Origin: a virus
DNA: 64,000 nt
Reading direction: 5' to 3' (one strand)
IMG/VR virus record: IMGVR_UViG_3300008448_000009
Location: 55,282 to 119,281 of that record
Part shown: positions 1 to 64,000 of the stretch, one piece after another
Layout: each line of letters begins with the position of its first letter
Numbering within the stretch: position 1 is the first letter of the stretch
Program-made: the position numbers and the translations under genes
The notes under the pieces: generated by a model
What the model was told of the DNA's origin: nothing
The model's database searches: none
What the model saw: only the letters and a program-made list of their open reading frames with translations

Positions 1-1
1 A

Positions 2-424
2 CTTAAAAAAAATGCCGAAAATATATTTGATTTTTCAAATATATCTGGAATTTTAAATATAATTTTATCTTTGTTTAAAATTCCAGATACACCTGTAGAA
101 CCATTACCACCACCACTTATTATGGTAGGTGCACCACTAAGACCAGGAATGTCAGCCAAAGCTGTGGCTTCTAGAATTATAGCTAGACAATCTGAAGCTG
201 GTTTACCAGTTGGTGATGTTTTTGCTGATGGAAATAACACTAGCGAAGCTATGTTAGCTATACAGGTTGATGAGGTTATAAATACTTTGTTAACAGAATC
301 TGTGGTCAACGTTGTTATACCTCCTGGAGTTGCAATAACAGCGGTGGGCGCTAATCTAGGTGGACCTATTGTAGTGCAAGGGTTTACAACAACCATGGGT
401 GTCGGTAATGGAATAATGAGATAA
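2..424 (+). CDS. C-terminal part of unrecognised virion-region protein (truncated by window edge)
   Basis: The frame is open from the first bases of the window to a TAA at 422-424, so the gene starts outside. No in-frame ATG lies near the left edge; a TTG at 71 is only an internal codon. The visible part has a hydrophobic stretch, then a proline cluster (PLPPP) and a Gly/Ala/Val-rich C-terminus with no domain I recognise. The next gene follows after 13 bases, and its neighbours are a baseplate hub-like protein and a tail protein, so a tail or baseplate role is a context inference only. Confidence 0.75.
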   Translation, partial: LKKNAENIFDFSNISGILNIILSLFKIPDTPVEPLPPPLIMVGAPLRPGMSAKAVASRIIARQSEAGLPVGDVFADGNNTSEAMLAIQVDEVINTLLTESVVNVVIPPGVAITAVGANLGGPIVVQGFTTTMGVGNGIMR

Positions 425-437
425 TTAAAATAATGTT

Positions 438-620
438 ATGTACGAAGATTTAGAATCAAAATCAAACAATGAAATTTTGTTTGAAATAAAACAAATGGAG
501 GCCGACCACGAGGCTATAAAACTTAAAATGTTGCAAGACTATGATAAACTAGTTGAAATCGAAAAAAGATTTGACGTAGCTAACAAACTAATTGTAAAAA
601 GACTTAAAGGGGAACAATAA
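438..620 (+). CDS. Small coiled-coil protein of unknown function
   Basis: A 60-residue, strongly charged, probably all-helical protein with heptad-like spacing of Leu/Ile residues through most of its length. Its stop overlaps the next start (TAATG at 618-622), which suggests translational coupling to the gp5-like gene. An AAAGGGG stretch before the next start is one of the few Shine-Dalgarno-like sequences in the window. Function unknown; a small tail assembly or chaperone role is possible from context. Confidence 0.7.
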   Translation: MYEDLESKSNNEILFEIKQMEADHEAIKLKMLQDYDKLVEIEKRFDVANKLIVKRLKGEQ

Positions 621-1642
621 TGCTAAATAACAAACATACCAGAGGTGAAAAAAGCCAGTACGATACCTACAAAACATTTACTTATTTAAAATATGGTGAA
701 GTAATGTCTGTTAACGACCCAAGTAGTTTGGGGCGTATAAAAGTATGGATTAAAGGTTCTGTAAGTAATGGTGGTGATGACGAAATAGTAAATAGTGGTA
801 CCGATTATGATAAATTACCATGGTGCCATCCTTTACTACCTAAACATTTATCAGTTCAACCAAAAGTTGGTGAAGGTGTTTGGGTTTTTGTTTTTAGTAA
901 AGAAAAGGAAAGTGGGGATAGAATGTTTATCGGACCTATCATTTCACAATTAAATAAATTAGATTTTGATAGTGCTAAAACAACTGCATTATCTGGTTTT
1001 AATTTCGGACCAACAAAACCAAGTATAAATATTACAAACAAAGGTGGTGCTATTGCAATACCAGAGTTAATTGGTGTTTTCCCTAACCCTGAAGATGTAT
1101 CAATTCAAGGTAGATACAATACTGATATCACACAAAAAAAGAATGAAATAGTTCTTAGAGCTGGTAAGTTTGTTGAAGCACCAATATTTAACCCTAGTGA
1201 AAACCCATACCCTTTTGTTTTCAATACCGCAACACAAGGATTTATTCAAATTAAAAATAATGCCGTATTAGAAACAACTAACGTAGACCAAACACTAGTT
1301 AATAATAAAATTGGCACCATTACCAATATAGTTTCAAACAAAATAAACCTTATCACACATGGTGGTTCACCAAGTTTTGAAGTTACTAACCAACAAAACC
1401 TGATTAGTGACGAAGAAATGTTAAGAATTCTTTCTCAAGCTCACCAACTACCTTTTGGTGATATATTACTACAATATTTAAAACTGTTAAAAGATGCTTT
1501 CCTAAATCACGTACACAACGGACATGGTAATAAATGTACTGATTTAACTATTGAAGGAAATAAACAAGCCGTAAAAGCTTTCCTAGATAAAGCCAAAGAA
1601 TTGGAAGATTCTATGTTATCTAAAAACATTCGTATTAATTAA
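620..1642 (+). CDS. Baseplate hub/spike protein with gp5-type OB-fold
   Basis: A 340-residue protein whose residues about 25-115 resemble the N-terminal OB-fold domain of T4 gp5 and related phage spike proteins. Key pieces are the NDPSSLGRIKVW segment, LPWCHPLLP, then VGEGVWVFVF and a GPIIS strand. A C-terminal HVHNGHGN segment resembles a conserved His motif seen in gp5-like spikes. No lysozyme domain is visible, so this would be a spike/hub without the T4 muramidase insert. It would sit at the centre of the baseplate and help puncture the cell envelope. Coupled to the preceding gene by a TAATG overlap. Confidence 0.75.
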   Translation: MLNNKHTRGEKSQYDTYKTFTYLKYGEVMSVNDPSSLGRIKVWIKGSVSNGGDDEIVNSGTDYDKLPWCHPLLPKHLSVQPKVGEGVWVFVFSKEKESGDRMFIGPIISQLNKLDFDSAKTTALSGFNFGPTKPSINITNKGGAIAIPELIGVFPNPEDVSIQGRYNTDITQKKNEIVLRAGKFVEAPIFNPSENPYPFVFNTATQGFIQIKNNAVLETTNVDQTLVNNKIGTITNIVSNKINLITHGGSPSFEVTNQQNLISDEEMLRILSQAHQLPFGDILLQYLKLLKDAFLNHVHNGHGNKCTDLTIEGNKQAVKAFLDKAKELEDSMLSKNIRIN

Positions 1643-1660
1643 GCTTATTACTGTTTTTAT

Positions 1661-1673
1661 GATATTTATAATA
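1661..1673 (+). promoter_or_regulatory. Late-type promoter box (GATATTTATAATA)
   Basis: ATATTTAT box 12 bases before the start of the gene at 1685. The same box recurs in front of many virion genes on both strands and is the candidate late promoter of this phage. Confidence 0.5.
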
Positions 1674-1684
1674 AAAACAAAACC

Positions 1685-3091
1685 ATGGTAATACGTACAT
1701 ATTTCGATAAAAACAACACAATAGTTAGTAACTCAATTGTTAACACTGGATTAAACCCAGTGGCTGAGTTATTTTACGGTGGTGCTGATGGTGCAGAAAA
1801 ATATAGTAGGTTTTTATTTTACTTTGATGAAACTAGACTTAGAAATTTATACACTGGGGGCACGTATACCGACTTAACTAAACTAAAACATACTCTTAGA
1901 CTAACCAACACAGCATCGTTCGATACAGGCCTTTTAAACGGTACAATGGAAGCCAAAGACAGAGCTTCATCATTTGATTTGATTTTATTCAAAATTAATC
2001 AAGATTGGGATAACGGTGTAGGTTATGATTATGAAGTTCCTATAATTGTTAGTGGTGATTATTTCTATTCTAGTGACCCATCAAATTGGACAGCAGCCAA
2101 AACTGGTGAAGCATGGACCAACGGTACTGGTGTTTATTCTGGTTCACCATCAGGAATTACTGTAACAACACAACACTTTGATAAAGGTAATGAAAACATA
2201 GAAATGGATATTACAGACTACGTTAATGGGTTGTTAACTGGTGACACAAACTATGGATTAGGAATTGCGTATGCTAGAGGTTATGAACAAATAAACACAT
2301 CAGCTCTACAATATGTTGGATTCTTTACTAACAACACACAAACATTTTATGAACCATTTGTTGAAACAATCTACGATAACCATATTAAAGACGATAGAAA
2401 CAACTTTTTCTTAGATAAACATAACAAACTATATCTTTACGTAAATCTTGCGGGAAATCCAACTAATTTGGATTCTATACCTAGTGTTGACATTTATGAT
2501 GAAAACGGTGTTATATTTTCATCATATACATCTTCTGAGGTTACACACGTTACTTTGGGTGTTTATTCTATTGATATCATCGTACCAACAACTAATTCAA
2601 ACGAAAATACAATGTATAACGATGTTTGGAGTGATGTTGTGATAAACGGTGTTACCAGACCAAATATTAGTTTAGATTTTGTAATGAGACCATCGATGGA
2701 ATATTACAATATTGGAAACAACGATATGCTACCTAAAAAAATTGCTGTATCGATTGGTGGTATCAGAAACCAAGAAAAAATAAAACGTGGTGATATCCGT
2801 AAAGGTATCGTATCAGCTAGAATTCCTTACACCGTAGAACAAACTCAAAGTATTGATAACCTTCAATATAGATTATATGTTAAAGAAGGTGTGAGAGAAT
2901 TAACAGTGATTGATTTCCAACCAGTTGAAATGGCAAACAATTATTATTATTTCTTGTTAGATACAGCTAGTCTTATCCCGAATACTTACTATTTGGATAT
3001 TCTTGCAACATCAAATTTAGAAGTAACAACAATAAAAAGTGTTGTTCAATTTGACATTGTAAACCAAGTTGAATTACGTAAAGGACAGTAA
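1685..3091 (+). CDS. Large tail/baseplate structural protein, unrecognised family
   Basis: A 468-residue beta-rich protein. The N-terminal half (about 1-230) has alternating strands with many Asn/Thr/Tyr turns and resembles carbohydrate-binding or DNRLRE-like beta-sandwich folds seen in phage tails. The rest looks like two or three immunoglobulin-like beta units. No catalytic motif is visible. It has its own late-type box and lies between the hub-like gene and two tagged small genes, so it is probably a virion appendage or baseplate wedge component. That role is an inference from position. Confidence 0.65.
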   Translation: MVIRTYFDKNNTIVSNSIVNTGLNPVAELFYGGADGAEKYSRFLFYFDETRLRNLYTGGTYTDLTKLKHTLRLTNTASFDTGLLNGTMEAKDRASSFDLILFKINQDWDNGVGYDYEVPIIVSGDYFYSSDPSNWTAAKTGEAWTNGTGVYSGSPSGITVTTQHFDKGNENIEMDITDYVNGLLTGDTNYGLGIAYARGYEQINTSALQYVGFFTNNTQTFYEPFVETIYDNHIKDDRNNFFLDKHNKLYLYVNLAGNPTNLDSIPSVDIYDENGVIFSSYTSSEVTHVTLGVYSIDIIVPTTNSNENTMYNDVWSDVVINGVTRPNISLDFVMRPSMEYYNIGNNDMLPKKIAVSIGGIRNQEKIKRGDIRKGIVSARIPYTVEQTQSIDNLQYRLYVKEGVRELTVIDFQPVEMANNYYYFLLDTASLIPNTYYLDILATSNLEVTTIKSVVQFDIVNQVELRKGQ

Positions 3092-3092
3092 T

Positions 3093-3431
3093 ATGAAAAG
3101 TTTTATAAAACAAAGACTCAGAGAACAAATGATTGATGGTCAAAACATGAATGGCAGCATGCAAAATAGTTGTAATACAATGACTATTAATAGTTATGAT
3201 GAAGCTTTAAGTAGAGTAGAAGCATCGCTTAAAGGTGTTAGTCCAGAAACAAGACAACAAGTTATGCAAAAAATTCACGTTCCGTTGGAAAATCTTAAAC
3301 AAGAAGAACAAAAATTAAACCGTGAAGAAAAATCACAACACATGACTGGTGATTCAATGCCAGACCAAGTAGACACCTATTGGCACCAAATTCAATCAAC
3401 GTTGTGTGAATTAGGCCCAGATTTTGAATAA
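3093..3431 (+). CDS. Small tagged late protein (candidate capsid-targeted), unknown function
   Basis: A 112-residue protein. I chose the ATG at 3093, one base after the previous stop, because it begins with MKSFIKQRLRE, matching the tag MKxxIKxLLRE found on several proteins in this window. L9-R10-E11 fits the (L/I)xE cleavage motif of T4-type prohead proteases. The rest is helical, with Gln and Glu clusters and no recognised domain. If the tag works like T4 capsid-targeting sequences, the protein is packaged in the head and trimmed on maturation. Confidence 0.65.
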   Translation: MKSFIKQRLREQMIDGQNMNGSMQNSCNTMTINSYDEALSRVEASLKGVSPETRQQVMQKIHVPLENLKQEEQKLNREEKSQHMTGDSMPDQVDTYWHQIQSTLCELGPDFE

Positions 3432-3432
3432 T

Positions 3433-3954
3433 ATGAAACAAGTAATCAAACAATTATTAAGAGAAAATTTAATAAAATGTGTCAATCTTTATCCAACAAA
3501 AGAAGTTATAAACTATGTTAATAATTTTGATTCAGACGAACAACTATTACGTAGTGGTGGTTTACCAGATGATATCTTAGATAGATACGCTTTTGGTTTC
3601 ACTGAGTCTGATATGACCGAATTAGACCCATCAAGAATCTCAATAAAATGGCATAGTGATTTAGAGAATGTTATTTGGGAGGTTAAAGAAAGTGGTCTTT
3701 CACCTATAGAATGGTCAAAAAAAATTAACTTAACAGAACCTATTGATGTTTCTTATGAGTCAAATGGTTTCGGGTTAAAATTTTATTTAGAAGATGGGCA
3801 TCATAGATATTATGCTGCCAAAACATTAAAAAAACCATTAAATGTTAATTTAAGAATCAAAGCAAATCCAATAAATAAAATAACTAAAAACAAATTAGGA
3901 TATGATGATTTTCATAGATGTTTATTTAATCAAGTAAAAACTATTGACAATTAA
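3433..3954 (+). CDS. Tagged protein with ParB/sulfiredoxin-like domain
   Basis: A 173-residue protein. The start at 3433 gives the tag MKQVIKQLLRE; a longer reading from a TTG at 3424 overlaps the previous stop and is less likely. Residues about 103-150 carry DGHHRYYAAKTL, which resembles the conserved motif of ParB/Srx-fold proteins that bind nucleotides or act on DNA. The tag with L9-R10-E11 suggests packaging in the capsid. An injected ParB-like protein could act on incoming or host DNA, but no activity can be assigned from sequence alone. Confidence 0.65.
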   Translation: MKQVIKQLLRENLIKCVNLYPTKEVINYVNNFDSDEQLLRSGGLPDDILDRYAFGFTESDMTELDPSRISIKWHSDLENVIWEVKESGLSPIEWSKKINLTEPIDVSYESNGFGLKFYLEDGHHRYYAAKTLKKPLNVNLRIKANPINKITKNKLGYDDFHRCLFNQVKTIDN

Positions 3955-3964
3955 AATAGTTTTT

Positions 3965-3980
3965 AGTATATTTATGATTA
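3965..3980 (+). promoter_or_regulatory. Late-type promoter box with long leader
   Basis: AGTATATTTATGATTA matches the recurring ATATTTAT box. It lies about 105 bases before the ATG at 4085, much further than for most genes here, and leaves a leader that could encode a 22-residue peptide. Confidence 0.4.
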
Positions 3981-4013
3981 TACGTTAACTCACGTATTGG
4001 TTTCGAGTCAGAA

Positions 4014-4082
4014 ATGGCTTTAGAGTTGTCTAGGCAACAAAGAAATTGGTACAATAATAACAATAAATTAAAAGTTAATTAA
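4014..4082 (+). CDS. Possible 22-residue leader peptide
   Basis: ATG at 4014 opens a 22-codon frame ending in TAA at 4080-4082, two bases before the start of the 326-residue gene. It fills most of the unusually long leader. The peptide is basic and Asn-rich (runs of AAY codons near its end), which could permit an attenuation-like effect, but it could equally be a chance frame. Confidence 0.25.
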   Translation: MALELSRQQRNWYNNNNKLKVN

Positions 4083-4084
4083 AC

Positions 4085-5065
4085 ATGAAAAACTTAAATT
4101 ATGTGGCACCAAAAATGCCAACAGCTAATTTGGCTGTAAACAAAAGTAGAGTTAAACTCTACAACAAACAAGGCGATTTGCCAACTTATTACTTACAAAA
4201 AGGGCAAGAGTTCCAGATTGAACTTTTCAATCCAACTACGGACACTGTACTTGCTAAAATTACACTTAACGGAAATGTTATCTCACAAGGTGGTCTTGTT
4301 TTAAACCCTGGCCAAAGAGTATTTCTTGATAGATACTTAGACGTAGCTAAAAAATTCTTATTTGATACTTACGAAGTAGCTAACACACAAGAAGTGAAAG
4401 AAGCCATAGTAAACAACGGTGACTTCAAAGTAGAATTCTATAGAGAATCAAAACCAAGACCAAGAAATCCAATAATTACTCTTGGTGGTTTTGGTAAAAG
4501 AAGCGTTTTTGGTGGGCCAAATTATGACCAAGGGATTATTCGTTACGATAGTACAAACACTGGTGGTTATGTTTACAATTCAGGCACTGCACCTAACACA
4601 CCGTTGTGTAATACATTCACAACGTCTACTAACGCTGTTGGTGGTTCATATTCAACAACTGGTTTGTTAACTGGTGATATTTCAAACACACTTTCAACTA
4701 GCGCGTTCTATAGCTCAAACGTAAATTATAGCGACACCTTAAACGGTGAAGTTACAATGGATTGGATGTCGACTGAAAAAAGTGTTGAAACACCTAAAAA
4801 TCTAACTAGAAGTTTAAAAGCTAAAAAATCTAAATCAATTGAAACTGGTAGAGTTGAACAAGGTTCACATTCTGACCAAAAATTCAAAACTGTTGATAAA
4901 GATTTTGAATGGTTTGCTTTCCATACTGTTGAAGCCAAGTTGCTTCCAGTATCTCAAAAAGTTAACACAGCTGAAGATATTAATGTAAAAAGATATTGTA
5001 CAAACTGTGGTGCCAAACTAGGTAAAGGACACAAGTTTTGCGCTACATGCGGCACAAAAGCATAA
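4085..5065 (+). CDS. Virion-region protein with C-terminal zinc ribbon
   Basis: A 326-residue protein. Residues about 20-115 form a beta-rich domain containing LQKGQEFQIELFNPTT and LNPGQRVFLDRYLD, a combination I associate with large phages but cannot name functionally. A low-complexity Gly/Thr/Ser/Asn linker follows. The last 25 residues form a zinc ribbon, CTNCG then CATCG. The gene is the last of the plus-strand tail cluster and ends at a strong terminator. A head or tail decoration role is only inferred from context. Confidence 0.65.
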   Translation: MKNLNYVAPKMPTANLAVNKSRVKLYNKQGDLPTYYLQKGQEFQIELFNPTTDTVLAKITLNGNVISQGGLVLNPGQRVFLDRYLDVAKKFLFDTYEVANTQEVKEAIVNNGDFKVEFYRESKPRPRNPIITLGGFGKRSVFGGPNYDQGIIRYDSTNTGGYVYNSGTAPNTPLCNTFTTSTNAVGGSYSTTGLLTGDISNTLSTSAFYSSNVNYSDTLNGEVTMDWMSTEKSVETPKNLTRSLKAKKSKSIETGRVEQGSHSDQKFKTVDKDFEWFAFHTVEAKLLPVSQKVNTAEDINVKRYCTNCGAKLGKGHKFCATCGTKA

Positions 5066-5092
5066 TAAATAATTAATCGAGTTAACGTATAT

Positions 5093-5119
5093 AAAAAAAG
5101 GGCCATATGGCCCTTTTTT
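5093..5119. terminator. Bidirectional terminator between convergent genes
   Basis: GGGCC-ATAT-GGCCC stem flanked by seven A on one side and six T on the other. It serves both the zinc-ribbon gene and the convergent nuclease gene. Confidence 0.85.
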
Positions 5120-5762
5120 ATTGTATTGTTAAATCCATTTTATTTAACTTGAACATATCGTTCAAATCTTTTAATGTGGTTGGTGTAATTAATCCGTTTA
5201 TATTAGAACCAATCCAACATTGTGTAGTACCGTTGATAAATAATACCTTAAAAAATGCTGATGGAATTGGAATTCTAGATTTACCCATATACTTTTTATT
5301 CTTAGGGTCATATATGACACCAGTGATAATAACAACATCTTGTTTTGACTCAGCAATTATATCTTCAACATCACCTTCCATTTGGGCCCATTTACCTCTA
5401 TTGAAACCAGCCAATTGTGGCGCTGCGTTGAACAAGCTAAAAGATTTATGGTTCAAATTATTATCATAAGATGTGATATGTGACGGTGTCAAATGACCAA
5501 TATCATAACCAGTTTTTAAATACGCGTCTTTATAGTATTTACCTTTGTACGTATCTTGAAACCAACGGTTGTCTCGCTCTTTATCTAGCTTTAGAAAGCT
5601 TGAATATTTTAAAACATGTTTGGATACCAAAGCGCAAGTATCTTTAGTTAAATACAACGTAATGTCTCCGTGGTTTATGATTAGTTTGTTGTCTGTTTTT
5701 ACGGTCTGTGAAAACATGGTCATTGTCATGAACAATGTTATAAGTAAAAATATTTTCTTCAT
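5118..5762 (-). CDS. Secreted DNA/RNA non-specific endonuclease
   Basis: A 214-residue protein starting at MKKIFLLITLF. Residues 1-19 are a signal peptide ending in FSQ, typical of Bacteroidota exported proteins. The body matches the NUC/EndA (Serratia nuclease) family: YDIGHLTPS is the variant of the DRGH active-site motif, and NAAPQ with a following N-R-W and E about 30-45 residues later are the metal-binding region. Length is normal for a minimal member. It is expected to act outside the cytoplasm. A late-type box (5766-5774) sits almost on the start codon. It is placed between tail genes and the capsid gene. Confidence 0.85.
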   Translation of the reverse strand: MKKIFLLITLFMTMTMFSQTVKTDNKLIINHGDITLYLTKDTCALVSKHVLKYSSFLKLDKERDNRWFQDTYKGKYYKDAYLKTGYDIGHLTPSHITSYDNNLNHKSFSLFNAAPQLAGFNRGKWAQMEGDVEDIIAESKQDVVIITGVIYDPKNKKYMGKSRIPIPSAFFKVLFINGTTQCWIGSNINGLITPTTLKDLNDMFKLNKMDLTIQ

Positions 5763-5765
5763 ATC

Positions 5766-5774
5766 TATAAATAT
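5766..5774 (-). promoter_or_regulatory. Late-type promoter box close to start codon
   Basis: On the coding strand ATATTTATA ends three bases before the ATG at 5762. If it is a -10-type element the transcript would be leaderless or nearly so. Confidence 0.4.
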
Positions 5775-5784
5775 CCTATAAAAC

Positions 5785-5816
5785 AAAAAAGGCCACCGTA
5801 ATGGTAGCCTTTTTTA
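5785..5816 (-). terminator. Terminator after the major capsid gene
   Basis: GGCTACC-ATTAC-GGTGGCC-type stem followed by a T run on the minus strand, between the capsid gene stop and the nuclease promoter. Confidence 0.8.
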
Positions 5817-5833
5817 TGTTATATAAGATAAGA

Positions 5834-7708
5834 TTATCTTAATTCGTTGATGTTAAATGTTTGAACACCGTCAACTCTTAAGTGACCATAGAAACGGTTG
5901 TTTACGACTTTTTTCGCGTAACGAGTCATAATACCTTTCACTGGAGCGAAGTTGAATGGGTTATACATTGTAGGTGTCAATTGTAATGGCACGTATGGAG
6001 CATAGATGTATCCAGTGTCTAACAATGATTTACCTTTGTGACCAATGATGATAGAGTAAGATGGTGCATAAGGGTCACGGTACACTTGGTAACGTCCACT
6101 TAAAGAACCGATTCTTTCAATACCCATGTTGTATTGGTCTTGCTCTGGGTTAGCGTCACTTACGTGGAAGTATTCTAAGTCATCAAAGATAGCTGAGATT
6201 TCTGAAGATACTACGATAAAGTTAGCACCACCTCTAAGAGTTGATTTATGGATTTGAGCAGAGATTTGGTTTAATTTAGTAATTAAAGTTTGGTTCCACT
6301 CTTTTTGTGTGTATGGTGCAGCAGCATTACCTGTAGCTTTTCTCCATCCGTTGTAGTCCCAACGTAATTGCCATGCAGCAGCTTTACGTAAGTCTCTAAG
6401 GATTTCACGGTCGATTTCAGCAGCAACTTGCTCAGAAAGCATTGCAGTTAATTCAGCTTCAGCGTCGATGTTGTGGAATGCACTAACGTCTTGCGCTAAT
6501 TCTGGAGACCATGTAGCTCTTAATTTTCTTTCTTCAACTGATACTACAACTTCATCTAATCTGAAAGATACTTCTCCCATTTCAGTTTCAAGTTCTAATG
6601 TAGCGTATTCAGCCCAAGTTACTACTAAACCAGCAGTAGTTGTGATAGCAGATACAGTAGTAGCAGAAGCACCTACATAACCATCGTATGTTGCAGTACC
6701 TACAGCAGCAGCACCTGTACCAGCAGTTGAACCAGCTGGGTGAGTCAAGTCTAACTCAATGTACATAACACCGTTTGGTGTAGTTAAGATTGGGTAACCA
6801 CTAGCGTTTACGTTTTTAGTTTGAACAATACCAGTTCCATATTTTTGAGTTACAATACGGAAAGGAACTTCACCACCAGCAGCAACAACTTGGTTACCAT
6901 CACGGTCTAAAATAGCGTTAGTAGAAACAACTTTCAACGAAGCCAAGAATGACTCAGTATCCATGTTGTTACCATCAGGACCAGTTAATACTTCTCTACC
7001 AGCAGCAGAACCAGCACCACCTGTGAAACCTGAAATAGATAAAATAGCGTTTCTCACAGAACCATCAGCAGCAGTTGGGAATGAGGTACTTGGAGGTGGA
7101 ACACTAAATACACCATTAGAGTTTAATGTTTGAGCGTTAGCGTTAGTAATGTTGTAAGTTACGATAGTAAGAGTACCTTTTGATTGGTCGAATAAACCAT
7201 CGTTGTAGAAAATATCATACAAGTTTTTAGCCATCCAAGGAGTTACTGTACATGTAGCATCAGCACCTTTAACACATGATGGAATACCATCATACCCCAT
7301 TGAAGTGTGAGCTGAGAAAGTAGGTCCATCACCGTTATAGTAATCACCACCAACACCAGCAGCGTTTACACGCTCTGAAGTCAAAGGCACAAAGAAGAAC
7401 AATTTACCGATTGGCATGTTCATAGCTTGTACTGATACAACGTCATTAGCTAATAATTTTGAGAAAACTCTACGTACAATTGGGAATACTACAGTTTCAA
7501 AAGAACCTGAGCTACCAGCAGTAGTTGATTCAGTCAATAATGAAGACGCTTGGTTTTCATATAATTGAGCGATGTTTTCTTTAACGTGGCCTCTAAGACC
7601 ATCTAGGAATCCTAATGAATCCCATTTTTGTTGAGTCTCTAAACGGATAGCCTTCATGTGGTTTAATCCGATGTTACCAACTTGTCCAGATGTTAATAAA
7701 TGTGACAT
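5834..7708 (-). CDS. Major capsid protein, gp23-like
   Basis: A 624-residue protein that begins MSHLLTSGQVGNIGLNH, closely following the T4 gp23 pattern of an N-terminal propeptide of about 60 residues. L58-T59-E60 fits the (L/I)xE cleavage consensus of the T4 prohead protease and is followed by a Ser/Thr/Gly-rich segment and then the conserved FPIVRRVF block. The C-terminal part has the capsid-core motifs GYIYAPYVPLQLTPT and RYAKKV. It forms the capsid lattice after cleavage. It is downstream of the scaffold and protease genes exactly as in T4, and its own terminator follows. Confidence 0.93.
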   Translation of the reverse strand: MSHLLTSGQVGNIGLNHMKAIRLETQQKWDSLGFLDGLRGHVKENIAQLYENQASSLLTESTTAGSSGSFETVVFPIVRRVFSKLLANDVVSVQAMNMPIGKLFFFVPLTSERVNAAGVGGDYYNGDGPTFSAHTSMGYDGIPSCVKGADATCTVTPWMAKNLYDIFYNDGLFDQSKGTLTIVTYNITNANAQTLNSNGVFSVPPPSTSFPTAADGSVRNAILSISGFTGGAGSAAGREVLTGPDGNNMDTESFLASLKVVSTNAILDRDGNQVVAAGGEVPFRIVTQKYGTGIVQTKNVNASGYPILTTPNGVMYIELDLTHPAGSTAGTGAAAVGTATYDGYVGASATTVSAITTTAGLVVTWAEYATLELETEMGEVSFRLDEVVVSVEERKLRATWSPELAQDVSAFHNIDAEAELTAMLSEQVAAEIDREILRDLRKAAAWQLRWDYNGWRKATGNAAAPYTQKEWNQTLITKLNQISAQIHKSTLRGGANFIVVSSEISAIFDDLEYFHVSDANPEQDQYNMGIERIGSLSGRYQVYRDPYAPSYSIIIGHKGKSLLDTGYIYAPYVPLQLTPTMYNPFNFAPVKGIMTRYAKKVVNNRFYGHLRVDGVQTFNINELR

Positions 7709-7741
7709 AATTTGTTTTTTTATTTTTTTATTGGGTTATTG

Positions 7742-9085
7742 TTATCTTTTTTCAACTCTGTGAATTAAATCCATAATTCTTTTAGTTGAAGGGTCAACAT
7801 ACGCAGTGCTTTCGTTTAATTGTTTTGAAGTACTAGTAGTTGCCTCTTTTATAATTTTGTTTTCTACTGATTCTGAAATTGGTTTTCTTGATTCCAATTC
7901 ATTAGCAATAGTTTTGTAAAGTCTTTTTGACTCTTTAAGGTTTGTTACCTCTTCATCAAATCTTTTGATTATAGTTTGTTTCTCACCTTTTGTTGTAGAA
8001 TGTTCCATGAACAATCTTGTTACATAAGTCAAATTGCTGTTGAACACTACAGTCTCTACTAACTTAGTTCTAAATTCTTTAAGAGCTACTCTGAATTCTT
8101 CATTTTCACCTTTAAGTTTAGTTGCTTCAGTTAATAAACTGTTATATTTTTTAGCGGTTTCAGAAACTATCTGTTTTGCTTTGTTTACTGTTTCATCGAT
8201 TTTTTCACCGTCTACAGATTTTTTACCGTATCCTAAGTGAGAAGCACCGTGTCTTCTTTGACCTTGATGACCAGCACGACCATTAACGTTACCGATGGTT
8301 TCATCCAATTCTTCCTCTTCTTCGTCCAATTCTTCCACTTCGTTCAAATCTTCCTCTTCGTCCAATTCTTCCTCTTCGTTTAAATTTTCTTCTTCATCAG
8401 ATTCCTCTTCAGATTCTTCACCTTCTTCGTCTTCTTCTTCACCTTCTTCGTCATCACCTTCTTCGTCATCTAATTCGATTTCGTAGTCCATGTCTTCACC
8501 TTCTTCGTCTTCTTCTTCACCACCCATTTCAGCTGGTTCTAAATCTAACTCTTCATCGTCACCCATTTCTGGTTCTGAAGATGGAGCTTGACCGTCAAGT
8601 TTAACAACATATTCTCCTGGTTCTGTAATGTTTAAGTGAAGTTCATCACCTACAATTTCAATTTCGTCTTCGCCACTTAATTTTTTGTAAATTGCGATTA
8701 CTTCATCGTCTGGTGCTCCAACCATATCGATTTCATCTGATGCGTCTATATCATCCATTCCTATGCCACCCATTTCGTCGCCCATGTCGTCGCCCATGTC
8801 AGTATCAGGTTCTAAACCACCTTCTACATCACCCATGTCGTCACCCATTTCGCCACCAAGGTCTTGGCCATCGATATCATCTCCACCTAATGTTTCAACG
8901 TCGTCACCCATTTCGGTGTCAACATCTTCTTCTTCGTAAACCTCCTCTAGAGATTCTTTCACAACACCATTAATTTCTTCTTTCGCAACCGAACGAAGTA
9001 TTTCTTTGGTATTGGCATTAAGAGCATTCTGAATATTGTTAATATCCAAAAGTGCTTCTTCAAGTATAGATTTTTTATCTGCCAT
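7742..9085 (-). CDS. Prohead core scaffold protein, gp22-like
   Basis: A 447-residue protein with a helical N-terminus (about 1-50), a very long acidic centre (about 50-260) made of Asp/Glu/Gly/Met and then nearly pure Glu/Asp, and a basic helical C-terminus (about 290-447) rich in Lys and coiled-coil heptads. Position between protease and capsid genes and the acidic, low-complexity make-up fit the T4 gp22 scaffolding core. The N-terminal ILEEAL contains an (L/I)xE-type site, and others occur later, as expected for a scaffold degraded by the prohead protease. Family identity is by synteny and composition, not by a conserved motif. Confidence 0.75.
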   Translation of the reverse strand: MADKKSILEEALLDINNIQNALNANTKEILRSVAKEEINGVVKESLEEVYEEEDVDTEMGDDVETLGGDDIDGQDLGGEMGDDMGDVEGGLEPDTDMGDDMGDEMGGIGMDDIDASDEIDMVGAPDDEVIAIYKKLSGEDEIEIVGDELHLNITEPGEYVVKLDGQAPSSEPEMGDDEELDLEPAEMGGEEEDEEGEDMDYEIELDDEEGDDEEGEEEDEEGEESEEESDEEENLNEEEELDEEEDLNEVEELDEEEEELDETIGNVNGRAGHQGQRRHGASHLGYGKKSVDGEKIDETVNKAKQIVSETAKKYNSLLTEATKLKGENEEFRVALKEFRTKLVETVVFNSNLTYVTRLFMEHSTTKGEKQTIIKRFDEEVTNLKESKRLYKTIANELESRKPISESVENKIIKEATTSTSKQLNESTAYVDPSTKRIMDLIHRVEKR

Positions 9086-9120
9086 TTTATCTTTTTTTAT
9101 ATGTTTTTTATTAGATAAAC

Positions 9121-9152
9121 AATGAGATGTTTCTCATTTGTTAATAAATATG
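9121..9152 (-). promoter_or_regulatory. Late-type box plus leader hairpin upstream of scaffold gene
   Basis: CATATTTATTA (9142-9152 on the minus strand) is followed in the leader by a perfect 7-bp hairpin AATGAGA-AACA-TCTCATT (9121-9138). The hairpin lies about 36-53 bases before the scaffold start and has no T run, so it is more likely a stability or translation element than a terminator. Confidence 0.45.
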
Positions 9153-9202
9153 CGTGTTTTTATCAAAAATCACTTTTTTGATAAAAAAATTATTATTTTT
9201 AA

Positions 9203-9928
9203 TTAGTCATTCAAAAAATTATCCAACTTATCATTCAATGATTCAGTCATAAGTGGTTTCTTAATCTCGGTATTTTCCACATATGGGCGCGCTTCTTCAT
9301 GATTTTTAAAAATCCAAGCGTCTGGTGTGGAAGGTGCTGTAACAACATCCCAACAAATAATTTCGAAATCGTCTTGTACAATTTGTTCTCCATTTTTACC
9401 CTCTTTCAACGAACCAACACCTCTAGAAGACACACCAATTTTTATTCTGTTTCTTAATAGATTAGCTACTTCATCACCTTTGGTAGATACGATACCCAAA
9501 TTAATAAACCCAGGTGTCATCAATATCTCCATCTTACCCATAAGTGTTTTACCTTCCCACCATGTTTCTACAATGTTGTGAGAAATTCTATCACCAGCAA
9601 TAATAGAAGACTCAGGGTGGTCTAATTCACCCACAGCTCTACGCTCACGTATGGCTTCTTGATATATTTGATTTTGTTTTTTTAAAATTGATTCTGGATA
9701 AATTCTACCATTACGATTAAGTACATCATATTTTTGTAGTACCACATATACAATTAGCGGCTCAACTATTGCTAGTTTGCTGCCTGTGTCTAATTTTTTT
9801 ATTTCGTTTATGAATGCTTGGTTTCTTGGTTCATCAGGGTTGATGTACCCAGCGTCTTGTTCGATTAGACCACCCCAACCAGTTTCTCCACGTTTTAATA
9901 CTTTGAAGTCTTTATAATTTATATCCAT
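9203..9928 (-). CDS. Prohead core protease, gp21-like (U9/S78 fold)
   Basis: A 241-residue protein with the herpes/T4 prohead protease signature: VGELDHPE with catalytic His at about residue 104, and IGVSSRG with catalytic Ser at about 167. It matures the capsid by cutting scaffold, capsid and internal proteins at (L/I)xE sites. Length and its place directly upstream of the scaffold gene match T4 gene 21. A late-type box lies at 9946-9958. It is the expected processing enzyme for the tagged proteins described elsewhere in this window. Confidence 0.92.
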   Translation of the reverse strand: MDINYKDFKVLKRGETGWGGLIEQDAGYINPDEPRNQAFINEIKKLDTGSKLAIVEPLIVYVVLQKYDVLNRNGRIYPESILKKQNQIYQEAIRERRAVGELDHPESSIIAGDRISHNIVETWWEGKTLMGKMEILMTPGFINLGIVSTKGDEVANLLRNRIKIGVSSRGVGSLKEGKNGEQIVQDDFEIICWDVVTAPSTPDAWIFKNHEEARPYVENTEIKKPLMTESLNDKLDNFLND

Positions 9929-9945
9929 AATTTGCTACCTTATAG

Positions 9946-9958
9946 ATATAAATATATT
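9946..9958 (-). promoter_or_regulatory. Late-type promoter box of the protease gene
   Basis: AATATATTTATAT on the minus strand, about 20 bases before the ATG at 9928. Confidence 0.45.
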
Positions 9959-9966
9959 ACAATAAC

Positions 9967-9997
9967 AAAAAAACCCCAGTATTACTACTGGGGCTTA
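9967..9997 (-). terminator. Terminator between the 148-residue gene and the protease gene
   Basis: CCCCAGTA-GTAAT-TACTGGGG stem with a T run on the minus strand directly after the stop at 9999. Confidence 0.85.
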
Positions 9998-9998
9998 A

Positions 9999-10445
9999 TT
10001 ATATTTTCTTTTTATGATATTTAAAATTTTCATCTAACTCAAAAACTTTATTAATTAACATCGATGTAACATCATTTAGTGAAGTTTTTGTTTTGTCAGA
10101 TATGATTGAAATTTCTTCAGTTTGAAACAATGTTATTTCACAACTCATAAAACTACGTTTTCCGTATTTTATACCAGATTCTCTGATATCCAAATCAACA
10201 ATCGTGTTGTTTTTTAAAAAACCAGAATTTTCGTTTAAATTAAAATAATTAAACAAATCTTGTTTTAATTTTTTATTTATGTCTTTAATTACTCTAGTGT
10301 AATTAACATCCTCATCTTGATTTAGTGGTTCGGCCCACGCTGAAATGTTTATATAAACCGATTTTGGGTTTTTATTATCAACACAACCATAGACTATATT
10401 GTAGTTATTATGGTTGTCATTTTTAAATTGTTTTCCTGTCTTCAT
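9999..10445 (-). CDS. Unrecognised 148-residue protein in head-gene cluster
   Basis: Mixed alpha/beta protein, lysine-rich at the C-terminus, without motifs I recognise. It has its own promoter (TATATTTG at 10465-10472) and its own terminator, so it is expressed as a single-gene unit inside the head cluster. In T4 the corresponding interval holds small prohead core genes, but no similarity can be claimed. Confidence 0.65.
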   Translation of the reverse strand: MKTGKQFKNDNHNNYNIVYGCVDNKNPKSVYINISAWAEPLNQDEDVNYTRVIKDINKKLKQDLFNYFNLNENSGFLKNNTIVDLDIRESGIKYGKRSFMSCEITLFQTEEISIISDKTKTSLNDVTSMLINKVFELDENFKYHKKKI

Positions 10446-10464
10446 ATTCTAGTAAATTAATATA

Positions 10465-10472
10465 CAAATATA
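10465..10472 (-). promoter_or_regulatory. TAnnTTTG promoter box
   Basis: TATATTTG on the minus strand, the Bacteroidota housekeeping -7 consensus, about 20 bases upstream of the start at 10445. Confidence 0.5.
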
Positions 10473-10500
10473 ATAAAATTCCAGGAATTAGTCAACAACC

Positions 10501-10842
10501 TTAATGACCTAATTTACCCCAAATTGAAATAATAATTCCAACAACAATTTGTACGAAAGACATAATAGCTATAGCGGCTACCCAACGATTTTTTTGACGA
10601 TACAATTCATCTTTGGCTTCCTTCATTTGACTAGGTGACCAAACGTCGTTTACCTTGGCTATCCACGATGTGTTAGCTTCAACATTTCTTTCAATATTTT
10701 TTACGTCGTTTAACTTAAGATTCATTTCGTTAAGTTTTTTATCAATATCGGTACGCATTTTTTCTTGATTTTCAGCCAAACGTTCTAATTCTTTTAGAAC
10801 TAGTTTGCTATAGTCTGCCCATGTATCTTTACTTTCAGCCAT
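10501..10842 (-). CDS. Coiled-coil protein with C-terminal membrane segment
   Basis: A 113-residue protein with a long N-terminal coiled coil (about 10-75) and a single hydrophobic segment near residues 88-110 (VAAIAIMSFVQIVVGIIISI). The arrangement resembles small phage membrane proteins such as XhlA-like hemolysins, but no signature is conclusive. It might anchor prohead assembly to the membrane or take part in lysis; neither can be shown. Confidence 0.65.
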   Translation of the reverse strand: MAESKDTWADYSKLVLKELERLAENQEKMRTDIDKKLNEMNLKLNDVKNIERNVEANTSWIAKVNDVWSPSQMKEAKDELYRQKNRWVAAIAIMSFVQIVVGIIISIWGKLGH

Positions 10843-10848
10843 TTTTTT

Positions 10849-11082
10849 TTATAAAATTTTAATACTGTTTAATATTGTCTTTATTGTTGCACACATATTT
10901 TCATAACATTTCATTTTTGTTTTAGGTGTTGTAGATTTTTCAATCTCTATAACACCTTGTTCTACAATATTTTTTAATTGTTTAACTACTTTTTTATATT
11001 CTATTTCAGAATTTTCTTCTTCACATATTTGGTTTGTCAATTCTCTTAATTTTAGAATATTTTCACTTGGAACACTTTTCAT
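10849..11082 (-). CDS. Small helical protein, unknown
   Basis: A 77-residue charged helical protein with no recognised domain. It lies 6 bases upstream of the coiled-coil membrane protein gene and just after the 254-residue gene, so the three are probably co-transcribed. Confidence 0.55.
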   Translation of the reverse strand: MKSVPSENILKLRELTNQICEEENSEIEYKKVVKQLKNIVEQGVIEIEKSTTPKTKMKCYENMCATIKTILNSIKIL

Positions 11083-11104
11083 TAGCTTTTTCGTTTAATC
11101 AATG

Positions 11105-11869
11105 TTATACTAGACTATTTTTTAATTCTAACAATTTAGAAATATTTTTGTTAAAGTTTTCGTTTATTTCAATTTTATCATTTAAAAGTTTATCTTTAAC
11201 TCGCAATAATCTATCTTTTGTTTCTAAATCAGAATCAGTTAATTTAACATTAATCATATCAATACATTCTCTTACAACACCTGAATAAACTTCTTCTTTT
11301 TTAGTATCATCCGAATCAATTAGAACTTTTAATACCTTTTTTTCAGTCTCACTTAAAGAAGCGTATTTTTCGTTATACTTATCCACCATAATTGTTGATA
11401 ACATACTGTTAGGTAAATCAAACGATTCTGTAACAGTTTTTGTTTTATTATTTTTCATATGGTTTATAATGTAAGCAGTAGCTTCCACTATAGTGTCAAT
11501 ATTTTTTGCTGTTTTCTTTGTAAAAATAAGCTTGGTAATATTTTCATGTAACACAATATTACTATCAGTAGATTCTGTTTCAAAAATAATTGGGTCAGCC
11601 AATTTAAAATTAGCTTCCATGATGTCTTTTTTAGAGAATTTTTGTAACAAAGCTATGTTTTCTTGAAGGAATAAATTAGCTTTTAATTCGTTTTCTTCAA
11701 TCTTGTTTTCTATGTTGTCATAAACCAAAAATTGAGTTTTTAATATCTCATTTTCTTTGATTGTTTTAACGTAATGTTTGAAAAGTTTTTTGTTTTCTTC
11801 TTTATTAGAAACAATACCCTCAACCATTAATTCGTTAAATTTGTTTTTTATTTTACCAAAATTTTGCAT
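11105..11869 (-). CDS. Unrecognised head-cluster protein, possible prohead core component
   Basis: A 254-residue helical protein. I chose the start MQNFGKIKNKF at 11869 rather than 13 codons further up, because the late-type box at 11883-11895 lies between the two. The N-terminus (ELMVEGIVS) resembles the short tag regions of other late proteins. Located between portal and protease, as T4 genes 67 and 68 are, but with no recognisable similarity to them. Confidence 0.65.
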   Translation of the reverse strand: MQNFGKIKNKFNELMVEGIVSNKEENKKLFKHYVKTIKENEILKTQFLVYDNIENKIEENELKANLFLQENIALLQKFSKKDIMEANFKLADPIIFETESTDSNIVLHENITKLIFTKKTAKNIDTIVEATAYIINHMKNNKTKTVTESFDLPNSMLSTIMVDKYNEKYASLSETEKKVLKVLIDSDDTKKEEVYSGVVRECIDMINVKLTDSDLETKDRLLRVKDKLLNDKIEINENFNKNISKLLELKNSLV

Positions 11870-11882
11870 AGGTTTATTTTTA

Positions 11883-11895
11883 TTAATAAATATAA
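11883..11895 (-). promoter_or_regulatory. Late-type promoter box
   Basis: GTTATATTTATTA on the minus strand, 14 bases before the ATG at 11869. Confidence 0.45.
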
Positions 11896-11914
11896 CTAAT
11901 CGATACAAAAAACG

Positions 11915-14017
11915 TTATTCATCTAACATTTTATTTATGTCTTTTATCATAGAATCGATATCGTTATTTATTTTAATTGTTTTGTCGTAAATTTTAACGT
12001 TTTCGTCTACAACGTTTGCACCACTATTAACTGATTCAATTAATTTGTTGACAAATCTACCTTGATATTTGGTAGTTCTATCTTCTAATTTTTTACCAAG
12101 TTGCGTTTTACGTTCCGTCAATAAATTATCAGCTTTCTTTAGCATCTCTGTTAATCCAGCTTCTGTATCAGTACCAGCTTCAGCACCGCCAGCTTCAGCA
12201 CCGCCAGCTTCAGCACCGCCAGTTTCAGCACCACCAGCTTCAGCTCCAGCTTCAGCTCCAGCTTCAGCGCCACCAGCTTCAGCACCGCCAGCTTCCTCAC
12301 CAGCACCAGCTTCTCCAGAGAAATCTAGGTCTTCACCACCTAGACCACCACCACCGAATGAACCACCTAGGCCGCCTCCACCGCCACCGCCACCAGCGGC
12401 ACCGCCTTCACCTTCAGCTCCACCACCGCTACCACCAGCTAGAGCTGCTTGGTAATCACCATAGATTCTATCAACGGTGTCAAACATACCAGTATGTTTA
12501 ATAACACTAGCAGTATTAGCTAATTCAGCCGCAGCGGCTTTCTCCATACGTTGTTCAAGTAAATCTTGTTTGATTTCATCATCAGCCCAACCCATGATTT
12601 CTCTATGAGCTCTAGTCCATGACATAGCAGCCAATCCATTTCCAATGTCTGAGGTAGCGTCTTTAAGTAAAGCAACTTTAGCAGCCAAATGTTCAACTTT
12701 AAGCATTTCAGCTTGTGTTGATGGGTTGTTAAGTGTAAGTGTAAAGTTATCCAAATCTTCTTCAAACCCTAAAATATACAAATGAATAATAGCTATCTTG
12801 TTAAGTTCTTGAAGCATTGATTGTTGAATACGGTTAATCGTTCTAGAAAAACGAATATCTTGTAGTGCTAGGTTTTTACCATCACCAGCAGTTTCTTCAA
12901 ACCCTAAGAATGGTTTTGGGACACGTAACGCAGTGAATAAGTTTCTTTGCAAATATTCAATATCAGCAATTTGGTCCAAGTTCGATGCACCAGGCAAAGT
13001 CTCAATCGGGTTAGGTGCGTCTTCACTTCTAACAGGGATAAAGAAATCTTGGTCGTTAGACAATTGATTATATCTTAAATCTATTTGACCAGTCTGTGGG
13101 TCAACAATTGGCATACGTTTAAATCTATCTGCAATTTCGTTTACATATTGCGCAACGTCAGCGTCATCAATGTTACCAACATAAATTTTATATACCCTAC
13201 GTTCTGGTGCTCTAGTAACACGATATACCAGCATTGAATCTTCAGATAAAATAAGTTGTTTCCAAATACGTCTAACTTTTTCCAATACTGATGTACCATA
13301 AGGTAAACGTCTATCATCACCCAACAAACGGAAGTGAGCAATTTGCCATGAATTGAATTCAATATCGCGACCTCTCCAATAAAATTTAACTTTATCGTTA
13401 TCATTTTCGTTAATAGACGTTTGTTCTCTACCACTAATCAAATCATACAATCCAGCTTCTCTACGTTCCATTTCGTAGTTAGGCATCTGTTTGGCACCAA
13501 GAACACCTTGTTTATCGCTGATATTTAAGTATATGAAATTATCTCCATATTTACAAGTGTTTCTAGTCCACATTGGTAAAGTTGTGTGTAAATCCAAACG
13601 GTTGAAGAATAAATCTTCTATAATACCTTTAACACGTTTACTATCAGAATAAACGTTAAGTACTCTACCATTGTTATTTACAGTTGTTGATTCTTCCATC
13701 ATAACATCCAAAGCGGCCGCAATAGTTGGGTAAAACTCCATAGCTTCAAAATCTGAATATGAACCAACACGTGTTGTTTCATAATTAATAGATTGTTGAA
13801 ACATACCATTTTCTACTTTCTTCCAAACTTGCCCTAAGTATTTGTTTTGTTGAGCTTGAAGTTTTGCAGTTTCGTATTCTTCTTTACTTGTTGTTTTTAA
13901 TAACTCACCCTTGCCAACATTATAACGTTGTGTTGGTTGTTTTTGAGTTGGTTGTGTGTAATTAGGGTCAAGCACTCTACCTAACCTCTGAAATATTGTT
14001 AAATTTTCTTTTGCCAT
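11915..14017 (-). CDS. Portal vertex protein, gp20-like
   Basis: A 700-residue protein. Residues about 60-500 follow the T4 gp20 portal core: SYSDFEAMEFYPTIAAALD, the NTCKYGDNF block, the WQIAHFRLLGD block, RAPERRVYKIYVGN and the LGFEETAGDGKNLALQDIRFSRT region. It forms the dodecameric DNA entry ring and docks the terminase. An unusual Gly/Ala/Glu low-complexity insert (about residues 530-625) precedes a charged helical C-terminus. Gene lies directly downstream of the terminase pair. Confidence 0.92.
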   Translation of the reverse strand: MAKENLTIFQRLGRVLDPNYTQPTQKQPTQRYNVGKGELLKTTSKEEYETAKLQAQQNKYLGQVWKKVENGMFQQSINYETTRVGSYSDFEAMEFYPTIAAALDVMMEESTTVNNNGRVLNVYSDSKRVKGIIEDLFFNRLDLHTTLPMWTRNTCKYGDNFIYLNISDKQGVLGAKQMPNYEMERREAGLYDLISGREQTSINENDNDKVKFYWRGRDIEFNSWQIAHFRLLGDDRRLPYGTSVLEKVRRIWKQLILSEDSMLVYRVTRAPERRVYKIYVGNIDDADVAQYVNEIADRFKRMPIVDPQTGQIDLRYNQLSNDQDFFIPVRSEDAPNPIETLPGASNLDQIADIEYLQRNLFTALRVPKPFLGFEETAGDGKNLALQDIRFSRTINRIQQSMLQELNKIAIIHLYILGFEEDLDNFTLTLNNPSTQAEMLKVEHLAAKVALLKDATSDIGNGLAAMSWTRAHREIMGWADDEIKQDLLEQRMEKAAAAELANTASVIKHTGMFDTVDRIYGDYQAALAGGSGGGAEGEGGAAGGGGGGGGLGGSFGGGGLGGEDLDFSGEAGAGEEAGGAEAGGAEAGAEAGAEAGGAETGGAEAGGAEAGGAEAGTDTEAGLTEMLKKADNLLTERKTQLGKKLEDRTTKYQGRFVNKLIESVNSGANVVDENVKIYDKTIKINNDIDSMIKDINKMLDE
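12172..12300 (-). repeat. Degenerate GCTGGTGCTGAA-type repeats inside the portal gene
   Basis: Short tandem units encoding AGGAE/AGAE. The tract is much richer in G and C than its surroundings and makes an Ala/Gly/Glu linker in the portal C-terminal region. Replication slippage here would change length in multiples of three. Confidence 0.7.
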
Positions 14018-14067
14018 AGCATTATATTTTTCTTTAATTATAATAAAAAATTTGTGAAATTAAATAG

Positions 14068-14307
14068 TTATTCCACATAATCACAGGCCACATAAGCAAT
14101 ACGTTGTTGCTCGCTGTTAGCCAAAACAATGTTATACGAATATGTTGATATCCAATCTTGACCTTGTGTGTTAGGACGTGCATCACAAAAATAATTTCGT
14201 CTACTATTTACAGCTGGTTTTCTTTCGAAATTATTTGGTAGTGGTGACCATTTATATAAATTTGGACCAGCACCTTTACGAACAAATACTTTTTTACCTA
14301 AACCCAT
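14068..14307 (-). CDS. Small unrecognised protein between terminase and portal
   Basis: A 79-residue protein with a basic N-terminus and several aromatic residues. It follows the terminase stop by two bases, so it is co-transcribed with it. No known domain. The position suggests a packaging or neck role. Confidence 0.6.
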   Translation of the reverse strand: MGLGKKVFVRKGAGPNLYKWSPLPNNFERKPAVNSRRNYFCDARPNTQGQDWISTYSYNIVLANSEQQRIAYVACDYVE

Positions 14308-14309
14308 GA

Positions 14310-16082
14310 TTATCTTCTTTTATTTAAGTTTCCAAATAGCCACATATGTTCACCTCTAGGGTCTTGAATATTTCTATATGCTCTATGTTCTGGATTTATT
14401 TTTTTTGTAACCTCACCAGTTGCTGGGTTAATTACGTTAGTTGTTGTTTGAGTATTTGATGAACCACCCAACCAACTATTTAACATTGCTTTATTTTGTT
14501 TTTCTAATCTTTCTAAATTCTTAAACGAATGTTCAACAACCCACAAAGCCATACCTAACGACATAAGCAAATCATCATGATACCCTTCCATGTGGTCTGG
14601 TCTACCATTTTTATAAACAAATGTTTTCATTTCTGATGTAAGTCTACTTGAACGGATTTTAACACCGTTGGTTCTAATTTTGTATTCTAAATTAGAAATC
14701 ATAGGTAAACGAACGTTGGTTGCGTGAAATCCTGGGATTTTATTATCTTTGTTGAAATGTGTCAACTCTCTTTGTCTAGCAGAAAGAATTTTACCGTTGG
14801 CATTGTCGTAATGCAAACGTTTGTAATCAAATTCTAATAATTTCAACACTGTAGATACACCCATACCACCAGTCACATCGACTACAGTGTATGCTTTGTA
14901 TAAATTACCGTATTCTTCTACGATTTGAGCCAATAAATCTGGCTGTATCTTACCTTGGTACTCCATAACCTCTTCCATGGTTGTAAAATCAACTATAACG
15001 ATTGTAGAGGCGTCTTCACCATCACCTCTGGATACATCGACACCCATAATGTATTGATGACCTTCTTGTGGTTCTTCCCAAATCCAAATTTCATTCTCAG
15101 CACCCAAAGTATATTTAGGTTCCATAACATTATTTTTATTTTGAAAATCAATATGTTCTTCAGCAATAACGTTACCACCAGACCCAATGAACGATACATC
15201 TAACTCTTGTGCAATCATTTTGGCATCGTTGTTCATACCCAAACACATTTCTTCATACCATGATGACGTTGGTTTCCAACCATCACTTAACATTCTCTCG
15301 TATGATTCATATGTGAATTCATATTCAATTTCTACATGGTCTTCTTTTAACCACCTAAGGTCTTTGTTGTAACGCAAATCCTCATACCATTTCATTTCAA
15401 TAATATTGAAGTTGTTCTTTTTCTTTTTGGCTTGGTCATAAGTTTTGTAGTATAACGCATCCATACCTTTTGGTGTAGAAATAAGAGTAGCTTTACCTCC
15501 AGTACCTAACGCTGTAAGAGCAGCACCAAATACTTCGGCACCATTGTCAATATACGCAGCCTCATCCATTACAAGATAAGTCGGTGTAAATCCACGCAAT
15601 GCGTCTTTAGATGTTGCAACCGCTTTAACACGGCTACCATTAGGAAGTCTGATTTCTTTTTTAGAGTCTGTAATGAAGATTGATTTAGCTTCATTCTTAG
15701 CGTTACCATAGTATTCGGCACCCCATACCCATCTAGGTAATTGAGCCAAAAAATCTTTAATTTTTGCTAGGAACTCAAAAGCTAACTCTTGTTTGTTCGC
15801 GATGATAAGAACCGCCTCTGGGTTGTCCTCATCGGCCCACCCAACTTTTATTGCCATATATGCTGCTGTTGTAGTAGACACACCAGCTTGTCTAGGTTTA
15901 GTAACTAAATTAAATCTGTGTTTATCGTATGCTTGTATAATTTCCTTTTGTCTAGGAAATAGTTTGAAAGGTACAAAACCCTCTTGCGTTTTGTCAAACG
16001 TTTCCAAATACGTTTCAATGGCGTAAACTGGATTCATTAGACACTTTGTATATTCTTTAAATATTTCTTGTGTTGTCAACAT
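14310..16082 (-). CDS. Terminase large subunit, gp17-like
   Basis: A 590-residue DNA-packaging motor. The N-terminal ATPase shows the Walker A variant KPRQAGVST (about residues 62-70) and Walker B YLVMDEAA (about 169-176), followed by the coupling motif STPKG. The C-terminal RNase H-fold nuclease has GVDVSRGDGED (first acidic cluster) and YHDDLLMSLG (last acidic pair). Length and order match T4 gp17. The protein drives headful packaging into the prohead through the portal encoded downstream. Confidence 0.95.
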   Translation of the reverse strand: MLTTQEIFKEYTKCLMNPVYAIETYLETFDKTQEGFVPFKLFPRQKEIIQAYDKHRFNLVTKPRQAGVSTTTAAYMAIKVGWADEDNPEAVLIIANKQELAFEFLAKIKDFLAQLPRWVWGAEYYGNAKNEAKSIFITDSKKEIRLPNGSRVKAVATSKDALRGFTPTYLVMDEAAYIDNGAEVFGAALTALGTGGKATLISTPKGMDALYYKTYDQAKKKKNNFNIIEMKWYEDLRYNKDLRWLKEDHVEIEYEFTYESYERMLSDGWKPTSSWYEEMCLGMNNDAKMIAQELDVSFIGSGGNVIAEEHIDFQNKNNVMEPKYTLGAENEIWIWEEPQEGHQYIMGVDVSRGDGEDASTIVIVDFTTMEEVMEYQGKIQPDLLAQIVEEYGNLYKAYTVVDVTGGMGVSTVLKLLEFDYKRLHYDNANGKILSARQRELTHFNKDNKIPGFHATNVRLPMISNLEYKIRTNGVKIRSSRLTSEMKTFVYKNGRPDHMEGYHDDLLMSLGMALWVVEHSFKNLERLEKQNKAMLNSWLGGSSNTQTTTNVINPATGEVTKKINPEHRAYRNIQDPRGEHMWLFGNLNKRR

Positions 16083-16097
16083 AATATTCTAATTTAC

Positions 16098-16109
16098 TAA
16101 TAAATATGC
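16098..16109 (-). promoter_or_regulatory. Late-type promoter box of terminase gene
   Basis: GCATATTTATTA on the minus strand, about 16 bases before the ATG at 16082. Confidence 0.45.
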
Positions 16110-16142
16110 TGAAATCAAGTAAAATAGCTTATTATAAATAAT

Positions 16143-16164
16143 AAAGGGCCCAAACAGGCCCTTT
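16143..16164 (-). terminator. Terminator after the 424-residue gene
   Basis: AAAGGGCC-hexaloop-GGCCCTTT stem between the stop at 16187 and the terminase promoter. Confidence 0.8.
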
Positions 16165-16186
16165 ATAAATTAATATGTGTATATTT

Positions 16187-17461
16187 TTAGAACATTTCGT
16201 CTATTCCGAATACATCGTCATCGTCATCTTCTTGACCACCCATACCTAATAGTTCGTCAATACCGAATACTTCTTTTTCTGTCGAATTAATTTCAGTCAT
16301 AGCTTCATTAAATTCTTCTTCGTTTAATTCGCTTTTAACTTTTTTGGCGATTTCTTTAACAATTTTTTTACCTTCTTCAGTACCAGCCATTATCTCTCTC
16401 ATTTTAACGTTAAATTCTCTAACTGGTAACGAAACCAATTCAGTGTATATATGATGCTTGTTACCAAAATCTTCAGAATCTATGGAATCTGTAAATCTCT
16501 CCCACAATGCTGGACCTAATCTCATATCCCATGGCTCAGCGGCCAAGAAATCAGCTTTATCAACAACATACTTACCAATCTTTTTATCTTTTGGCAAACC
16601 ATGTCCAGATAACAATTCCATAACTCCTTTTACCAATTCATGTATAAGAACTGGGAAAACCATAGCTTCAGCTTCAATAACAGCTTTAGGGTTATCTTTG
16701 GTTGGGAATGTTACTCTAACAACACCACCGTTAACACCGTTTTCCATATTAGGAATTACGTAGTACATGTAATCAGCAGCGGCCATAAGCTTTGTATATC
16801 TGTTCACCAATTTAGGGTCCATGTTAGTTAATTCATCATCAACGTTATGGAACATATGGCTACATTTCTTTGCAGCGCCTTGAATCATTGAATTAAGAAA
16901 TCTACGTTTGTAAACTTCTTCGTTGGCATTAACTATTGCATCATGATTTTCAAATGTCATATCACTTGCTTTAGGTGTTGGATTCTTTTTGGTTCCTTCC
17001 ATGTTTATTCTAGGAGTGATTTTAGCTTTGATTTCAACAATGTCATCTGGCATGTCGTATTCTTCGCGAATCATTTCCTCAGCCAATTTCTCCAACTCTT
17101 TGATGTGTTTTGATTCCATTGACATGGTTTCATGAAGCAAAGGCATCATTTCCATCATTACTTGTTGATTATCGATTGAATCTGAATCAAATGCTCTTTT
17201 GTATCTATTTACAACTTCACTAAAACGTTTACCCATAATTTTTTGTTCGAAATGATTTTCATCACCTTCTGGGATTATTGGATGTACACCCAATGAATGT
17301 TTACGTTCAGCCAAGTCTTTTTCTAGTTGAGGATGCATTCTTTCGGAAATACCGTCTAAGTAAACTAACCCTTCGTTAAGGGTTGGTTTAACTTCTTTCT
17401 TCACTCCAATTATTTTGGAGTTCTGCAATGCTTTTTCAGCTATTTTTCTGTAATCGCTCAT
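16187..17461 (-). CDS. Unrecognised 424-residue virion-module protein
   Basis: A largely helical protein with many Met residues. Two nearly identical acidic C-terminal tails (VFGIDELL and VFGIDEMF) are separated by a poly-Asp stretch. An early LNE site (about residues 28-30) fits the prohead protease consensus. Its start overlaps the stop of the upstream gene by one base, so the two are translationally coupled. Probably an abundant virion or core protein, inferred from position only. Confidence 0.65.
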   Translation of the reverse strand: MSDYRKIAEKALQNSKIIGVKKEVKPTLNEGLVYLDGISERMHPQLEKDLAERKHSLGVHPIIPEGDENHFEQKIMGKRFSEVVNRYKRAFDSDSIDNQQVMMEMMPLLHETMSMESKHIKELEKLAEEMIREEYDMPDDIVEIKAKITPRINMEGTKKNPTPKASDMTFENHDAIVNANEEVYKRRFLNSMIQGAAKKCSHMFHNVDDELTNMDPKLVNRYTKLMAAADYMYYVIPNMENGVNGGVVRVTFPTKDNPKAVIEAEAMVFPVLIHELVKGVMELLSGHGLPKDKKIGKYVVDKADFLAAEPWDMRLGPALWERFTDSIDSEDFGNKHHIYTELVSLPVREFNVKMREIMAGTEEGKKIVKEIAKKVKSELNEEEFNEAMTEINSTEKEVFGIDELLGMGGQEDDDDDVFGIDEMF

Positions 17462-18504
17462 TACTTAATATCTTTAATTTTTATTGTTTTTACTACTTTT
17501 CTATTTTCACTAATTGGTGCCAAATCTTGTTCTGGTGGCATTTGATTACCTTGTGCTTGACCAGTTTGTGGTTCGCTTTGTTGTTGTGTTTTAGTTTTAG
17601 CTAAATCTTTAATACCAGTAACTAAACTACCTAAACCAGCTCTAGGAACACCAATAAGTTCAGCAAACGCAGCGATAACTTCTCTTTGAGCTACCTTATT
17701 CTGTTTAATAGTGTCTATAACAACTGATGGGATTCTTTTAGAAATCAAAACCATAAGCTTTTTAGCTTTAGCATGCATATCCTCATCAGTTTCTTGACCA
17801 GTAGGTGTTACTTCATTTAATCCTTGTTTTTGACCACCACCAAAAACTTTACTATGAAAGAATTTTTTAAACTCTGATAAACCCATGTATTTTTCATTGT
17901 CAGACATTGGGTATTTTGCCAAGTCTTGAATGTTTTGGAATTTTTTAAATTTACCAGTTGTCTCGTCAACTATAAAGTGTTTATATTCACCCAATCTTAA
18001 TGAATCTGGGTTATCACCTTTAGGTTGTTCCGTTGGTTTAGTTTCAGGTTTAACTTCTTTTTTTTCAGCAATAGAAGCTTCCATCGTTTCACGCATTGGC
18101 CCAGCAATAGTCTTCTCAAAATGGTCAACTGGGTGAATTATATTTTCACCAGATTCGTTTAAATCATCAAAACAATATACACCTAAAACGATTTGTTTCT
18201 CTGGTGTAATACCCCTAACCATTTGATATTGTTTACCACCTATGCTAAATGGTTGTGATGTTTTATTTTTTTCATCTTTAACATTAGACAAGTATTTTAT
18301 AGTTGCTTGGTCTTGTGGTTCAATAACAGCTTCAGCTTCTTCACCAACCACTTTAACGTTAACACCTTTCATTTTAGACAATGACGGCCCAACTTTTGGT
18401 AAATCTTTAGCTGATACGGTTAGATTAGCACCAGAACCACCACCACCAGATGTACTAGATGTGGTTAAACTAGTGTCGTATTCTTTTAATTTATTTTTGC
18501 TCAT
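17461..18504 (-). CDS. Unrecognised 347-residue virion-module protein
   Basis: N-terminus MSKNKLKEYDT contains LKE, a possible protease site, followed by a Ser/Gly linker. The middle is a mixed alpha/beta domain (about 60-120) and the last 100 residues are helical with Gln/Pro-rich spacer. Overlaps both neighbours (14 bases with the gene upstream, one base with the gene downstream), forming a tight operon. Function not recognised. Confidence 0.6.
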   Translation of the reverse strand: MSKNKLKEYDTSLTTSSTSGGGGSGANLTVSAKDLPKVGPSLSKMKGVNVKVVGEEAEAVIEPQDQATIKYLSNVKDEKNKTSQPFSIGGKQYQMVRGITPEKQIVLGVYCFDDLNESGENIIHPVDHFEKTIAGPMRETMEASIAEKKEVKPETKPTEQPKGDNPDSLRLGEYKHFIVDETTGKFKKFQNIQDLAKYPMSDNEKYMGLSEFKKFFHSKVFGGGQKQGLNEVTPTGQETDEDMHAKAKKLMVLISKRIPSVVIDTIKQNKVAQREVIAAFAELIGVPRAGLGSLVTGIKDLAKTKTQQQSEPQTGQAQGNQMPPEQDLAPISENRKVVKTIKIKDIK

Positions 18505-18901
18505 GTGTTTTAATATTATAATTCAATATTAGGTCTTTTTCATATAATTTTTCTTCAACTTCACCAATAAGTTCGCCAAATCTAAAACATAGCCTTGTCT
18601 CTGGGTAAGCATCATATGCGTTTATATTTTCCCAAGCCAAAGCTATAACACCGTCAACAGCATCCCAAACAGCAAATGTATCACTATTTTGAACAACATC
18701 CAAATTCAAATCAGACTCAAGTCTTCCAACTTTTTTGATGAATTTTTCATGTGGCGCTTCTGGTCTTCCAGATGCTGGAAACGTATCCCATTCTTCCCCA
18801 TCAATGTCTTTTGTGGTATCAGAAAAAATAAACTCGTAGATAAAGTTACCTTTGTAATCTTTACCTACTCTGTTTACATATATCAAATACATTTTATTCA
18901 T
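18491..18901 (-). CDS. Unrecognised 136-residue virion-module protein
   Basis: Starts at ATG 18901 inside the end of the preceding gene (ATGAATAA overlap, the same geometry as at 32515). Compact alpha/beta protein with several Trp and acidic residues (WDTFP, WDAVDGVIALAW). An alternative start three codons later gives MYLIYVN. No domain recognised. Confidence 0.6.
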   Translation of the reverse strand: MNKMYLIYVNRVGKDYKGNFIYEFIFSDTTKDIDGEEWDTFPASGRPEAPHEKFIKKVGRLESDLNLDVVQNSDTFAVWDAVDGVIALAWENINAYDAYPETRLCFRFGELIGEVEEKLYEKDLILNYNIKTHEQK

Positions 18902-20711
18902 TATTTTTAGCTTTTGGGTCTGGTTGAGTTTCAATTTCTGGCAAGAATGTTTTTTGTCTTCTTGTCGGTTGAACTGGTTGTGTTTCCGCTGGTTTTGTTT
19001 TTGGGCCAGCTGGTAATGTTTGTGGTTCCGCGTTGTTCATATTATCTTGATTTAAACTTTCGTGTAATTTATTTAACAATGTTGTTTTGTCAAATATACT
19101 AAATTTATTTGGATTTATCAAGTTTTCTTCAACTATTTTAGAAACTGGTTTCTTAGACCACATTTTACATGACCAATATTTAGGTTTTGTTCTGTCTTTA
19201 GCTTGAGCACATTTATGTCTAGCTCTAAAAGATTTTCTTCTTTTTGGGTCATCTCTTTTGATTTCCATATTAGGGTCACCAAAATTAACTTTTACCACAT
19301 TACCTTTTTTGTTTCTAACATAAACTTTGAATTTTTTAACATCACCTTTCATTGGTTTACCTAATGGTTTCCCATCATATTTTCCTTCAGCCACCATACG
19401 TTCAACATTACCATATTCATCCTCATAACCACCTTCAGTATCACCATCATAAGCGTTTAAAGTGTTGGCTAAGAAATGGTAAACTTCTTCCATATCATCA
19501 TTAGCTGTCGCAATGTGGTCCAAAGCCCAACCATGACCGTCTGAAAGAATTCTATCAACCATGTTTTTATCCATATCTAATAATTCACCAGAAGCGTGTG
19601 CTATGGTTTTAAGGCTAGACCAAAACATATAATTGTTTGATTCACCCATATTACCTTCCATCATACCATCAGTTTCTAAGTTTCCTTCTAAGAAATGGTA
19701 TACTTCTTCAATATCGTCTTTAGATGTAATAACATGTTCAAAAGCCCATTGATGACCGTCAGCAATCAATCTATCAACCTCTGATTTATCCATATTCAAC
19801 ATTTCCATAGCATCATCATGAATACCTTTAAGATTTAACCAAAACATATAATTGTTTGATTCACCTTCAATTTCTTCGGTCAATTTATTCCATTGTTTTT
19901 TGTCTGGATAATCTTCATCACCTGGTTTTGCTGGTGATTCACCTCTTTCTCTTTTAGCACGAATATTATCCCATAATCCTTTTTCTTCATCTAAATTTTC
20001 ATCGATTGGAACACAATTTGGAACTTCTTTACCATTCTTTTCCTTCATACCAACTTGTTTGTATCCTTTCCAACATGGTTTATTCTCTTCAAGTCTATTT
20101 TCTTCCATAAACTCTGGACTACCTTCAGGTGCGAAAATACTCATTCTTTTTGGGTTTTCCAAAAATAAATCTTCATTCTCATAAATTTGATAAGTATTTT
20201 CTCCAAGGTCTTCTTCATCTGATGAAAAATCAAAATCATCGTCAGCAGCAGCCCCGTCATCGGGTCCACCTTGAGTATCATTTCCAAAATCGGTGTTATC
20301 CTGATTATCCGAACCAGAATCTTGTGCGTCATCTTTACCAGCGCTATTAATTTTTTTAATTATATCTTTTCTGTCGTTTTCATCCATTTCAGATGTGTGA
20401 GTCGCAGATATCACCGAGTTTATTGCAAACTTCTCTAAATCAAAATCTGGTTGACCAGATTCTTCAGAATAGCTTCTTAATGATTGACCTAATTTACCAC
20501 TCAACTGTTCAATGAATTTTTTTGGGTCTGTTTCTTCATCAGCATCAACACCCGCATCAAATGGTTCTTTGTCAAATGGTGCGTCGTTTGCTGGAGCAGC
20601 TTCTTCCTCACCACCAAAATCGCCAAAACCAGCGTCATCAGCTGGTTCTGTCATAGGTTCAGCTGGAGCAGGTGCAGGCGCAGCGGGTGCCGCTGGTGCA
20701 GGTTTGTCCAA
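18894..20711 (-). CDS. Multi-domain virion-type protein; probable 3' part of a frameshifted fusion gene
   Basis: About 605 residues read from a TTG. It has no ATG start upstream: the frame opens right after a TGA at the edge of the A10 run at 20744-20753, so it is best seen as the continuation of the gene at 20738-22018. Parts: an Ala/Pro linker; a helical acidic region; a short CWKGYKQVG/VPNCVP motif; two tandem copies of a domain of about 60 residues (GESNNYMFW...DGHxWA...EEVYHFL); and a basic domain with GDPNMEIK, SFRARHKC and YWSCKMW. The last two motifs recur in T4-like marine phages in my recollection. Function unknown. Confidence 0.65.
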   Translation of the reverse strand: MDKPAPAAPAAPAPAPAEPMTEPADDAGFGDFGGEEEAAPANDAPFDKEPFDAGVDADEETDPKKFIEQLSGKLGQSLRSYSEESGQPDFDLEKFAINSVISATHTSEMDENDRKDIIKKINSAGKDDAQDSGSDNQDNTDFGNDTQGGPDDGAAADDDFDFSSDEEDLGENTYQIYENEDLFLENPKRMSIFAPEGSPEFMEENRLEENKPCWKGYKQVGMKEKNGKEVPNCVPIDENLDEEKGLWDNIRAKRERGESPAKPGDEDYPDKKQWNKLTEEIEGESNNYMFWLNLKGIHDDAMEMLNMDKSEVDRLIADGHQWAFEHVITSKDDIEEVYHFLEGNLETDGMMEGNMGESNNYMFWSSLKTIAHASGELLDMDKNMVDRILSDGHGWALDHIATANDDMEEVYHFLANTLNAYDGDTEGGYEDEYGNVERMVAEGKYDGKPLGKPMKGDVKKFKVYVRNKKGNVVKVNFGDPNMEIKRDDPKRRKSFRARHKCAQAKDRTKPKYWSCKMWSKKPVSKIVEENLINPNKFSIFDKTTLLNKLHESLNQDNMNNAEPQTLPAGPKTKPAETQPVQPTRRQKTFLPEIETQPDPKAKNNE

Positions 20712-20737
20712 CTTTAATGTGTATTTTTTAGCTTCGT

Positions 20738-22018
20738 TTAAAGTTTTTTTTTTAAATCAGCGATAGCTTCTTTAATTTCTTCAATAGACATTTCGTCAAT
20801 ATTCATTTCTTCATCCATGGTAGCACCAGCGATTTTATCAGCATATGTGATTTTATCTTTAGGTTCAGCCAAAGCAGCAAATTCTTTATCTTTATCTGAC
20901 ATTTCTTCATTAACATCTGGATATTGTCTGTTAAAGTAATCTCTAGCTTTATCCATACCAGTAGACAATTTTTGAGAAATAACATTTTTCAAATCTCTAC
21001 CAGCATCACCTAACAATTGAAGTAATTCAGCAGCAGACATATTGTCTAATCTATCCATCAATTCATCATTTGACATCTCATCTTCTTCGTTCATGTTTCT
21101 TAACATAGACAAATCGTCACCATCAATTTTACCATTGTGGTTCATATCAATTTTACTTTGATTACCGTGTAGTTCTTCTTCCATGTAACTTTCATCATAC
21201 ATGTTTTCTTCCATGTAACTTTCATCATACATGTTTTCTTCCATGTAACCTTCATCAGTTTTTTCAAAAGTTTCTGGGTTTCTACCTTGTTTGTTAGCAG
21301 TAGCGTAATAAACTTCTTCACCTTTATCGGCACCATATTGGTCTTTCATTTTGTCCATAACTGGTTTATCAAATTCTAACATGCTGTCGATATATTTTTC
21401 TTCTTCAGTCATTTCCATATCATCACCAAACATACCTTCATCAACAAATCCGTTGCCTGTCATTTCAGCAAATCCAGCCCAACCTTCGTCAATTTTTTTA
21501 ACTTTTTCAATGTCGTTTTTAGTTTTACCGTTAGCCAAGTTATCACCAAAACCATCTTCTTCAGAACCTTCTTTAGACTCTTGTTTTAAGTCATGACCTT
21601 TTTTGTCTACAATGTGTTTAGACGCAAAGTTTTCTTCGTTCAACAAATCATCGTCTTCAAATACGTTGATGTTGCTATCTGTACCATAAGCTTCTGCCAA
21701 AGATTTAAACGTTAAGTTTAAATGTTTAGTTGCTTTAGCATATGATGGATAAGCTTCTTTCTTTTTGTTTTGCAAACCACCAATGTATTTAAAATCTTCA
21801 GTTACAAGTTTTGAAGTTTTATCTGATACTTTTATGTAATATTCGTGATTTTCTCTAACGATAGCGTAAGCTTTACCGTCTGGACCCATTTTAGTCAATT
21901 CAATAACTGAACGAGAAACATTTTCATTGATAGGTGTAATACCCATAAGTTGTTTCATACGTTCATTGATTTCGTTTCCTTTTAAACCAACTGGGTTAAT
22001 TTTAAAATCTTTTTTCAT
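20738..22018 (-). CDS. Acidic multi-domain virion-type protein; probable 5' part of a frameshifted fusion gene
   Basis: A 426-residue reading frame ending DLKKKL at an A10 run. Residues about 35-110 form a compact domain (ELTKMGPDGKAYAIVREN, then a HLNLTFKSLAEAYG helix). The centre is acidic, with three tandem copies of YMEENMYDES. DMNHNGKIDGDD matches an EF-hand or dockerin-type calcium loop (DxNxNGxIxxxD). PINEN near residue 30 is a possible (L/I)xE protease site. Late-module position suggests a virion or internal head protein. A one-base slip would fuse it to the downstream 605-residue frame. Confidence 0.65.
   Translation of the reverse strand: MKKDFKINPVGLKGNEINERMKQLMGITPINENVSRSVIELTKMGPDGKAYAIVRENHEYYIKVSDKTSKLVTEDFKYIGGLQNKKKEAYPSYAKATKHLNLTFKSLAEAYGTDSNINVFEDDDLLNEENFASKHIVDKKGHDLKQESKEGSEEDGFGDNLANGKTKNDIEKVKKIDEGWAGFAEMTGNGFVDEGMFGDDMEMTEEEKYIDSMLEFDKPVMDKMKDQYGADKGEEVYYATANKQGRNPETFEKTDEGYMEENMYDESYMEENMYDESYMEEELHGNQSKIDMNHNGKIDGDDLSMLRNMNEEDEMSNDELMDRLDNMSAAELLQLLGDAGRDLKNVISQKLSTGMDKARDYFNRQYPDVNEEMSDKDKEFAALAEPKDKITYADKIAGATMDEEMNIDEMSIEEIKEAIADLKKKL
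20744..20753 (-). other. A10 slippery run joining two frames
   Basis: Coding strand reads TTTAAAAAAAAAACTTTAA. Re-reading one A turns LKKKL-stop into LKKKTLNEAKKYTLKLDKP and enters the downstream frame. It is either a programmed slip site or a homopolymer length error. Confidence 0.6.
21176..21250 (-). repeat. 30-bp tandem repeat, about 2.4 copies
   Basis: In-frame repeats encoding ESYMEENMYD units within the acidic protein gene. The first two copies are identical and the third diverges. Confidence 0.8.
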
Positions 22019-22041
22019 ATTTTTAATTTTATTTGTTTTTA

Positions 22042-22284
22042 TTATAATTGAGTCGACCCTTGATAAACATCTTGGTTAGTACCTAATAACCAACAACCAG
22101 ACCCACCACTAACAGTTTTAACCCATATATTTATATTTGATGAACTAGCTACGCTTATATTTACACCGTTTACTGTTATATTACAACCAGCGCTACCACC
22201 ATATATTTCAGTATATGTGTGTGCTGTTAAATTAGCTGTTTGTGCTGACACAATAACATCATGTATGTTTGAAAAATTTGCCAT
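22042..22284 (-). CDS. Small virion anchor-domain protein, paralogue of the BspA fibre N-terminus
   Basis: An 80-residue protein sharing the pattern YGGxxGCxxxxNG, then VKxxSGGxGC, with residues 1-80 of the BspA-like protein at 22563-24977. The shared unit with paired Cys looks like a virion attachment or capping domain. It has its own late-type box (22299-22310). Confidence 0.65.
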   Translation of the reverse strand: MANFSNIHDVIVSAQTANLTAHTYTEIYGGSAGCNITVNGVNISVASSSNINIWVKTVSGGSGCWLLGTNQDVYQGSTQL

Positions 22285-22298
22285 ATTATTATGTTTCT

Positions 22299-22310
22299 TA
22301 ATAAATATTC
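22299..22310 (-). promoter_or_regulatory. Late-type promoter box
   Basis: GAATATTTATTA on the minus strand, about 15 bases before the ATG at 22284. Confidence 0.45.
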
Positions 22311-22318
22311 ATAAAAAC

Positions 22319-22346
22319 AAAAAAAGCTCTATTACAGAGCTTTTTA
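22319..22346 (-). terminator. Terminator after the BspA fibre operon
   Basis: AGCTCT-GTAAT-AGAGCT-type hairpin and T run. Nearly identical to the terminator at 25016-25043, so the fibre cassette is flanked by direct copies. Confidence 0.8.
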
Positions 22347-22347
22347 T

Positions 22348-22563
22348 TTATATAGTATCTAAAAGATTATCTAAAAGATTATCTAATTCATTTGGAGAAT
22401 TGTTTTCGTTGCAAACAACACCAAAAGAACTTAACCTATCTTTTAATTCGTCTAAACTATTAAAATATTCTAAATTAGGTTGACCAGTTGAAACAACTTG
22501 ACCATCATTAAGTTCACAATAGTGAAATATATCTATTGAATTATGTGCTAAAAAATATGTCAT
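22348..22563 (-). CDS. Small protein coupled to the fibre gene, unknown
   Basis: A 71-residue protein. I chose the ATG at 22563, which overlaps the fibre stop by one base (TAATG). It has an alpha/beta start and an acidic C-terminus with the repeat LDNL-LDNL, caused by a short DNA duplication. Small genes directly after fibre genes often encode assembly helpers, but no motif supports that here. Confidence 0.6.
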   Translation of the reverse strand: MTYFLAHNSIDIFHYCELNDGQVVSTGQPNLEYFNSLDELKDRLSSFGVVCNENNSPNELDNLLDNLLDTI

Positions 22564-24977
22564 TATACTAATCCTCCATCTATTATTGTCCAATTGTTAG
22601 GTGCCGATGTTAATGTATTTCTAGCTGAAACGGCTGCGCTAGTATATTTTATTGTACCCATATTCAATAATTGGTTAGGTCTTACATTCCTAGTAGCCCA
22701 GCCAATCAACAAGGCATCATAATTTGCTGTTGAATAGTCATTAAATGTTTTACCAAACATAAAACCAGTTGTAAAACCACTTGAACTAAACGTAGTCACA
22801 CCACTTATATTCCAATTGTTGATTGGTTGATTGAAACCAGTTTGATAATTAAACATGTCTGTAGCACCAGTTAATCGTCTAACATCCCAGTTATTTATTG
22901 AAGGTGAATTTCCGTTGTTAAATGACCCAATAATTCCACCAGTTGTATTTGGGTTGGTAATACCAAACATGATAGACATAGTAGTAACACCAGAAACTGT
23001 CCATGCAGAATAACTAGACCCACTAACTGTAACTTGTTTTGTTCCTATATCTTGATTAAAATTAGGTTGGTTTTGAAACATTTGAGACATATTTGTAACC
23101 CTTCTAGTATCCCAATTTCCAATGTTTTGGTTAAAACTACCAGATAATCTACCAGCTGTTGCTGGGCTATAACAAAAAAACATAAAATTCATAGTAGTTG
23201 CACTTGTTGTATTCCACGCAACATATGATGAACCACTAATTGTAACTACCTTTGTTGAAATATCTTGATTAAAATAAGGTAGACCTGTAAACATTTGAGT
23301 CATATTTGTAACTCTGGTAGTATTCCAATTTCCAATGTTTTGATTAAACTCACCATCAATAACAATATTATTAAATATAAGACCCATATTAGTAACGTTA
23401 GATGTATTCCACGCAACATATGAAGACCCACTAACTGTAACTACCTTTGTTGATATATTTTGGTTGAAATTAGGTTGGTTTTGGAACATACTACTCATAT
23501 TTGTAACTCTACTTGTGTTCCAGTTTCCTATATTTTGATTAAAAGACCCCGTTGTAGGTGAAGAACAATTAAACGCACTGGCAAAATTAGTAACATTACC
23601 AACATCCCATGCAACATAAGAAGACCCACTAACTGTAACAACTTTTGTTGATATATCTTGATTAAAATTTATTTTATTTCCAAAAATAGCTTGCATCGTT
23701 GTTACCTTGCTAGTATTCCAATTTCCAATGTTTTGGTTAAACAATCCGTTAGTAGCAGTTCCACCTTGAAAAAAATTCATATTAGTAACATTACTAGTAT
23801 CCCAAGCAATATAGTTATTTGAACCCACAGTAACAACTTTAGTCGATATATCTTGGTTGAAATTTATTTGGCTTTGGAACATAGCACTCATATTTGTAAC
23901 TTTGCTAGTATTCCAATTTCCAATGTTTTGGTTAAAAGAACCACCAACACCACCAGTGATACTTAATCCAAACATAAAATTCATATCAGTAACATTACTT
24001 GTATCCCATGCAATATAAGAAGTACTACCAACTGTAACTACTTTGGTTGATATATCTTGGTTGAAATTATATTGGTTTTGTAACATACTACTCATATTTG
24101 TAACCTTACTAGTGTTCCATTTTGATATATCTTGATTAAAAACACCCCTAATACCAAGAGCCATTGTTGTTCCAAAAGCTAATGTCATTGTAGTCACATT
24201 TTCAGTATTCCAATCACCAATATATGTATTAAAATTAGGTGATTCAAAAAAAGTACTGTTTAAAGTGTTGACATTACTAACATCCCATTCGTTCATTCTA
24301 TTAACAGTAGAAAGTCTAGTACATGCTCTAAAAAGACTTCCAAAGTTTGTAGTACCCTGTAAATTTAAAACATCTTCAACTTCAGATAAATCTAAATTAG
24401 CACAACCAAAAAATTGCCCATTCACATCGCCCAACCTAAAACCAGTACCCCATCTAAATATAGATAACAATTTAAGTCTATCACCAGCGTTTACAAAACC
24501 AAACCCTCGTATTGTTCCAGTTATAGTCAACTGATAAACACCAGCACTTGCGTATGTGTGAGTTGTTTCAGCTTGATTCCACGTGGTAATTCTATCAGTG
24601 CTTCCATCACCCCAATCAACAATAAAGTTATAACTACCAGCAGAATTCAACGGTAATCTAATTTGTGTAGCAGTGCTACTACCAGTGCTAGTTCTAGAAG
24701 TGTCCCAAACACTCACAAAGGTTTGAGGGACATATTTGTATTGTAGTGAATCACCAAAAACATATGGTCTATCACCAGATACTGAACACCCAGTTCCACC
24801 ACTTATTGACTTAACTATAATATCAATAGTCGAATTTGGACCCATTTGAACAGTTGTACCATTTATGTTAACAGTACAACCAGTAAGACCACCGTATACT
24901 TGGTTATAAACTAATTGGTATAGAAATGCATCTTGAGCTGGAACTATAAAATTGTTAATATTATTATTAAAAGGCAT
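22563..24977 (-). CDS. BspA-like (DUF285) surface/fibre protein with N-terminal anchor domain
   Basis: An 804-residue protein. Residues about 1-80 form the anchor domain shared with the 80-residue neighbour. Residues about 85-155 contain DWGDGSTDRI followed by a THTYASAG turn, as in PKD-like domains that precede BspA repeats. The rest is six to seven composite repeats of about 85 residues: FNQNIGNWNTSKVTNMS followed by DISTKVVTV and AWDTSNVTNM, the DUF285/BspA leucine-rich type. Such repeats bind surfaces or sugars, so this is a good candidate receptor-binding fibre. No signal peptide, consistent with a virion rather than host location. Repeats are similar at DNA level and could recombine. 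Confidence 0.85.
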   Translation of the reverse strand: MPFNNNINNFIVPAQDAFLYQLVYNQVYGGLTGCTVNINGTTVQMGPNSTIDIIVKSISGGTGCSVSGDRPYVFGDSLQYKYVPQTFVSVWDTSRTSTGSSTATQIRLPLNSAGSYNFIVDWGDGSTDRITTWNQAETTHTYASAGVYQLTITGTIRGFGFVNAGDRLKLLSIFRWGTGFRLGDVNGQFFGCANLDLSEVEDVLNLQGTTNFGSLFRACTRLSTVNRMNEWDVSNVNTLNSTFFESPNFNTYIGDWNTENVTTMTLAFGTTMALGIRGVFNQDISKWNTSKVTNMSSMLQNQYNFNQDISTKVVTVGSTSYIAWDTSNVTDMNFMFGLSITGGVGGSFNQNIGNWNTSKVTNMSAMFQSQINFNQDISTKVVTVGSNNYIAWDTSNVTNMNFFQGGTATNGLFNQNIGNWNTSKVTTMQAIFGNKINFNQDISTKVVTVSGSSYVAWDVGNVTNFASAFNCSSPTTGSFNQNIGNWNTSRVTNMSSMFQNQPNFNQNISTKVVTVSGSSYVAWNTSNVTNMGLIFNNIVIDGEFNQNIGNWNTTRVTNMTQMFTGLPYFNQDISTKVVTISGSSYVAWNTTSATTMNFMFFCYSPATAGRLSGSFNQNIGNWDTRRVTNMSQMFQNQPNFNQDIGTKQVTVSGSSYSAWTVSGVTTMSIMFGITNPNTTGGIIGSFNNGNSPSINNWDVRRLTGATDMFNYQTGFNQPINNWNISGVTTFSSSGFTTGFMFGKTFNDYSTANYDALLIGWATRNVRPNQLLNMGTIKYTSAAVSARNTLTSAPNNWTIIDGGLV

Positions 24978-24993
24978 AATTTACTTGGTTTAA

Positions 24994-25007
24994 CAATAAA
25001 TATCGCG
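24994..25007 (-). promoter_or_regulatory. Late-type promoter box of the fibre gene
   Basis: CGCGATATTTATTG on the minus strand, about 17 bases before the ATG at 24977. Confidence 0.45.
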
Positions 25008-25015
25008 TAAAAAAC

Positions 25016-25043
25016 AAAAAAAGCTCTATAACAGAGCTTTTAT
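25016..25043 (-). terminator. Terminator after the 168-residue membrane protein gene
   Basis: AGCTCT-GTTAT-AGAGCT hairpin followed by a T run immediately after the stop at 25044. Confidence 0.8.
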
Positions 25044-25550
25044 TTATTTATCTTTATAATCTTTCAATATGTTTTGTATCGAATCAATTAATTGTTTTTG
25101 TTTTTCAGGGACTTTTGTTATCGTCGTTTTAGTTTCAATTATTTTCTCTTTTGGTGTTTGTCTAATCATAGCATGCGCAACAACACTGCTATCACTACCA
25201 CTACCCATACCGTTAGACCTTTCATCTCTGACAACAGCATAAACTCTTTCGTTTGACCTAACAGTCGTTTTTGTAGTTGTTTCTGGTTTAATCTTAGCCA
25301 TTTCCTCTAACAAGTTTTTAATAGCAATCATATCCCTATCTTTATTATTATTGGATTCTATTAGAGTATTGTTTATTGACATTGTTTCAGTGTAATTTTT
25401 TACAAGGACCTGATATTGAGCAGCTAAACCATTACAATCATCAGTTTTTAGATAAACAGTCAACACTGCCGACGCAGTAGACAAGAAAGCCGCGAACAAA
25501 AAAGCTTGCAATCTGTGAGTTGGTTTAAGGTTTTTAATGATTTCAAACAT
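25044..25550 (-). CDS. Membrane-anchored coiled-coil protein, possible i-spanin-like
   Basis: A 168-residue protein with a short basic N-terminus, one membrane segment (about residues 15-34) and a long extracytoplasmic helical part. This topology fits inner-membrane spanins of the Rz type, which link inner and outer membranes in lysis, but no paired outer-membrane lipoprotein is seen next to it. Cys at about 39 could form a disulfide. Late-type box at 25562-25575. Call is by topology only. Confidence 0.6.
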   Translation of the reverse strand: MFEIIKNLKPTHRLQAFLFAAFLSTASAVLTVYLKTDDCNGLAAQYQVLVKNYTETMSINNTLIESNNNKDRDMIAIKNLLEEMAKIKPETTTKTTVRSNERVYAVVRDERSNGMGSGSDSSVVAHAMIRQTPKEKIIETKTTITKVPEKQKQLIDSIQNILKDYKDK

Positions 25551-25561
25551 GATGTTAATTT

Positions 25562-25575
25562 ATTAATAAATATAA
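25562..25575 (-). promoter_or_regulatory. Late-type promoter box
   Basis: GTTATATTTATTAA on the minus strand, about 11 bases before the start at 25550. Confidence 0.45.
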
Positions 25576-25595
25576 CACTTCATGGTTAATATAAT

Positions 25596-25925
25596 TTATT
25601 CTACAATTTTTTCAACATAAGTACAAATTTCTCCAGATACAAACCCTTTCTCTAATAGCAAAGGTAATGATGCTGGTTTACACCATGCATATACCAACCA
25701 ATTTGAATATTTTGTTTTAACATATTCCCATCTTGTATCCCATAACATACGGAATATACCTTTGCGTCTATGGTCGTCATGAACCCATGCGTCTAAGAAT
25801 TTAATCTTTTTATTTTCTTCCCTTTCCATGTAAATATGACCAACAATTTCACCGTTAATCATAGCAATCCATGTTTCTAGTTTTTGACCATTGCTTTTTA
25901 AATGTACTATTTTAATATCATTCAT
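25596..25925 (-). CDS. GNAT-family N-acetyltransferase
   Basis: A 109-residue protein with a GNAT fold. HDDHRRKGIFRML is the acetyl-CoA-binding motif A (RRKGIF equals RxxGxG/A), following a strand with LDAWV. The C-terminal LLLEKGFV segment is typical of the fold. Substrate not predictable. Overlaps the end of the small membrane protein gene upstream. Confidence 0.75.
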   Translation of the reverse strand: MNDIKIVHLKSNGQKLETWIAMINGEIVGHIYMEREENKKIKFLDAWVHDDHRRKGIFRMLWDTRWEYVKTKYSNWLVYAWCKPASLPLLLEKGFVSGEICTYVEKIVE

Positions 25926-26094
25926 TTTTTATTGTTTTATTTATTTTATTATTTTTATCAACAGTCTCATGGTTATTATCAAGCGATGTCACCACAAAAA
26001 TCAAAAATCCTATAGCTAATATTGTTTGGATTAATAATATCCAACCACTATATTTTAAATCTTTTAATAATTCATAATATTCTTTATGATTCAT
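25918..26094 (-). CDS. 58-residue single-pass membrane protein
   Basis: Starts at ATG 26094 inside the end of the upstream gene and ends at TGA 25918-25920 just inside the acetyltransferase gene. A membrane segment is clear (WILLIQTILAIGFLIFVV) between two hydrophilic ends. Overlaps at both sides support a real coding unit. Function unknown. Confidence 0.6.
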   Translation of the reverse strand: MNHKEYYELLKDLKYSGWILLIQTILAIGFLIFVVTSLDNNHETVDKNNKINKTIKNE

Positions 26095-26287
26095 CTTTTG
26101 TTATCCCTAATGTTTCGTTTTTATATATTTTAATTTGGTTTGAAAAATAATGTCTAACATGACCACCATTACAAAGGGCAACACACCAGATGTCATTTTC
26201 AAATTGGCCACCGTTAGTCACGTATATCGCGTAACCTTCTTTGTCACCTTCTACAATTACTGGTATTGGATTTTGGAACTCTAACAT
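26084..26287 (-). CDS. Unknown 67-residue protein downstream of thymidylate synthase
   Basis: Begins four bases after the thyA stop. Small beta-rich protein (GYAIYVTNGG, DIWCVALCNGG) without a recognised domain. Operon with thyA. Confidence 0.6.
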   Translation of the reverse strand: MLEFQNPIPVIVEGDKEGYAIYVTNGGQFENDIWCVALCNGGHVRHYFSNQIKIYKNETLGITKDES

Positions 26288-26290
26288 AAT

Positions 26291-27493
26291 TTAGTTACTT
26301 AAAGGTGCTTTAATTGCTGGATGTGATTGATAATTACTTAGTTGTATATCTTCTTCCAACAGACATCTACAAAAATCATCGTTTTTAAACCCTTCAAAAA
26401 CAGCTGTGGCGTCCAACGGACCTTCCCCACACGAACCATTTTGTGTTGGCCAGAATTCTGTGTTAATGTTTACTTTAGGCAACCCCATAGGTTCTCTACC
26501 AATTTGCTCTTTAGCTTGTTCAATATGGTTTGAATATAAATGAACATCACCCAAATTACCAATCAATTGGTCTGGAACCATGTTGACTGATTTTGCAATT
26601 ATTTCTAATAACAATCCATAAGAAGCAATGTTGAATGGTAAACCTAAGAATGTGTCTACTGAACGTTGATTCCACATTAAAGAGATTGCTCGTTTAGGGG
26701 TTTTTTCCCAATCTATTGTAATCGGAGACCTTAATTCACCATTTATACCATAAGAATCTTCAGTAAATACCGCACATAGCCTTTGTCTCTCTTCCATACT
26801 CAACTCTCTTGTATAAACTTGAAATCCATAATGACAAGGTGGAAGAACCATTTGGTCTAATTCACCTACATTCCAAGCATTTACCATTAGTCTACGAGAA
26901 TCTGGATTTGTTTTAAGGTCGTTGATTAGGTTTTGGATTTGGTCTATATGAACATTAGTATTAAACTTACTATACTGTTTTCCACCAATTGGGTGTCCAT
27001 CAATTTCACCATAACCCCATTGTTCTTCTAATGATGCCGATTTCCAATTTCTCCATTGTGCACCATACACAGGACCTAAATTACCATGTTCAGCAGCAAA
27101 TTCAGGTGAGTTTTTTATATTTTCAATAAATTGGTCAACTAGTAGTTTATAAGCTTTTTCAGGGTCTTTACATTTACTTCTCCAATCTTGAGTATAAGTT
27201 TTTTCAATATACTTCTTTGCTGCATCACCATCCCAAATATGACAATTATTATCAACCAAAAACTTAATATTGGTATCACCTCGTAAGAACCAAAGCAATT
27301 CGGTTACGATTGTTTTGAATGGCATTTTCTTTGTAGTCAAGAGAGGAAACCCATCTTTCATATTGTGACGTATTTGTCTTCCGAATACGCTAATGGTACC
27401 CGTACCAGTTCTATCACTTTTAGTAGTACCGTTATCAAGAATGTCTTGAAGAAGGTCTGTGTAATCTTTATCTAGGTTGTTTATAAATCCCAT
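26291..27493 (-). CDS. thyA: Thymidylate synthase (ThyA)
   Basis: A 400-residue enzyme converting dUMP to dTMP with methylene-tetrahydrofolate. The catalytic Cys lies in LPPCHYGFQVY (about residue 220). The dUMP-binding RR pair is in DSRRLMVNAWN, and the folate/dUMP site is SLMWNQRSVDTFLGLPFNIASYGLLL. N-terminal RTGTGT and FPLLTTKK are standard. Longer than the usual 264 residues because of inserts around residues 105-175 and 230-260. The enzyme would supply dTTP for replication of an AT-rich genome. Confidence 0.97.
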   Translation of the reverse strand: MGFINNLDKDYTDLLQDILDNGTTKSDRTGTGTISVFGRQIRHNMKDGFPLLTTKKMPFKTIVTELLWFLRGDTNIKFLVDNNCHIWDGDAAKKYIEKTYTQDWRSKCKDPEKAYKLLVDQFIENIKNSPEFAAEHGNLGPVYGAQWRNWKSASLEEQWGYGEIDGHPIGGKQYSKFNTNVHIDQIQNLINDLKTNPDSRRLMVNAWNVGELDQMVLPPCHYGFQVYTRELSMEERQRLCAVFTEDSYGINGELRSPITIDWEKTPKRAISLMWNQRSVDTFLGLPFNIASYGLLLEIIAKSVNMVPDQLIGNLGDVHLYSNHIEQAKEQIGREPMGLPKVNINTEFWPTQNGSCGEGPLDATAVFEGFKNDDFCRCLLEEDIQLSNYQSHPAIKAPLSN

Positions 27494-27517
27494 ATGCTTT
27501 TTCTTTTTCGTTTTATT

Positions 27518-27670
27518 TTATCCAGTAGTAACTGTAGTATCAGCGCTATCATTTGTATCTTCTTCTTCATCCTTTGATTCTTGTATGTGTTGATACCACA
27601 ATGGGTTTGGTAATCCACTGTAATGGTCCCATAACCCATCATCAATCATGTCTACTTTATTTTTCTCCAT
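27518..27670 (-). CDS. Unknown 50-residue acidic protein
   Basis: ATG at 27670 overlaps the end of the upstream gene by 14 bases; TAA at 27518-27520. N-terminal half has several Trp/Tyr/Pro residues (GLWDHYSGLPNPLW), and the C-terminal half is acidic and Thr-rich. Overlap and codon pattern argue for a real gene. Confidence 0.55.
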   Translation of the reverse strand: MEKNKVDMIDDGLWDHYSGLPNPLWYQHIQESKDEEEDTNDSADTTVTTG

Positions 27671-27875
27671 CGAAATATTTGTTAATTATTTCTAACCTAT
27701 CTTCAGCGTCAGCTAAAAGTCGTAGTGATTCTGTAGCGTCTGCTAAAAAATCGTTAGCAGTGTGGTCACCTATACCTACACCTTGGTTTTCTAATAAGTC
27801 TAAAGACATTAATGCTTTTTCTTTATCAGCTAGCGCTTGCGCTTTTAATGCTGATATTACTCTTGTTTTTCCCAT
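27657..27875 (-). CDS. Unknown 72-residue helical protein
   Basis: Charged helical protein with Ala/Leu heptads. Sits between the 92-residue and the 50-residue genes in a tight operon that leads to thyA. No recognised family. Confidence 0.6.
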   Translation of the reverse strand: MGKTRVISALKAQALADKEKALMSLDLLENQGVGIGDHTANDFLADATESLRLLADAEDRLEIINKYFDGEK

Positions 27876-27884
27876 GTTTTTAAT

Positions 27885-28163
27885 TTATTCGTCTTTTTGT
27901 AATTTTAAATATTCGTCTATTTGTTCTAAACTTGGTTTAGCGTTTTCGTGTTCTTTGGTAAAATTATACGTTTTACCGTAGCTAGTTGTAATTTCTTTTG
28001 TACCTTCAAAAAACTCAATAAGTTCTTTCTTGGTGCATGATTCTACAATATGACCTTGGTCATCAGCTATTAGAAAAATATTAGCTGTTGGAATGTGATA
28101 CGCTTTAAGTACATCACCTTCAAAGTTTAATAAACCTAATCGTTTGTAGTCTTTGTTTTTCAT
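27885..28163 (-). CDS. Unknown 92-residue protein
   Basis: Small alpha/beta protein. Its start overlaps the preceding stop by one base. The sequence (LNFEGDVLKAYHIPTANIFLIAD) suggests a strand-rich N-terminal half and a helical C-terminus. Function unknown. Confidence 0.6.
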   Translation of the reverse strand: MKNKDYKRLGLLNFEGDVLKAYHIPTANIFLIADDQGHIVESCTKKELIEFFEGTKEITTSYGKTYNFTKEHENAKPSLEQIDEYLKLQKDE

Positions 28164-28585
28164 TATCTTCTAATTAAAATGTATTTGTAATTTTTTTGCA
28201 ATATTTCAACTTCTGGTTCATAAACTTTTCTAGCAGACTCATAAACCTTTTGGTTAAAATGATAGTTGGTCAGTTTGACTTGAGCCATGCGCACATATTC
28301 ACCATCTGAATCTTTGTGGACTATCTTACCATCATCGGTTGGTAAGAAATAAACCATACCACCTTTGCATCTAGTGTTTTCAGCCAAATCTCTGTAGTTT
28401 CCTCTAAAAACCGTCACATTTATAGGTTTAGACGTCATAGTTCTTTTAGAAACTCTTTCGAAACTAATTGGGTCATAAAGTGGGACATCATCTAAGTCAA
28501 AATGCATAAACAACGGCATATCAACAACACCAATAAAAGGACATCCTTCGACGTCCTTTACTGTTGTTTTATTTGTAATTAACAT
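28163..28585 (-). CDS. Unknown 140-residue protein
   Basis: Mixed alpha/beta protein with a Phe/Met/Asp-rich start and no catalytic motif I recognise. Two bases separate it from the upstream KTSC-domain gene and it overlaps the downstream gene by one base. Confidence 0.6.
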   Translation of the reverse strand: MLITNKTTVKDVEGCPFIGVVDMPLFMHFDLDDVPLYDPISFERVSKRTMTSKPINVTVFRGNYRDLAENTRCKGGMVYFLPTDDGKIVHKDSDGEYVRMAQVKLTNYHFNQKVYESARKVYEPEVEILQKNYKYILIRR

Positions 28586-28587
28586 AA

Positions 28588-29055
28588 TTAGTCAGTTACT
28601 ACACTGGCACCAGCAGAAGCTGTTATGTTCTCGTAATCACCCATGGTTGATTTTAGCTTGGTGTACAATGCTGGGTCGATACTATCAGTTGTTTCATAGT
28701 AAGCAATTACAGCTTGCATTTTTGCAATCATTTCTTTGGTGTAATGATTTAGTTTGATTTGTTTGTCAGCGTCTTTTAACTCGTTAACTTCTTTGATGAT
28801 AGCTGCTGTGTCAACCTTGTCTAACTTTTGAAAATCATATTTTTTGATATGAGAGTTGAAAATAACACCTTGACTGTCTGCTATTTCAAATCTGGTATAA
28901 TCTGTCTCAGAAACATTAGGGTACTTGTACTGCCCACCGTTGTTAAAAATAATAACCAAATCTTTGGTTTGAGTGTCGTAGGTTGAAGCGCAAATATTAG
29001 AAGATGCGTAGATTGCTTTAACCAAATTGTCTTTTGTTTGTTTTTTTAAAATCAT
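28588..29055 (-). CDS. KTSC-domain protein
   Basis: A 155-residue protein. Residues about 15-75 match the KTSC domain (SSNICASTYDTQTKDLVIIF, GGQYKYPNVSETDY, then GVIFNSHIKKYD). The domain is named for its occurrence at the C-terminus of some lysyl-tRNA synthetases and is common as a small stand-alone protein in phages and Bacteroidota. Its activity is not established. The rest is helical. First or second gene of the small operon running toward thyA. Confidence 0.7.
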   Translation of the reverse strand: MILKKQTKDNLVKAIYASSNICASTYDTQTKDLVIIFNNGGQYKYPNVSETDYTRFEIADSQGVIFNSHIKKYDFQKLDKVDTAAIIKEVNELKDADKQIKLNHYTKEMIAKMQAVIAYYETTDSIDPALYTKLKSTMGDYENITASAGASVVTD

Positions 29056-29076
29056 TCTTTTTGTATTAATAAAATG

Positions 29077-29313
29077 TTATTGTGCGTGTGTTTTATAGGA
29101 AACAATATCTTTCATTGGATATATTTTCCCAGTGCTAGTTAGCGAATTGTTGATGTCATCTCGTTCATCAACTATTACGATGATATAATCACCAGTAATC
29201 ATAAGACCACAATCCAAATATTCTAATCTTGTGACCGAAGGTAAACCCTTGGTAATTACCGAATCTTTAAGCAGAAGTTCAACTTTGCTAAATTTAGGTG
29301 CTGTATTTGCCAT
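29077..29313 (-). CDS. Unknown 78-residue protein
   Basis: I chose MANTAPKF at 29313, because the TATATTTG promoter box at 29332-29339 lies between it and the longer alternative start. Beta-rich small protein. It lies directly across a divergent promoter region from the clpC-like gene. Confidence 0.6.
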   Translation of the reverse strand: MANTAPKFSKVELLLKDSVITKGLPSVTRLEYLDCGLMITGDYIIVIVDERDDINNSLTSTGKIYPMKDIVSYKTHAQ

Positions 29314-29331
29314 GTCATTATATAGTTTGTA

Positions 29332-29339
29332 CAAATATA
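29332..29339 (-). promoter_or_regulatory. TAnnTTTG promoter of the minus-strand small-gene operon
   Basis: TATATTTG on the minus strand, about 18 bases before the chosen start at 29313. Confidence 0.55.
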
Positions 29340-29364
29340 CGAATATTTATCTAATAAATCAATA

Positions 29365-29395
29365 TTGCATTATTAAAAATAAATTAGTATCTTTG
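29365..29395 (+). promoter_or_regulatory. TTG/TAnnTTTG promoter of the clpC-like gene
   Basis: TTG at 29365-29367 and TATCTTTG at 29388-29395 with a 20-base spacer, the Bacteroidota primary sigma factor pattern. The ATG follows 26 bases later. Confidence 0.65.
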
Positions 29396-29421
29396 CTAAA
29401 AATAAAATTAACCCGTTTACT

Positions 29422-31935
29422 ATGAACAGAGAAATTTATCCTAAAGTTAAAATAATTATGAATCAAGCTATCAAAGAAGCTAAAAGTTTCGATGATACTA
29501 AAATAAGACCTGAACATATTATCCTATCAATGATGATTGATAACGATAATGAATGTACTAGACTTTTAAATCAAATGAAAGTAGATACCTTTGACTTGTA
29601 TGATAAAGTCTCTGATTATTTAAGACAAAGCGATTTAACTCCAAGAGTTGCAAACACAAGTAGAAAAACGTTACCATTTTCAGATGAAACAAAAGCAATT
29701 ATCAAAAGCCTTGATAAAGAATGTGAAAAGTTAAATCATAATATGATTGATACAACACATGTTATGCTAGGTATTTTAGCAGCAAAGCTACCGATAAATG
29801 AATTGTTATCTAAAAGTGGTATAACGTATAACCGTTTTAAAAAAACCTTAAAAGATATGGAAAATTACGATGCAAAAAACAGCGCATTTGGTGGTGATGA
29901 CCACGAAGAAAACGACAGTTTTAGAAAAAAACCTAACAGAGTAAACGACTCTAAATCAAAAACACCAGTATTGGATAACTTCTGTAGAGACGTATCCAAA
30001 GCTGTAGAAAAAGGAGAAATAGACCCAGTGGTTGGTCGTGAAGTTGAAATCAAAAGGGTTTCACAAATACTTTCACGTAGAAAGAAAAATAACCCAGTCC
30101 TTATCGGAGAACCAGGTGTTGGTAAAACAGCCATCGTAGAAGGACTCGCACAGCTTATCTATGAAGGTAACGCACCTAGAACACTTAGTGGTAAAAAAAT
30201 ATTTACCTTGGATTTGGCTAGCATCGTTGCTGGTACAAAATATAGAGGCCAGTTTGAAGAACGAATGAAAGCTGTGTTGGAAGAATGTAAAACCAATCCA
30301 GATATCGTATTGTTCATAGACGAATTACACACAATTGTTGGTGCTGGAAATTCATCAGGTTCGTTGGATGCTAGTAACATTTTCAAACCAGCTTTAGCCA
30401 GAGGCGAAATACAAATCATCGGTGCTACAACACTAGATGAATACCGCGAAAACATTGAAAAAGATGGTGCACTTACTAGACGTTTCCAACAAGTTCTTGT
30501 TGAGGAACCTACTCTAGAGCAAACCAAAACTATTTTGATGAACATCAAAGAAAAATATGAAAAACATCACAGAGTAAAATATACTGAAGAAGCTATTGAC
30601 GAGTGTGTTAAACTATCTTCTAGATACATAATGGATAGAGCCATGCCAGACAAAGCTATCGATGTATTGGATGAAGCTGGTGCCACCACAAACGTTAGTG
30701 TTGAAAAACCAGAAAATATCAAAACTTTAGAATCTCAAATCAGTGAAATCCAAGTTCAAAAAAATGAAGTTGTTAAAAAACAACAATACGAAGAGGCGGC
30801 TAAATTAAGAGATAAAGAAAAAGAATTAGATGACAAATTAAAAGAAGCCAATGCTAAATGGCAAGAAGATTTAGAGTCTAACATTACGGAAGTTGGTGTT
30901 GATTTGATTTCAGAAGTTGTTTCTATGATGACTGGAATTCCTCTTAATAAAATTTCAACACAAGAAACCAAAAAATTACTTAACATGGACAAAGCTCTTA
31001 TGGGTAAAGTTATAGGTCAAGACGTAGCTGTATCTAAAGTAGTTAAAGCTATCAAACGTAACCGTATCGGTATCAAAGATAAAAACAAACCAGTTGGTTC
31101 GTTCATCTTTTTAGGTCCTACAGGAGTTGGTAAAACTCTTTTGGCTAAATTGTTAGCAGAAGAAGTGTTTGGTGACGCTGATTCATTGTTTAGAATTGAT
31201 ATGTCTGAGTATATGGAGAAATTCTCTGTGTCGAGATTGGTTGGTCCACCTCCTGGATATGTTGGGTACGAACAAGGTGGTCAATTGACTGAGAAAGTTC
31301 GTAGAAAACCACATTGTGTTGTATTGTTTGATGAGATTGAAAAAGCTCATGAAGACGTATTCAACTTATTGTTACAAATGTTAGATGAAGGTCACTTGAC
31401 TGACGGTTTAGGTCGTAAAGTTAATTTCAAAAATGCTCTTATCATCATGACATCTAACATCGGTGTTAAAGAAGCTAACTCATTTGGTAAAACAATGGGT
31501 CTTGAAACACCAAACGGAATGTTAAACGAAGAAAACAAAGCGCGCGCCATTATCGAAAAAGCCCTTAAAAAGAAATTCAAACCAGAGTTCTTAAACCGTA
31601 TCGATGAAGCGATTATCTTCAACAGCCTTAAACGCGAAGATATCCACGAAATCATCAACGTTGAGTTTGAAAAACTTAGAAAAAGAGTTGTTGAAATGGG
31701 TTACGATTTAAGCATTGAACAAGCAGCGTTGGATTTCTTGGCAGAACATGGCTATGATGAAGAATACGGAGCTAGACCTCTTACCAGAACCCTTCAACAT
31801 TATGTAGAAGATACGGTAGCTGATGAAATTTTGGCTGACCATATTGTCGAAGGACAAACCATCAACATCGTTTATGATAAAGATAACGATACATTGATTG
31901 TAAAACAACCAAAAACACCCAAAACAAAAAAATAA
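29422..31935 (+). CDS. clpC: ClpC-type AAA+ ATPase/unfoldase
   Basis: An 837-residue protein with the full Clp class 1 layout: Clp N-domain repeats (about 1-145), first AAA+ module (Walker A GEPGVGKT near 229, Walker [10 protein letters not shown] near 296), middle region with a UVR-like stretch ([15 protein letters not shown]), and second AAA+ module ([11 protein letters not shown] near 564, [10 protein letters not shown] near 633). The short UVR-bearing middle is typical of ClpC, not ClpB. An MGL tripeptide after [15 protein letters not shown] lies about where ClpP-binding loops occur. It unfolds proteins and may use host ClpP. Host-type promoter and terminator surround it as a single-gene unit. 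Confidence 0.9.
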
Positions 31936-31938
31936 TAT

Positions 31939-31963
31939 AAAACCCACGAAAGTGGGTTTTTTT
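31939..31963 (+). terminator. Terminator of the clpC-like gene
   Basis: AACCCAC-GAAA-GTGGGTT hairpin followed by seven T. Confidence 0.88.
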
Positions 31964-31971
31964 GTTTTAGA

Positions 31972-31985
31972 GAATATTTATTGTT
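31972..31985 (+). promoter_or_regulatory. Late-type promoter box next to start codon
   Basis: GAATATTTATTGTT runs directly into the ATG at 31986, which implies a very short or absent leader. Confidence 0.45.
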
Positions 31986-32522
31986 ATGAAACAAATGATA
32001 AAACAATTATTGCGAGAAGCCATTGATAAAACAATCACATGTAAAAAATGTGATTGGCATTGGAAAGAATCTGAATCGGATAAAAAAGATTTGTACGTTT
32101 GTCATAAATGTGGTCATGATAACACACCAAAAAAAGAAAATATTAACGAACGTTTGCTAACCAAACATAAAGAAGATATTTTGGATGTTGCTGATTTCGT
32201 TAATTTTGCTAAAAAATATTTGGATATTGATGATGATATTAAAGTTGAATTGGCTTTTGAAAGAACACCAGACCTTAGAACAACCGCATATTACAACAAC
32301 GGTGAAAAACGTATGAAGATATATGTTAAAAATAGAGCTATTATAGATGTATGTCGTTCAATAGCTCATGAATTAACACACCACAAACAAAATCTAGAAG
32401 GAAGAATAACAGATGCAAGTAAAGATGGTGAAGACGGAAGTGATATAGAAAATGAAGCCAACGCAACAGCTGGTGTAATAATAAGAAAATGGGGACGTAT
32501 ACACCCTGAAATTTATGAATAA
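31986..32522 (+). CDS. Tagged zinc metallopeptidase with N-terminal zinc ribbon
   Basis: A 178-residue protein. It starts with the tag MKQMIKQLLRE (L9-R10-E11, a prohead protease-type site). A zinc ribbon follows (CKKC at 19-22, CHKC at 39-42). The catalytic motif HELTH (about 128-132) with ENEAN 25 residues later matches an HExxH...E metallopeptidase of the gluzincin type. If packaged and injected, it could cleave a host protein at the start of infection. Forms an operon with the next gene by an ATGAATAA overlap. Confidence 0.8.
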   Translation: MKQMIKQLLREAIDKTITCKKCDWHWKESESDKKDLYVCHKCGHDNTPKKENINERLLTKHKEDILDVADFVNFAKKYLDIDDDIKVELAFERTPDLRTTAYYNNGEKRMKIYVKNRAIIDVCRSIAHELTHHKQNLEGRITDASKDGEDGSDIENEANATAGVIIRKWGRIHPEIYE

Positions 32523-33366
32523 TACTAGAACACTATTAAGAGAAGAAATTGCCTTAAACGATAGAAAAATGCTATTGAATGAGCAGACTATGTTATTGAT
32601 AGAAAATAGTGAATATGTAAAACATGTTTTGGGTATCCAAACACCGTTGTTTGAGTATTATTCTTTTGAACTTAGAAAACAAATAATTGACGAAGCTTTA
32701 TCAATACAAGGTGTTTTACAATCAGCTAACAGCTATTTAGTTGGTCAGATTGAAAAAGGTAAAGAATATGTTGTAAAAGCTATTGATGCAGTTAAATCGA
32801 CTAAAGATATTGTAATATTATTTAAAAATTTAATTTTATCACCAGAAAATATGACTAAAGCCAATAGAGGGTTAAATAAAATATGTACAGATTTAACAAA
32901 TGATGCTCAATCTGTAATTACATATATAACCGAAAAATTGCCTAATATAGTTAATTTTACCGAAGGAATGGTAAACATGTTAAACAAATTAAAAAGAATT
33001 GTCACTGACGAAATAAACGGTAACGGTTGGACAGGTTTTATAGCTAAATTTGGTCTTGCATGTTTAATGACTTACATTAAAATAAACGTATTTGATAAAA
33101 TAATTAAATTAGGTATTCAGTTTATTAAAGATGGTGCAGTACTTTTCACTGGGGTTCAAGGGTTGCTTCAATTATTTAAAAATTTTAAAGAAACAATAAT
33201 TCAAAATGGTGATATAAAACAAATAATAAATTGGATAACCAACATAGGTAAAGAAGCCGCATCATTAAAACTAACTTTAGCGTTTGATATAATGGTAGCA
33301 GTAACAACTGTTTGCACAGCTTTGTTAGCAGTTATTAATTTCAAATTTGATTTGAGAAAACAATAA
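32515..33366 (+). CDS. Tagged hydrophobic protein of unknown function
   Basis: A 283-residue protein starting MNNTRTLLREE, a shortened form of the late tag, with L8-R9-E10. The body is helical and amphipathic or hydrophobic with possible membrane segments near residues 175-225 and 255-275. Starts inside the metallopeptidase stop (ATGAATAA). A membrane-active injected protein is one possibility; no known family is recognised. Confidence 0.6.
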   Translation: MNNTRTLLREEIALNDRKMLLNEQTMLLIENSEYVKHVLGIQTPLFEYYSFELRKQIIDEALSIQGVLQSANSYLVGQIEKGKEYVVKAIDAVKSTKDIVILFKNLILSPENMTKANRGLNKICTDLTNDAQSVITYITEKLPNIVNFTEGMVNMLNKLKRIVTDEINGNGWTGFIAKFGLACLMTYIKINVFDKIIKLGIQFIKDGAVLFTGVQGLLQLFKNFKETIIQNGDIKQIINWITNIGKEAASLKLTLAFDIMVAVTTVCTALLAVINFKFDLRKQ

Positions 33367-33378
33367 AATAAATATATT

Positions 33379-34950
33379 ATGAAAAATACAATCAAAGGTG
33401 GTAAATCTGATAAACTAACACTAGCTGATATCGCTAAAAAATTTAAAGTTTCAGTTTCAGATATTGAATCTCAAATTAAAAAAGGCGCCAAAGTTGAAAG
33501 TGAACACACCTCAGATAAAGAAAAAGCTATAGAAATAGCAACCGACCACATATCTGAATTTCCAGACTATTACGATAGACTAGAAAAAATGGAAAAAAGT
33601 GCGAATAAAAAATGGGAAAATGATAAAGAAAAAACTAATGAAGGTATTAAAAGTTCTATAGCAGCAGCCTCATTAGGTCTAAGTTTAATGGGTAACCCTC
33701 AAATAGCTAAAGGTTCAAACATAACGCCAATGAGCCAAACACAAACACAAAAAGTTTTAGCTAAAGTAAATATTATAGATTCTCAACCGTTATCTAACCC
33801 AGATTTAGATTTAGTTCATGGTATTTTAGGTTCAAATAGATTACAAGATGATTTTGCAAAAAGAGTTGAAGACGAATTAAAAAATCAAGTAAAAAATGGT
33901 AATAAACCAGATGTATCTAACATACAAGTAAGAACATATGTACAAGGTGATAAAATTGTTACCAAAGCGTCTTGTGATATTGTTCAATCTTTAGATGGAA
34001 TAGCATATACACATTTTACAACTAGAGGCTCTATTGGTTCTAATTATGTTCAAAGACATGATAACCAAATAAATGGGTTAATTAATCGATTAGAAAATTA
34101 TTATGGCGGGGTTGCTAAACAAGTTGGTGATTCAGTTGAAATTTCGTTTAAATTAAATAATAATGTCATAGCTTATAAACAAAGTTTCTTTGTTTCTTCC
34201 GATGATAAAAATATGACAAATAATCAAGATATACAACAAATCACTGGTTCTGATATTAATAATTTAAGAGACAAATTAAATACAGAAACAAAAGATATTT
34301 ATATTGATATTAATTCTATTAAAGTAGATATTAAAAATTATAAAATATCATATAAAACTGGTAATGTTGGGATACATAAAATTTCTTTATTATTTGATGA
34401 TTCTAATAATTTAGATAATCGTTTAAAAAATATAAAAGATAAAAATCCATTTTTTAAAGAAATAAAAAGAGGTAAAATAGGTAACTTGGATTGGGTTATA
34501 AGCGTAATACCTTATGAGGAAATAACAAAAGAAACAAAAACAACTGAAATGAACGAGAACAACAAAATATTAATTAAACGCCTTCTACGTGAAGAATTAG
34601 AGGAAGGAAGATTTAGTAGAGCATTAGGTACTGCTGCTATGGCTGCTAGTACCATGATGTCACCAAATATGAGTGCAAACACACCAAAATCACCGATTGA
34701 ACGTGCTGACTATAAACTTGGTGTTATTAGAAATGATGACGGTTCTTATACATCAACAGCTCAAACATCTGGTCCAAATGCTGAGTTTGCAAAAGAACTG
34801 GCTATAACTAAAGCCAAGAATCAAATACTAGAAAAATTAGGTTTGGCTTCTGGTGCTATTGTAAATGTTAAAGTGATGAAAGTTAAAACAGCAAAAGTTG
34901 AAAACGGAATGGTTATGTGTGTTGTTACAATAACTGGTAATGTAGAATAA
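33379..34950 (+). CDS. Two-part protein: DUF5661-like N-terminus and second internal tag
   Basis: A 523-residue protein. Residues about 5-75 (SDKLTLADIAKKFKVS, SEHTSDKEKAIEIATDHISEFPDYYDRLEKM) match what I know as the DUF5661 type. At about residue 390 the sequence MNENNKILIKRLLREELEEG repeats the late tag inside the protein, followed by an Ala/Met-rich segment similar to residues 93-105. It looks like two tagged proteins joined in one frame, with LRE at the junction as a possible prohead protease site. Function unknown. Confidence 0.6.
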   Translation: MKNTIKGGKSDKLTLADIAKKFKVSVSDIESQIKKGAKVESEHTSDKEKAIEIATDHISEFPDYYDRLEKMEKSANKKWENDKEKTNEGIKSSIAAASLGLSLMGNPQIAKGSNITPMSQTQTQKVLAKVNIIDSQPLSNPDLDLVHGILGSNRLQDDFAKRVEDELKNQVKNGNKPDVSNIQVRTYVQGDKIVTKASCDIVQSLDGIAYTHFTTRGSIGSNYVQRHDNQINGLINRLENYYGGVAKQVGDSVEISFKLNNNVIAYKQSFFVSSDDKNMTNNQDIQQITGSDINNLRDKLNTETKDIYIDINSIKVDIKNYKISYKTGNVGIHKISLLFDDSNNLDNRLKNIKDKNPFFKEIKRGKIGNLDWVISVIPYEEITKETKTTEMNENNKILIKRLLREELEEGRFSRALGTAAMAASTMMSPNMSANTPKSPIERADYKLGVIRNDDGSYTSTAQTSGPNAEFAKELAITKAKNQILEKLGLASGAIVNVKVMKVKTAKVENGMVMCVVTITGNVE

Positions 34951-34956
34951 ATAATT

Positions 34957-34982
34957 AAGGGCCGATTGGCCCTTATTTTTTT
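34957..34982. terminator. Bidirectional terminator between convergent genes
   Basis: AAGGGCC-GATT-GGCCCTT hairpin with T run on the plus strand; it overlaps the end of the convergent acetyltransferase gene. Confidence 0.8.
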
Positions 34983-35389
34983 CCTGTGTATTCATGACTG
35001 AAACAAATTCTCTTGTTATCAAAATAATGTTCTTTGAACATATTTTTAACAGACACATCTTTTCTTAATTTTTTATTTTTGCTAGTGGCAACCCATAAAT
35101 CAGAATGTTCTCGGTAATATCCCATCCTAGGGTGTGCGGTTCTTGAAAAATACCTATGACCTTCATCTATGTGTATTTGAGCGATAGCATCAGAAAATCT
35201 AACACCAATACCCATACCTTGAAAATCTGGCAATATAACTGTTCTATGCCCTCTCCACGCGTTTTTTAACGTACCACTAGGCATAGTTATAGCAGCCCCA
35301 AACGCCACAACATGTCCTTCCCATACACCAACATAGCATCTGGCCGCTTTATTCACATTTCCATCTAAATAATGGTGGTCTTTAAACAT
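34973..35389 (-). CDS. GNAT acetyltransferase domain of a split ABC-ATPase/acetyltransferase
   Basis: A 138-residue frame from ATG 35389. VILPDFQGMGIGVRFSDAIA is the acetyl-CoA motif; HHYLDGNVNKAARC, AWRGHR and FSRTAHPRMGYYREHS are the hallmark blocks of acetyltransferase domains fused to ABC ATPases (the COG2401 type). Read without the ATG, the frame extends upstream to the T9 run at 35444-35452, adding IKLDIYRTNYDSWG, which is a typical start of this domain. The real product is therefore probably a fusion with the ATPase at 35365-36054. Confidence 0.75.
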   Translation of the reverse strand: MFKDHHYLDGNVNKAARCYVGVWEGHVVAFGAAITMPSGTLKNAWRGHRTVILPDFQGMGIGVRFSDAIAQIHIDEGHRYFSRTAHPRMGYYREHSDLWVATSKNKKLRKDVSVKNMFKEHYFDNKRICFSHEYTGKK

Positions 35390-36054
35390 TCCCCAACTAT
35401 CATAGTTTGTGCGATATATGTCAAGTTTGATTTGTGGGCGGGCAAAAAAAAACCGTCCATCAGTTCTCCTGTGTCCGTATCAATAACCCAATCAGGTTCC
35501 AACCAATTCAATATATCACGGTGGCATGTTGATATAACCACATTTTCAATTTCGTTATTTTTGATATACCTAGATAACGATACACTGGCCGCTTTAGCCA
35601 CAGCTCTATCAACCACACTACTAAACTCATCAATGACAGCACCAGTTTTAATTTTACGCGCTAAATCAGCTCTAAACTTTTCTCCGTTAGATAACACATT
35701 GTAAGGTTTGTACCATGAAGGTACAGAATTCAACCCGACACTACCTAATTTATTTATGGCTTCATCTGGTTCATCAAAATGTGATACTATAGATTTATTT
35801 GGGTCCCATTGTGGGGTTTCTTCAATTCCAAAGTTTTTTAAAAGTGTTGATTTACCAGAACCACTAGAACCAACAATAACACCTAGTTTAAATTTTTTAG
35901 GAATACTAGCTGGCAATTGCCATGGATAAAATTTTGAAGTACCGTCAAAAGCGCAATCAAACGCTTTTTCACTAGCAGCAATAAAATCATCACGTTCCAC
36001 ACTTGAAGTAAGAGGTGTGGTCTCTTTTGTTAGTTTTTCCATGAAATGAAACAT
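35365..36054 (-). CDS. ABC-type ATPase domain of a split ABC-ATPase/acetyltransferase
   Basis: A 229-residue frame. Walker A GSSGSGKST (62-70), ABC signature LSNGE (121-125), Walker B AVIDEF (139-144) and the H-loop His in STCHRD (about 178). No membrane partner, so a soluble ABC ATPase. After residue about 200 a T9 run is followed by 26 residues that look like out-of-frame translation; a one-base slip would lead into the acetyltransferase. Start is uncertain: ATG 36054 lies very close to a late-type box, and ATG 36042 is also possible. Confidence 0.78.
   Translation of the reverse strand: MFHFMEKLTKETTPLTSSVERDDFIAASEKAFDCAFDGTSKFYPWQLPASIPKKFKLGVIVGSSGSGKSTLLKNFGIEETPQWDPNKSIVSHFDEPDEAINKLGSVGLNSVPSWYKPYNVLSNGEKFRADLARKIKTGAVIDEFSSVVDRAVAKAASVSLSRYIKNNEIENVVISTCHRDILNWLEPDWVIDTDTGELMDGFFLPAHKSNLTYIAQTMIVGECLKTTII
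35444..35452 (-). other. T9 run at the ATPase/acetyltransferase junction
   Basis: Coding strand GGTTTTTTTTTGCCC. Adding or re-reading one T leads from the ATPase frame into the acetyltransferase frame without a stop. Confidence 0.6.
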
Positions 36055-36087
36055 TTATAAATAAATATCTCGTTATCATAAAAAAAT

Positions 36088-36122
36088 AAAAGACTAAGGT
36101 GATTGAATAACCACCTTAGCCT
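36088..36122 (-). terminator. Terminator after the 69-residue gene
   Basis: CTAAGGTG-loop-CACCTTAG-type hairpin between the stop at 36144 and the ABC ATPase promoter. Confidence 0.7.
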
Positions 36123-36143
36123 TTAATATTTTCTAGTTCGAAA

Positions 36144-36353
36144 TTACTTTCTACCTTCAGTTAATTGTAACAATTTTTTCTCTAATGCAGCAATTCTGTT
36201 TTCAAATAGAGAGTTAGCTTTTTTACTTTTCTGAGCTTGCTCATTAAGCCATTCTTGTTTTTTTACTGCAACTGCTTCATTTACAATGTTGTCGATTAAA
36301 TCAACAAGGTGAGATTCTTTGATTTTAACTGTTTTTTTAGTTAAGTTTGACAT
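36144..36353 (-). CDS. Small coiled-coil protein with late-type N-terminal motif
   Basis: A 69-residue protein. VKIKESHLVDLIDNIVNEAV near the N-terminus resembles a second class of short tag (KxxESxLxxLIxxIVNE) that I associate with Bacteroidota phage structural proteins. It contains IKE, a possible (L/I)xE site. The C-terminal half is a coiled coil. Two overlapping late-type boxes lie upstream at about 36384-36404. Confidence 0.6.
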   Translation of the reverse strand: MSNLTKKTVKIKESHLVDLIDNIVNEAVAVKKQEWLNEQAQKSKKANSLFENRIAALEKKLLQLTEGRK

Positions 36354-36419
36354 GTCTTTAAGTTTTTATTAAAATCTTATTTATAAATAAATATATCAAA
36401 CATACCAAAAAACCAATTT

Positions 36420-36575
36420 TTATCTAATAAAAATATCTACATTGTAAATTTCTAACAACGCTTCGGTTGTTAAACTTTTAATTTTAGCAAATAATTCAGC
36501 TGCGTCATCTAATGTTTTAGCTGGTATAGTGTTAATTATTTCACCACATTTTGTTTTTAATGCAAATCTTTCCAT
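36420..36575 (-). CDS. Unknown 51-residue protein
   Basis: ATG 36575 to TAA 36420-36422. Compact helical protein (TLDDAAELFAKIKSL). Upstream are both a TATATTTG box (36592-36599) and an ATATTTAT box, so it may be expressed in both phases. Confidence 0.55.
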   Translation of the reverse strand: MERFALKTKCGEIINTIPAKTLDDAAELFAKIKSLTTEALLEIYNVDIFIR

Positions 36576-36631
36576 AGGTTAAATCTTTTTACAAATATAC
36601 TTATAAATATTTAAAAAAACAACAAAGATTT

Positions 36632-37684
36632 TTAATTTATTAAACCTTTTATTTTATTTAACACTTCTTCAATACCAGTAATCTCAACTTCACCGTAATC
36701 TATCGACTGTAAATCATTCGCAGATATTCTAGTAATGTCTGATTCGAATTCATGAAACCTAGGTGTTGAATCACTAACCATAACTACATGAGTACCAACT
36801 CCCCACGCTAACCAAGACAACCCAGAACTTACACCCATGTGAAATTCTGCATGTTTGATTAAACCAGCAACTTTCTTTAAATCTGCTTCACCAGACATAT
36901 CGATAACACCTTTCAAATTACTTTTTTCCTTGGATATTGTCAATACTTCATAGTCATTATCAATTAAAAAATCAACAACTGTTTGCCATCCGTTTTCAGC
37001 TCTCCAATGTTTTTCTGGATGACTACCAAACTCTGATAACGTAACGTACTTACGAACTATTCTTCTAGGTTCATATTTACATAACTCAGATAAATCTGGT
37101 CTAAATTCCATGGGTGTTAATCCTAAACATTCACTGGCAACTCGTTGTAACGGATGTTCGTTGGTTTTTATTGGTGAATAAATCAAAGAATCATCATTGG
37201 CCGCACCAACATAGTATTGCGCGTACACGTTGGCTATGGGTGTATTCGGTGCCACAAACAATATGTTAGGATATGAATCAACCAACAAATGATTATGAAA
37301 CGTTGAACAAATAACAGTACATTCATGTTTACATCTAAAATCTTCTACATAAGGAATCCACGCAATAGTATCACCCAACGCATACGCATCTATTTTTATG
37401 AACACGACTTTATGATACGGGTCAAATTCATCTTCAAAAACAATTTTATCGTTTTCATCAAAGATTCGTATTAACCAATCAGTATACCATTGTCGAATAT
37501 TACTTTCAATTGTTTCGTTGGTTTTACAATAACCTTCAGCTATTTTAATCAACAAACCGTTGTCTAATTTTTTGTTAAATTCCACCCTATAGGTTTTTAT
37601 ATCATCCCCTTGGATTGTGACCCTAGGAGCGTTTGCAACCTTTGGTAGGGTGGTTAAATAACTTACTTTAAAACTATTACTCAT
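36632..37684 (-). CDS. TibC-like glycosyltransferase (GT9/heptosyltransferase fold)
   Basis: A 350-residue protein resembling autotransporter O-heptosyltransferases of the Aah/TibC type. Key stretches: KIDAYALGDTIAWIPYVEDF (acceptor side Rossmann half), ICSTFHNHLL, then HPEKHWRAENGWQTVVDFL and the nucleotide-sugar site HMGVSSGLSWLAWGVGTHVVMVSDST. The family transfers heptose to Ser/Thr of surface proteins. In a phage it could decorate virion proteins or host surface proteins; target not predictable. Transcribed just upstream of unknown small genes. Confidence 0.75.
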   Translation of the reverse strand: MSNSFKVSYLTTLPKVANAPRVTIQGDDIKTYRVEFNKKLDNGLLIKIAEGYCKTNETIESNIRQWYTDWLIRIFDENDKIVFEDEFDPYHKVVFIKIDAYALGDTIAWIPYVEDFRCKHECTVICSTFHNHLLVDSYPNILFVAPNTPIANVYAQYYVGAANDDSLIYSPIKTNEHPLQRVASECLGLTPMEFRPDLSELCKYEPRRIVRKYVTLSEFGSHPEKHWRAENGWQTVVDFLIDNDYEVLTISKEKSNLKGVIDMSGEADLKKVAGLIKHAEFHMGVSSGLSWLAWGVGTHVVMVSDSTPRFHEFESDITRISANDLQSIDYGEVEITGIEEVLNKIKGLIN

Positions 37685-37687
37685 ACA

Positions 37688-38218
37688 TTAACATTTTCTA
37701 TCAGCAGCTGTTGAAGCAGCCCATGCTTCAGGTTTTATTTTGAATTCGTAACCCATACCTAGAATGTATCCAACAGCTGATTGTAAAGCTTTATTAGAGT
37801 CATGTTTTGGACTTGGGTTGATGTCTGCGTGAATTTCCAATGGAATTTCATATACATCTAACAACTCAGCAATTTGAGTTGCTACCTCGATAGATTTACC
37901 TACCTCGAATACCATTCTCTCGTTAACCAATTCCTTGTCTCTTTTTCTACCGTCAGAATCTTTTTTCATGAAATCATGATTGTAAGTAGCTGATACTATC
38001 ATACCACCACGGCCCCAGATAACACCACCACCTAAATCTTCAGTTGCGGTAATAAGAATTACCGTAGCAAACTTATAAAGTGTGCCTTTGATTTTTTGTG
38101 AGTCAGTACCAATAGATACTTTAAGTGTACGGTTTTTTTCCATTTGTTCATCGAACAAATTTTGCAAGTAATCTACTAAATCTTCTTCGATTACCTTGTT
38201 GTTTCTAATCCATTTCAT
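37688..38218 (-). CDS. RNase H-like YkuK-family protein
   Basis: A 176-residue protein of the DUF458/YkuK family. VSIGTDSQ starts the RNase H-like core with an acidic residue, HADINPSPKHDSNKAL supplies further conserved Asp/His, and VGYILGMGY plus KPEAWAASTAAD form the C-terminal signature. Predicted nuclease-fold protein acting on nucleic acid, but the family's substrate is not established. Confidence 0.78.
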   Translation of the reverse strand: MKWIRNNKVIEEDLVDYLQNLFDEQMEKNRTLKVSIGTDSQKIKGTLYKFATVILITATEDLGGGVIWGRGGMIVSATYNHDFMKKDSDGRKRDKELVNERMVFEVGKSIEVATQIAELLDVYEIPLEIHADINPSPKHDSNKALQSAVGYILGMGYEFKIKPEAWAASTAADRKC

Positions 38219-38246
38219 AACATTTGTTTTTTTGTGTTATACGTAA

Positions 38247-38282
38247 TAAAAAAGGCTCCCACAACAGGAGCCTTATATTTTT
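38247..38282 (-). terminator. Terminator after the LRR protein gene
   Basis: AAGGCTCC-heptaloop-GGAGCCTT hairpin with T run directly at the stop of the gene at 38281. Confidence 0.82.
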
Positions 38283-39690
38283 AATTAAAGTTGGTTGTTG
38301 GTAACAACTCCTTTAATTTGCTATACTTTGTTTCTCCTATGTCTTCTACATTAACGACAATTCTAAATAACGACCCACCATTACTTTTATCAAGCATGGT
38401 TATTTCTTCTGGAATCTCAATATCTTTGTTGCCTTTGATGTTCAAAAACTCTAAATTTTTTAAATAACCTATTTCTTTAGGTAACACTTTAAGTTGGTTG
38501 TTGGTCAATACCAACATATTCAACGTAGCTAAATTACCTATAGACGGATGTATTTCACCCAATTTTGCATTGGTGATGATAAGTTGGTCAAGTTTTTTAA
38601 ACTTGCTAATATTAGGCAGTTTTCTAATCTCTTTAGCCATAAACCTAATAGTAGGTAACTTTTCATCTAATAATTCAAATAAACTTTCAGCAAAACCAAA
38701 TTGCATCAAGTAATCCAAATATCTGTTCGAATCAATACCACCTTTATATCCTTTTGCCATTTCCAACAACTCGTCATGGAAATAGTTGGTGATACCTTCA
38801 CTCTCACTAATCACATTTTCAAAAATGCTAACGTTCTGACCATTTTGTCTGTCTTTCAACTGATTGGTTTCAAAATGAATCTGAAATAAATCTTTGGTTT
38901 TACCCTCAAAAAACTGATTAGGAATTATGATATAAATATCTGATTTCTTCCCGTTAGGTTTTCTGTGACCTTCAGTATACGATTTAAACATACCGTTACC
39001 TACTCTGGCGGTACACCAGTTTGCAAATTTGTCAAAAACTACACTAGCTTCAGTTGTTTTAGGAATATACAGCGTAAACTTTCTATCCCTAACTGGTATG
39101 ATGGCTTGCCCAGCATCAACAAATTTTTGCAACGTTCGCTCAATGGCCGACGTGTCTTTTTCAATAAATGGGTCAACAGCATCAAATAATTGTGACAAGG
39201 ATTTATATTGGTTGATGTTCGTTGGGTCACCAATTCCTTTAAGACTATAACTGGCCAAACACAAATCTTTAAATTTTCTTTTTCGTTTGTTATCTTCAAA
39301 CAACGTCAAATATTTATTGGCTTGTGGTAAATCCTCAGTAACAAAACGAACCGCCATATCTCTTGAATTAGGTTTGTCGCTCTTTAACAAACGAGAAAAT
39401 AAATTCAACATCCATTGCAAATAGATTTTATTTTCAGTTGGGTCAGCAGCTATCATTTCACTAAACACTTCAGAACAAACACTAATTCTTTTTAGTGTTC
39501 TTTCTTTTTCGTTACCTTTGCTAGAAACAATTGCCAATATCCCATAACCGTTTGATACAATGTCAGCGTCATAACCCTCAGCATTAATCGCTGCAAGCTT
39601 TGCATCTACTGATATTTCTTCAGTGCATTCGAACACGTCGAATAGTTCCGCTAAAAATACAATTCTGTCTGTAATACTGTTTTCTTTCAT
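38281..39690 (-). CDS. LRR protein with PcfJ-like central motif
   Basis: A 469-residue protein. Residues about 1-160 are helical. Residues about 215-300 contain FANWCTARVGNGMF, SDIYIII and DLFQIHFETNQLKDRQN; the W-C-T-A, strand, Q-L order resembles PcfJ-like domains. Residues about 350-440 are four to five leucine-rich repeats (LDQLIITNAKLGEIHPSIGN and following). Expressed from a TATCTTTG promoter at 39707-39714, unlike most neighbours. Possible host-interaction protein; no enzymatic function assigned. Confidence 0.7.
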   Translation of the reverse strand: MKENSITDRIVFLAELFDVFECTEEISVDAKLAAINAEGYDADIVSNGYGILAIVSSKGNEKERTLKRISVCSEVFSEMIAADPTENKIYLQWMLNLFSRLLKSDKPNSRDMAVRFVTEDLPQANKYLTLFEDNKRKRKFKDLCLASYSLKGIGDPTNINQYKSLSQLFDAVDPFIEKDTSAIERTLQKFVDAGQAIIPVRDRKFTLYIPKTTEASVVFDKFANWCTARVGNGMFKSYTEGHRKPNGKKSDIYIIIPNQFFEGKTKDLFQIHFETNQLKDRQNGQNVSIFENVISESEGITNYFHDELLEMAKGYKGGIDSNRYLDYLMQFGFAESLFELLDEKLPTIRFMAKEIRKLPNISKFKKLDQLIITNAKLGEIHPSIGNLATLNMLVLTNNQLKVLPKEIGYLKNLEFLNIKGNKDIEIPEEITMLDKSNGGSLFRIVVNVEDIGETKYSKLKELLPTTNFN

Positions 39691-39743
39691 AAACTTGTTT
39701 TATGTACAAAGATACAAAAATAAAATGAATAAGGCAATAGCTT

Positions 39744-40082
39744 TTATAAGAATCTTTTAAAAAAATCTTCTTCTAAGTACTCTTCAAGTCTTTTTTTCAA
39801 AAACCAAACCATTCCATCTAAATTGTCTGACTCTCTGTTAGCTATGTCTAAAATCACTTCACTTGGATTCTCGCCATCTGTAATTCTATATTTAATTTCT
39901 TGTAAAACGTTTTTCCCACCTTGCTTGACTAAATTTTCTACGATTAAATTATATGTGTCCCATCTCATTTCTTCGTCCTCATTTAACGTATCTAACATGC
40001 AATTTATGTGTTTGTAATACGCTTTATCTAAGGTTGTTTTTCTTGTTTTATTATCTTTTAAAAGAAATTTTTTAACATCCAT
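39744..40082 (-). CDS. Unknown 112-residue protein, paralogue of the 106-residue neighbour
   Basis: Helical protein sharing the pattern K(Y/L)xxxxxxxPxxVxxxI and a charged C-terminal helix with the product of 40207-40527. Late-type box at about 40113-40125. No family recognised. Confidence 0.58.
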   Translation of the reverse strand: MDVKKFLLKDNKTRKTTLDKAYYKHINCMLDTLNEDEEMRWDTYNLIVENLVKQGGKNVLQEIKYRITDGENPSEVILDIANRESDNLDGMVWFLKKRLEEYLEEDFFKRFL

Positions 40083-40206
40083 AATCAGTAAATTTTAATC
40101 AATCGTTATTTAATGATAAATATCACGATTCGTCAGATTGGATATTAATTTTTGTTAAATAAGTCTTTTATTTACTGGTAATCAGACATATAACAATAAA
40201 AAATAT

Positions 40207-40527
40207 TTATAAATTTTTTATCTTTTCGTAAAGTCTTTGAAGCTCAGGTGATTTATCTTTGATGTCGGATATAACTTCTATGCAAACATCGTTAGGGTCA
40301 GATTCTTCAGTTAGTTTATATTGAAGTTCTTTGACTTTAAGCATGTTTTTTAAAGTGTTTTTAAGCTCTAAAATTACTTGGTTATAAGTTACCCAAGCTT
40401 GTCTAATTTTAGTCGTTCCTGAAGCTAAATTTTCAATTAATACGTCTTCATACTTATGTTCTAGGTACGAATCAAAGTTCCCATAGTTTTCTCTTAGAAC
40501 TTTACGTATTTTTTTCTTCAGGTCCAT
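40207..40527 (-). CDS. Tagged 106-residue protein, unknown
   Basis: Starts MDLKKKIRKVLRENYG, a variant of the late tag with L11-R12-E13. Helical body. Follows the 112-residue gene by eight bases in one operon. The tag suggests capsid packaging. Confidence 0.62.
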   Translation of the reverse strand: MDLKKKIRKVLRENYGNFDSYLEHKYEDVLIENLASGTTKIRQAWVTYNQVILELKNTLKNMLKVKELQYKLTEESDPNDVCIEVISDIKDKSPELQRLYEKIKNL

Positions 40528-40535
40528 ACAACATG

Positions 40536-40874
40536 TTATTTAAGTGGTACGTTTTTAGATAACATAAAGTTGTCGGTTATTGTCCCATCAACCCAATCTC
40601 TGATTACTTGTTGAGTGAATTCTTCACCCATATTGTATTTGTTTTTCATATACTCATACAATGCTCTTGGAGATATAAGTTCTTCATCTAAATTTACTTT
40701 GAACATTGGCATAGCATCATATTCACCACCTTCGCGAACATAGTTCTCAGTTGGTGAGTAGTTTGCATCCAAATCTTCTTTCATCCTTTTAACCATACTA
40801 GTGAACGCGGTTTCCACCAAACGTTGCTGTAGTCTGTTGTATTGTGCTTCTGTTATAATTAATTTTGTACTCAT
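40536..40874 (-). CDS. Tagged 112-residue protein, unknown
   Basis: N-terminus MSTKLIITEAQYNRLQQRLVE has ITE and LVE, both fitting (L/I)xE. The ITExQxxRL pattern is a further variant of short N-terminal segments seen on phage structural proteins. The body is mixed and acidic. A late-type box (ATATTTATAG) ends about five bases before the start, so the transcript may be leaderless. Confidence 0.62.
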   Translation of the reverse strand: MSTKLIITEAQYNRLQQRLVETAFTSMVKRMKEDLDANYSPTENYVREGGEYDAMPMFKVNLDEELISPRALYEYMKNKYNMGEEFTQQVIRDWVDGTITDNFMLSKNVPLK

Positions 40875-40894
40875 AACTATAAATATCTAACTAA

Positions 40895-40924
40895 TAAAAA
40901 AAGGCCCACAATGTGGACCTTTTC
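40895..40924 (-). terminator. Terminator after thioredoxin gene
   Basis: AAAGGTCCACAT-TGTGGGCCTTTTTTT-type hairpin on the minus strand downstream of the stop at 40948. Confidence 0.8.
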
Positions 40925-40947
40925 TTTCTAAAAACCTAAAATAATAC

Positions 40948-41268
40948 TTAATTTAACAAAGCATTAATTGCTGTTTCATAATTTCCTTTAGGTTCCACAC
41001 CCACTTTTCTTTCCACTACTTCTCCGTCTTTGAAAATAAGAACTGTTGGAATACCTCTAACAGCATATTTTGCCGCCAATTCCTGATTTTCTTCAACGTT
41101 AACTTTTGCTATCGTAACATCTTTACCTTCATATTCTGTAGATAATGTGTCTATTACTGGTACCAACATTCTACACGGACCACACCAAGGTGCCCAGAAA
41201 TCTAATACTGTTACCGATTTTTCATTTAAAACATCCTCGATGTTCCCGCCATTTACTTCTAATGCCAT
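40948..41268 (-). CDS. trxA: Thioredoxin
   Basis: A 106-residue protein with the classic WCGPC active site (residues 28-32) and cis-Pro in RGIPT (Pro74). Full thioredoxin fold length without signal peptide, so cytoplasmic disulfide reductase. It could support ribonucleotide reductase or phage polymerase. A late-type box lies near 41296-41312 and a short operon-free context suggests single-gene expression. Confidence 0.96.
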   Translation of the reverse strand: MALEVNGGNIEDVLNEKSVTVLDFWAPWCGPCRMLVPVIDTLSTEYEGKDVTIAKVNVEENQELAAKYAVRGIPTVLIFKDGEVVERKVGVEPKGNYETAINALLN

Positions 41269-41328
41269 TTACTTAATTTTTTTTTATTGTTATAATTATA
41301 AATATACTAAACATAACCCAAAATATCA

Positions 41329-41580
41329 ATGTCAGATACAAGAATTATTTATAATTTTTTAACCAATGAGTTTCAAAACGACCATCCAGTGGTTTATTTA
41401 TATGTTTGCGGACAAGAACGAAGCCAAACAGCAGCCGTTAACAAAGGGTTAGCTCTATTAAAGGATATTTTTTGTCCACCATATACAGTTGTTTATTTAA
41501 AAGAACTTCTTGTAGAATATCTAGATATTAAAAAAGAAGACTATAAAAATGGTAAAATACGTGTCAAACCCTTATATTAA
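41329..41580 (+). CDS. Unknown 83-residue protein
   Basis: Small alpha/beta protein with no recognised domain (VVYLYVCGQERSQTAAV). Divergent from thioredoxin; overlaps the end of the convergent gene by four bases. Confidence 0.6.
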   Translation: MSDTRIIYNFLTNEFQNDHPVVYLYVCGQERSQTAAVNKGLALLKDIFCPPYTVVYLKELLVEYLDIKKEDYKNGKIRVKPLY

Positions 41581-41882
41581 TTGAACGCTAACGGAAAACA
41601 ATCCTTCATCTGTCTAACATACAATTCAAACTCATTAATCTTATCACATCCAAAAAACTCAATTATATATTTAAAACCAGTTTTATCGTCTAACCCATAA
41701 ATTAAATCCAAAACATTCAAAAGGTTAATCAAATCACCCTTTTCCCTTAAACTTAAATCACCAGTAGTCATAGATAGATAAAAACTTTTACAATAATTGT
41801 GATATGTCGAAAAATTTGTTTTACCAAATAGTTTAAACGATTCTTCACATATTGTCAAATAAATATAATTATTGAGTTTCAT
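41577..41882 (-). CDS. Unknown 101-residue protein
   Basis: Helical, Phe/Tyr-rich protein. TATCTTTG promoter box at 41898-41905. No recognised family. Confidence 0.6.
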   Translation of the reverse strand: MKLNNYIYLTICEESFKLFGKTNFSTYHNYCKSFYLSMTTGDLSLREKGDLINLLNVLDLIYGLDDKTGFKYIIEFFGCDKINEFELYVRQMKDCFPLAFN

Positions 41883-41948
41883 TTCAACTTATTTTTGCAA
41901 AGATACGAATAATTATCCAAACTACAAAATATTTATAATAAAAAAATT

Positions 41949-42194
41949 ATGCTAACACAAAAAGATACCGACATGGCGCTAAACTTCCTTAAAAAAAACT
42001 ATCCAGTTTTAAGGATGAAAGACAAAGATAGGTTCAAGCGCGCAATCGTAACTGACGGTGGTTTTATTTTTTATCTTAACGATAAAAACGTCTATAAAAA
42101 AATAAAAGTACATCTTAATTATTCATTAAAAATCGTTTTCGATATGGATTATGAAACAGCCGAAAACGTTTTGGACGAATTTTTTGGGTTGTAG
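41949..42194 (+). CDS. Unknown 81-residue protein
   Basis: Basic start, alpha/beta pattern, acidic end. ATATTTATAATA box at about 41928-41940 just upstream. No recognised family. Confidence 0.58.
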   Translation: MLTQKDTDMALNFLKKNYPVLRMKDKDRFKRAIVTDGGFIFYLNDKNVYKKIKVHLNYSLKIVFDMDYETAENVLDEFFGL

Positions 42195-42231
42195 GTATTG
42201 ATTAATTTAGTTTAATTCGTTATATTTATAC

Positions 42232-42684
42232 ATGGCAAATTTAAACTTTAAAACAGACCTTATATTAGGCAACGAAGGCGAACAAAGTCTCGTTGAATAC
42301 CTAACAACCAAAGGGTTATCATTTGTGGATTCAAACGATGATAATCGCTATGACATTAAAATGTTAAAAAATAATAAAGAAGTAACCTACGAAGTTAAAA
42401 CTGACGTAAAATGTGCACCATTATTTGATACTGGGAATATATTTGTTGAGTATGAATCAAGAGGCAAAGCATCAGGTATTAGCGTTACACAAGCTGATTG
42501 GTTTGTAACTTATTTTCTATACTTTGATGAATTGTGGTTTATCAAATCAGAAACTCTAAAACAACTTATTAATACCAATGATTTCCCAAAATTCATGAAC
42601 GCTGGTGATATCGGCAGCGAAACACACGGTTACCTAATAAAAAGAAAAGATTTCAAAAAATACTTTCATGTGTGCAAAATCTAA
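42232..42684 (+). CDS. PD-(D/E)XK nuclease-like protein
   Basis: A 150-residue protein. RYDIKMLKNNKEVTYEVKTD gives the D...ExK active site (Asp41, Glu54, Lys56), preceded by an N-terminal helix with GNEGEQSLVEYL. FVEYESRGKASGISVTQADWFV is a typical second part of small PD-(D/E)XK folds. Likely a DNA endonuclease such as a Holliday junction or homing-type enzyme. An ATATTTAT box ends three bases before the ATG. It overlaps the HNH gene by 17 bases. Confidence 0.72.
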   Translation: MANLNFKTDLILGNEGEQSLVEYLTTKGLSFVDSNDDNRYDIKMLKNNKEVTYEVKTDVKCAPLFDTGNIFVEYESRGKASGISVTQADWFVTYFLYFDELWFIKSETLKQLINTNDFPKFMNAGDIGSETHGYLIKRKDFKKYFHVCKI

Positions 42685-43297
42685 ACCAAAATTACTAGTA
42701 GAACTAGTTCCAACAACTTGCCATTATAGCAACGTAAGAAGTACCCTAACAACCGAACAATGGGATAAAATAAGACGACTATCATACGAGGCCGCTGGCA
42801 ACGTGTGTGAAATATGTGGTGACACTGGTAAAAAACAAGGATATCGACACAACGTAGAATGCCATGAAATATGGGAATACGATGACGAAAACCACATACA
42901 AAAACTTGCTGGTCTTATTTCATTATGCCCAACATGTCATAGCGTAAAACACATCGGCCGAGCCATAGCTATCGGAAAAGAAAAAGTTTGTTTTGCTCAG
43001 TTGGCAAAAGTAAACAAATGGACCCCAGAACAAATCCAAGAACACATCGTAGAGTCATTTAAACTACATAAGACGCGCTCAAAACATAAATGGGGATTAG
43101 ACCTTAGTTTGCTATCAGAAGAGCCCTATAACATTAAATTAAAAGAAACTGGGGAAAGAATCTTCGAGGTTAAAAAATACAAAAAGGTTAAAAAGAAAAA
43201 AGACCCAAATGCTCCAAAGAAAATACACCCAAAAGCCAAAATAGCCGCAGTGCTTAAACCCAAAAAACCTACAAACAAAAGACCACCTAAAAAATAA
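42668..43297 (+). CDS. HNH endonuclease-like protein with basic tail
   Basis: A 209-residue protein. CEICG and CPTCHSVKH supply two Cys pairs, and ECHEIWEY provides the His of an HNH-type metal finger. The last 45 residues are almost all Lys/Pro, suited to DNA binding. Could be a free-standing homing nuclease or a replication or packaging accessory. Overlaps the PD-(D/E)XK gene, so the two nucleases are co-expressed. Confidence 0.75.
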   Translation: MCAKSKPKLLVELVPTTCHYSNVRSTLTTEQWDKIRRLSYEAAGNVCEICGDTGKKQGYRHNVECHEIWEYDDENHIQKLAGLISLCPTCHSVKHIGRAIAIGKEKVCFAQLAKVNKWTPEQIQEHIVESFKLHKTRSKHKWGLDLSLLSEEPYNIKLKETGERIFEVKKYKKVKKKKDPNAPKKIHPKAKIAAVLKPKKPTNKRPPKK

Positions 43298-43324
43298 AAA
43301 AGGGCTACATGTTAGCCCTTTTTC
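43295..43324. terminator. Bidirectional terminator between convergent genes
   Basis: AAAAGGGCTA-CATGT-TAGCCCTTTT hairpin with A run and T run on opposite sides. Confidence 0.88.
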
Positions 43325-43604
43325 TTAACGTTTCTATTAGCTCTTTCATCTTGGCATCATCAGCCAACATACCTTTAAATTTCTCAGTACGTTCACCAGT
43401 TTCAGAATCCCACGCAACATTGCAGTTAGGACATTGATAATGAATCTTTTCACCAGAATTCCAAGATTCACCATCGGAACTTTCAAGTCGTACTAGTTTA
43501 CTAGTTGGTTTGTTATCTCTATTTAAACCACCATCCCAATCATGGTCACACTCAGGACACTTGCCACAAAAATTTGTTTCGTTAATCAAATAATTTTCTT
43601 TCAT
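43305..43604 (-). CDS. Small zinc-ribbon protein
   Basis: A 99-residue protein from ATG 43604 (the TATATTTG box at 43619-43626 lies upstream of it). Two CxxC knuckles, CGKCPEC and CPNC, frame a beta-rich middle and a helical tail. Possible transcription or RNA-binding factor; role not assignable. Confidence 0.65.
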   Translation of the reverse strand: MKENYLINETNFCGKCPECDHDWDGGLNRDNKPTSKLVRLESSDGESWNSGEKIHYQCPNCNVAWDSETGERTEKFKGMLADDAKMKELIETLRKRANM

Positions 43605-43670
43605 ATTTTTCTTTTTGACAAATATAGTAATTTTAATCAAAAAAGCAAATATTTATAATAAAAATTAAGA

Positions 43671-44528
43671 ATGAAATTATTTTTGCGCAAAAATATCATT
43701 ATAGAAAATTATTCAAAACCCATTACAAATCAATTGGATGAAATCGAAGAAATAGCCAAAGCTCTTCCAGCAACTATAAACAGCGAAATAAAAATCCCAC
43801 AAGATGTAATCAACAGTTTTGAAATAAAACCTACACTAAATCCTGAATTCTGGACCGACGATAAACTAAACCCAGACATCAGAGAAACCCTATTGACAAT
43901 AGCTACAGATTTTTTTGAAGGTCTTGAATTACCATCAAACGTAAAAATCAAAGATATAGTGTTCACTGGCAGCCTAGCCAACTTTAATTGGTCAAAATTC
44001 TCTGACGTGGATTTACACATAGTACTAGACTTCGGACAAATAGAAGGTAACGATGAATTAATACAAAAATTCTTCGACGCTCAAAAAAACCTATGGAATC
44101 TTAAACACAATATCACAATCCATAATTTCCCAGTGGAGATATACGCACAAGACTCTAAAAGCAAATTACACGCCACAGCGGTCTATAGTGTTAAAAATGA
44201 CAAGTGGATATTAAAACCATCAAAAGAAGAGTTTAAAATCAATAAAAATGTAATCAGAAACAAAGCTCTAAAGTTCGTTGCAAAACTAAAAGAAATCAGA
44301 AAAGATTACAACAACCAAGACTACCTTGGCGCTATCGAAAAAGCAGAAGCTCTAGGTAAAAAAATAAAAAACTATAGAACCAGCGGCTTAGAAGGTGGTG
44401 GTGAATACTCTATGGAAAATCTAGTATTTAAAGTGTTGAGAAGAAGTCCGTTTATGGAAATACTTAATGATTACAAAGCCAAAGCATACGACGCTGAACA
44501 ATCGCTAGAAGAAGATATGATGTTATAA
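43671..44528 (+). CDS. Nucleotidyltransferase-fold protein, possibly tagged
   Basis: A 285-residue protein. FTGSLANFNWSKFSDVDLHIVLD is the minimal nucleotidyltransferase signature (GS at 100-101, Asp112 and Asp114 of DxD). A third acidic residue may be supplied by VEIYAQD. N-terminus MKLFLRKNIIIENY is basic and hydrophobic with IIE, compatible with the late tag. The domain adds nucleotides to RNA, protein or small molecules in other systems. ATATTTATAATA box upstream marks it as late. Confidence 0.75.
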   Translation: MKLFLRKNIIIENYSKPITNQLDEIEEIAKALPATINSEIKIPQDVINSFEIKPTLNPEFWTDDKLNPDIRETLLTIATDFFEGLELPSNVKIKDIVFTGSLANFNWSKFSDVDLHIVLDFGQIEGNDELIQKFFDAQKNLWNLKHNITIHNFPVEIYAQDSKSKLHATAVYSVKNDKWILKPSKEEFKINKNVIRNKALKFVAKLKEIRKDYNNQDYLGAIEKAEALGKKIKNYRTSGLEGGGEYSMENLVFKVLRRSPFMEILNDYKAKAYDAEQSLEEDMML

Positions 44529-44557
44529 AAAAAAGGGGCTATAGCCCCTTTTGTTTT
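44527..44557. terminator. Bidirectional terminator between convergent genes
   Basis: AAAAGGGGC-TA-TAGCCCCTTTT hairpin between the nucleotidyltransferase and the PcfJ-like gene. Confidence 0.85.
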
Positions 44558-45785
44558 AGAATGGTAATTGAGGGTCAAATTCAAAAATATCTGTTACATC
44601 CTCTTCAACTTCTATATCATAAGCTTCCATGTCTTTTTCAGCCATAAACTTTTCTATCCAACCATCAACTTCATCTTTTAACTCTTTAGGAGCGTCATGA
44701 TTACATACACCTCTTAATTGACCAGTGTAAAGTGTTTTGTATTTTGGTCTAGATTCTAACGGTATTCTCCAGTTGGTTCCATGTACCAATTCTAACGTAT
44801 AGTCGCCAACTCTGTATATTGCACATTGACCTCTTTCAACACTGCTAATATACGTAGCAACACAATGATGTTGTTTGATACCCTCACGAACAATATCATG
44901 ATTGGTTTTAAGTATTTCATAACCACTGTAGTTAGCAAAATCCGAATATATTTGTTTGATTTTTAAATCGGTCAAAGGTTGTGTCTCCAAAACAATATAA
45001 GAAATCTCTTTGGCCCATTCATCGTGTTCTTGTTTTAAACGTCTAAGACTCCATGAACAATTAACCCTTTTGTTAAGAGTCTTGGCCATCTTGCATGTAT
45101 CAATAAAATAATGACTGTTATAGATTTCAGACTTTAAACTGTCAATGTTTATAAGATACTGACGCATCTCTTTCCATATTTTTACCTTGTCATAAAAAGA
45201 ATATTCTTGAGGGTTGGGTTTGGTAATAAGCTCAATAACGGGCCATGGCGCTTTAAAGATTTTTTTAAGTATTTTCTTTTCGTTAAATAACTTCTCAGTC
45301 ACTATGGTGTTCAATGAAATACTGTAACCGTTGGTGGATTCTAGGATATTTCGTATCCATCCAAATCTTTCTTTAAGAAAAACAAAAGCTTCTTTAGAAT
45401 AACCATTGGGGTTATATCTTAAATAAGAATGTGTCGGAACTGTAAAGCTGCTACCACTTTTAATATAAAACTTTTTCTTGACATATAAAAATTGATTGGT
45501 TAATTTTTCATGATTGTACATTATACCAGTTTTAGAAATACCATAGGTCTTTGTAAACTTGCAAATTTTGAAATCACCATTAGGATATTCAAACAAAACT
45601 TCTCTAGTGTGTGTGTAGTTGTTAGTGTTGCCACCTTTGTTAAAAAACAAAACCCTCGCTTTGTATTTATCTTTTTGATAGTTTTCAATCAACTCTTTTA
45701 GCAAAGGTTGAACAGTTTCAGTCAACAATCTCCACGTAGGTTCACCACGGTCAGAAAACACAGGTTCTTTTACTTTTTTTGCCAT
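44556..45785 (-). CDS. PcfJ-like protein
   Basis: A 409-residue protein. The C-terminal 100 residues match the PcfJ-like pattern: IKQHHCVATYISSVERGQ, AIYRVGDYTLEL and YTGQLRGVCNHDAP. The N-terminal 270 residues are helical and basic. PcfJ-like proteins are frequent in phages and conjugative elements, with no proven function. A TATATTTG box at 45805-45812 suggests early or constitutive expression. Confidence 0.72.
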   Translation of the reverse strand: MAKKVKEPVFSDRGEPTWRLLTETVQPLLKELIENYQKDKYKARVLFFNKGGNTNNYTHTREVLFEYPNGDFKICKFTKTYGISKTGIMYNHEKLTNQFLYVKKKFYIKSGSSFTVPTHSYLRYNPNGYSKEAFVFLKERFGWIRNILESTNGYSISLNTIVTEKLFNEKKILKKIFKAPWPVIELITKPNPQEYSFYDKVKIWKEMRQYLINIDSLKSEIYNSHYFIDTCKMAKTLNKRVNCSWSLRRLKQEHDEWAKEISYIVLETQPLTDLKIKQIYSDFANYSGYEILKTNHDIVREGIKQHHCVATYISSVERGQCAIYRVGDYTLELVHGTNWRIPLESRPKYKTLYTGQLRGVCNHDAPKELKDEVDGWIEKFMAEKDMEAYDIEVEEDVTDIFEFDPQLPF

Positions 45786-45836
45786 ATTATAGATTTTTAG
45801 AATACAAATATACCAATAAAAATCTAAACTAACAAA

Positions 45837-47075
45837 TTATTTCTTCTCAATTTTAAATTTATGTATCTTTTCATAAGAATCAAAACCACTCTTGTATATC
45901 AACTCTTGAACCTTCTCAAAAGTATAACGATTCAATAAATAATTTATGAAGTCGTAGATTCTTTTGCCTTCTTGTCTATAGTCAAAAAATACATTCATAT
46001 CATCACTAGATAAATAACCACCATAGTTGATAGTGTTAAAATAAATCCTAGTCTTTTCCAATAGAACATTTTTGGCCAATACCCAATTACCTTCATAATC
46101 ATATTCATACAAGAAAAATGATTTGGTGTAATCTTTAAACACTCCTTTGGGTTTAATCCCAAACAACTTGATGTCAATCAAATCACCAATGTTTGAAACA
46201 CCCCATTTTCTCATGTCCTTAACCAATAATTTTACATCATCCCTAAACTTGCCACCAACACCACGCTTGAAGTAATTGTGGAAATCTGCCGACAACGAAC
46301 TAACAATATCCTGTTTGTAATAATACATCTTACGCATTCTTTCATAAACCTTGTCAGCTTCAGAATACTCAAAACCACTTGTGGCAATAAATTCATTGAA
46401 ATCATCAATAAACTTATCATACCCACCATCGTTAAAATACTCAGGCTTAACCATCAACACAGCAATAACATCCATAAGATTTACCTTGGGTTCATAATTA
46501 GAATCACGCTCCTCATAATCGTTACCAATAGATAATATCTTATCGTTGATGAGATTGGTTTTCTTTACCATATCATTAGGACTACCATAAACGTTGATTG
46601 GAATATTTTTAGATTCACCCAAAGCCAATACCTTCTTGATTCTAAAAACATTCGCTTCAGTATAATCAGTAACAATATCTATCCTAAGAATATACCTAGA
46701 AGCATTTTCAATAACTGGCTTGTCAGTAACAAGCCTATCCTCATACTCAAACGCATCACCGTTAGGCATACCTTTTAAACCCCAATAATCAACAGGGATG
46801 GATTTATAATTATTGTTTAGTTTATTACCATCAAAAACAATTCTAGCCAAAGTAGACCCACGCTGACCAAAAGCCAATTTAGGTGAACCAGTTCTGGACA
46901 AAGACAAAAAGAAAAATTTATCACCCTTCTTGTCAGCTTGAGTTCCAAGATTGCTAGATAAATTAATTTTGTCAGTTTCCAATATGTTTATAATGTTCTG
47001 CAAATAAGTAGCATGAAACTCTTCAGGTGATAAACCTTCAGTTATTAATTGATTATATAATGGTAATATTTTCAT
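45837..47075 (-). CDS. Putative tagged ADP-ribosyltransferase
   Basis: A 412-residue protein. FHATYLQNIINILETDKINLS matches the first motif of H-Y-E type ADP-ribosyltransferases (His21, as in DarT and Tpt1). KFFFLSLSR (about 53-61) and the later EDR (112-114) could supply the second and third active-site elements. The first 13 residues (MKILPLYNQLITE) resemble the late tag and end in an IxE site. T4 packages and injects an ADP-ribosyltransferase, Alt, so an analogous virion-borne enzyme is plausible. The remaining 290 residues are not recognised. Coupled to the upstream gene by TAATG. Confidence 0.55.
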   Translation of the reverse strand: MKILPLYNQLITEGLSPEEFHATYLQNIINILETDKINLSSNLGTQADKKGDKFFFLSLSRTGSPKLAFGQRGSTLARIVFDGNKLNNNYKSIPVDYWGLKGMPNGDAFEYEDRLVTDKPVIENASRYILRIDIVTDYTEANVFRIKKVLALGESKNIPINVYGSPNDMVKKTNLINDKILSIGNDYEERDSNYEPKVNLMDVIAVLMVKPEYFNDGGYDKFIDDFNEFIATSGFEYSEADKVYERMRKMYYYKQDIVSSLSADFHNYFKRGVGGKFRDDVKLLVKDMRKWGVSNIGDLIDIKLFGIKPKGVFKDYTKSFFLYEYDYEGNWVLAKNVLLEKTRIYFNTINYGGYLSSDDMNVFFDYRQEGKRIYDFINYLLNRYTFEKVQELIYKSGFDSYEKIHKFKIEKK

Positions 47076-47674
47076 TAGTTTCCTACACCTAAGTATTTAA
47101 ATTCAAAGTTAGGGTTTATCCACGTATTACCACCACCAGTTAATTTGTATATACGGTTGACAATAAGAGGTCTAAACGAAACACCAGAAGCACCAAAAGA
47201 AGGACTAGGTGGTTTTAAATACTGTTTGATAGCATCCTTGTCAATATGACTCCATTGACCATTGTCATAAATACTATATGAAGCCTCAGAACCAGTAGGG
47301 ATAATAGGCAAATACTCACCAGACTTTCCACTCTCAAGCATTTCATACCCATCAATCTTCTCATACGTACCACTACGAGCACCAATATCCACTGGACCAA
47401 AATTTACTCTGCCAACAGCCTTGGCATACGTGTCTTTCCATCTAAAAATAAAACGAGTGTTCTTGAACAATTTGTCATACATAGGATTAGGTTGTTTTAT
47501 ACCATTCTCATCAATATACGTTTTGTTCATATAAGAATTCATACTGGCAGTGTAATAAGCTGTACCCACAGTCATGGATTTAGGGTCTTGGTCCAAAAAC
47601 TCACGTATGTTGTTGGTGTAATTCTCCTCAGCCAAAAGGCTTTCTCTAAGCAATTTTTTAATTATGTTTTTCAT
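47075..47674 (-). CDS. Tagged 199-residue late protein, unknown
   Basis: I place the start at 47674, giving MKNIIKKLLRESLLAEENY with L9-R10-E11. The longer frame to 47779 runs through the late-type box (about 47690-47702) and low-complexity DNA and is rejected. The body is beta-rich with RFIFRWKDTYAKAVGRVNFG and a Gly/Pro-rich end. It precedes the putative ADP-ribosyltransferase in one operon, so the two may be injected together. Confidence 0.68.
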   Translation of the reverse strand: MKNIIKKLLRESLLAEENYTNNIREFLDQDPKSMTVGTAYYTASMNSYMNKTYIDENGIKQPNPMYDKLFKNTRFIFRWKDTYAKAVGRVNFGPVDIGARSGTYEKIDGYEMLESGKSGEYLPIIPTGSEASYSIYDNGQWSHIDKDAIKQYLKPPSPSFGASGVSFRPLIVNRIYKLTGGGNTWINPNFEFKYLGVGN

Positions 47675-47689
47675 GATTTTAATCCGTTT

Positions 47690-48076
47690 ATACATAAATA
47701 TAAACCCATGTATAAAAAAAGCCATATCCCCTTTTTTAAAGCCAAAAAATTCCCAAAAAAAATTTTTTGAAAAACCCATACAAAATATTTTATTTCGAAA
47801 ATTTCCCCATGAAAAAAAAAATCGGTAACATGCATATAAGGACCTCTTATTTTAAAACCAAAAAAATTTCCCAGGAAAAATTTCGCACACAGCATCATGG
47901 GCCGTGGTCTGCCCACATATGGGGGTACGGGGGGAGGGCGGTAACGGGGGAGGAGGGGTATAGGGAGGGGTATGCTGCACGATTTTCAGTTTTAAGTATC
48001 TTATATCCATATAAGACAAACGTGGCTTAAAACGTCTTATTTGCGGTCAAGTCAAATAAATGATATATGCAAATAA
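47690..48076. other. Non-coding boundary: A/C-rich imperfect repeats and G-run block
   Basis: No convincing gene. 47700-47910 has imperfect repeats of the form CCAAAAAAATTTCCC and poly-A/poly-T runs. 47921-47970 is a block of G runs (5, 6, 3, 5, 4 and 4 G) on the plus strand, exceptional in this AT-rich genome. The block marks the change from late-type to early-type genes. Confidence 0.6.
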
Positions 48077-48155
48077 AGTTATTAACAATTTATGTAGTTA
48101 TTAACATTTGACAAAAACAAAAAAAGTTATTAACAACTTAATGTTAATAACTTTT
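48077..48155. repeat. AGTTATTAACA direct copies plus inverted-repeat hairpin
   Basis: AGTTATTAACA at 48077-48087, 48096-48106 and 48125-48135, then its inverse at 48143-48153. The last two form a perfect 11-bp hairpin with flanking A and T runs, so this part may act as a terminator. Confidence 0.7.
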
Positions 48156-48170
48156 ATTTAGAATTAAAAT

Positions 48171-48203
48171 AAATAAGGGACTTAAAAAAGTCCCTTATAA
48201 AAA
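48171..48203 (-). terminator. Terminator after the 213-residue gene
   Basis: AAGGGACTT-loop-AAGTCCCTT hairpin immediately downstream of the stop at 48207. Confidence 0.8.
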
Positions 48204-48206
48204 TTG

Positions 48207-48848
48207 CTATTCAAGTTCAATAGTATTACCTGAAAATTTCACGTTGGTAATGTTATCAACTTTGAAACGTCGCATACTATTTGTTGGTGCTTTACATTCT
48301 CTTTTGATTAGTTCTTTTGCAACGGTCAAAGGTGCTTTTTTCGTTGGCTTAAATTCGCCTTTCGTTTCAACTTCTTTACTTTCGCTTTTACCCACTATTG
48401 ACAATTTTAAAGTAGTGTAATTAAATACCAAAACTTTGTTTAAATAAAAGTCGTTTGTCTTTTTTGGTATTGGTGCTTCTTTCAATTTAGATAGTGCCAA
48501 TTCTAAACTATCTTTAACCTCTTTTTTGTATTCGGATAAGGTTAAACCATCTAAAATAATATTAGAATAGTTATAATCGTTAATATCGATTTTTGACAAA
48601 TCAACATTTTCAAAAGTTACTAAACTTCTTTGGATTGCTTTTTTGTAGTTCATTCCGATATTAATTAATTGGTTTGCTGTTTCAGTTCCGTTGCTAATAT
48701 CGGACTTATAACCATTAATTTTTAAATAACCTAAACCATATTCGTTGGTTTTTTCGATTAGTTCATTCAAAGTTTTTTCATTCAGTTTAGAATAAACTTT
48801 GATGATGTCAATCATAACTTGTTGAATTTGAGTGTTTTGTGTGTTCAT
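48207..48848 (-). CDS. Unknown 213-residue early-type protein
   Basis: Helical N-terminal two thirds and a lysine-rich beta end (APTNSMRRFKVDNITNVKF). No recognised family. Promoter TATATTTG at 48903-48910. First early-type gene after the boundary region when read from the right. Confidence 0.65.
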   Translation of the reverse strand: MNTQNTQIQQVMIDIIKVYSKLNEKTLNELIEKTNEYGLGYLKINGYKSDISNGTETANQLINIGMNYKKAIQRSLVTFENVDLSKIDINDYNYSNIILDGLTLSEYKKEVKDSLELALSKLKEAPIPKKTNDFYLNKVLVFNYTTLKLSIVGKSESKEVETKGEFKPTKKAPLTVAKELIKRECKAPTNSMRRFKVDNITNVKFSGNTIELE

Positions 48849-49533
48849 TTGTAAGAAAATTTACGTTAATAATTGGTTTTTTGTACCACTTTGATACGAG
48901 TGCAAATATACAAAAATATATTAATATACAAACTTTTGTATAAATTTATTTAAAATTATTTTAAATCATACCTAAAACGCATTTTTAAGCGTTTTAAGGC
49001 ACTTTTTTAGGTGCAAAGGTATATAGATATAAAAACTTTGAGATAATCGAAATACGGCAAAATTGGCTTAAAATAAGGGTTTTCAGTTTGGTTGTTGCCA
49101 GAGTATAAACTGAAACAAATTTTTTTCTGTTGTATATACGCATACGCATATTATATAAACTTATTTAGAATTATTCTACATAACACAATTTTTGGTATTG
49201 CTGCAATAATCTTAAATAAACTTATTCGGTTTGCTGCTGCAATAATCTTAAATAAACTTATTTAGTTTTGATACGATATGATACGATATGATACGATTAT
49301 TATTCGGGTTCATTCAAATAAACTTATTCGGGTTCGGGTTCGGGTTCATTCGGTTCGGGTTCGGTTCGGGTTCATTCAAATAAACTTATTCGGGTTCATT
49401 CGGTTCGGTTCGGGTTCACGCGTGAGCGCCCGACACAAAAGTGTACATAAATTGATTTTAAGGCGTTTTAAGGCGTTATTATTATTTAAACCTTATCGAT
49501 ATACCAAAACAATATAAAAGTCCTTTAAAACGC
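48849..49533. other. Long non-coding region with repeats
   Basis: About 685 bases without a plausible gene. It holds the promoter of the 213-residue gene, a GCGTTTTAAG-type hairpin near 48976-49000, and a repeat array at 49199-49430. Confidence 0.65.
49199..49430. repeat. Mixed repeat array: AAATAAACTTATT copies, TTCGGG runs, GATACGATAT units
   Basis: CTGCAATAATCTTAAATAAA begins two direct copies 36 bp apart (49201 and 49237). GATACGATAT occurs 2.5 times in tandem near 49269. Two long copies around TTCATTCAAATAAACTTATT are 63 bp apart, joined by tandem TTCGGG/TTCGGT units. The AAATAAACTTAT core is the same motif found in early gene leaders, here in plus orientation. Confidence 0.75.
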
Positions 49534-49560
49534 AAAAAAACCGCCTTTTGGGCGGTTTCT
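49534..49560 (-). terminator. Terminator after the DUF932 gene
   Basis: AACCGCC-TTTT-GGGCGGTT-type hairpin, T run on the minus strand, just after the stop at 49579. Confidence 0.85.
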
Positions 49561-49578
49561 TGGTTTAAGTGGTTAAAC

Positions 49579-50463
49579 TTATTTGACCATTACTAAAATT
49601 TCTTTTAGTGCTTTGTCGTTAGTTCTAGCACCTTGCTCTGTAAATAGATAATCACTATTTTCGTGACCTTTGGCAAAGTGGTTAGTATAGTGAGTAATAC
49701 CATTGAATAAACCAAATGCGGTTGCACCACTTTCTTTAAATTCCCACTCAATACATTCTTTCACTTTGTCGATAATAGCTATTGACTGCTTTCCTAAATC
49801 GGCATACTTGGTTAAATCGTAACCGAAAACCGATTGAATATATTTGTCAACTGCTTTTTGGTTGACTTTCACGCCATTTAAACGGATATACATTTCCTCT
49901 AATTTTTCAACTTGAGAAACGCACTTTGTAACATCGGCTAACATTCCCGCAATTTTGCCCTCGTTTCCGTTGGTATTACGAAACTTTGCTTTAAACTCGG
50001 TAAAAGTTTTTTTCATTCCGTTGGTGCAAATAAGTCTATACGTTTCCAAATACAAAGATGTAGCGGTATTTCCGTCATAACCTGTTTGCACGTTTAAAAT
50101 AACGTTGGTTGTATCTTCAACGCCACGCACGTTAGTAAAAGAAACTTTTGCAATAGGGATACTGAAACGAATTTTTTTGCCCTCTTTCATTTCAAAATAG
50201 TTAAGTTTGTCAATATCAAAACCGCTTTGTAAACTTGCATCACAAAACGCCTCGAAAATTGCTTTAGGTTGAGCCGAATTAAAATCTTTGCCCACAATAC
50301 CTAACTGATTTCCGCCCGTTTCTTTAAATAAACCGAAGCCATTTTCGATAGTAAATTTGTCGTCAACGCCCGTATATAACGGCATTTTCACCACGTTAAA
50401 TAATTGATTTTCAATCGTTTGCACCGCTTGGTGACTTTTTGCAATGTTTTCTAAAATGTTCAT
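49579..50463 (-). CDS. DUF932-family phage/plasmid protein
   Basis: A 294-residue protein with the DUF932 features known from phage and plasmid proteins: an N-terminal PLYTGVDD segment, a central IPIAKVSF strand, and GNTATSLYLETYRLICTNGM as the signature, followed by helical FKAKFRNTNGN. Function not established. TACATTTG promoter at 50515-50522, preceded by the TAAACTTAT motif. Confidence 0.72.
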   Translation of the reverse strand: MNILENIAKSHQAVQTIENQLFNVVKMPLYTGVDDKFTIENGFGLFKETGGNQLGIVGKDFNSAQPKAIFEAFCDASLQSGFDIDKLNYFEMKEGKKIRFSIPIAKVSFTNVRGVEDTTNVILNVQTGYDGNTATSLYLETYRLICTNGMKKTFTEFKAKFRNTNGNEGKIAGMLADVTKCVSQVEKLEEMYIRLNGVKVNQKAVDKYIQSVFGYDLTKYADLGKQSIAIIDKVKECIEWEFKESGATAFGLFNGITHYTNHFAKGHENSDYLFTEQGARTNDKALKEILVMVK

Positions 50464-50567
50464 TTTTGTAAGAATTTTAGGTTAAAAATTAAATTTTGTT
50501 CACTTTGAACACTGCAAATGTACATAAGTTTATTTAATATCCTAACTTTTTATATAAATTTATTTGC

Positions 50568-50602
50568 AAAGTTATTAACATCGTATTGTTAATAACTTTT
50601 TA
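50568..50602. terminator. AAGTTATTAACA inverted-repeat hairpin, second copy
   Basis: AAGTTATTAACA-TCGTAT-TGTTAATAACTT. Same stem as at 48124-48154 with a different loop; a likely terminator for the unit coming from the right. Confidence 0.6.
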
Positions 50603-50644
50603 TAGATAAATGTTTGGATATATGAAATTAATTTATTATACTAC

Positions 50645-50790
50645 ACGCGCACCCACACATCACGCGCATACATACGCGCCCACGCGTTTACACACATACG
50701 CGCACTGGTGCATACGTTACGCGCACCCACACGCGCACTCGTTTTCACATACGTGCATACGTGGTACATATATCGCGCGGACCAAACGTA
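50645..50790. repeat. CG/CA-alternating low-complexity block
   Basis: About 145 bases rich in ACGCGC, CACGCG and ATACGCG steps, strongly alternating purine and pyrimidine, in a genome otherwise poor in CG. Non-coding; the plus-strand frame through it is His/Thr/Ala repeats. Confidence 0.75.
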
Positions 50791-50795
50791 TAAGT

Positions 50796-51017
50796 TTATT
50801 TGATATTTGCTTGGTCATCAAGTTCAGCGACTTCAAATTGCACACGTGCCTCGTGGATGAATTGTTCATCGGTCATTGCCAATAAACTATCCTTAACTTC
50901 TTCGTTAAACCAAAATGATAGTTCGTTGGTTTCACTATTCATAAGGTTGTATAAACCTCGTGCCATTGACGTGCCTTGGTTGAGTGATATGGTTCCGACT
51001 TGTCTGATTACTTTCAT
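50796..51017 (-). CDS. Unknown 73-residue early-type protein
   Basis: Alpha/beta start followed by an acidic helix. Leader contains ACTAAATAAACTTAT directly before ATG. Upstream lies one copy of the ACACAAATGTGTACA motif, which may hold the promoter (CACATTTG). No family recognised. Confidence 0.6.
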   Translation of the reverse strand: MKVIRQVGTISLNQGTSMARGLYNLMNSETNELSFWFNEEVKDSLLAMTDEQFIHEARVQFEVAELDDQANIK

Positions 51018-51088
51018 ATAAGTTTATTTAGTTTGATATGCGCTCCCGCGGGGCGGGCTTGACACAAATGTGTACATGGGTTAAAGTA

Positions 51089-51121
51089 AATAAGCCTATC
51101 CATTACAGATAGGCTTATTCG
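51089..51121 (-). terminator. Terminator after the two-pass membrane protein gene
   Basis: AATAAGCCTATC-loop-GATAGGCTTATT hairpin downstream of the stop at 51130. Confidence 0.75.
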
Positions 51122-51129
51122 GGTTGTGT

Positions 51130-51399
51130 TTAGTAGTTGTTTTGCTTTAACGTTACTCGATAATTGGAAACGATATATTGTTTGGGTTGTGGTTGTTTAA
51201 CTTCCACGCAACGATGTTTACGCCAATAGCGTTTGGTACTTCTGCAACTGCTACAACTTTCAAATAGAATAACTATAAGAAACAATACGATAGCTATTGC
51301 GTAAGGTCTAAAGATACCGCTAAAGATAGCCATTACTTTGTTGCCACACCATATAAGGAAAGCAACGATTAAAAACTTGTGCCATTTGATTTTTTTCAT
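51130..51399 (-). CDS. Small membrane protein with Cys-rich basic tail
   Basis: An 89-residue protein from ATG 51399 (the promoter TATCTTTG at 51430-51437 excludes the longer start). Two hydrophobic segments (about 8-24 and 32-48), then CSSCRSTKRYWRKHRC. A membrane role such as superinfection exclusion or host membrane modification is possible; not provable. Confidence 0.65.
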   Translation of the reverse strand: MKKIKWHKFLIVAFLIWCGNKVMAIFSGIFRPYAIAIVLFLIVILFESCSSCRSTKRYWRKHRCVEVKQPQPKQYIVSNYRVTLKQNNY

Positions 51400-51441
51400 A
51401 TTGAATAAATTTAATTGTTTAATTGGGTTCAAAGATACAAA

Positions 51442-51645
51442 TTATTTTTTAATTTGTTCCTCATATTTTTTAACAATTTTTAATGCGTTATTGTATTCTC
51501 GTTTACCGATTAAAACAACTTTCTTTGCTATGGGTTTTTTAGCCACTTTTTTTGTGGGTTTAGCAACCTCAATAGCTTCTTTGATTTTGCTAATAACCTT
51601 AGCCGTTTTGGTATGTTTTTTCGTAGTTAACATTTTAACTGCCAT
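51442..51645 (-). CDS. Small basic Lys/Ala-rich protein
   Basis: A 67-residue protein with KK/AK/PTKK clusters resembling histone-tail or HU-like basic extensions. Likely binds nucleic acid non-specifically. Promoter TATCTTTG at 51670-51677. Confidence 0.65.
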   Translation of the reverse strand: MAVKMLTTKKHTKTAKVISKIKEAIEVAKPTKKVAKKPIAKKVVLIGKREYNNALKIVKKYEEQIKK

Positions 51646-51687
51646 AATATCTAATTTTTAAATGTGATGCAAAGATAGTAATATAAT

Positions 51688-52044
51688 TTAATAACACAAA
51701 TTTTTGTGTCTTTTTAATTCAGCTTTCATAAGTCTTTTTTCTCGTATAAGTTTATCTGAAAACAATCCATTCAACACTTGTTGCAATTCTTTGTTTGGTA
51801 TGGTGCAACAATCAAAGTTTGGGTGAAAATGAATAAACTTATTTAGTTGTTCCCAATAGAAACCAAACTCCAACGTCGGTTCACCGCTTTCAATCGTTTC
51901 TGCCGTACCTTTGTCAAACGCTTGGATATATTCCATTAGCTTGGGGATATCTTTGCTTAAATCGATTAATTGTATCGGGTTGCCATGTAACATTTGATAT
52001 ATTTCGGGCAATAAGTGTGGATAGTTTTCGGTATAATAACCCAT
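51688..52044 (-). CDS. Unknown 118-residue early-type protein
   Basis: Helical protein with several Tyr/His/Pro. Joined to the upstream micro-gene by the linker with TAAACTTAT. No family recognised. Confidence 0.62.
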   Translation of the reverse strand: MGYYTENYPHLLPEIYQMLHGNPIQLIDLSKDIPKLMEYIQAFDKGTAETIESGEPTLEFGFYWEQLNKFIHFHPNFDCCTIPNKELQQVLNGLFSDKLIREKRLMKAELKRHKNLCY

Positions 52045-52050
52045 ATAAGT

Positions 52051-52116
52051 TTATTTGTTTGGTTTAATGATTTTATCAACCATTGCACCGATTAGTCCTT
52101 GAATGTTTGATTTCAT
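52051..52116 (-). CDS. 21-residue micro-gene between two linkers
   Basis: ATG 52116 to TAA 52051-52053, encoding MKSNIQGLIGAMVDKIIKPNK. It has the standard AATAAACTTATATG junction upstream and its stop is the TAA of the next junction. The conserved context on both sides is the only reason to call it; peptide is amphipathic. Confidence 0.45.
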   Translation of the reverse strand: MKSNIQGLIGAMVDKIIKPNK

Positions 52117-52122
52117 ATAAGT

Positions 52123-52263
52123 TTATTCGTTATCTTCTATTAAACAATCTTCACAAGCGTTGCAAGAATAACAATAACTGCAACCGCAACCATTTTCTGT
52201 GTTGCCACAATCACAACAATTAAACATATCATTGCAAGGTCTGTTTGTTCCGTTGGTACACAT
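52123..52263 (-). CDS. 46-residue cysteine-rich peptide
   Basis: Eleven Cys in 46 residues, arranged as CCDCG, CGCSYC and CNACEDC, like a metallothionein or compact zinc-binding peptide. ATG 52263 is preceded by the TAAACTTAT linker and its stop TAA forms the next linker. The cytoplasm is reducing, so metal binding is more likely than disulfides. Missed by length-based gene callers. Confidence 0.65.
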   Translation of the reverse strand: MCTNGTNRPCNDMFNCCDCGNTENGCGCSYCYSCNACEDCLIEDNE

Positions 52264-52278
52264 AGTAAATAAGTTTAT

Positions 52279-52479
52279 TTAGTTTAAATTCATTTCGTAT
52301 TTGTATAGCACTTCTGCCATTTGTTCGGGCGTTTGTTTGTGTTGTGCAAAGGTTATCCAACTTCTATGAATGTTGATTAATTGTTTACAACGTTCATCAA
52401 TCATATTAGCTTTATCGTATTTGGTATCTTTTAGCTTTTTAGCCAAACATAGTCTGATTTCTTTTTCAACGTTTTCCAT
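52279..52479 (-). CDS. Unknown 66-residue helical protein
   Basis: Charged helical protein (EKEIRLCLAKKLKDTKYDK). The linker TAAACTTAT lies before the start. No family recognised. Confidence 0.6.
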   Translation of the reverse strand: MENVEKEIRLCLAKKLKDTKYDKANMIDERCKQLINIHRSWITFAQHKQTPEQMAEVLYKYEMNLN

Positions 52480-52491
52480 AACTAAATAAGT

Positions 52492-52785
52492 TTATTTGGT
52501 TGTTACAAATTTTGAAAAGTCAAGCCAAAATGCTTGGTACATTTGTCCGTTGTTATCTTGAAAAATAACTCTTGGACTGCCACCATAGTTAACCATTAAC
52601 AAAGTAGTTAATTCAGTCCCTATTGGTTGTATTACTTCGGTTGTATTGGTTGTTATATCTAAATCAGCAACCTTGCTAACTGCATACGTTTTAAATTCGG
52701 TAATAGTTGAGCCAACAAAGTTATATGAATTTTGGATAACTTCAACCAATAAGTTGGGCGCAAAAGTTTTTTTAGTTAGTTTCAT
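52492..52785 (-). CDS. Unknown 97-residue beta-rich protein
   Basis: Beta-rich small protein, last part FQDNNGQMYQAFWLDFSKF. Linker with TAAACTTATATG precedes the start, and the stop of the 40-residue gene is inside that linker. Confidence 0.6.
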   Translation of the reverse strand: MKLTKKTFAPNLLVEVIQNSYNFVGSTITEFKTYAVSKVADLDITTNTTEVIQPIGTELTTLLMVNYGGSPRVIFQDNNGQMYQAFWLDFSKFVTTK

Positions 52786-52795
52786 ATAAGTTTAT

Positions 52796-52918
52796 TTAGT
52801 TTACACAAATTGTTGTAAAATCGTTATACGTTTTCAACGTAATTTGTACGAAAGGTTTTTGTTTCAATTCGATTTCAACTTTTTTGTTGTTCTGTTTAAG
52901 ACTGATAAAGTAAGCCAT
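52796..52918 (-). CDS. 40-residue first gene of an early operon
   Basis: ATG 52918, TAA 52796-52798. Peptide rich in Lys/Gln with alternating strands (KKVEIELKQK, VQITLKTY). It directly follows a complete promoter-leader cassette (TATCTTTGCATCG, then TTAAACCAATTAAACTTAT), which strongly supports it. Confidence 0.62.
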   Translation of the reverse strand: MAYFISLKQNNKKVEIELKQKPFVQITLKTYNDFTTICVN

Positions 52919-52946
52919 TGTGATAAGTTTAATTGGTTTAACGATG

Positions 52947-52996
52947 CAAAGATATACAAATAAAATAACCTACCAAACAAATGATAGGTTATTTTC
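52947..52996 (-). promoter_or_regulatory. Fused terminator hairpin and early promoter
   Basis: Stem AATAACCTA/TAGGTTATT (52961-52993) terminates the gene at 53031. Its loop and 3' arm contain TTTGGTAG, the probable -33 region of the next promoter, whose -7 box TATCTTTG is at 52947-52954. Confidence 0.65.
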
Positions 52997-53030
52997 TCAA
53001 AAAATTCACTTATACGAAAAGCAAATAAGT

Positions 53031-53288
53031 TTATCTACTACGTTTGTGTCGTTGGTCAAACTTGTAAAGTAGTTCGATGTAAATATGTTCTCTAATACAA
53101 CCAAAATAGTAGTATTTTATTTCGTGCATTATCTTAACACTAACTGCACAAATATTCAACCCTACGGGCGAAATATGTTGAAAATTGCCTTGACCTTTCA
53201 AAGTCAGTTGCATTTTGTTGTTAATGTTGGCTTGACAAAAGTCAGCAAGTTGTTGCTCTGATGCGTTAAATAATTGTTCGTGTAACAT
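53031..53288 (-). CDS. Unknown 85-residue early-type protein
   Basis: Mixed protein with Cys/His residues (CAVSVKIMHEIKYYYFGC). Promoter TATCTTTG at 53320-53327 with leader AACCAATTAATCTTTAT. No family recognised. Confidence 0.6.
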   Translation of the reverse strand: MLHEQLFNASEQQLADFCQANINNKMQLTLKGQGNFQHISPVGLNICAVSVKIMHEIKYYYFGCIREHIYIELLYKFDQRHKRSR

Positions 53289-53377
53289 TGTGATAAAGAT
53301 TAATTGGTTAATTCTTCTGCAAAGATAAACAAATAATCTTATCCACCAAACATTTTTTCAATTATTTTCAAATAAAC

Positions 53378-53776
53378 TTATTCAAGACTTTCAGCACGTT
53401 CCACAAGTTCCTCATAAGTAAATAAGTTTAGACGTTCTATCCTTTCTTTTAACCTATCTACGTTATTGGGTGTTACTGCAATAGTATCGTGAATACTTTG
53501 CAAGTGTTTCCATTCTTCGTTTGTCAGTATTCCAACAACTTCGGGTTTAAATATTCCCTCTTGTTGTTCTTCGTTTTCAGACAATACATCAATAATATCT
53601 TTGTATATTCCAAACTTTGGTTCAATCATATTCTTTCCAGCTACACACATTTTTTTATCTTTCGTAAGATACTCACAAGTTTGATTATCTTTGTTAAAAC
53701 CACAAGTGCTTGGGTCTTTCAAATAAGGTGCTATTTGTGAGAGTGCAAACTCTTTTATTTCTTCGGGTGTTTTCAT
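53378..53776 (-). CDS. Unknown 132-residue early-type protein
   Basis: Starts MKTPEEIKEFALSQIAPYL. Central Cys pair in CGFNKDNQTCEYL plus CVAGKNM suggests a small metal site or redox pair. Promoter TATCTTTG at 53807-53814, leader ATCAATTAAACTTATAT. No family recognised. Confidence 0.62.
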   Translation of the reverse strand: MKTPEEIKEFALSQIAPYLKDPSTCGFNKDNQTCEYLTKDKKMCVAGKNMIEPKFGIYKDIIDVLSENEEQQEGIFKPEVVGILTNEEWKHLQSIHDTIAVTPNNVDRLKERIERLNLFTYEELVERAESLE

Positions 53777-53873
53777 TTTGATATAAGTTTAATTGATTAT
53801 TGAGTGCAAAGATACAACAATATTTGATATATGCAAATTTATTTCGCGCGTAGACGCAATTGTGTACATAAGG

Positions 53874-54119
53874 TTATGTGATTTTGATATAGTCGCCTTT
53901 GGCTAACCATATTTCCATTTCGCCATAAGTTAAGATACTATCCACTTTGCAAGTCATAACCAAATATTGTTTATATTGTGGGTCTTTGTTTGTTTTAAGG
54001 CTCTTGCGTTCAACAATAAAGTTCAGACTTTCAACAACTTGTTGGTATTGATACAACGCTGATTTGCCTTTAAGTTTGGCAACCAACACACCCTCTTTGG
54101 TTCTAAATTCTAATTCCAT
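53874..54119 (-). CDS. Unknown 81-residue protein
   Basis: Small alpha/beta protein (MELEFRTKEGVLVAKLKGKSALYQYQ). Linker CCAAATAAACTTATATG before the start; last gene of a four-gene operon starting at 54929. Confidence 0.6.
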   Translation of the reverse strand: MELEFRTKEGVLVAKLKGKSALYQYQQVVESLNFIVERKSLKTNKDPQYKQYLVMTCKVDSILTYGEMEIWLAKGDYIKIT

Positions 54120-54125
54120 ATAAGT

Positions 54126-54347
54126 TTATTTGGTTCTCATTTTTACATAGTTTCTAACTCTGTCAGCTATTTCTTCTGATACATCGCCATTCCCAATATT
54201 CGACCTTACTTCGTTGGTTTCACGATTATAAGTGAAACTATAATTAAACCCCGAAAGATTTTTGTCGGGTTGATACGATGCTGAAAGATGCACGATAGGG
54301 TTGTTCTCAAACCTATTGGGTGTAAATGTATATTTGCTCATTACCAT
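54126..54347 (-). CDS. Unknown 73-residue protein
   Basis: Beta-rich, with NPIVHLSASYQPDKN and YSFTYNRETNEV strands. Linker TAAACTTATTCACT before ATG 54347. No family recognised. Confidence 0.6.
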   Translation of the reverse strand: MVMSKYTFTPNRFENNPIVHLSASYQPDKNLSGFNYSFTYNRETNEVRSNIGNGDVSEEIADRVRNYVKMRTK

Positions 54348-54362
54348 AGTGAATAAGTTTAT

Positions 54363-54659
54363 TTAGTCTACAATACCATTACCATAATACAAGTTGAAAT
54401 GTTTGCCTTTGAAGTCGTCAGACTTCAACCATTCTCTATAACGTTCAGTAACGTTTTTGTCGGCAAATTCGTAATAGTGTCCGTTGCAATAACGCAACTG
54501 ATTATTCTTTTTGTAAAACTCCTCAAATAAACTTATTTCGTTTTCAGCGTGTAGGGTTTCACTATGTTTGTATTCGGGTTTAGTATCTTGGTATCTAAAA
54601 CCACTTTCAGTAACAACTGATTTGTTTGCGGGTGCAAAGTAATTTAATGTAACTTCCAT
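54363..54659 (-). CDS. Unknown 98-residue protein
   Basis: Aromatic-rich small protein (RYCNGHYYEFADKNV, HFNLYYGNG). Leader CCAAATAAACTTATATC precedes the start. No family recognised. Confidence 0.6.
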   Translation of the reverse strand: MEVTLNYFAPANKSVVTESGFRYQDTKPEYKHSETLHAENEISLFEEFYKKNNQLRYCNGHYYEFADKNVTERYREWLKSDDFKGKHFNLYYGNGIVD

Positions 54660-54671
54660 TTTGATATAAGT

Positions 54672-54929
54672 TTATTTGGTATTTCTGCTTAATACAAATT
54701 TTTCAATAAAATCCCCATTATCCCATTTGGTTTGTAGTATTGAAAATTCGCCTTTGTTCAATGAATTTAAGTACTCGGTACGTGAGGTTTTAACCCCATT
54801 AAGTTTTCCCGAATAACCAATTTGGTTAAACTCTTTTCGTTGTTGTTCAGATAAAAAATGTAGTGGGTGTCCGAAAATTTCCCTAACTTCGCCCATTGAA
54901 GTTTCAAATTGATAGGTTTCAAGTGCCAT
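54672..54929 (-). CDS. Unknown 85-residue protein, first gene of operon
   Basis: Mixed protein with FGHPLHFLSEQQRKEFNQIGYSG. Promoter TACATTTG at 54959-54966 and leader AACCAATTAAACTTATATC. No family recognised. Confidence 0.6.
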   Translation of the reverse strand: MALETYQFETSMGEVREIFGHPLHFLSEQQRKEFNQIGYSGKLNGVKTSRTEYLNSLNKGEFSILQTKWDNGDFIEKFVLSRNTK

Positions 54930-54991
54930 TTTGATATAAGTTTAATTGGTTTCCGTTGCAAATGTATAACAAATAAATTTAACTACCAAAA

Positions 54992-55309
54992 TTATGAGTA
55001 ATAAATTTTAAAATCTTTTGGGTTGTCAATTGACAACTGCATTAACTCTTTTACACGCTCTTGGGTTAAAGTGCTACCAAATTTTAAGTCGCTCCAAAGT
55101 TGGTTAATAGTAAACGAAAACTCCTTTTTATATTTGATATTTTCTAACCAAACACACTTAATTCCACGTTGTCGATTAAACCCTAATTCATTTTGAATTG
55201 TGTGTAGGTCTTGGTTCAACGTATGGTTATCAATTTCGCCACTTAAATATTGTCTAAACTTATCCAATACAAATTTTCGATACTTGATATAGTTTCTATC
55301 TTCTTTCAT
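54992..55309 (-). CDS. Unknown 105-residue protein
   Basis: Helical, Tyr/Lys-rich. Linker ACTAAATAAACTTATATG joins it to the oxygenase-like gene upstream. No family recognised. Confidence 0.6.
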   Translation of the reverse strand: MKEDRNYIKYRKFVLDKFRQYLSGEIDNHTLNQDLHTIQNELGFNRQRGIKCVWLENIKYKKEFSFTINQLWSDLKFGSTLTQERVKELMQLSIDNPKDFKIYYS

Positions 55310-55319
55310 ATAAGTTTAT

Positions 55320-55922
55320 TTAGTTTGCAAGGCTTGGGTAGTCCATTGGCAACGTTATACGAAACAACACTCTAAAAACATCTTTATCGACTGGCAAACT
55401 CTCGTGTATGAATTGACTATTACCATAATACACTTGGTTAGCATCTAACATAAAGCCTTCATCTAAGTTTATGTGAGAACAATCGCCACCCTCTTTGGCA
55501 TCTGCATCAAAGTTCCCAATCCAACCTTTACAAGCTGAATAGTTAGAAGCTATCAACATTCCACCATTGGGATTTGCATAAGACAATGCGTGTTCTTGGC
55601 TATTGAGTTTAACACCATTTTCACCAACTTTCCAACCATTACCGCCACTATTTCCCCAACTTGATACACTTGGTAAAAAGTTTCCGTCAATGTGTGGTGC
55701 GCCACGTCTTAAGGTCTTGTCTTTCTTGACAAACTTGCCGTGAACAGTTAGATAAGCCGTTCCAATTCGGTTAGGTAGATTTTTAACCATTTGCTCAACT
55801 GCATCGATAAACTCGTTAGGTAGCGTTGATAAATCCGATAGGTCAAAAGGTAGCATTGATACTTCGCCTTTGTGATAAGGTAGTTCAATAGCGTTCAATG
55901 GTTTTGCATAACTTGTTAACAT
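55320..55922 (-). CDS. Possible 2-oxoglutarate/Fe(II) oxygenase-like protein
   Basis: A 200-residue protein. PHIDGNF (His77, Asp79) with a distal His173 in FIHESLP and Arg184 or Arg188 in VFRVLFRIT reproduces the HxD...H...R iron and 2-oxoglutarate pattern within a beta-rich sequence. Such enzymes in phages can modify bases, proteins or small molecules. The call rests on residue spacing, not a full domain match. Promoter TATCTTTG at 55951-55958, leader AACCAATTAAACTTATTT. Confidence 0.5.
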   Translation of the reverse strand: MLTSYAKPLNAIELPYHKGEVSMLPFDLSDLSTLPNEFIDAVEQMVKNLPNRIGTAYLTVHGKFVKKDKTLRRGAPHIDGNFLPSVSSWGNSGGNGWKVGENGVKLNSQEHALSYANPNGGMLIASNYSACKGWIGNFDADAKEGGDCSHINLDEGFMLDANQVYYGNSQFIHESLPVDKDVFRVLFRITLPMDYPSLAN

Positions 55923-55991
55923 AATAAATAAGTTTAATTGGTTTCTAGGACAAAGATAAAAAGAATAAATTTAACTACCAAACATTTTAAC

Positions 55992-56076
55992 AAAAAAAAA
56001 GCGTGGGTTTATCAAGTCCACGCTTTCCAACATTAATGTTTAACCAATTATCACTTACAAAATGTGATTTCTTTAA
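55992..56076 (-). ncRNA. Candidate small RNA with own promoter and terminator
   Basis: TACCTTTG box at 56082-56089 would start a transcript near 56076. A strong terminator (AAAGCGTGG/CCACGCTTT stem then nine T on the minus strand) ends it near 55992, with no gene between. The RNA contains GTAAGTGATAATTGGTT, which can pair with the early leader AACCAATTAAACTTAT in two helices of 9 and 5-6 bp. Confidence 0.5.
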
Positions 56077-56121
56077 GGTTGCAAAGGTACAACATTTATT
56101 CTATATATAACAAAAAAGTTA

Positions 56122-56349
56122 TTAACATTTTTCTAACATCGCTTTTAGTTCCTCGTAACTAAGTTTATTTGTTATATCGTCATTGGTACATATCGCCCAA
56201 ATGCTACCATTGAAAACCAACGGCATATATTCGTTCGTTGTACTTGCCAAACAAAAATAACCTTTAGCTTTGATAAGGTTAACTATTTCAGTACGTTGTT
56301 CATTGGTACAAAAAATACCATTCGGTAAACCATCGCCTTTATTAAACAT
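56122..56349 (-). CDS. Unknown 75-residue early-type protein
   Basis: Alpha/beta with a central Cys and aromatic residues (YFCLASTTNEYMPLVFNG). Linker CAAATAAACTTATATG before ATG. Third gene of an operon. No family recognised. Confidence 0.6.
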   Translation of the reverse strand: MFNKGDGLPNGIFCTNEQRTEIVNLIKAKGYFCLASTTNEYMPLVFNGSIWAICTNDDITNKLSYEELKAMLEKC

Positions 56350-56355
56350 ATAAGT

Positions 56356-56532
56356 TTATTTGATTGGGTTATCTCTACGCCACTTTCTAATTGCATCGGT
56401 CATTGAATAAAAGAAAAATCTTACTCCTTGAATTTCAACAACGCCACTACGAAACTTATAAGCCGTAACGCCATTCCTAACTTTTTTCTCTGCTACGATT
56501 GGTGTAGCATCTAAATACATTGGATAACTCAT
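56356..56532 (-). CDS. Unknown 58-residue protein
   Basis: ATG 56532 overlaps the upstream stop (ATGA). Basic beta-rich peptide (VRNGVTAYKFRSGVVEIQGVRFFFY). Its TAA is part of the next linker. Real gene by context. Confidence 0.58.
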   Translation of the reverse strand: MSYPMYLDATPIVAEKKVRNGVTAYKFRSGVVEIQGVRFFFYSMTDAIRKWRRDNPIK

Positions 56533-56747
56533 AACCTTTTTGCCGTTCTTGTTACCTCAACAATTCTACAATAATTTTCAATTTCATCAAGTGGTATTCT
56601 ACCATACTTAACGCTTGAATAATACCCTTGAAATTCGTAACGCTTAACCCACTCTTTTAGTTTTTGTTCTGCAACTTCGGGACTTGGATAAGTTTCTTCT
56701 CTATCAATAGCAAAGCCATCGGGACTAAAAACTTCAAATTGTGCCAT
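56529..56747 (-). CDS. Unknown 72-residue protein, first gene of operon
   Basis: Small alpha/beta protein (MAQFEVFSPDGFAIDREETY). Promoter TACATTTG at 56777-56784, leader AACCAATTAAACTTATATT. Shape resembles small WGR- or DUF-type folds but no match is claimed. Confidence 0.6.
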   Translation of the reverse strand: MAQFEVFSPDGFAIDREETYPSPEVAEQKLKEWVKRYEFQGYYSSVKYGRIPLDEIENYCRIVEVTRTAKRL

Positions 56748-56788
56748 AAGAATATAAGTTTAATTGGTTAGTGGTGCAAATGTAAAAA

Positions 56789-56830
56789 GAAAAATCCACA
56801 CTACCAAAAATAATGTGGATTTTTTTTTTC
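56789..56830 (-). terminator. Terminator fused to next promoter
   Basis: ATCCACA/TGTGGAT stem with TTTGGTAG in the loop, T run, then the TACATTTG box of the next gene within 5 bases. Confidence 0.7.
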
Positions 56831-56838
56831 ATATAAGT

Positions 56839-57279
56839 TTATTCAGTTATTTCTTTAAAGACAAACCTTTGTGGTGGTGTATCTTCATCTAAATAAACCG
56901 CTTCCAAATAAACTTGTTCGTAAGTCAATCCATTATAACACTTTTCTTGTGTGTTTAAATGAATAGATGCAAACAAACTATCAGTAGCTTCTTTAACACT
57001 CATCATATGTTTAAAGTTCTTGTCAATGGTCTGCAACTGCCCATAAGGGTTTTCGCCATTGTAACGTTTTCCAGCTTCGATGTCTTGGGTATGGTTGCAA
57101 AAAGTTGATGCGTGATAACCTATTACACTATCATCTGCAACACGTTTGTACGCTACAACGTATTGAAATGGTTTTTGTTGGTTTTCTTCAAAGTTTTTAC
57201 CCATTGCTTCCATTAACGCACCAACAACTTTTTTGGTTTCTTCGGGTGTTGGTCTTTGGTTTTCTTGTTCTGTATTCAT
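56839..57279 (-). CDS. Unknown 146-residue early-type protein
   Basis: Mixed protein with an N-terminal Pro/Glu-rich helix and later strands (YVVAYKRVADDSVIGYHAST). No family recognised. Linker TAAACTTATACGTT before ATG 57279 couples it to the lipoprotein gene upstream. Confidence 0.6.
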   Translation of the reverse strand: MNTEQENQRPTPEETKKVVGALMEAMGKNFEENQQKPFQYVVAYKRVADDSVIGYHASTFCNHTQDIEAGKRYNGENPYGQLQTIDKNFKHMMSVKEATDSLFASIHLNTQEKCYNGLTYEQVYLEAVYLDEDTPPQRFVFKEITE

Positions 57280-57290
57280 AACGTATAAGT

Positions 57291-57668
57291 TTATTTAATT
57301 AAATGTATTAATGTATCTATTCCACTTGCAACAACAACTCCGTTTACTTTGAATGTAATGTAACCCACTACAACCACGTTAGGCGCACCATAATTGTTTG
57401 AATTGTCTATGGTATAACCATAACCGATTGCGGTTATTGAATCGCCTTTATTTACGTCTAAACTTATATACGATTGTCGTATGTAAGTAGTCGTGTTTTC
57501 TTTGGCATTGTAATACCAAAATTCGGGTGAATTGCCCTCGATAAAAACTTCAAGTCTTTTGGTTTCTTCTACGATAGTAGTTTCTTCTTTGGTGCAAGAA
57601 CTTAATAACCCGATAAGTAATAATAAACAAACTAATACGATTGCTTTGATAACTAATAATTTTTTCAT
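57291..57668 (-). CDS. Predicted lipoprotein
   Basis: A 125-residue protein with a lipoprotein signal: basic start, hydrophobic stretch, lipobox LLSSC with Cys25, followed by TKEE, an acidic region of the kind linked to surface export in Bacteroidota. Mature part is beta-rich. Early expression (TATCTTTG at 57699-57706 plus full leader) suggests a role at the cell envelope such as blocking superinfection; that is inference. Confidence 0.72.
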   Translation of the reverse strand: MKKLLVIKAIVLVCLLLLIGLLSSCTKEETTIVEETKRLEVFIEGNSPEFWYYNAKENTTTYIRQSYISLDVNKGDSITAIGYGYTIDNSNNYGAPNVVVVGYITFKVNGVVVASGIDTLIHLIK

Positions 57669-57738
57669 TTTGATATAAGTTTAATTGGTTTAACGATGCA
57701 AAGATATAAACAAATTTATTAACTACCAAATATTTTAA

Positions 57739-57985
57739 TAAAAAAAAAAGAGAGTGGATGCACACACTCTCTTTTTGGCTAGCTATTGTTTACCACAATT
57801 ATGTGGTCTCAGTCTTATGTTAATTGATAGAGTATGAATAATAGGTCGAGTTGACCACCTAAAGGTTTCTCTACTTAACAACTATTGAATAAACTTATTC
57901 AAGTTGCATTAACAAGTCCTACATTGCCGACAAGCAAGGAGTCTATATGCAAACCTTTAGGGCGAAAAACACAACATGATATATT
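57739..57985 (-). ncRNA. Candidate structured RNA with several hairpins and terminator
   Basis: No gene in about 250 bases. An 11-bp outer stem pairs 57858-57868 with 57951-57961 (CCTAAAGGTTT). Inside is the palindrome TTGAATAAACTTATTCAA (57885-57902). Downstream hairpins are GGTCGAGTTGACC (57844-57856) and ACCACAATTATGTGGT (57792-57807), then a strong terminator GAGAGTG/CACTCTC with T run (57739-57776). The 5' end is not defined. Confidence 0.5.
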
Positions 57986-58005
57986 TTGATTGAAAACGAA
58001 TAAGT

Positions 58006-58524
58006 TTATTCATCATCGCTTTGATTGTTATAGTAATTTACAGACTTCACTTCTTTACGCAAAAATGGTTTTAAATCTTTAATGATTTTAATTTTTGCTT
58101 GGGTTGGAAATTTATGCACCAACAATTTTTCAAGCACCTCTAAAATAGGTGTGTTGGTTGTTGTATCATCAAATTTGAAACGTGCATCAATGCTCCAATC
58201 TTTTGGTACACTGCCGTGATTACGTTCACTAAGTTTGGCTCGTTTTAAACCACGTTCAATACGAATGATAGGTGTTTGATACACATCAACTTCATCATCG
58301 TACCAATCGATTTCATCAAAACCAACACGCATTGATAATAGTTTTTTGGTTTTGATGGATTTCCAAAACTGCTCAACTTCGTTTCTAAGTTTATCTGAAT
58401 TTGCATATAGTTGTGATTTTCTACTACTATAAGCATAATCGCTACTTACTTCAACACTAATAGTGTTATCGCTATTTCTGCCTAAGTTTATTTGTAGACA
58501 ATCTTTAGTGAAATTTGAATTCAT
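58006..58524 (-). CDS. Unknown 172-residue early-type protein
   Basis: Beta-rich first half, then helical end. No recognised family. Promoter TATCTTTG at 58554-58561, but without the usual AACCAATTAAAC leader. Stop is followed by the GAATAAACTTATTC motif. Confidence 0.62.
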   Translation of the reverse strand: MNSNFTKDCLQINLGRNSDNTISVEVSSDYAYSSRKSQLYANSDKLRNEVEQFWKSIKTKKLLSMRVGFDEIDWYDDEVDVYQTPIIRIERGLKRAKLSERNHGSVPKDWSIDARFKFDDTTTNTPILEVLEKLLVHKFPTQAKIKIIKDLKPFLRKEVKSVNYYNNQSDDE

Positions 58525-58572
58525 AATATTATTGTATTAATTGTTTCCGAGTGCAAAGATATACAAAGATTT

Positions 58573-58779
58573 TTAATATGCAAACTTTTTAAAGAAAAAA
58601 TTTTCTTGTGGTTCTACTATTGGACTTTCAGTACGTTCAACGTGGTTAGTTAATCGTTTCCACTTGTTTAAAAAATAATTACCCAACGCTACATCTTCTT
58701 CTTTTAGCGTTTCTTTGGCAAAGATTTCTTTCACTCTGCTTTCGCACATTTTAGCTTCTAATTCTTTTGAAATTTCCAT
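58573..58779 (-). CDS. Unknown 68-residue protein
   Basis: Helical and acidic N-terminus (EISKELEAKMCESRVKEIF). Promoter TACATTTG at 58809-58816, leader AACCCAAATAAACTTAAC. No family recognised. Confidence 0.6.
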   Translation of the reverse strand: MEISKELEAKMCESRVKEIFAKETLKEEDVALGNYFLNKWKRLTNHVERTESPIVEPQENFFFKKFAY

Positions 58780-58849
58780 AATGGTTAAGTTTATTTGGGT
58801 TTATGGTGCAAATGTAAAACAAATAAATTAAACTACCAAACATTTTAAC

Positions 58850-58891
58850 AAAAAAAAAAATAAGGTACTAACTCGTCAGTCAGTACCCTAT
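58850..58891 (-). terminator. Terminator after the 129-residue gene
   Basis: GGTACT-loop-AGTACC hairpin followed by 11 T on the minus strand. Confidence 0.8.
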
Positions 58892-58913
58892 CATTGAAAG
58901 CATATAAACTTAT

Positions 58914-59303
58914 TTAAAATTCACGTTGCTCTAACTCTATTGTTATCTCATCTAATTCCAATCTGAAAAAGTCAGTTAGGATATATGGAATAAGTTTAGT
59001 TAGATACTCTTTGTAAACTTCATAATTCTGTACTTTGCTTTTTACAAAATAGTAGCTCGTTTCGTAGTTGCCACTAAAATAGCTATGGTTAGTTTCTTCG
59101 TGTAATTTATAACCTTGAATAAGGTTATTTACTTTTACTCGATAATTACCAAACGAAATACTGGTGCTTATTCTTGTTTTGGTGTTGTGGTGGAAAGAAA
59201 CTCTTAACTTCTTGGTTTCTTTTAGCAACGATAAGTCAGGGTCTGCAAACATTGTGAAACTGCTCATCATTGGTGTTGGTACTTCTACTAAATTAACATT
59301 CAT
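58914..59303 (-). CDS. Unknown 129-residue early-type protein
   Basis: ATG 59303 chosen because the full leader TTAAACCAATTAAACTTAT lies directly before it; the longer frame would translate the leader. Beta-rich centre and acidic helical end. Promoter TATCTTTG at 59333-59340. Confidence 0.62.
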   Translation of the reverse strand: MNVNLVEVPTPMMSSFTMFADPDLSLLKETKKLRVSFHHNTKTRISTSISFGNYRVKVNNLIQGYKLHEETNHSYFSGNYETSYYFVKSKVQNYEVYKEYLTKLIPYILTDFFRLELDEITIELEQREF

Positions 59304-59370
59304 TTGATATAAGTTTAATTGGTTTAACGATGCAAAGATAATCAAATAAATTTAACTACCAAACTTTTTT

Positions 59371-59511
59371 TTAAATAATTTCAGTAGGGTCTAACACTAC
59401 TTCGCCCTCGATAGTAAAGTCAGCGCCACAATCGTCACAACATAACATTGTATCAGGAAAATCAAAATCTTCACGTATATTGGTTCCTATGCAAATTGGA
59501 CAAGTTTCCAT
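59371..59511 (-). CDS. 46-residue zinc-finger-like peptide
   Basis: CPIC and CCDDCG pairs separated by 18 residues form a small zinc ribbon; the C-terminus is acidic. Linker CTAAATAAACTTATATG precedes the start at 59511. Last gene of its operon before the next promoter cassette. Confidence 0.62.
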   Translation of the reverse strand: METCPICIGTNIREDFDFPDTMLCCDDCGADFTIEGEVVLDPTEII

Positions 59512-59521
59512 ATAAGTTTAT

Positions 59522-59785
59522 TTAGTTTGTATAATATTGAAATGGTTTTTGTTCGCCCTCGTGAGTGTACCAAATTGTATGCAACACTTTTTTATTTTTA
59601 ACTTGACCCTCTAACGTAACGCTATCGGGATTAAGTTTATCGGGTTGACTAATTAGTTCACGATAAAACATAAGTGCCAACTCATAATCAACAAAAGCAA
59701 TATTGATTTTAAGGTTTTTGGTTCTTACAATAAACTTATCGTATATTCCCAAATTTTCCGATGGTTTCATTTTTTTGGTTAACAT
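59522..59785 (-). CDS. Unknown 87-residue protein
   Basis: Basic N-terminus and beta-rich body (KFIVRTKNLKINIAFVDY). Linker AAATAAACTTATATG before the start. No family recognised. Confidence 0.6.
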   Translation of the reverse strand: MLTKKMKPSENLGIYDKFIVRTKNLKINIAFVDYELALMFYRELISQPDKLNPDSVTLEGQVKNKKVLHTIWYTHEGEQKPFQYYTN

Positions 59786-59791
59786 ATAAGT

Positions 59792-60136
59792 TTATTTAAT
59801 TTGGTTAAACTCTAATATTCCTACTATACAACTATTGGTATAAAACGAATTGCGTATGCAAGTTTTGTCAAACGCATAAATTTCGTGCCACGTATTGTCG
59901 TGTCTATACTTAACAAGGTACAACTTCATAAACTGCTTAAATGGAATAATCATTCCCATAAGCATATAATTACCTTTGCCACTATTGGCTTGGATATTAT
60001 GAAATAATGTATCTTTGTCTAAACGTGAAAGTTTTTGTCCGTTGGCAAGTGCTTGGAAATACTTATAAGCCATTGACCCTAAAATACTATCCAAAGTGCC
60101 ACGTTCATTAAATGGATAAGGTTGTGTGATTTTCAT
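59792..60136 (-). CDS. Unknown 114-residue protein, first gene of operon
   Basis: Mixed protein (MKITQPYPFNERGTLDSILG). Promoter TATATTTG at 60167-60174, leader AACCAATTAAACTTATATC. No family recognised. Confidence 0.6.
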   Translation of the reverse strand: MKITQPYPFNERGTLDSILGSMAYKYFQALANGQKLSRLDKDTLFHNIQANSGKGNYMLMGMIIPFKQFMKLYLVKYRHDNTWHEIYAFDKTCIRNSFYTNSCIVGILEFNQIK

Positions 60137-60221
60137 TGTGATATAAGTTTAATTGGTTTTCGAGTGCAAATATATACAAACATTTGAATAAAAAAAATTT
60201 TTTTTAAACTTTTTTTTGTTT

Positions 60222-60250
60222 TATCTTTGTACCCAATTAAATAAACTTAT
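60222..60250 (+). promoter_or_regulatory. Plus-strand early promoter and leader
   Basis: TATCTTTG at 60222-60229 followed by CCCAATTAAATAAACTTAT and ATG. Shows that the leader motif belongs to the gene start and not to one DNA strand. Confidence 0.65.
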
Positions 60251-60460
60251 ATGGTTACACTACACCCTACGGACTATGTGATATACGATAGAGCCAACGA
60301 CCACGTTATACAATTTGAAAGCGATGGTGCTATTGTTATCTTTGGCGACAAAGCTGAAGCTGAAGAAGATTGTCGAGGAAACGAAGAAGTTATCCCTTGC
60401 ACCGAACTTCCGTTGCACCACCAAGAAACTCTTAAACAACAAATAGCAAAACAATTATGA
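60251..60460 (+). CDS. Unknown 69-residue acidic protein
   Basis: One of only two plus-strand genes in the early region. Beta start (YVIYDRANDHVIQFESDGAIVIFGD), acidic middle, helical end. Stop overlaps the next start (ATGA). Function unknown. Confidence 0.65.
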   Translation: MVTLHPTDYVIYDRANDHVIQFESDGAIVIFGDKAEAEEDCRGNEEVIPCTELPLHHQETLKQQIAKQL

Positions 60461-60597
60461 AAAAGTTTACCCCTGTTATCCTGTCTTTACTCCTTGTCTT
60501 TATGATGGGCTACGATTTTAAAAACTTTTGGTTATACGTACTGATACTTCTTATCTACATTACCAATTATTCTAAAGTCAAAAAACTCTTTGAATAA
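60457..60597 (+). CDS. 46-residue two-pass membrane protein
   Basis: ATG 60457 overlaps the previous TGA. Two hydrophobic segments (residues about 5-17 and 23-37). Likely inner membrane; could partner the acidic protein encoded before it. Confidence 0.6.
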   Translation: MKKFTPVILSLLLVFMMGYDFKNFWLYVLILLIYITNYSKVKKLFE

Positions 60598-60732
60598 GCC
60601 ACGATAATTTTTTCTGTGCCTTATCTTATATCTTTTGGATTATAATTCAACTGGCGGCCTCTGTGAAGCTCAAAGCCACAAAAGTGTACACTGGTGTCTG
60701 TCGCCACCTGTGGCGTAAACGCACATAACACA

Positions 60733-60764
60733 AAAGGGCTACCGTCATCTGGTAGCCCTGTTTG
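60733..60764. terminator. Terminator-like hairpin
   Basis: AAAAGGGCTACC-loop-GGTAGCCC stem 3' of the tRNA-like element when read on the minus strand; may end that transcript or the plus-strand gene pair. Confidence 0.65.
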
Positions 60765-60799
60765 CTGGAAACAATTAAACAGCTTATAAAACCTATTTG

Positions 60800-60868
60800 T
60801 AATGCCGACTGGATTCGAACCAGTGTTTCTACTCAACGTAGCGTCCTCGACCGCTAGACGACAGCATC
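60800..60868 (-). tRNA. tRNA-like element with shortened anticodon arm
   Basis: Acceptor GATGCTG pairs with CGGCATT (7 bp with G-U), D-arm GTCT/GGAC with a loop containing GG, and a perfect T-arm ACTGG-TTCGAAT-CCAGT. Between D-arm and T-arm only 18 nt remain (CTAC-GTTGA-GTAG then AAAC), 4-5 nt fewer than a canonical tRNA. No anticodon can be assigned with U33 in place. No CCA is encoded. It is a degenerate tRNA, a tRNA mimic, or a tRNA with a local sequence error. Confidence 0.55.
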
Positions 60869-61229
60869 AACCTGAACTGGCAGCTTCCCTGTTCAGGGCG
60901 CATAGCGTTTGCAACCGCTACACTTGTTCAACTTCTAGGTGACACTAACAAGATGCCTCTTGTACAGGTAGATATTACTTTACTCCGAACCAATCATCGA
61001 AACCCGTTCTTAAACAACTCTAGTTGTTGAACCATTTAAACTTATGCGTTAGACCTACCGAACCTACTGGAAACTCAATCTAACTGTGGACACAAAAGTG
61101 TACATAAGTTTATGTAATAACCCAATCCCTTCCCTATTGGTATGTAACTTGCGTTTATATTATCACATATTTTCTGTTGCAAAGATAAGGTGAATTTTTC
61201 AATCCACCAAATCTTTTACAACTTTTTTT

Positions 61230-61925
61230 TTAACTTTCTGCAACAATCAAAGTTTCGTACTCAACTTGTGTTAAGTTTCGAGGTGTTGTCAAAGGTTCAA
61301 ATTTGCCTTGTGTTTTAATCATAATGCAATCACCTTGTCTTAATATCTTTTCGATATTGCCTTGTGGTACATTGGTTGTAATAGTCCAAGCAATACACTC
61401 AATAGCGTTTAGTTCCTTGTAACCCTCTCGTCTATCATACCAAGTGTTATCTCTATTGGTGTTAAATACGCTTTGTGGTTCAATCCAAATAAGGTATTCT
61501 CTATCGGTTGAAGTATCTTTGCACTTCACATAGAAACTATCTTCCATTTTTTGACTACCACTTAACCCTTGACTAAACACTTCACCTTTCACTCGATAAA
61601 GTTCGTAAGTATCATCATATTCAAATGTATGTAACTCACCATTTTCATTTACCCAAGTTGTACTTTTGGTTAGTGTTTTTCTATCCAATAAGATAGGGTT
61701 CACTTCGGAAGTAAGTCTTTCCAACCCCAACGCACCTATTCCAATTCTACGTTGTTCCAAGTTTGGTAATTGTGCAATATCGGAAAAAGTTGCTGGTACA
61801 ATATCATTCCAAAAGTCAGCCAAAGGACTTAATACTTCGGGACATACATCACCATACTTTAATCTTGCAATTTTGCAACCCAAGTCGTAATCAAATGCTA
61901 CGTTGTTTAATACTAATTTTGCCAT
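61230..61925 (-). CDS. Unknown 231-residue early-type protein
   Basis: A mixed protein, N-terminus helical with several Cys, C-terminus beta-rich. Contains several Trp and DREYLIWIEPQSVF. No recognised family. Promoter TACATTTG at 61958-61965. Its leader AACCAATTAAAACAATT differs from the common form by lacking CTTAT. Confidence 0.62.
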   Translation of the reverse strand: MAKLVLNNVAFDYDLGCKIARLKYGDVCPEVLSPLADFWNDIVPATFSDIAQLPNLEQRRIGIGALGLERLTSEVNPILLDRKTLTKSTTWVNENGELHTFEYDDTYELYRVKGEVFSQGLSGSQKMEDSFYVKCKDTSTDREYLIWIEPQSVFNTNRDNTWYDRREGYKELNAIECIAWTITTNVPQGNIEKILRQGDCIMIKTQGKFEPLTTPRNLTQVEYETLIVAES

Positions 61926-61957
61926 TGTTTAATTGTTTTAATTGGTTTAATCTTTTG

Positions 61958-62008
61958 CAAATGTAAATATAAAAAAATAATCTACCAAATAAATGATAGA
62001 TTATTTTT
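61958..62008 (-). promoter_or_regulatory. Fused terminator hairpin and early promoter
   Basis: Stem AATAATCTA/TAGATTATT with TTTGGTAG in the loop and 3' arm, T run, then TACATTTG (61958-61965). Ends the gene at 62028 and starts the one at 61925. Confidence 0.65.
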
Positions 62009-62027
62009 AAATTATTTTTAGATAAGT

Positions 62028-62672
62028 TTATTCACCCTCTTTGTAAACATAACTTCTGAAAAACAAAGTAACTTTTAAAGTGTTACCTTTGGTTTCAATT
62101 TCAGCACCATTGTCATTGGTATTCCAATTTTCATCTTGTCCGTCAATCAACTCACCCAATACTTCGGGTTCGTATTTATCCCAATAATCACTTATCTTTT
62201 TAGCTATGCTTTCTTCGAGTTCTTCGTGTCGGTCAGTTTTGATAAAATCAACTTTGTAGTTGAAATTTGCATCATTACCCCAATCAACATTTATGTTGCT
62301 AACGAATAAGTTTATGTAATTTATTTCTTCTTCGGTCATTTCAATAAATTCATCAAACTCCTCAAATTCTTCGTATTCTTCGGTTGAAGATTTTGAATAA
62401 TCAAATCCGTCTTGTTCATCGTTAAGATAAACATAAACATTCCCACGTTCACCCATATAGTGTCCGTCAGAATTTACATAAAATTCTACATTGTCATAGA
62501 TTTTGTTTTCAAAGTAATCTTCAATTTCTTTGCACTCGATTAACTCACCCTCTTTATCTAAAATGTTAAGGTTAGTTTCGTTCATACTATCGCCACCACA
62601 ATCGAACTCATAGTCGATATGGTCTACTCCGTTTTCTTTCCATAATTGGATAATTTTTTCTTTTTCTGACAT
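62028..62672 (-). CDS. Unknown 214-residue very acidic protein
   Basis: Many Asp/Glu clusters (YEEFEEFDEF) and net strongly negative charge, as seen in DNA-mimic anti-restriction proteins, but composition alone does not prove that. Beta strands in the first part. Stop is followed by TAAACTTATC and a terminator. ATG 62672 is preceded by the linker AAATAAACTTATG. Confidence 0.6.
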   Translation of the reverse strand: MSEKEKIIQLWKENGVDHIDYEFDCGGDSMNETNLNILDKEGELIECKEIEDYFENKIYDNVEFYVNSDGHYMGERGNVYVYLNDEQDGFDYSKSSTEEYEEFEEFDEFIEMTEEEINYINLFVSNINVDWGNDANFNYKVDFIKTDRHEELEESIAKKISDYWDKYEPEVLGELIDGQDENWNTNDNGAEIETKGNTLKVTLFFRSYVYKEGE

Positions 62673-62686
62673 AAGTTTATTTAATT

Positions 62687-63103
62687 TTAATTGGTTACTT
62701 GTTCTTCTTCTTGTTTAAGTTTATCCAATAAGTCGGTTGCGAATTGTGTCGCTATTGGATTTTCAACATCTTTAACTCCGTTATGTATCCAACTCGGAAG
62801 TGTTAAATGTTTCAGATAATCTTCAAGTGTTGGTACAAACTTCATTCTAAAATCTTCTGCAACGTGCAACATCGCAATATCAATCGTATCAACTCGTTTT
62901 CCATTTGAATTGATAAGGTTGTACCCAAAAATTTTAGGTATAATGTTGTAACAAAACCATACGTTATGCGTTACAAGTCGTGATGAATTGTTATTCATAC
63001 ACGCTTTCGGACTATCAATAAGTTCGTGTATTGCTAAATAATCTTCTACTTTGCCACCCCAACGCTTTACTGAACTTTGAGAGTGAATTTGTGCGTTTGC
63101 CAT
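62687..63103 (-). CDS. Unknown 138-residue early-type protein
   Basis: Starts MANAQIHSQSSVKRWGGKVEDYLAIHELIDSPK. The pattern, with an HVAEDFRMKFVPT segment, resembles proteins that accompany phage/plasmid DUF-type genes but I recognise no named family. Promoter TACATTTG at 63129-63136. Confidence 0.6.
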   Translation of the reverse strand: MANAQIHSQSSVKRWGGKVEDYLAIHELIDSPKACMNNNSSRLVTHNVWFCYNIIPKIFGYNLINSNGKRVDTIDIAMLHVAEDFRMKFVPTLEDYLKHLTLPSWIHNGVKDVENPIATQFATDLLDKLKQEEEQVTN

Positions 63104-63128
63104 AATATAATTGTTTTAATTGGTTCGG

Positions 63129-63178
63129 CAAATGTATAAATAAAAAAATAATCTACCAAACAAATGATAGATTATTTT
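63129..63178 (-). promoter_or_regulatory. Fused terminator hairpin and early promoter
   Basis: Nearly the same sequence as at 61958-62008: AATAATCTA/TAGATTATT stem enclosing TTTGGTAG, then TACATTTG. Confidence 0.65.
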
Positions 63179-63202
63179 TAAATTATTTTTGGATAAGTTT
63201 AT

Positions 63203-63469
63203 TTAGTCCCAAACTCTTGAAACTGATTGACTAAATGGATTGTACTCCACTTGTTGTCCCATTACCCAATTACCTTGTTCCACTTGCAAACCTCGATGTT
63301 CATTTGAGAAATCGCCATTGGGTTTTTCGTGTCGTAAGATAGTAGTTTCTTTCACTTTGATTGGTGCGAAATCTTTAACGATGTTATCGTTATCCATATC
63401 GAATTTACCAACCAACGTATGTTGGTGTATTCCCTCACCTAACAAAATTGTTTTTCTTGTTTGTAACAT
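63203..63469 (-). CDS. Unknown 88-residue early-type protein
   Basis: ATG 63469 chosen; the alternative at 63502 lies within the promoter box TAGATTTG (63500-63507). Beta-rich basic protein. No family recognised. Confidence 0.6.
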   Translation of the reverse strand: MLQTRKTILLGEGIHQHTLVGKFDMDNDNIVKDFAPIKVKETTILRHEKPNGDFSNEHRGLQVEQGNWVMGQQVEYNPFSQSVSRVWD

Positions 63470-63534
63470 AAGATTATTGTTTAATTGATTATTATTTTGC
63501 AAATCTACGATATTAATTTATATCTACCAAATTT

Positions 63535-63813
63535 TTATTTAACTTTTTTTGAAACTGCTATTTGTTCTTGGCTAAACTTATCACTTGCATATAAAGTTAT
63601 TTGTTGTCTATTGTTATAAGCTGGGTGTTGTCTATGCCTGAATTGGTGAATAACCTTATCTGCTTTTTTATAGCTGCCCATATATTGCCACGCCTCACCA
63701 TTGTGAAGAGCAACTTTGGGTTCTTCAATCCCCTCGTTAATTGGGTGTTGCCCCAATCGTTCCCACATATCAATCCATTCGGGAGTTTCTGCTTCTATTA
63801 ATACAAATTCCAT
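63535..63813 (-). CDS. Unknown 92-residue protein
   Basis: Small alpha/beta protein with Trp/His-rich middle (QHPINEGIEEPKVALHNGEAWQYMG is its central region, given here in two parts: QHPINEGIEE and HNGEAWQYMG). Linker GAATAAACTTATATG before ATG 63813 ties it to the gene at the window edge. Confidence 0.6.
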   Translation of the reverse strand: MEFVLIEAETPEWIDMWERLGQHPINEGIEEPKVALHNGEAWQYMGSYKKADKVIHQFRHRQHPAYNNRQQITLYASDKFSQEQIAVSKKVK

Positions 63814-63819
63814 ATAAGT

Positions 63820-64000
63820 TTATTCTTTTAACCAATGCGTTACAATTTGGTTGCTCACGTTGAAGTGGCTTTTATCCTTTCCGTTGGCGTCAACATTTAT
63901 AGTATAGGTTGCATCAAGTCTATGGGTATTGCCCATTGTTGTTTTTGTCTTAACAAGATACTTGCCACCAACCTTTGGTTTCTCAATAGTAATATCAATC
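63820..64000 (-). CDS. C-terminal part of an unknown protein (cut by window edge)
   Basis: Frame open to the right edge, stop TAA at 63820-63822 inside a linker. About 60 residues visible, beta-rich and basic (KPKVGGKYLVKTKTT), ending VTHWLKE. No family recognised. Confidence 0.65.
   Translation of the reverse strand, partial: IDITIEKPKVGGKYLVKTKTTMGNTHRLDATYTINVDANGKDKSHFNVSNQIVTHWLKE

Follow-up and report, generated by a model that had tools for sequence, protein, structure and literature searches.

The ABC ATPase-GNAT pair was reportedly first described in a 2013 paper. In the available part of a later report (PMC7824862), an ABC ATPase-coupled GNAT, with Tenacibaculum phage pT24 as an example, is predicted to acylate a DNA base, and neither recoding nor isoforms are mentioned. 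The pT24 protein is a relative of the fusion described here (tblastn). This member (L157:3571) reads in frame past the junction of the two domains, carries an in-frame TGA inside the GNAT domain and is annotated as two CDS; the TGA may represent an error, a pseudogene or readthrough. COG2401 consists of an ABC ATPase fused to an acetyltransferase and, likened by description only, has the same domain order; no mention of it was found in a partial literature search. A further family, PHROG 11143, is an uncharacterised ABC ATPase-GNAT fusion. The Mom protein of phage Mu has in common with the GNAT reported here the GNAT superfamily, a phage genome and a proposed role in DNA modification.

To our knowledge, few families of cellular or phage genes are known to use programmed frameshifting. 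In dnaX (tau/gamma), one gene gives short and long ATPase-based isoforms at an A/T-rich slip heptamer, as is proposed here. The two genes are unrelated however, and the dnaX shift gives the short form, whereas in the clade studied here the shift would give the long form and no hairpin was found. In prfB (RF2) there is a stop codon in the A site and the shift rescues translation. A GeneTack survey found the direction of the shift to be conserved among orthologs that use frameshifting (PMC3711429).

The window analysed here, a 64,000-nt stretch of DNA, is part of a 119-kb IMG/VR record that belongs to a T4-like phage, as seen from a major head protein and a terminase (PHROGs) and a prohead protease (Pfam). 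An ATPase open reading frame and a GNAT frame overlap on the minus strand (Table 1), where the A9 of the plus strand at 35444–35452 reads as T9. The GNAT frame is the −1 frame after GG-T9-G (35452–35444) and is reached if GGT TTT TTT TTG GCC is re-read one base back. It stays open from the T run down to 34973, with a stop upstream at 35482. The overlap of the two frames at the T9 run had been reported in the original prediction, and its sequence, coordinates and motifs are as given there. Besides the motifs in Table 1, the translated ATPase frame also contains the H-loop His. A second small GNAT protein of 109 aa is found elsewhere in the window at 25596–25925 (−), and a glycosyltransferase family 9-like protein is found at 36632–37684 (−), two genes upstream of the ATPase.

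Table 1. Coordinates of the features of the ATPase-GNAT locus in the window.
Feature	Position	Strand	Basis or remark
Zero-frame open reading frame, predicted short isoform, 229 aa	35365..36054	−	ABC-type ATPase domain, residues ~1–201, plus a tail of 24–28 residues
Walker A, GSSGSGKST	35845..35871	−	From translation; invariant across alignments
ABC signature, LSNGE	35680..35694	−	Translation and alignment
Walker B, VIDEF, then SSVVDR D-loop region	35623..35637	−	Translation and alignment
Candidate slip site, GGT TTT TTT TTG	35443..35454	−	T9 = 35452–35444
Zero-frame heptamers U_UUU_UUU and U_UUU_UUG	35452–35446 and 35449–35443	−	Within the overlap of the reading frames
−1 frame GNAT acetyltransferase domain (ARPQIKLD...TGKK)	34973..35443	−	Pfam, PHROG, GNAT fold match with Z up to 14.4
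Dual-coded stretch: GNAT N-terminus RPQIKLDIYRTNYDSWGMFKDHHY (−1 frame) and short-isoform tail ...KSNLTYIAQTMIVGECLKTTII (zero frame)	35368..35442	−	
Stop codon of the predicted short isoform	35365..35367	−	+73 nt from a conserved GNAT Arg, inside the HHYL motif
Internal ATG, GNAT frame	35387..35389	−	Downstream of the conserved RP and W; ATG in 34/37 T9-clade members

The ATPase frame gives a Pfam match to ABC_tran (28.1 bits, cut-off 25) and the GNAT frame a match to Acetyltransf_1 (23.4 bits, cut-off 20.7). Both halves match the 357-position profile of PHROG 11143 in order and over its full length, the ATPase at positions 10–194 (E-value = 3.5e-60) and the GNAT at positions 200–351 (E-value = 1.7e-41). 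Thus the break falls exactly at the domain junction. The profile represents one continuous fusion, whereas the halves in the window lie in two frames. A structure model of the fusion of an in-frame relative (L126) has a mean pLDDT of 89.5; its first part matches the ABC ATPase MJ0796 (Z = 13.3) and its second part matches GNATs (Z up to 14.4, to 1y9k). With AlphaFold2, the ATPase of the short form is modelled well and its tail is disordered (pLDDT 45–56). The GNAT sequence of the window shows no match to the Pfam Mom model PF25680 at E ≤ 0.1, and the link with Mom put forward in the original prediction stays speculative. Mom is also absent among the 50 PDB matches listed for the fold, which says nothing on kinship.

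Two viral-contig scans gave 150 loci. The close relatives, taken as those with at least 60% identity to the fusion of the window, comprise 43 nonredundant members. T9 with the −1 offset is found in 37 of the 43 (80 loci), as in the window. One further member shows T8 at −1, three show A_AAT_TTT at −1, and in two, L023 and L126, a T10 run joins the halves in one frame. The match of L126 was obtained once more as L127, from another metagenome. Immediately after a −1 slip L126 would encounter TAA, whereas L023 would be read further before its −1 stop. The split between the ATPase and the GNAT is confirmed as real and not due to chance or error, because the −1 offset with T9 recurs in 37 nonredundant relatives from many separate metagenomes. 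The original prediction had left a choice between slippage that makes both a short ATPase and the full fusion, and one T missing in the assembly. The conservation of T9 and the −1 offset strongly supports slippage, and it refutes the missing T as a general explanation, as do the four members that keep −1 with a different slip sequence.

Several isolate phages also show the split at −1, with other motifs. These are Thomasclavelia phage TR-TP1, Streptococcus phages MismyG and Javan141 and Lactococcus phage P335, as well as Oenococcus phage Vinitor-27 and Enterococcus phage 9184 (A_AAA_AAG). The split isolate-phage members are annotated as two genes. Downstream stimulatory RNA structure is common in −1 frameshift genes but is not obligatory. 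None was seen in the 37 T9 sequences when compared with dinucleotide shuffles (mean z about −0.6 to +0.15), and the T9 slip may therefore rest on the T run itself.

After further viral and genome contig scans the family set consists of 320 loci in 228 clusters at 90%. Among the 228 nonredundant relatives, 132 are fused in one open reading frame, 92 are split at −1, two at +1 and two otherwise (0). That the fusion exists as a single protein, as the original prediction stated, is borne out by these 132 members and by PHROG 11143. Random indels would yield +1 about as frequently as −1. An in-frame X_XXZ_ZZN heptamer, sought where the slip must occur, is present in 84 of the 92 nonredundant −1 members as against 76 of 1638 control windows of the same size from the same open reading frames (4.6%, Fisher p about 1e-87). 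A run of 9 surrounds the heptamer in 53 of the 84, and the full heptamer is missing in 8 of the 92.

The −1 motifs vary by lineage and include T-runs, A-runs, A_AAT_TTT and A_AAG_GGC. Lineages with A-runs include Bathyarchaeota, Gilliamella, Gallionella and Tenacibaculum. Candidatus Bathyarchaeota MAGs carry several family copies per genome, nearly all of them −1 splits on A-runs (L254, L256–L261, L263–L266, L269, L271–L273, L275, L279, L282, L283, L287, L316). Members with A_AAT_TTT (L014, L017, L128, L166, L270) belong partly to the T9 clade and partly to other lineages, and their runs are all too short for RNA polymerase to slip on. A few members (L195, L260) resemble sequence errors when set against near-identical kin. 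A search of 2 × 398 genomes showed very few family members.

The fused members, which are read in one frame, also display a conserved sequence at the junction. In most of them it follows the constant pattern [ACT]GG (A/G)GG NNN CTT. A Shine-Dalgarno sequence (SD) followed by N3 and CTT, GTT or GAA A is found at the junction of 86 of 102 fused genes, as against 6.8 ± 2.2 expected from synonymous resampling with the codon usage of each gene; resampling ignores the shared ancestry among clusters up to 90% identical, which makes z-scores too large, though the pattern is seen between very distant groups as well. At the main position (−6), all 52 of 52 Leu codons are CTT, even where GC3 exceeds 0.6 and leucine is otherwise encoded mainly by CTG and CTC. 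Pairing with the anti-SD is strongest 8–9 nt upstream of the shift codon, and the spacer is 3 nt. Thus AGGGGG or GGAGG, 3 nt and CTT reproduce the spacing of the prfB stimulator. The relatives differ from prfB in that they have no A-site stop, the next codon being CGG, CAA, AGG, CAG, TGG, CAT, TGT or CGA, and their +1 shift would end translation early. The window's own gene has no prfB-like site.

A second fused group carries CAA AAA AAA AAT AGA, where a −1 slip would lead immediately to TAG. This is found in 27 of 28 members vs. 12.9 expected, and the layout is shared with dnaX. By the criteria used, 15 of the 132 fused members show no clear signal. A subgroup (L307, L328, L332, L232, L235, L359, L363, L366, L373) has GAC TG[TC] CTT C as its junction and no more than a weak SD match, and CTT is conserved there all the same. 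Internal initiation from the SD-like motif was considered for the in-frame relatives and rejected, since the junctions, on inspection, lack usual GNAT-frame start codons at a usable distance. A +1 shift fits better, because CTT is invariant and the +1 frame is open. As a control, the −1 frame of the +1 group, unlike its +1 frame, has stops at the expected level (60 vs. 61.8). Thus the in-frame relatives appear to be recoded too, by a +1 prfB-like site or an A-run with TAG, which lay beyond what the first reading of the window could have seen.

The end of the ATPase frame had been described in the original prediction as unrelated residues. This is wrong, since the 24-residue tail has been kept free of stops and shows more conservation than the GNAT frame would demand. 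The short-product frame is +1 relative to the GNAT frame. It is open to +70 in all members of all four groups, with expected values from synonymous resampling of 48.9 for the +1 group (87/87), 12.6 for the A-run group (28/28), 42.3 for the −1 group (92/92) and 7.8 for the fourth group (15/15). In most members the short product stops at +73, within the HHYL codons; 17 of 87 members of the +1 group stop outside +70 to +76, and one +1 clade (e.g. L037–L060) stops later than +73. The tail ends in [IV][TI]I in 59 of 70 members of the +1 group (24.9 expected) and in 83 of 92 of the −1 group (46.5 expected). The A-run/TAG group shows no enrichment of IxI (8/28 vs. 15.5 expected).

A new viral scan provided a held-out set of 59 new nonredundant clusters, for which the criteria had been fixed before. 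The junction motif is present in 46 (2.5 ± 1.6 expected) and the short frame is open in all 59 (35.8 expected). The stop is exactly at +73 in 54 (21.9 expected), and the [IV][TI]I end is found in 49 (17.3 expected). Members that miss the motif mostly show CTT with a weaker SD, or are A-run members. The ATPase tail therefore looks like a selected overlapping-frame coding sequence. Taken as a whole, the interpretation offered in the original prediction is partly supported.

From sequence conservation, frame statistics, codon statistics and fold we infer that the gene is almost certainly intact and that programmed frameshifting very probably gives both a short ATPase with a tail and a full ATPase-GNAT. 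Zero-frame translation would produce the short ATPase of 229 aa, ending in the dual-coded tail. A share of the ribosomes, at whatever efficiency, would slip back one base at GGU UUU UUU UUG and produce an ATPase-GNAT of ~360 aa. The property conserved in the family would be the making of both isoforms, and the slip device would be replaceable. Some relatives would slip by −1, either on runs of T or of A or on mixed heptamers. In others the fusion would be the in-frame product, which a +1 shift at SD-N3-CTT would cut short; in A-run relatives a −1 slip straight into TAG would do so. ABC ATPases function as dimers, and for this reason the short form probably sets the number of GNAT domains per dimer.

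Programmed transcriptional realignment could also account for two products, though this is judged doubtful. RNA polymerase would slip on the T9, so that the number of U in the mRNAs ranged from 8 to 10 and some of the mRNAs encoded the fusion; there would again be two isoforms, but no shift by the ribosome. Polymerase can in general slip on runs as long as T9 and A9, and runs of 9 accompany most of the heptamers. There is precedent in dnaX, which relies on transcriptional realignment or on ribosomal shifting depending on the species (PMC3711429). Against this, −1 is kept with A_AAT_TTT or with runs of 4–7, both inside and outside the T9 clade, and the offset is consistently −1 though realignment tolerates either direction (PMC3711429). 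The SD-N3-CTT site of most in-frame members, moreover, makes sense only for a ribosome. Since polymerase slippage is not open to members with A_AAT_TTT, a shift by the ribosome is the simplest device that all could share. At T9, slippage by the ribosome and slippage by the polymerase are both possible.

Three further explanations were weighed. It is very unlikely that two separate proteins are made by translational coupling, with the ATPase ending at 35367, the GNAT starting at the ATG at 35389 and no fusion. The ATG does overlap the ATPase stop and is widely kept in the T9 clade, but the same Met is present in fused relatives (L037, L138) and is hence explained by protein structure. A start there would remove the first strand of the GNAT fold and would leave the conserved slippery heptamers unexplained. 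The reason for rejecting this internal start is that conservation of the GNAT frame extends upstream past the ATG (RPxI...W, with R, P and W invariant or nearly so). A degenerating gene, with an indel at a hypermutable run, or a phase-variable one of the kind seen in contingency loci, is highly improbable. The length of the T run does vary in the clade (T8, T9, T10), but T9 predominates and lengths are not spread over all frames, both frames are conserved, and substitutes that are not homopolymers retain the same offset. A missing T, by which the gene would really be a single in-frame fusion, is almost certainly not the explanation. Homopolymers are error-prone, in-frame relatives with T10 exist, and the error-like loci mentioned above look like examples of such a fault; but T9 and the same offset recur over 80 loci, and isolate phages are split at −1 at other motifs. 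Programmed frameshifting is thus the explanation retained here.

A tree built from 142 members places the T9 clade within a larger, well supported group of +1 members. At least 12 changes among the three architectures (−1 split, +1 site, A-run/TAG) are counted, an approximate figure on a tree from a quick search with 47 weakly supported forks, with changes counted without direction. The family, which extends over phages, bacteria and archaea, probably always makes a short and a long isoform from one gene, with the overlapping-frame tail conserved, by a recoding device that would have been exchanged many times with the direction and the default product flipping.

A gene with a ParB_N domain (Pfam) is found directly upstream in 30 of 55 family loci scanned. 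It precedes the ATPase-GNAT in most non-T9 lineages, often close to the terminase (e.g. L152–L155, L159, L162, L325–L327), and was not seen next door in the T9 phages. Genes found downstream encode a formyltransferase (3 of 54), a CoA transferase, an aspartate decarboxylase and, once, Mom (L325, L328, L329 and others). These are possible clues to the acyl donor or to the modification. With the prediction of others and the gene context combined, the complex probably acts on DNA, perhaps by acylating a base under control of the ATPase.

In a partial literature search no earlier report of frameshifting in the ATPase-GNAT family was found. Annotations at present show two genes, one gene or a gap at such loci, and none includes the short isoform. 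If the exchange of devices is true, a −1 slip, an RF2-like +1 shift and a slip into a stop would have replaced one another with two proteins held constant. Depending on the lineage, it seems that either a +1 or a −1 device serves at one orthologous junction for the same pair of products. With the product constant, one can ask what selects the device, for example the host ribosome, Shine-Dalgarno use or codon usage. In the +1 members, sites of the RF2 type without a stop codon would occur outside prfB. The Bathyarchaeota members would add further cases to the few −1 frameshifts that have been suspected in archaea (PMC5009743). If the base-acylating prediction is true, the ratio of the isoforms would be a control point of a phage DNA-modification system.

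Follow-up and report, generated by a model that had tools for sequence, protein, structure and literature searches.

The window (the whole 64,000-nucleotide stretch of DNA analysed, which forms the right-hand portion of a virus fragment of 119 kb from IMG/VR) encodes on its minus strand a small RNA whose gene, judged by its promoter, terminator and neighbourhood, is very probably real. The 5' half of this predicted RNA is complementary to the leader common to many early mRNAs of the same phage, and we consider it likely that the RNA represses these leaders in trans as an antisense RNA, by occluding their start codons. The sequence itself shows the promoter, the terminator, the lack of an open reading frame, the above-chance complementarity and the conservation of the unit in a sister phage; transcription, the duplex in vivo, the direction of the effect and its timing are inferred. 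Regulation in trans is what we infer as the best explanation of the complementarity.

The phage of the window is a large virus infecting Bacteroidota bacteria. Its longer open reading frames include T4-type gp17-like, gp20-like and gp23-like proteins, which from their sequences we take to be the terminase, portal and capsid proteins. Between 50 and 64 kb of the window, almost all reading frames lie on the minus strand and the genes are short and of early type, the label "early" being drawn from the host-type promoters and the small gene size. The promoters of this region match the Bacteroidota consensus TTTG-N19-21-TANNTTTG, which corresponds to the published -33/-7 elements TTTG/TANNTTTG (PMC6847099), the -7 box spanning -12 to -5 (PMC9723704). 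Translation initiation in Bacteroidota proceeds without Shine-Dalgarno sequences and needs an unstructured, A-rich stretch 5' of the AUG, and in Flavobacterium, A residues at positions -3, -6, -12 and -13 favour it, as does the absence of structure (PMC6847099). A short 5' leader, (G)TTAAACCAATTAAACTTAT..ATG, opens many early-region mRNAs; its 16-mer AACCAATTAAACTTAT is present in seven exact copies in the window, and the same kind of leader is present in related phages. A second motif, AAATAAACTTAT, is located directly 5' of the ATG of many operon-internal early genes (window 50000-64000, minus strand); its counterpart throughout L231 is AATAAATTTAT, the motif differing between phages as a set, as if evolving in concert. 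At four minus-strand positions of the window (52954, 56784, 61965 and 63136), the -33 element TTTGGTAG sits within the terminator-like hairpin of the preceding unit, with terminator and next promoter overlapping.

The small-RNA gene has a promoter of its own, TTTG-N21-TACCTTTG (56114-56082, minus strand), made up of the -33 element TTTG (56111..56114, matching the consensus of PMC6847099 and conserved in L309, the copy of the unit in a sister phage) and the -7 box TACCTTTG (56082..56089; TACATTTG in L309). The spacer of 21 nt is one base above the usual 19-20 nt, and a spacer of this length is also found at a leader-bearing promoter of a relative (L222, position 10257). Because the -7 box occupies -12 to -5, transcription is predicted to start at 56077, and the predicted RNA of about 80-88 nt (55990..56077, minus strand, from the promoter and terminator positions) reads TTAAAGAAATCACATTTTGTAAGTGATAATTGGTTAAACATTAATGTTGG before a strong intrinsic terminator, recognized by folding and sequence as the stem-loop AAAGCGTGGACTTGATAAACCCACGCTTT followed by a T-run (55998..56026, minus strand). 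Between promoter and terminator, no minus-strand open reading frame of at least 30 amino acids was found; a 20-codon ATG frame is present in the small RNA, and is unlikely to be a gene because it runs through the terminator. The initial annotation, which had placed a promoter box and a strong terminator about 85 bases apart around a stretch free of reading frames, is borne out on these points. Rfam searches of 55990-56089 gave no family over the gathering score, only sub-threshold matches.

Folding predicts a weak 5' hairpin in the small RNA, AUCAC-N9-GUGAU (56050..56068, minus strand), whose loop contains the UUUUG predicted to pair with the leader at its start-codon end. Two adjoining segments on the same strand carry the predicted contacts: CAUUUUG (56058..56064), which by duplex prediction is the complement of CAAAAUG, including the start codon, in three early leaders, and GUAAGUGAUAAUUGGUU (56042..56058), which by folding and duplex prediction is the complement of the leader core AACCAAUUAAACUUAU. 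The AAUUGGUUAAAC part of the latter is the predicted single-stranded seed, being wholly or nearly wholly unpaired in both the minimum-free-energy and the centroid structures.

A 20-mer scan of IMG/VR identified one other carrier of the unit (L309, in the 362-kb contig G047), the sister phage. Its transcript is 100% identical; its promoter is TTTG-N21-TACATTTG, with one base changed in the -7 box, and its T-run is one base shorter. The neighbouring genes differ on both sides (a 107-aa gene replaces the 75-aa gene upstream, and a 173-aa gene replaces the 200-aa gene downstream), both being non-homologous to the genes that they replace. The conserved block starts at the -33 element and ends at the terminator, with one substitution and one T-run indel in about 112 nt, whereas some 12 differences are present over the 76 nt of the adjacent promoter/leader segment (Fisher P about 1e-4 in a comparison with 1 in about 112 nt). 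An identical transcript between unrelated genes argues that the unit is real and is kept as a unit, and the earlier proposal of an independent small-RNA gene is thus well supported. Other identical tracts between the two sister phages reach 289 nt, so the identity of the small RNA may reflect recent exchange and not strong constraint; as proof of purifying selection it is weakened accordingly. With or without exchange, the small RNA moves or persists as a unit.

In this sole further carrier, the small RNA is identical, the leader core is the same as in the window phage, and no compensatory change is visible. Relatives gathered via the downstream 200-aa gene, the major capsid protein and early genes carry the same promoter type, several of them with the same CCAATTAAA leader, and yielded no homologous small RNA. 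Covariance-model and pattern scans of the phages with a similar leader (G001, G016, G014 and G048) and of others, whose records are possibly fragments, detected no homolog either; since phages with similar leaders have no detectable homolog, the small RNA appears not to be required for the leader system. Similarity searches of the phage collection gave nothing useful, a 15-mer scan of IMG/VR gave chance matches only, the exact long leader pattern matched no other contig, and one bacterial-genome scan contained neither the small RNA nor a sequence relative. Two loci that matched the hairpin-plus-seed pattern (L311 and L312) proved to be unrelated.

The pairing first proposed, of GTAAGTGATAATTGGTT with AACCAATTAAACTTAT of the leader as helices of 9 bp and 5-6 bp, forms as claimed and constitutes the middle two of four helices in an interrupted duplex. 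The complementarity is longer than that: CATTTTG pairs with CAAAATG, start codon included, and GTT (+1 to +3) is paired as well. With the best leader, that of the gene at 57291-57668, helices of 3, 9, 5 and 7 bp take in GUUAAACCAAUUAAACUUAUAUCAAAAUG, starting at the predicted +1 and ending with the G of the AUG, with a duplex energy of -20.2 to -20.8 kcal/mol depending on the fragment. The match is thus coextensive with the leader as transcribed (predicted +1 to AUG), and the promoter sequence lies outside it.

The best predicted target is accordingly the 5' untranslated region and AUG of this gene (57666..57694, minus strand, -20.2 kcal/mol). Further predicted targets, all on the minus strand and with energies in kcal/mol, are leader copies at 52923..52938 (-18.6), 54936..54951 (-17.8), 56754..56769 (-17.7), 59309..59324 (-19.5), 60143..60158 (-15.7) and, for the next gene downstream of the small RNA, 55928..55943 (-14.4), together with the leader variant AATCAATTAAACTTAT at 53783..53798 (-16.3) and the divergent leader AACCAATTAATCTTTA at 53294..53309 (-15.1). 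The pairing energies of eight promoter-linked leaders and of the start at 60136 range from -14.4 to -20.2 kcal/mol, those of weaker leader variants from about -8 to -14 kcal/mol. In both phages, the leader mRNAs pair at -14 to -20 kcal/mol, as opposed to about -3 to -9 kcal/mol for other promoter-driven starts. The initial annotation had the leader shared by about a dozen early mRNAs; the sharing holds, but the figure includes weak variants, and there are seven exact 16-mers and about nine starts at -14 kcal/mol or better.

The complementarity to the target initiation regions is above chance. The energy of the small RNA against the consensus leader was reached by 4 of 20,000 dinucleotide shuffles, and the score of its local alignment to the 29-nt leader by none of 20,000; elsewhere in the genome that score is reached only at two other early promoter/leader regions. 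Ranked by duplex energy among 9,643 non-cis 52-nt windows of the 64 kb, the small RNA comes out best, and in the same ranking over 40 kb of the sister phage it stands just behind one coding site. When the whole unit was aligned with promoter, leader and coding sequence, 144 of 5,000 shuffles (about 3%) reached the score, a weaker and less focused test because the AT-rich flanks dilute the signal. About 1% of random genome 33-mers pair with the small RNA at -15.9 kcal/mol or better, so energy alone does not single out targets.

In the proposed mechanism, the host sigma-A-type holoenzyme would transcribe the small RNA from its own promoter and the intrinsic terminator would stop it at about 85 nt; because the promoter type is the same, the RNA and the early mRNAs would be made at roughly the same time. 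The exposed AAUUGGUU would make the first contact with AACCAAUU of the common 5' leader, after which the weak 5' hairpin would open and pairing would extend to the AUG. On about nine early mRNAs, the duplex would then cover the region where translation is initiated, lowering their translation, with RNase III decay of the paired mRNAs perhaps adding to the effect. Inhibition is the expected outcome of pairing at the leader because initiation depends on the unstructured A-rich region upstream of the AUG (PMC6847099); the duplex would take away both the A residues and the unstructured state that favour it. As the small RNA and its targets accumulate together, early expression would be damped, the repression setting a ceiling on early protein synthesis or helping to end it.

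The segment could instead be a copy, decayed or recent, of an early leader in inverted orientation, lacking any regulatory role of its own, with a promoter-like box and a terminator that are there incidentally; we regard this as unlikely. Its plus strand reads GTTTAACCAATTATCACTTACAAAATG and scores about as high against the leader as does a genuine divergent one. The terminator would serve the upstream operon as well, and lies directly before the next promoter, an arrangement found at other early units here too. The plus strand is leader-like with an ATG followed by TGA, and it lacks the TATCTTTG promoter of the real promoter-linked leaders, so that only the transcribed part is mirrored; moreover, a promoter and a terminator delimit the unit, which is intact in the sister phage amid other genes. 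The idea that the mirrored leader might serve an early gene on the plus strand was rejected, because TGA directly follows the ATG and there is no promoter. An origin as an inverted leader copy, of which the initial annotation had warned, is possible and is compatible with function, and the limitation of the mirroring to the transcribed part fits selection for RNA pairing, although it does not prove it.

A real small RNA might have its main role elsewhere, on a host mRNA or protein target or as a sponge, for example, in which case the leader complementarity would be left over from the way the RNA arose. Conservation extends to the terminator stem, the AACATTAATGTT palindrome and the hairpin, many random phage windows pair comparably by energy, and phage small RNAs with host targets are known, such as lambda PreS on dnaN (PMC12197685); a match running precisely from +1 to the AUG and the outranking of other starts by the leaders would not be expected from such a role, to which we give a slightly lower probability than to the inert copy. 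Activation or stabilization of the early mRNAs by the same pairing, for example by protection of their 5' ends against nucleases, is improbable: pairing does begin at the predicted +1, which would make the 5' end double-stranded, but for the best targets the start codon lies within the duplex, and the AU-rich leaders appear to have no evident inhibitory structure to be opened. Antisense repression of the early leaders is the reading that we retain.

Other apparently non-coding RNAs are encoded nearby and in relatives. A promoter-driven structured RNA is located just upstream of a tRNA gene (window 61187-60869, minus strand; L221 about 2060-1790, minus strand), and Rfam found no family in it besides the tRNA, which itself (window 60800-60868, minus strand) scores 46 bits and was missed by ARAGORN. 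The structured RNA has a potential helix TAAACTTATG/CATAAGTTTA (61112-61103 with 61046-61037) that in G001 (L221) is TAACGTATG/CATACGTTA, both sides having changed together. A candidate second antisense RNA (CATAAGTTTAAATGGTT, minus strand 61045-61030) was set aside, as it lies inside this structured RNA, where CATAAGTTTA can pair with the upstream TAAACTTATG and both sides are changed in concert in L221. A small hairpin, GTACACTTTTGTGTC, recurs in non-coding stretches (window 61103-61088 and near 60690, minus strand; L222 about 4940; L231 about 12440). Short RNAs that lack an evident open reading frame are driven by many early-type promoters in related phages and share a motif like GAGAGUAGACUCCGAC or GGAGGUAUACUCC, in several copies per genome (L224 6124-10706, plus strand, and 6657, minus strand; L240 13559, 9184 and 7879, minus strand, and 14030, plus strand; several in L252), and Rfam gave no match to these.

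In known phages, an antisense RNA that controls the phage's own genes mostly has a single gene as its target. Antisense and trans-acting phage RNAs are already known (OOP, sar, aQ and PreS; PMC12197685). Lambda OOP (against cII), P22 sar (against ant) and lambda aQ resemble the candidate in being small, phage-encoded and complementary to phage mRNA, with sar blocking translation initiation and OOP leading to RNase III decay (PMC12197685), but each is encoded opposite its single target, whereas the RNA of the window phage is encoded away from its targets and has interrupted complementarity to a leader common to about nine mRNAs. Lambda PreS is closer in having its own transcription unit, partial complementarity and a location in trans, but is Hfq-dependent and acts on host dnaN (PMC12197685), whereas the predicted targets here are the phage's own early leaders. 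Trans-encoded small RNAs of Bacteroidota hosts (for example Bacteroides thetaiotaomicron, PMC7366714) share the layout of a phylum-type promoter and small RNA; the window RNA differs in being phage-encoded, with no sequence relative in the bacterial-genome scan and no Rfam family. In the literature searched, no case was found of one RNA directed at a leader shared by many of a phage's own early mRNAs.

The nearest functional likeness is to RegA of T4, which covers the initiation regions of about 30 mRNAs (PMC3014915): like RegA, the candidate would be a single phage factor that occludes the AU-rich initiation region of many early mRNAs, at the AUG or immediately 5' of it. The likeness is in function only, RegA being a protein and the candidate an RNA acting by base pairing, and no match to RegA (PF01818) over the cut-off was found in nine records (G000, G047 and seven others, all possibly incomplete). 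There is perhaps an even chance that this T4-like Bacteroidota phage controls its own early-gene regulon with one antisense RNA, an equivalent of RegA made of RNA, which pairs with the shared leader all the way from the first nucleotide to the start codon. Because the RNA and leader are a short pair and the predicted contacts are exact, compensatory mutations can test the pairing directly. If the reading is true, the phage uses the common 5' ends of its early mRNAs as an address for their collective control, and such control would occur in a phylum that starts translation without Shine-Dalgarno pairing.
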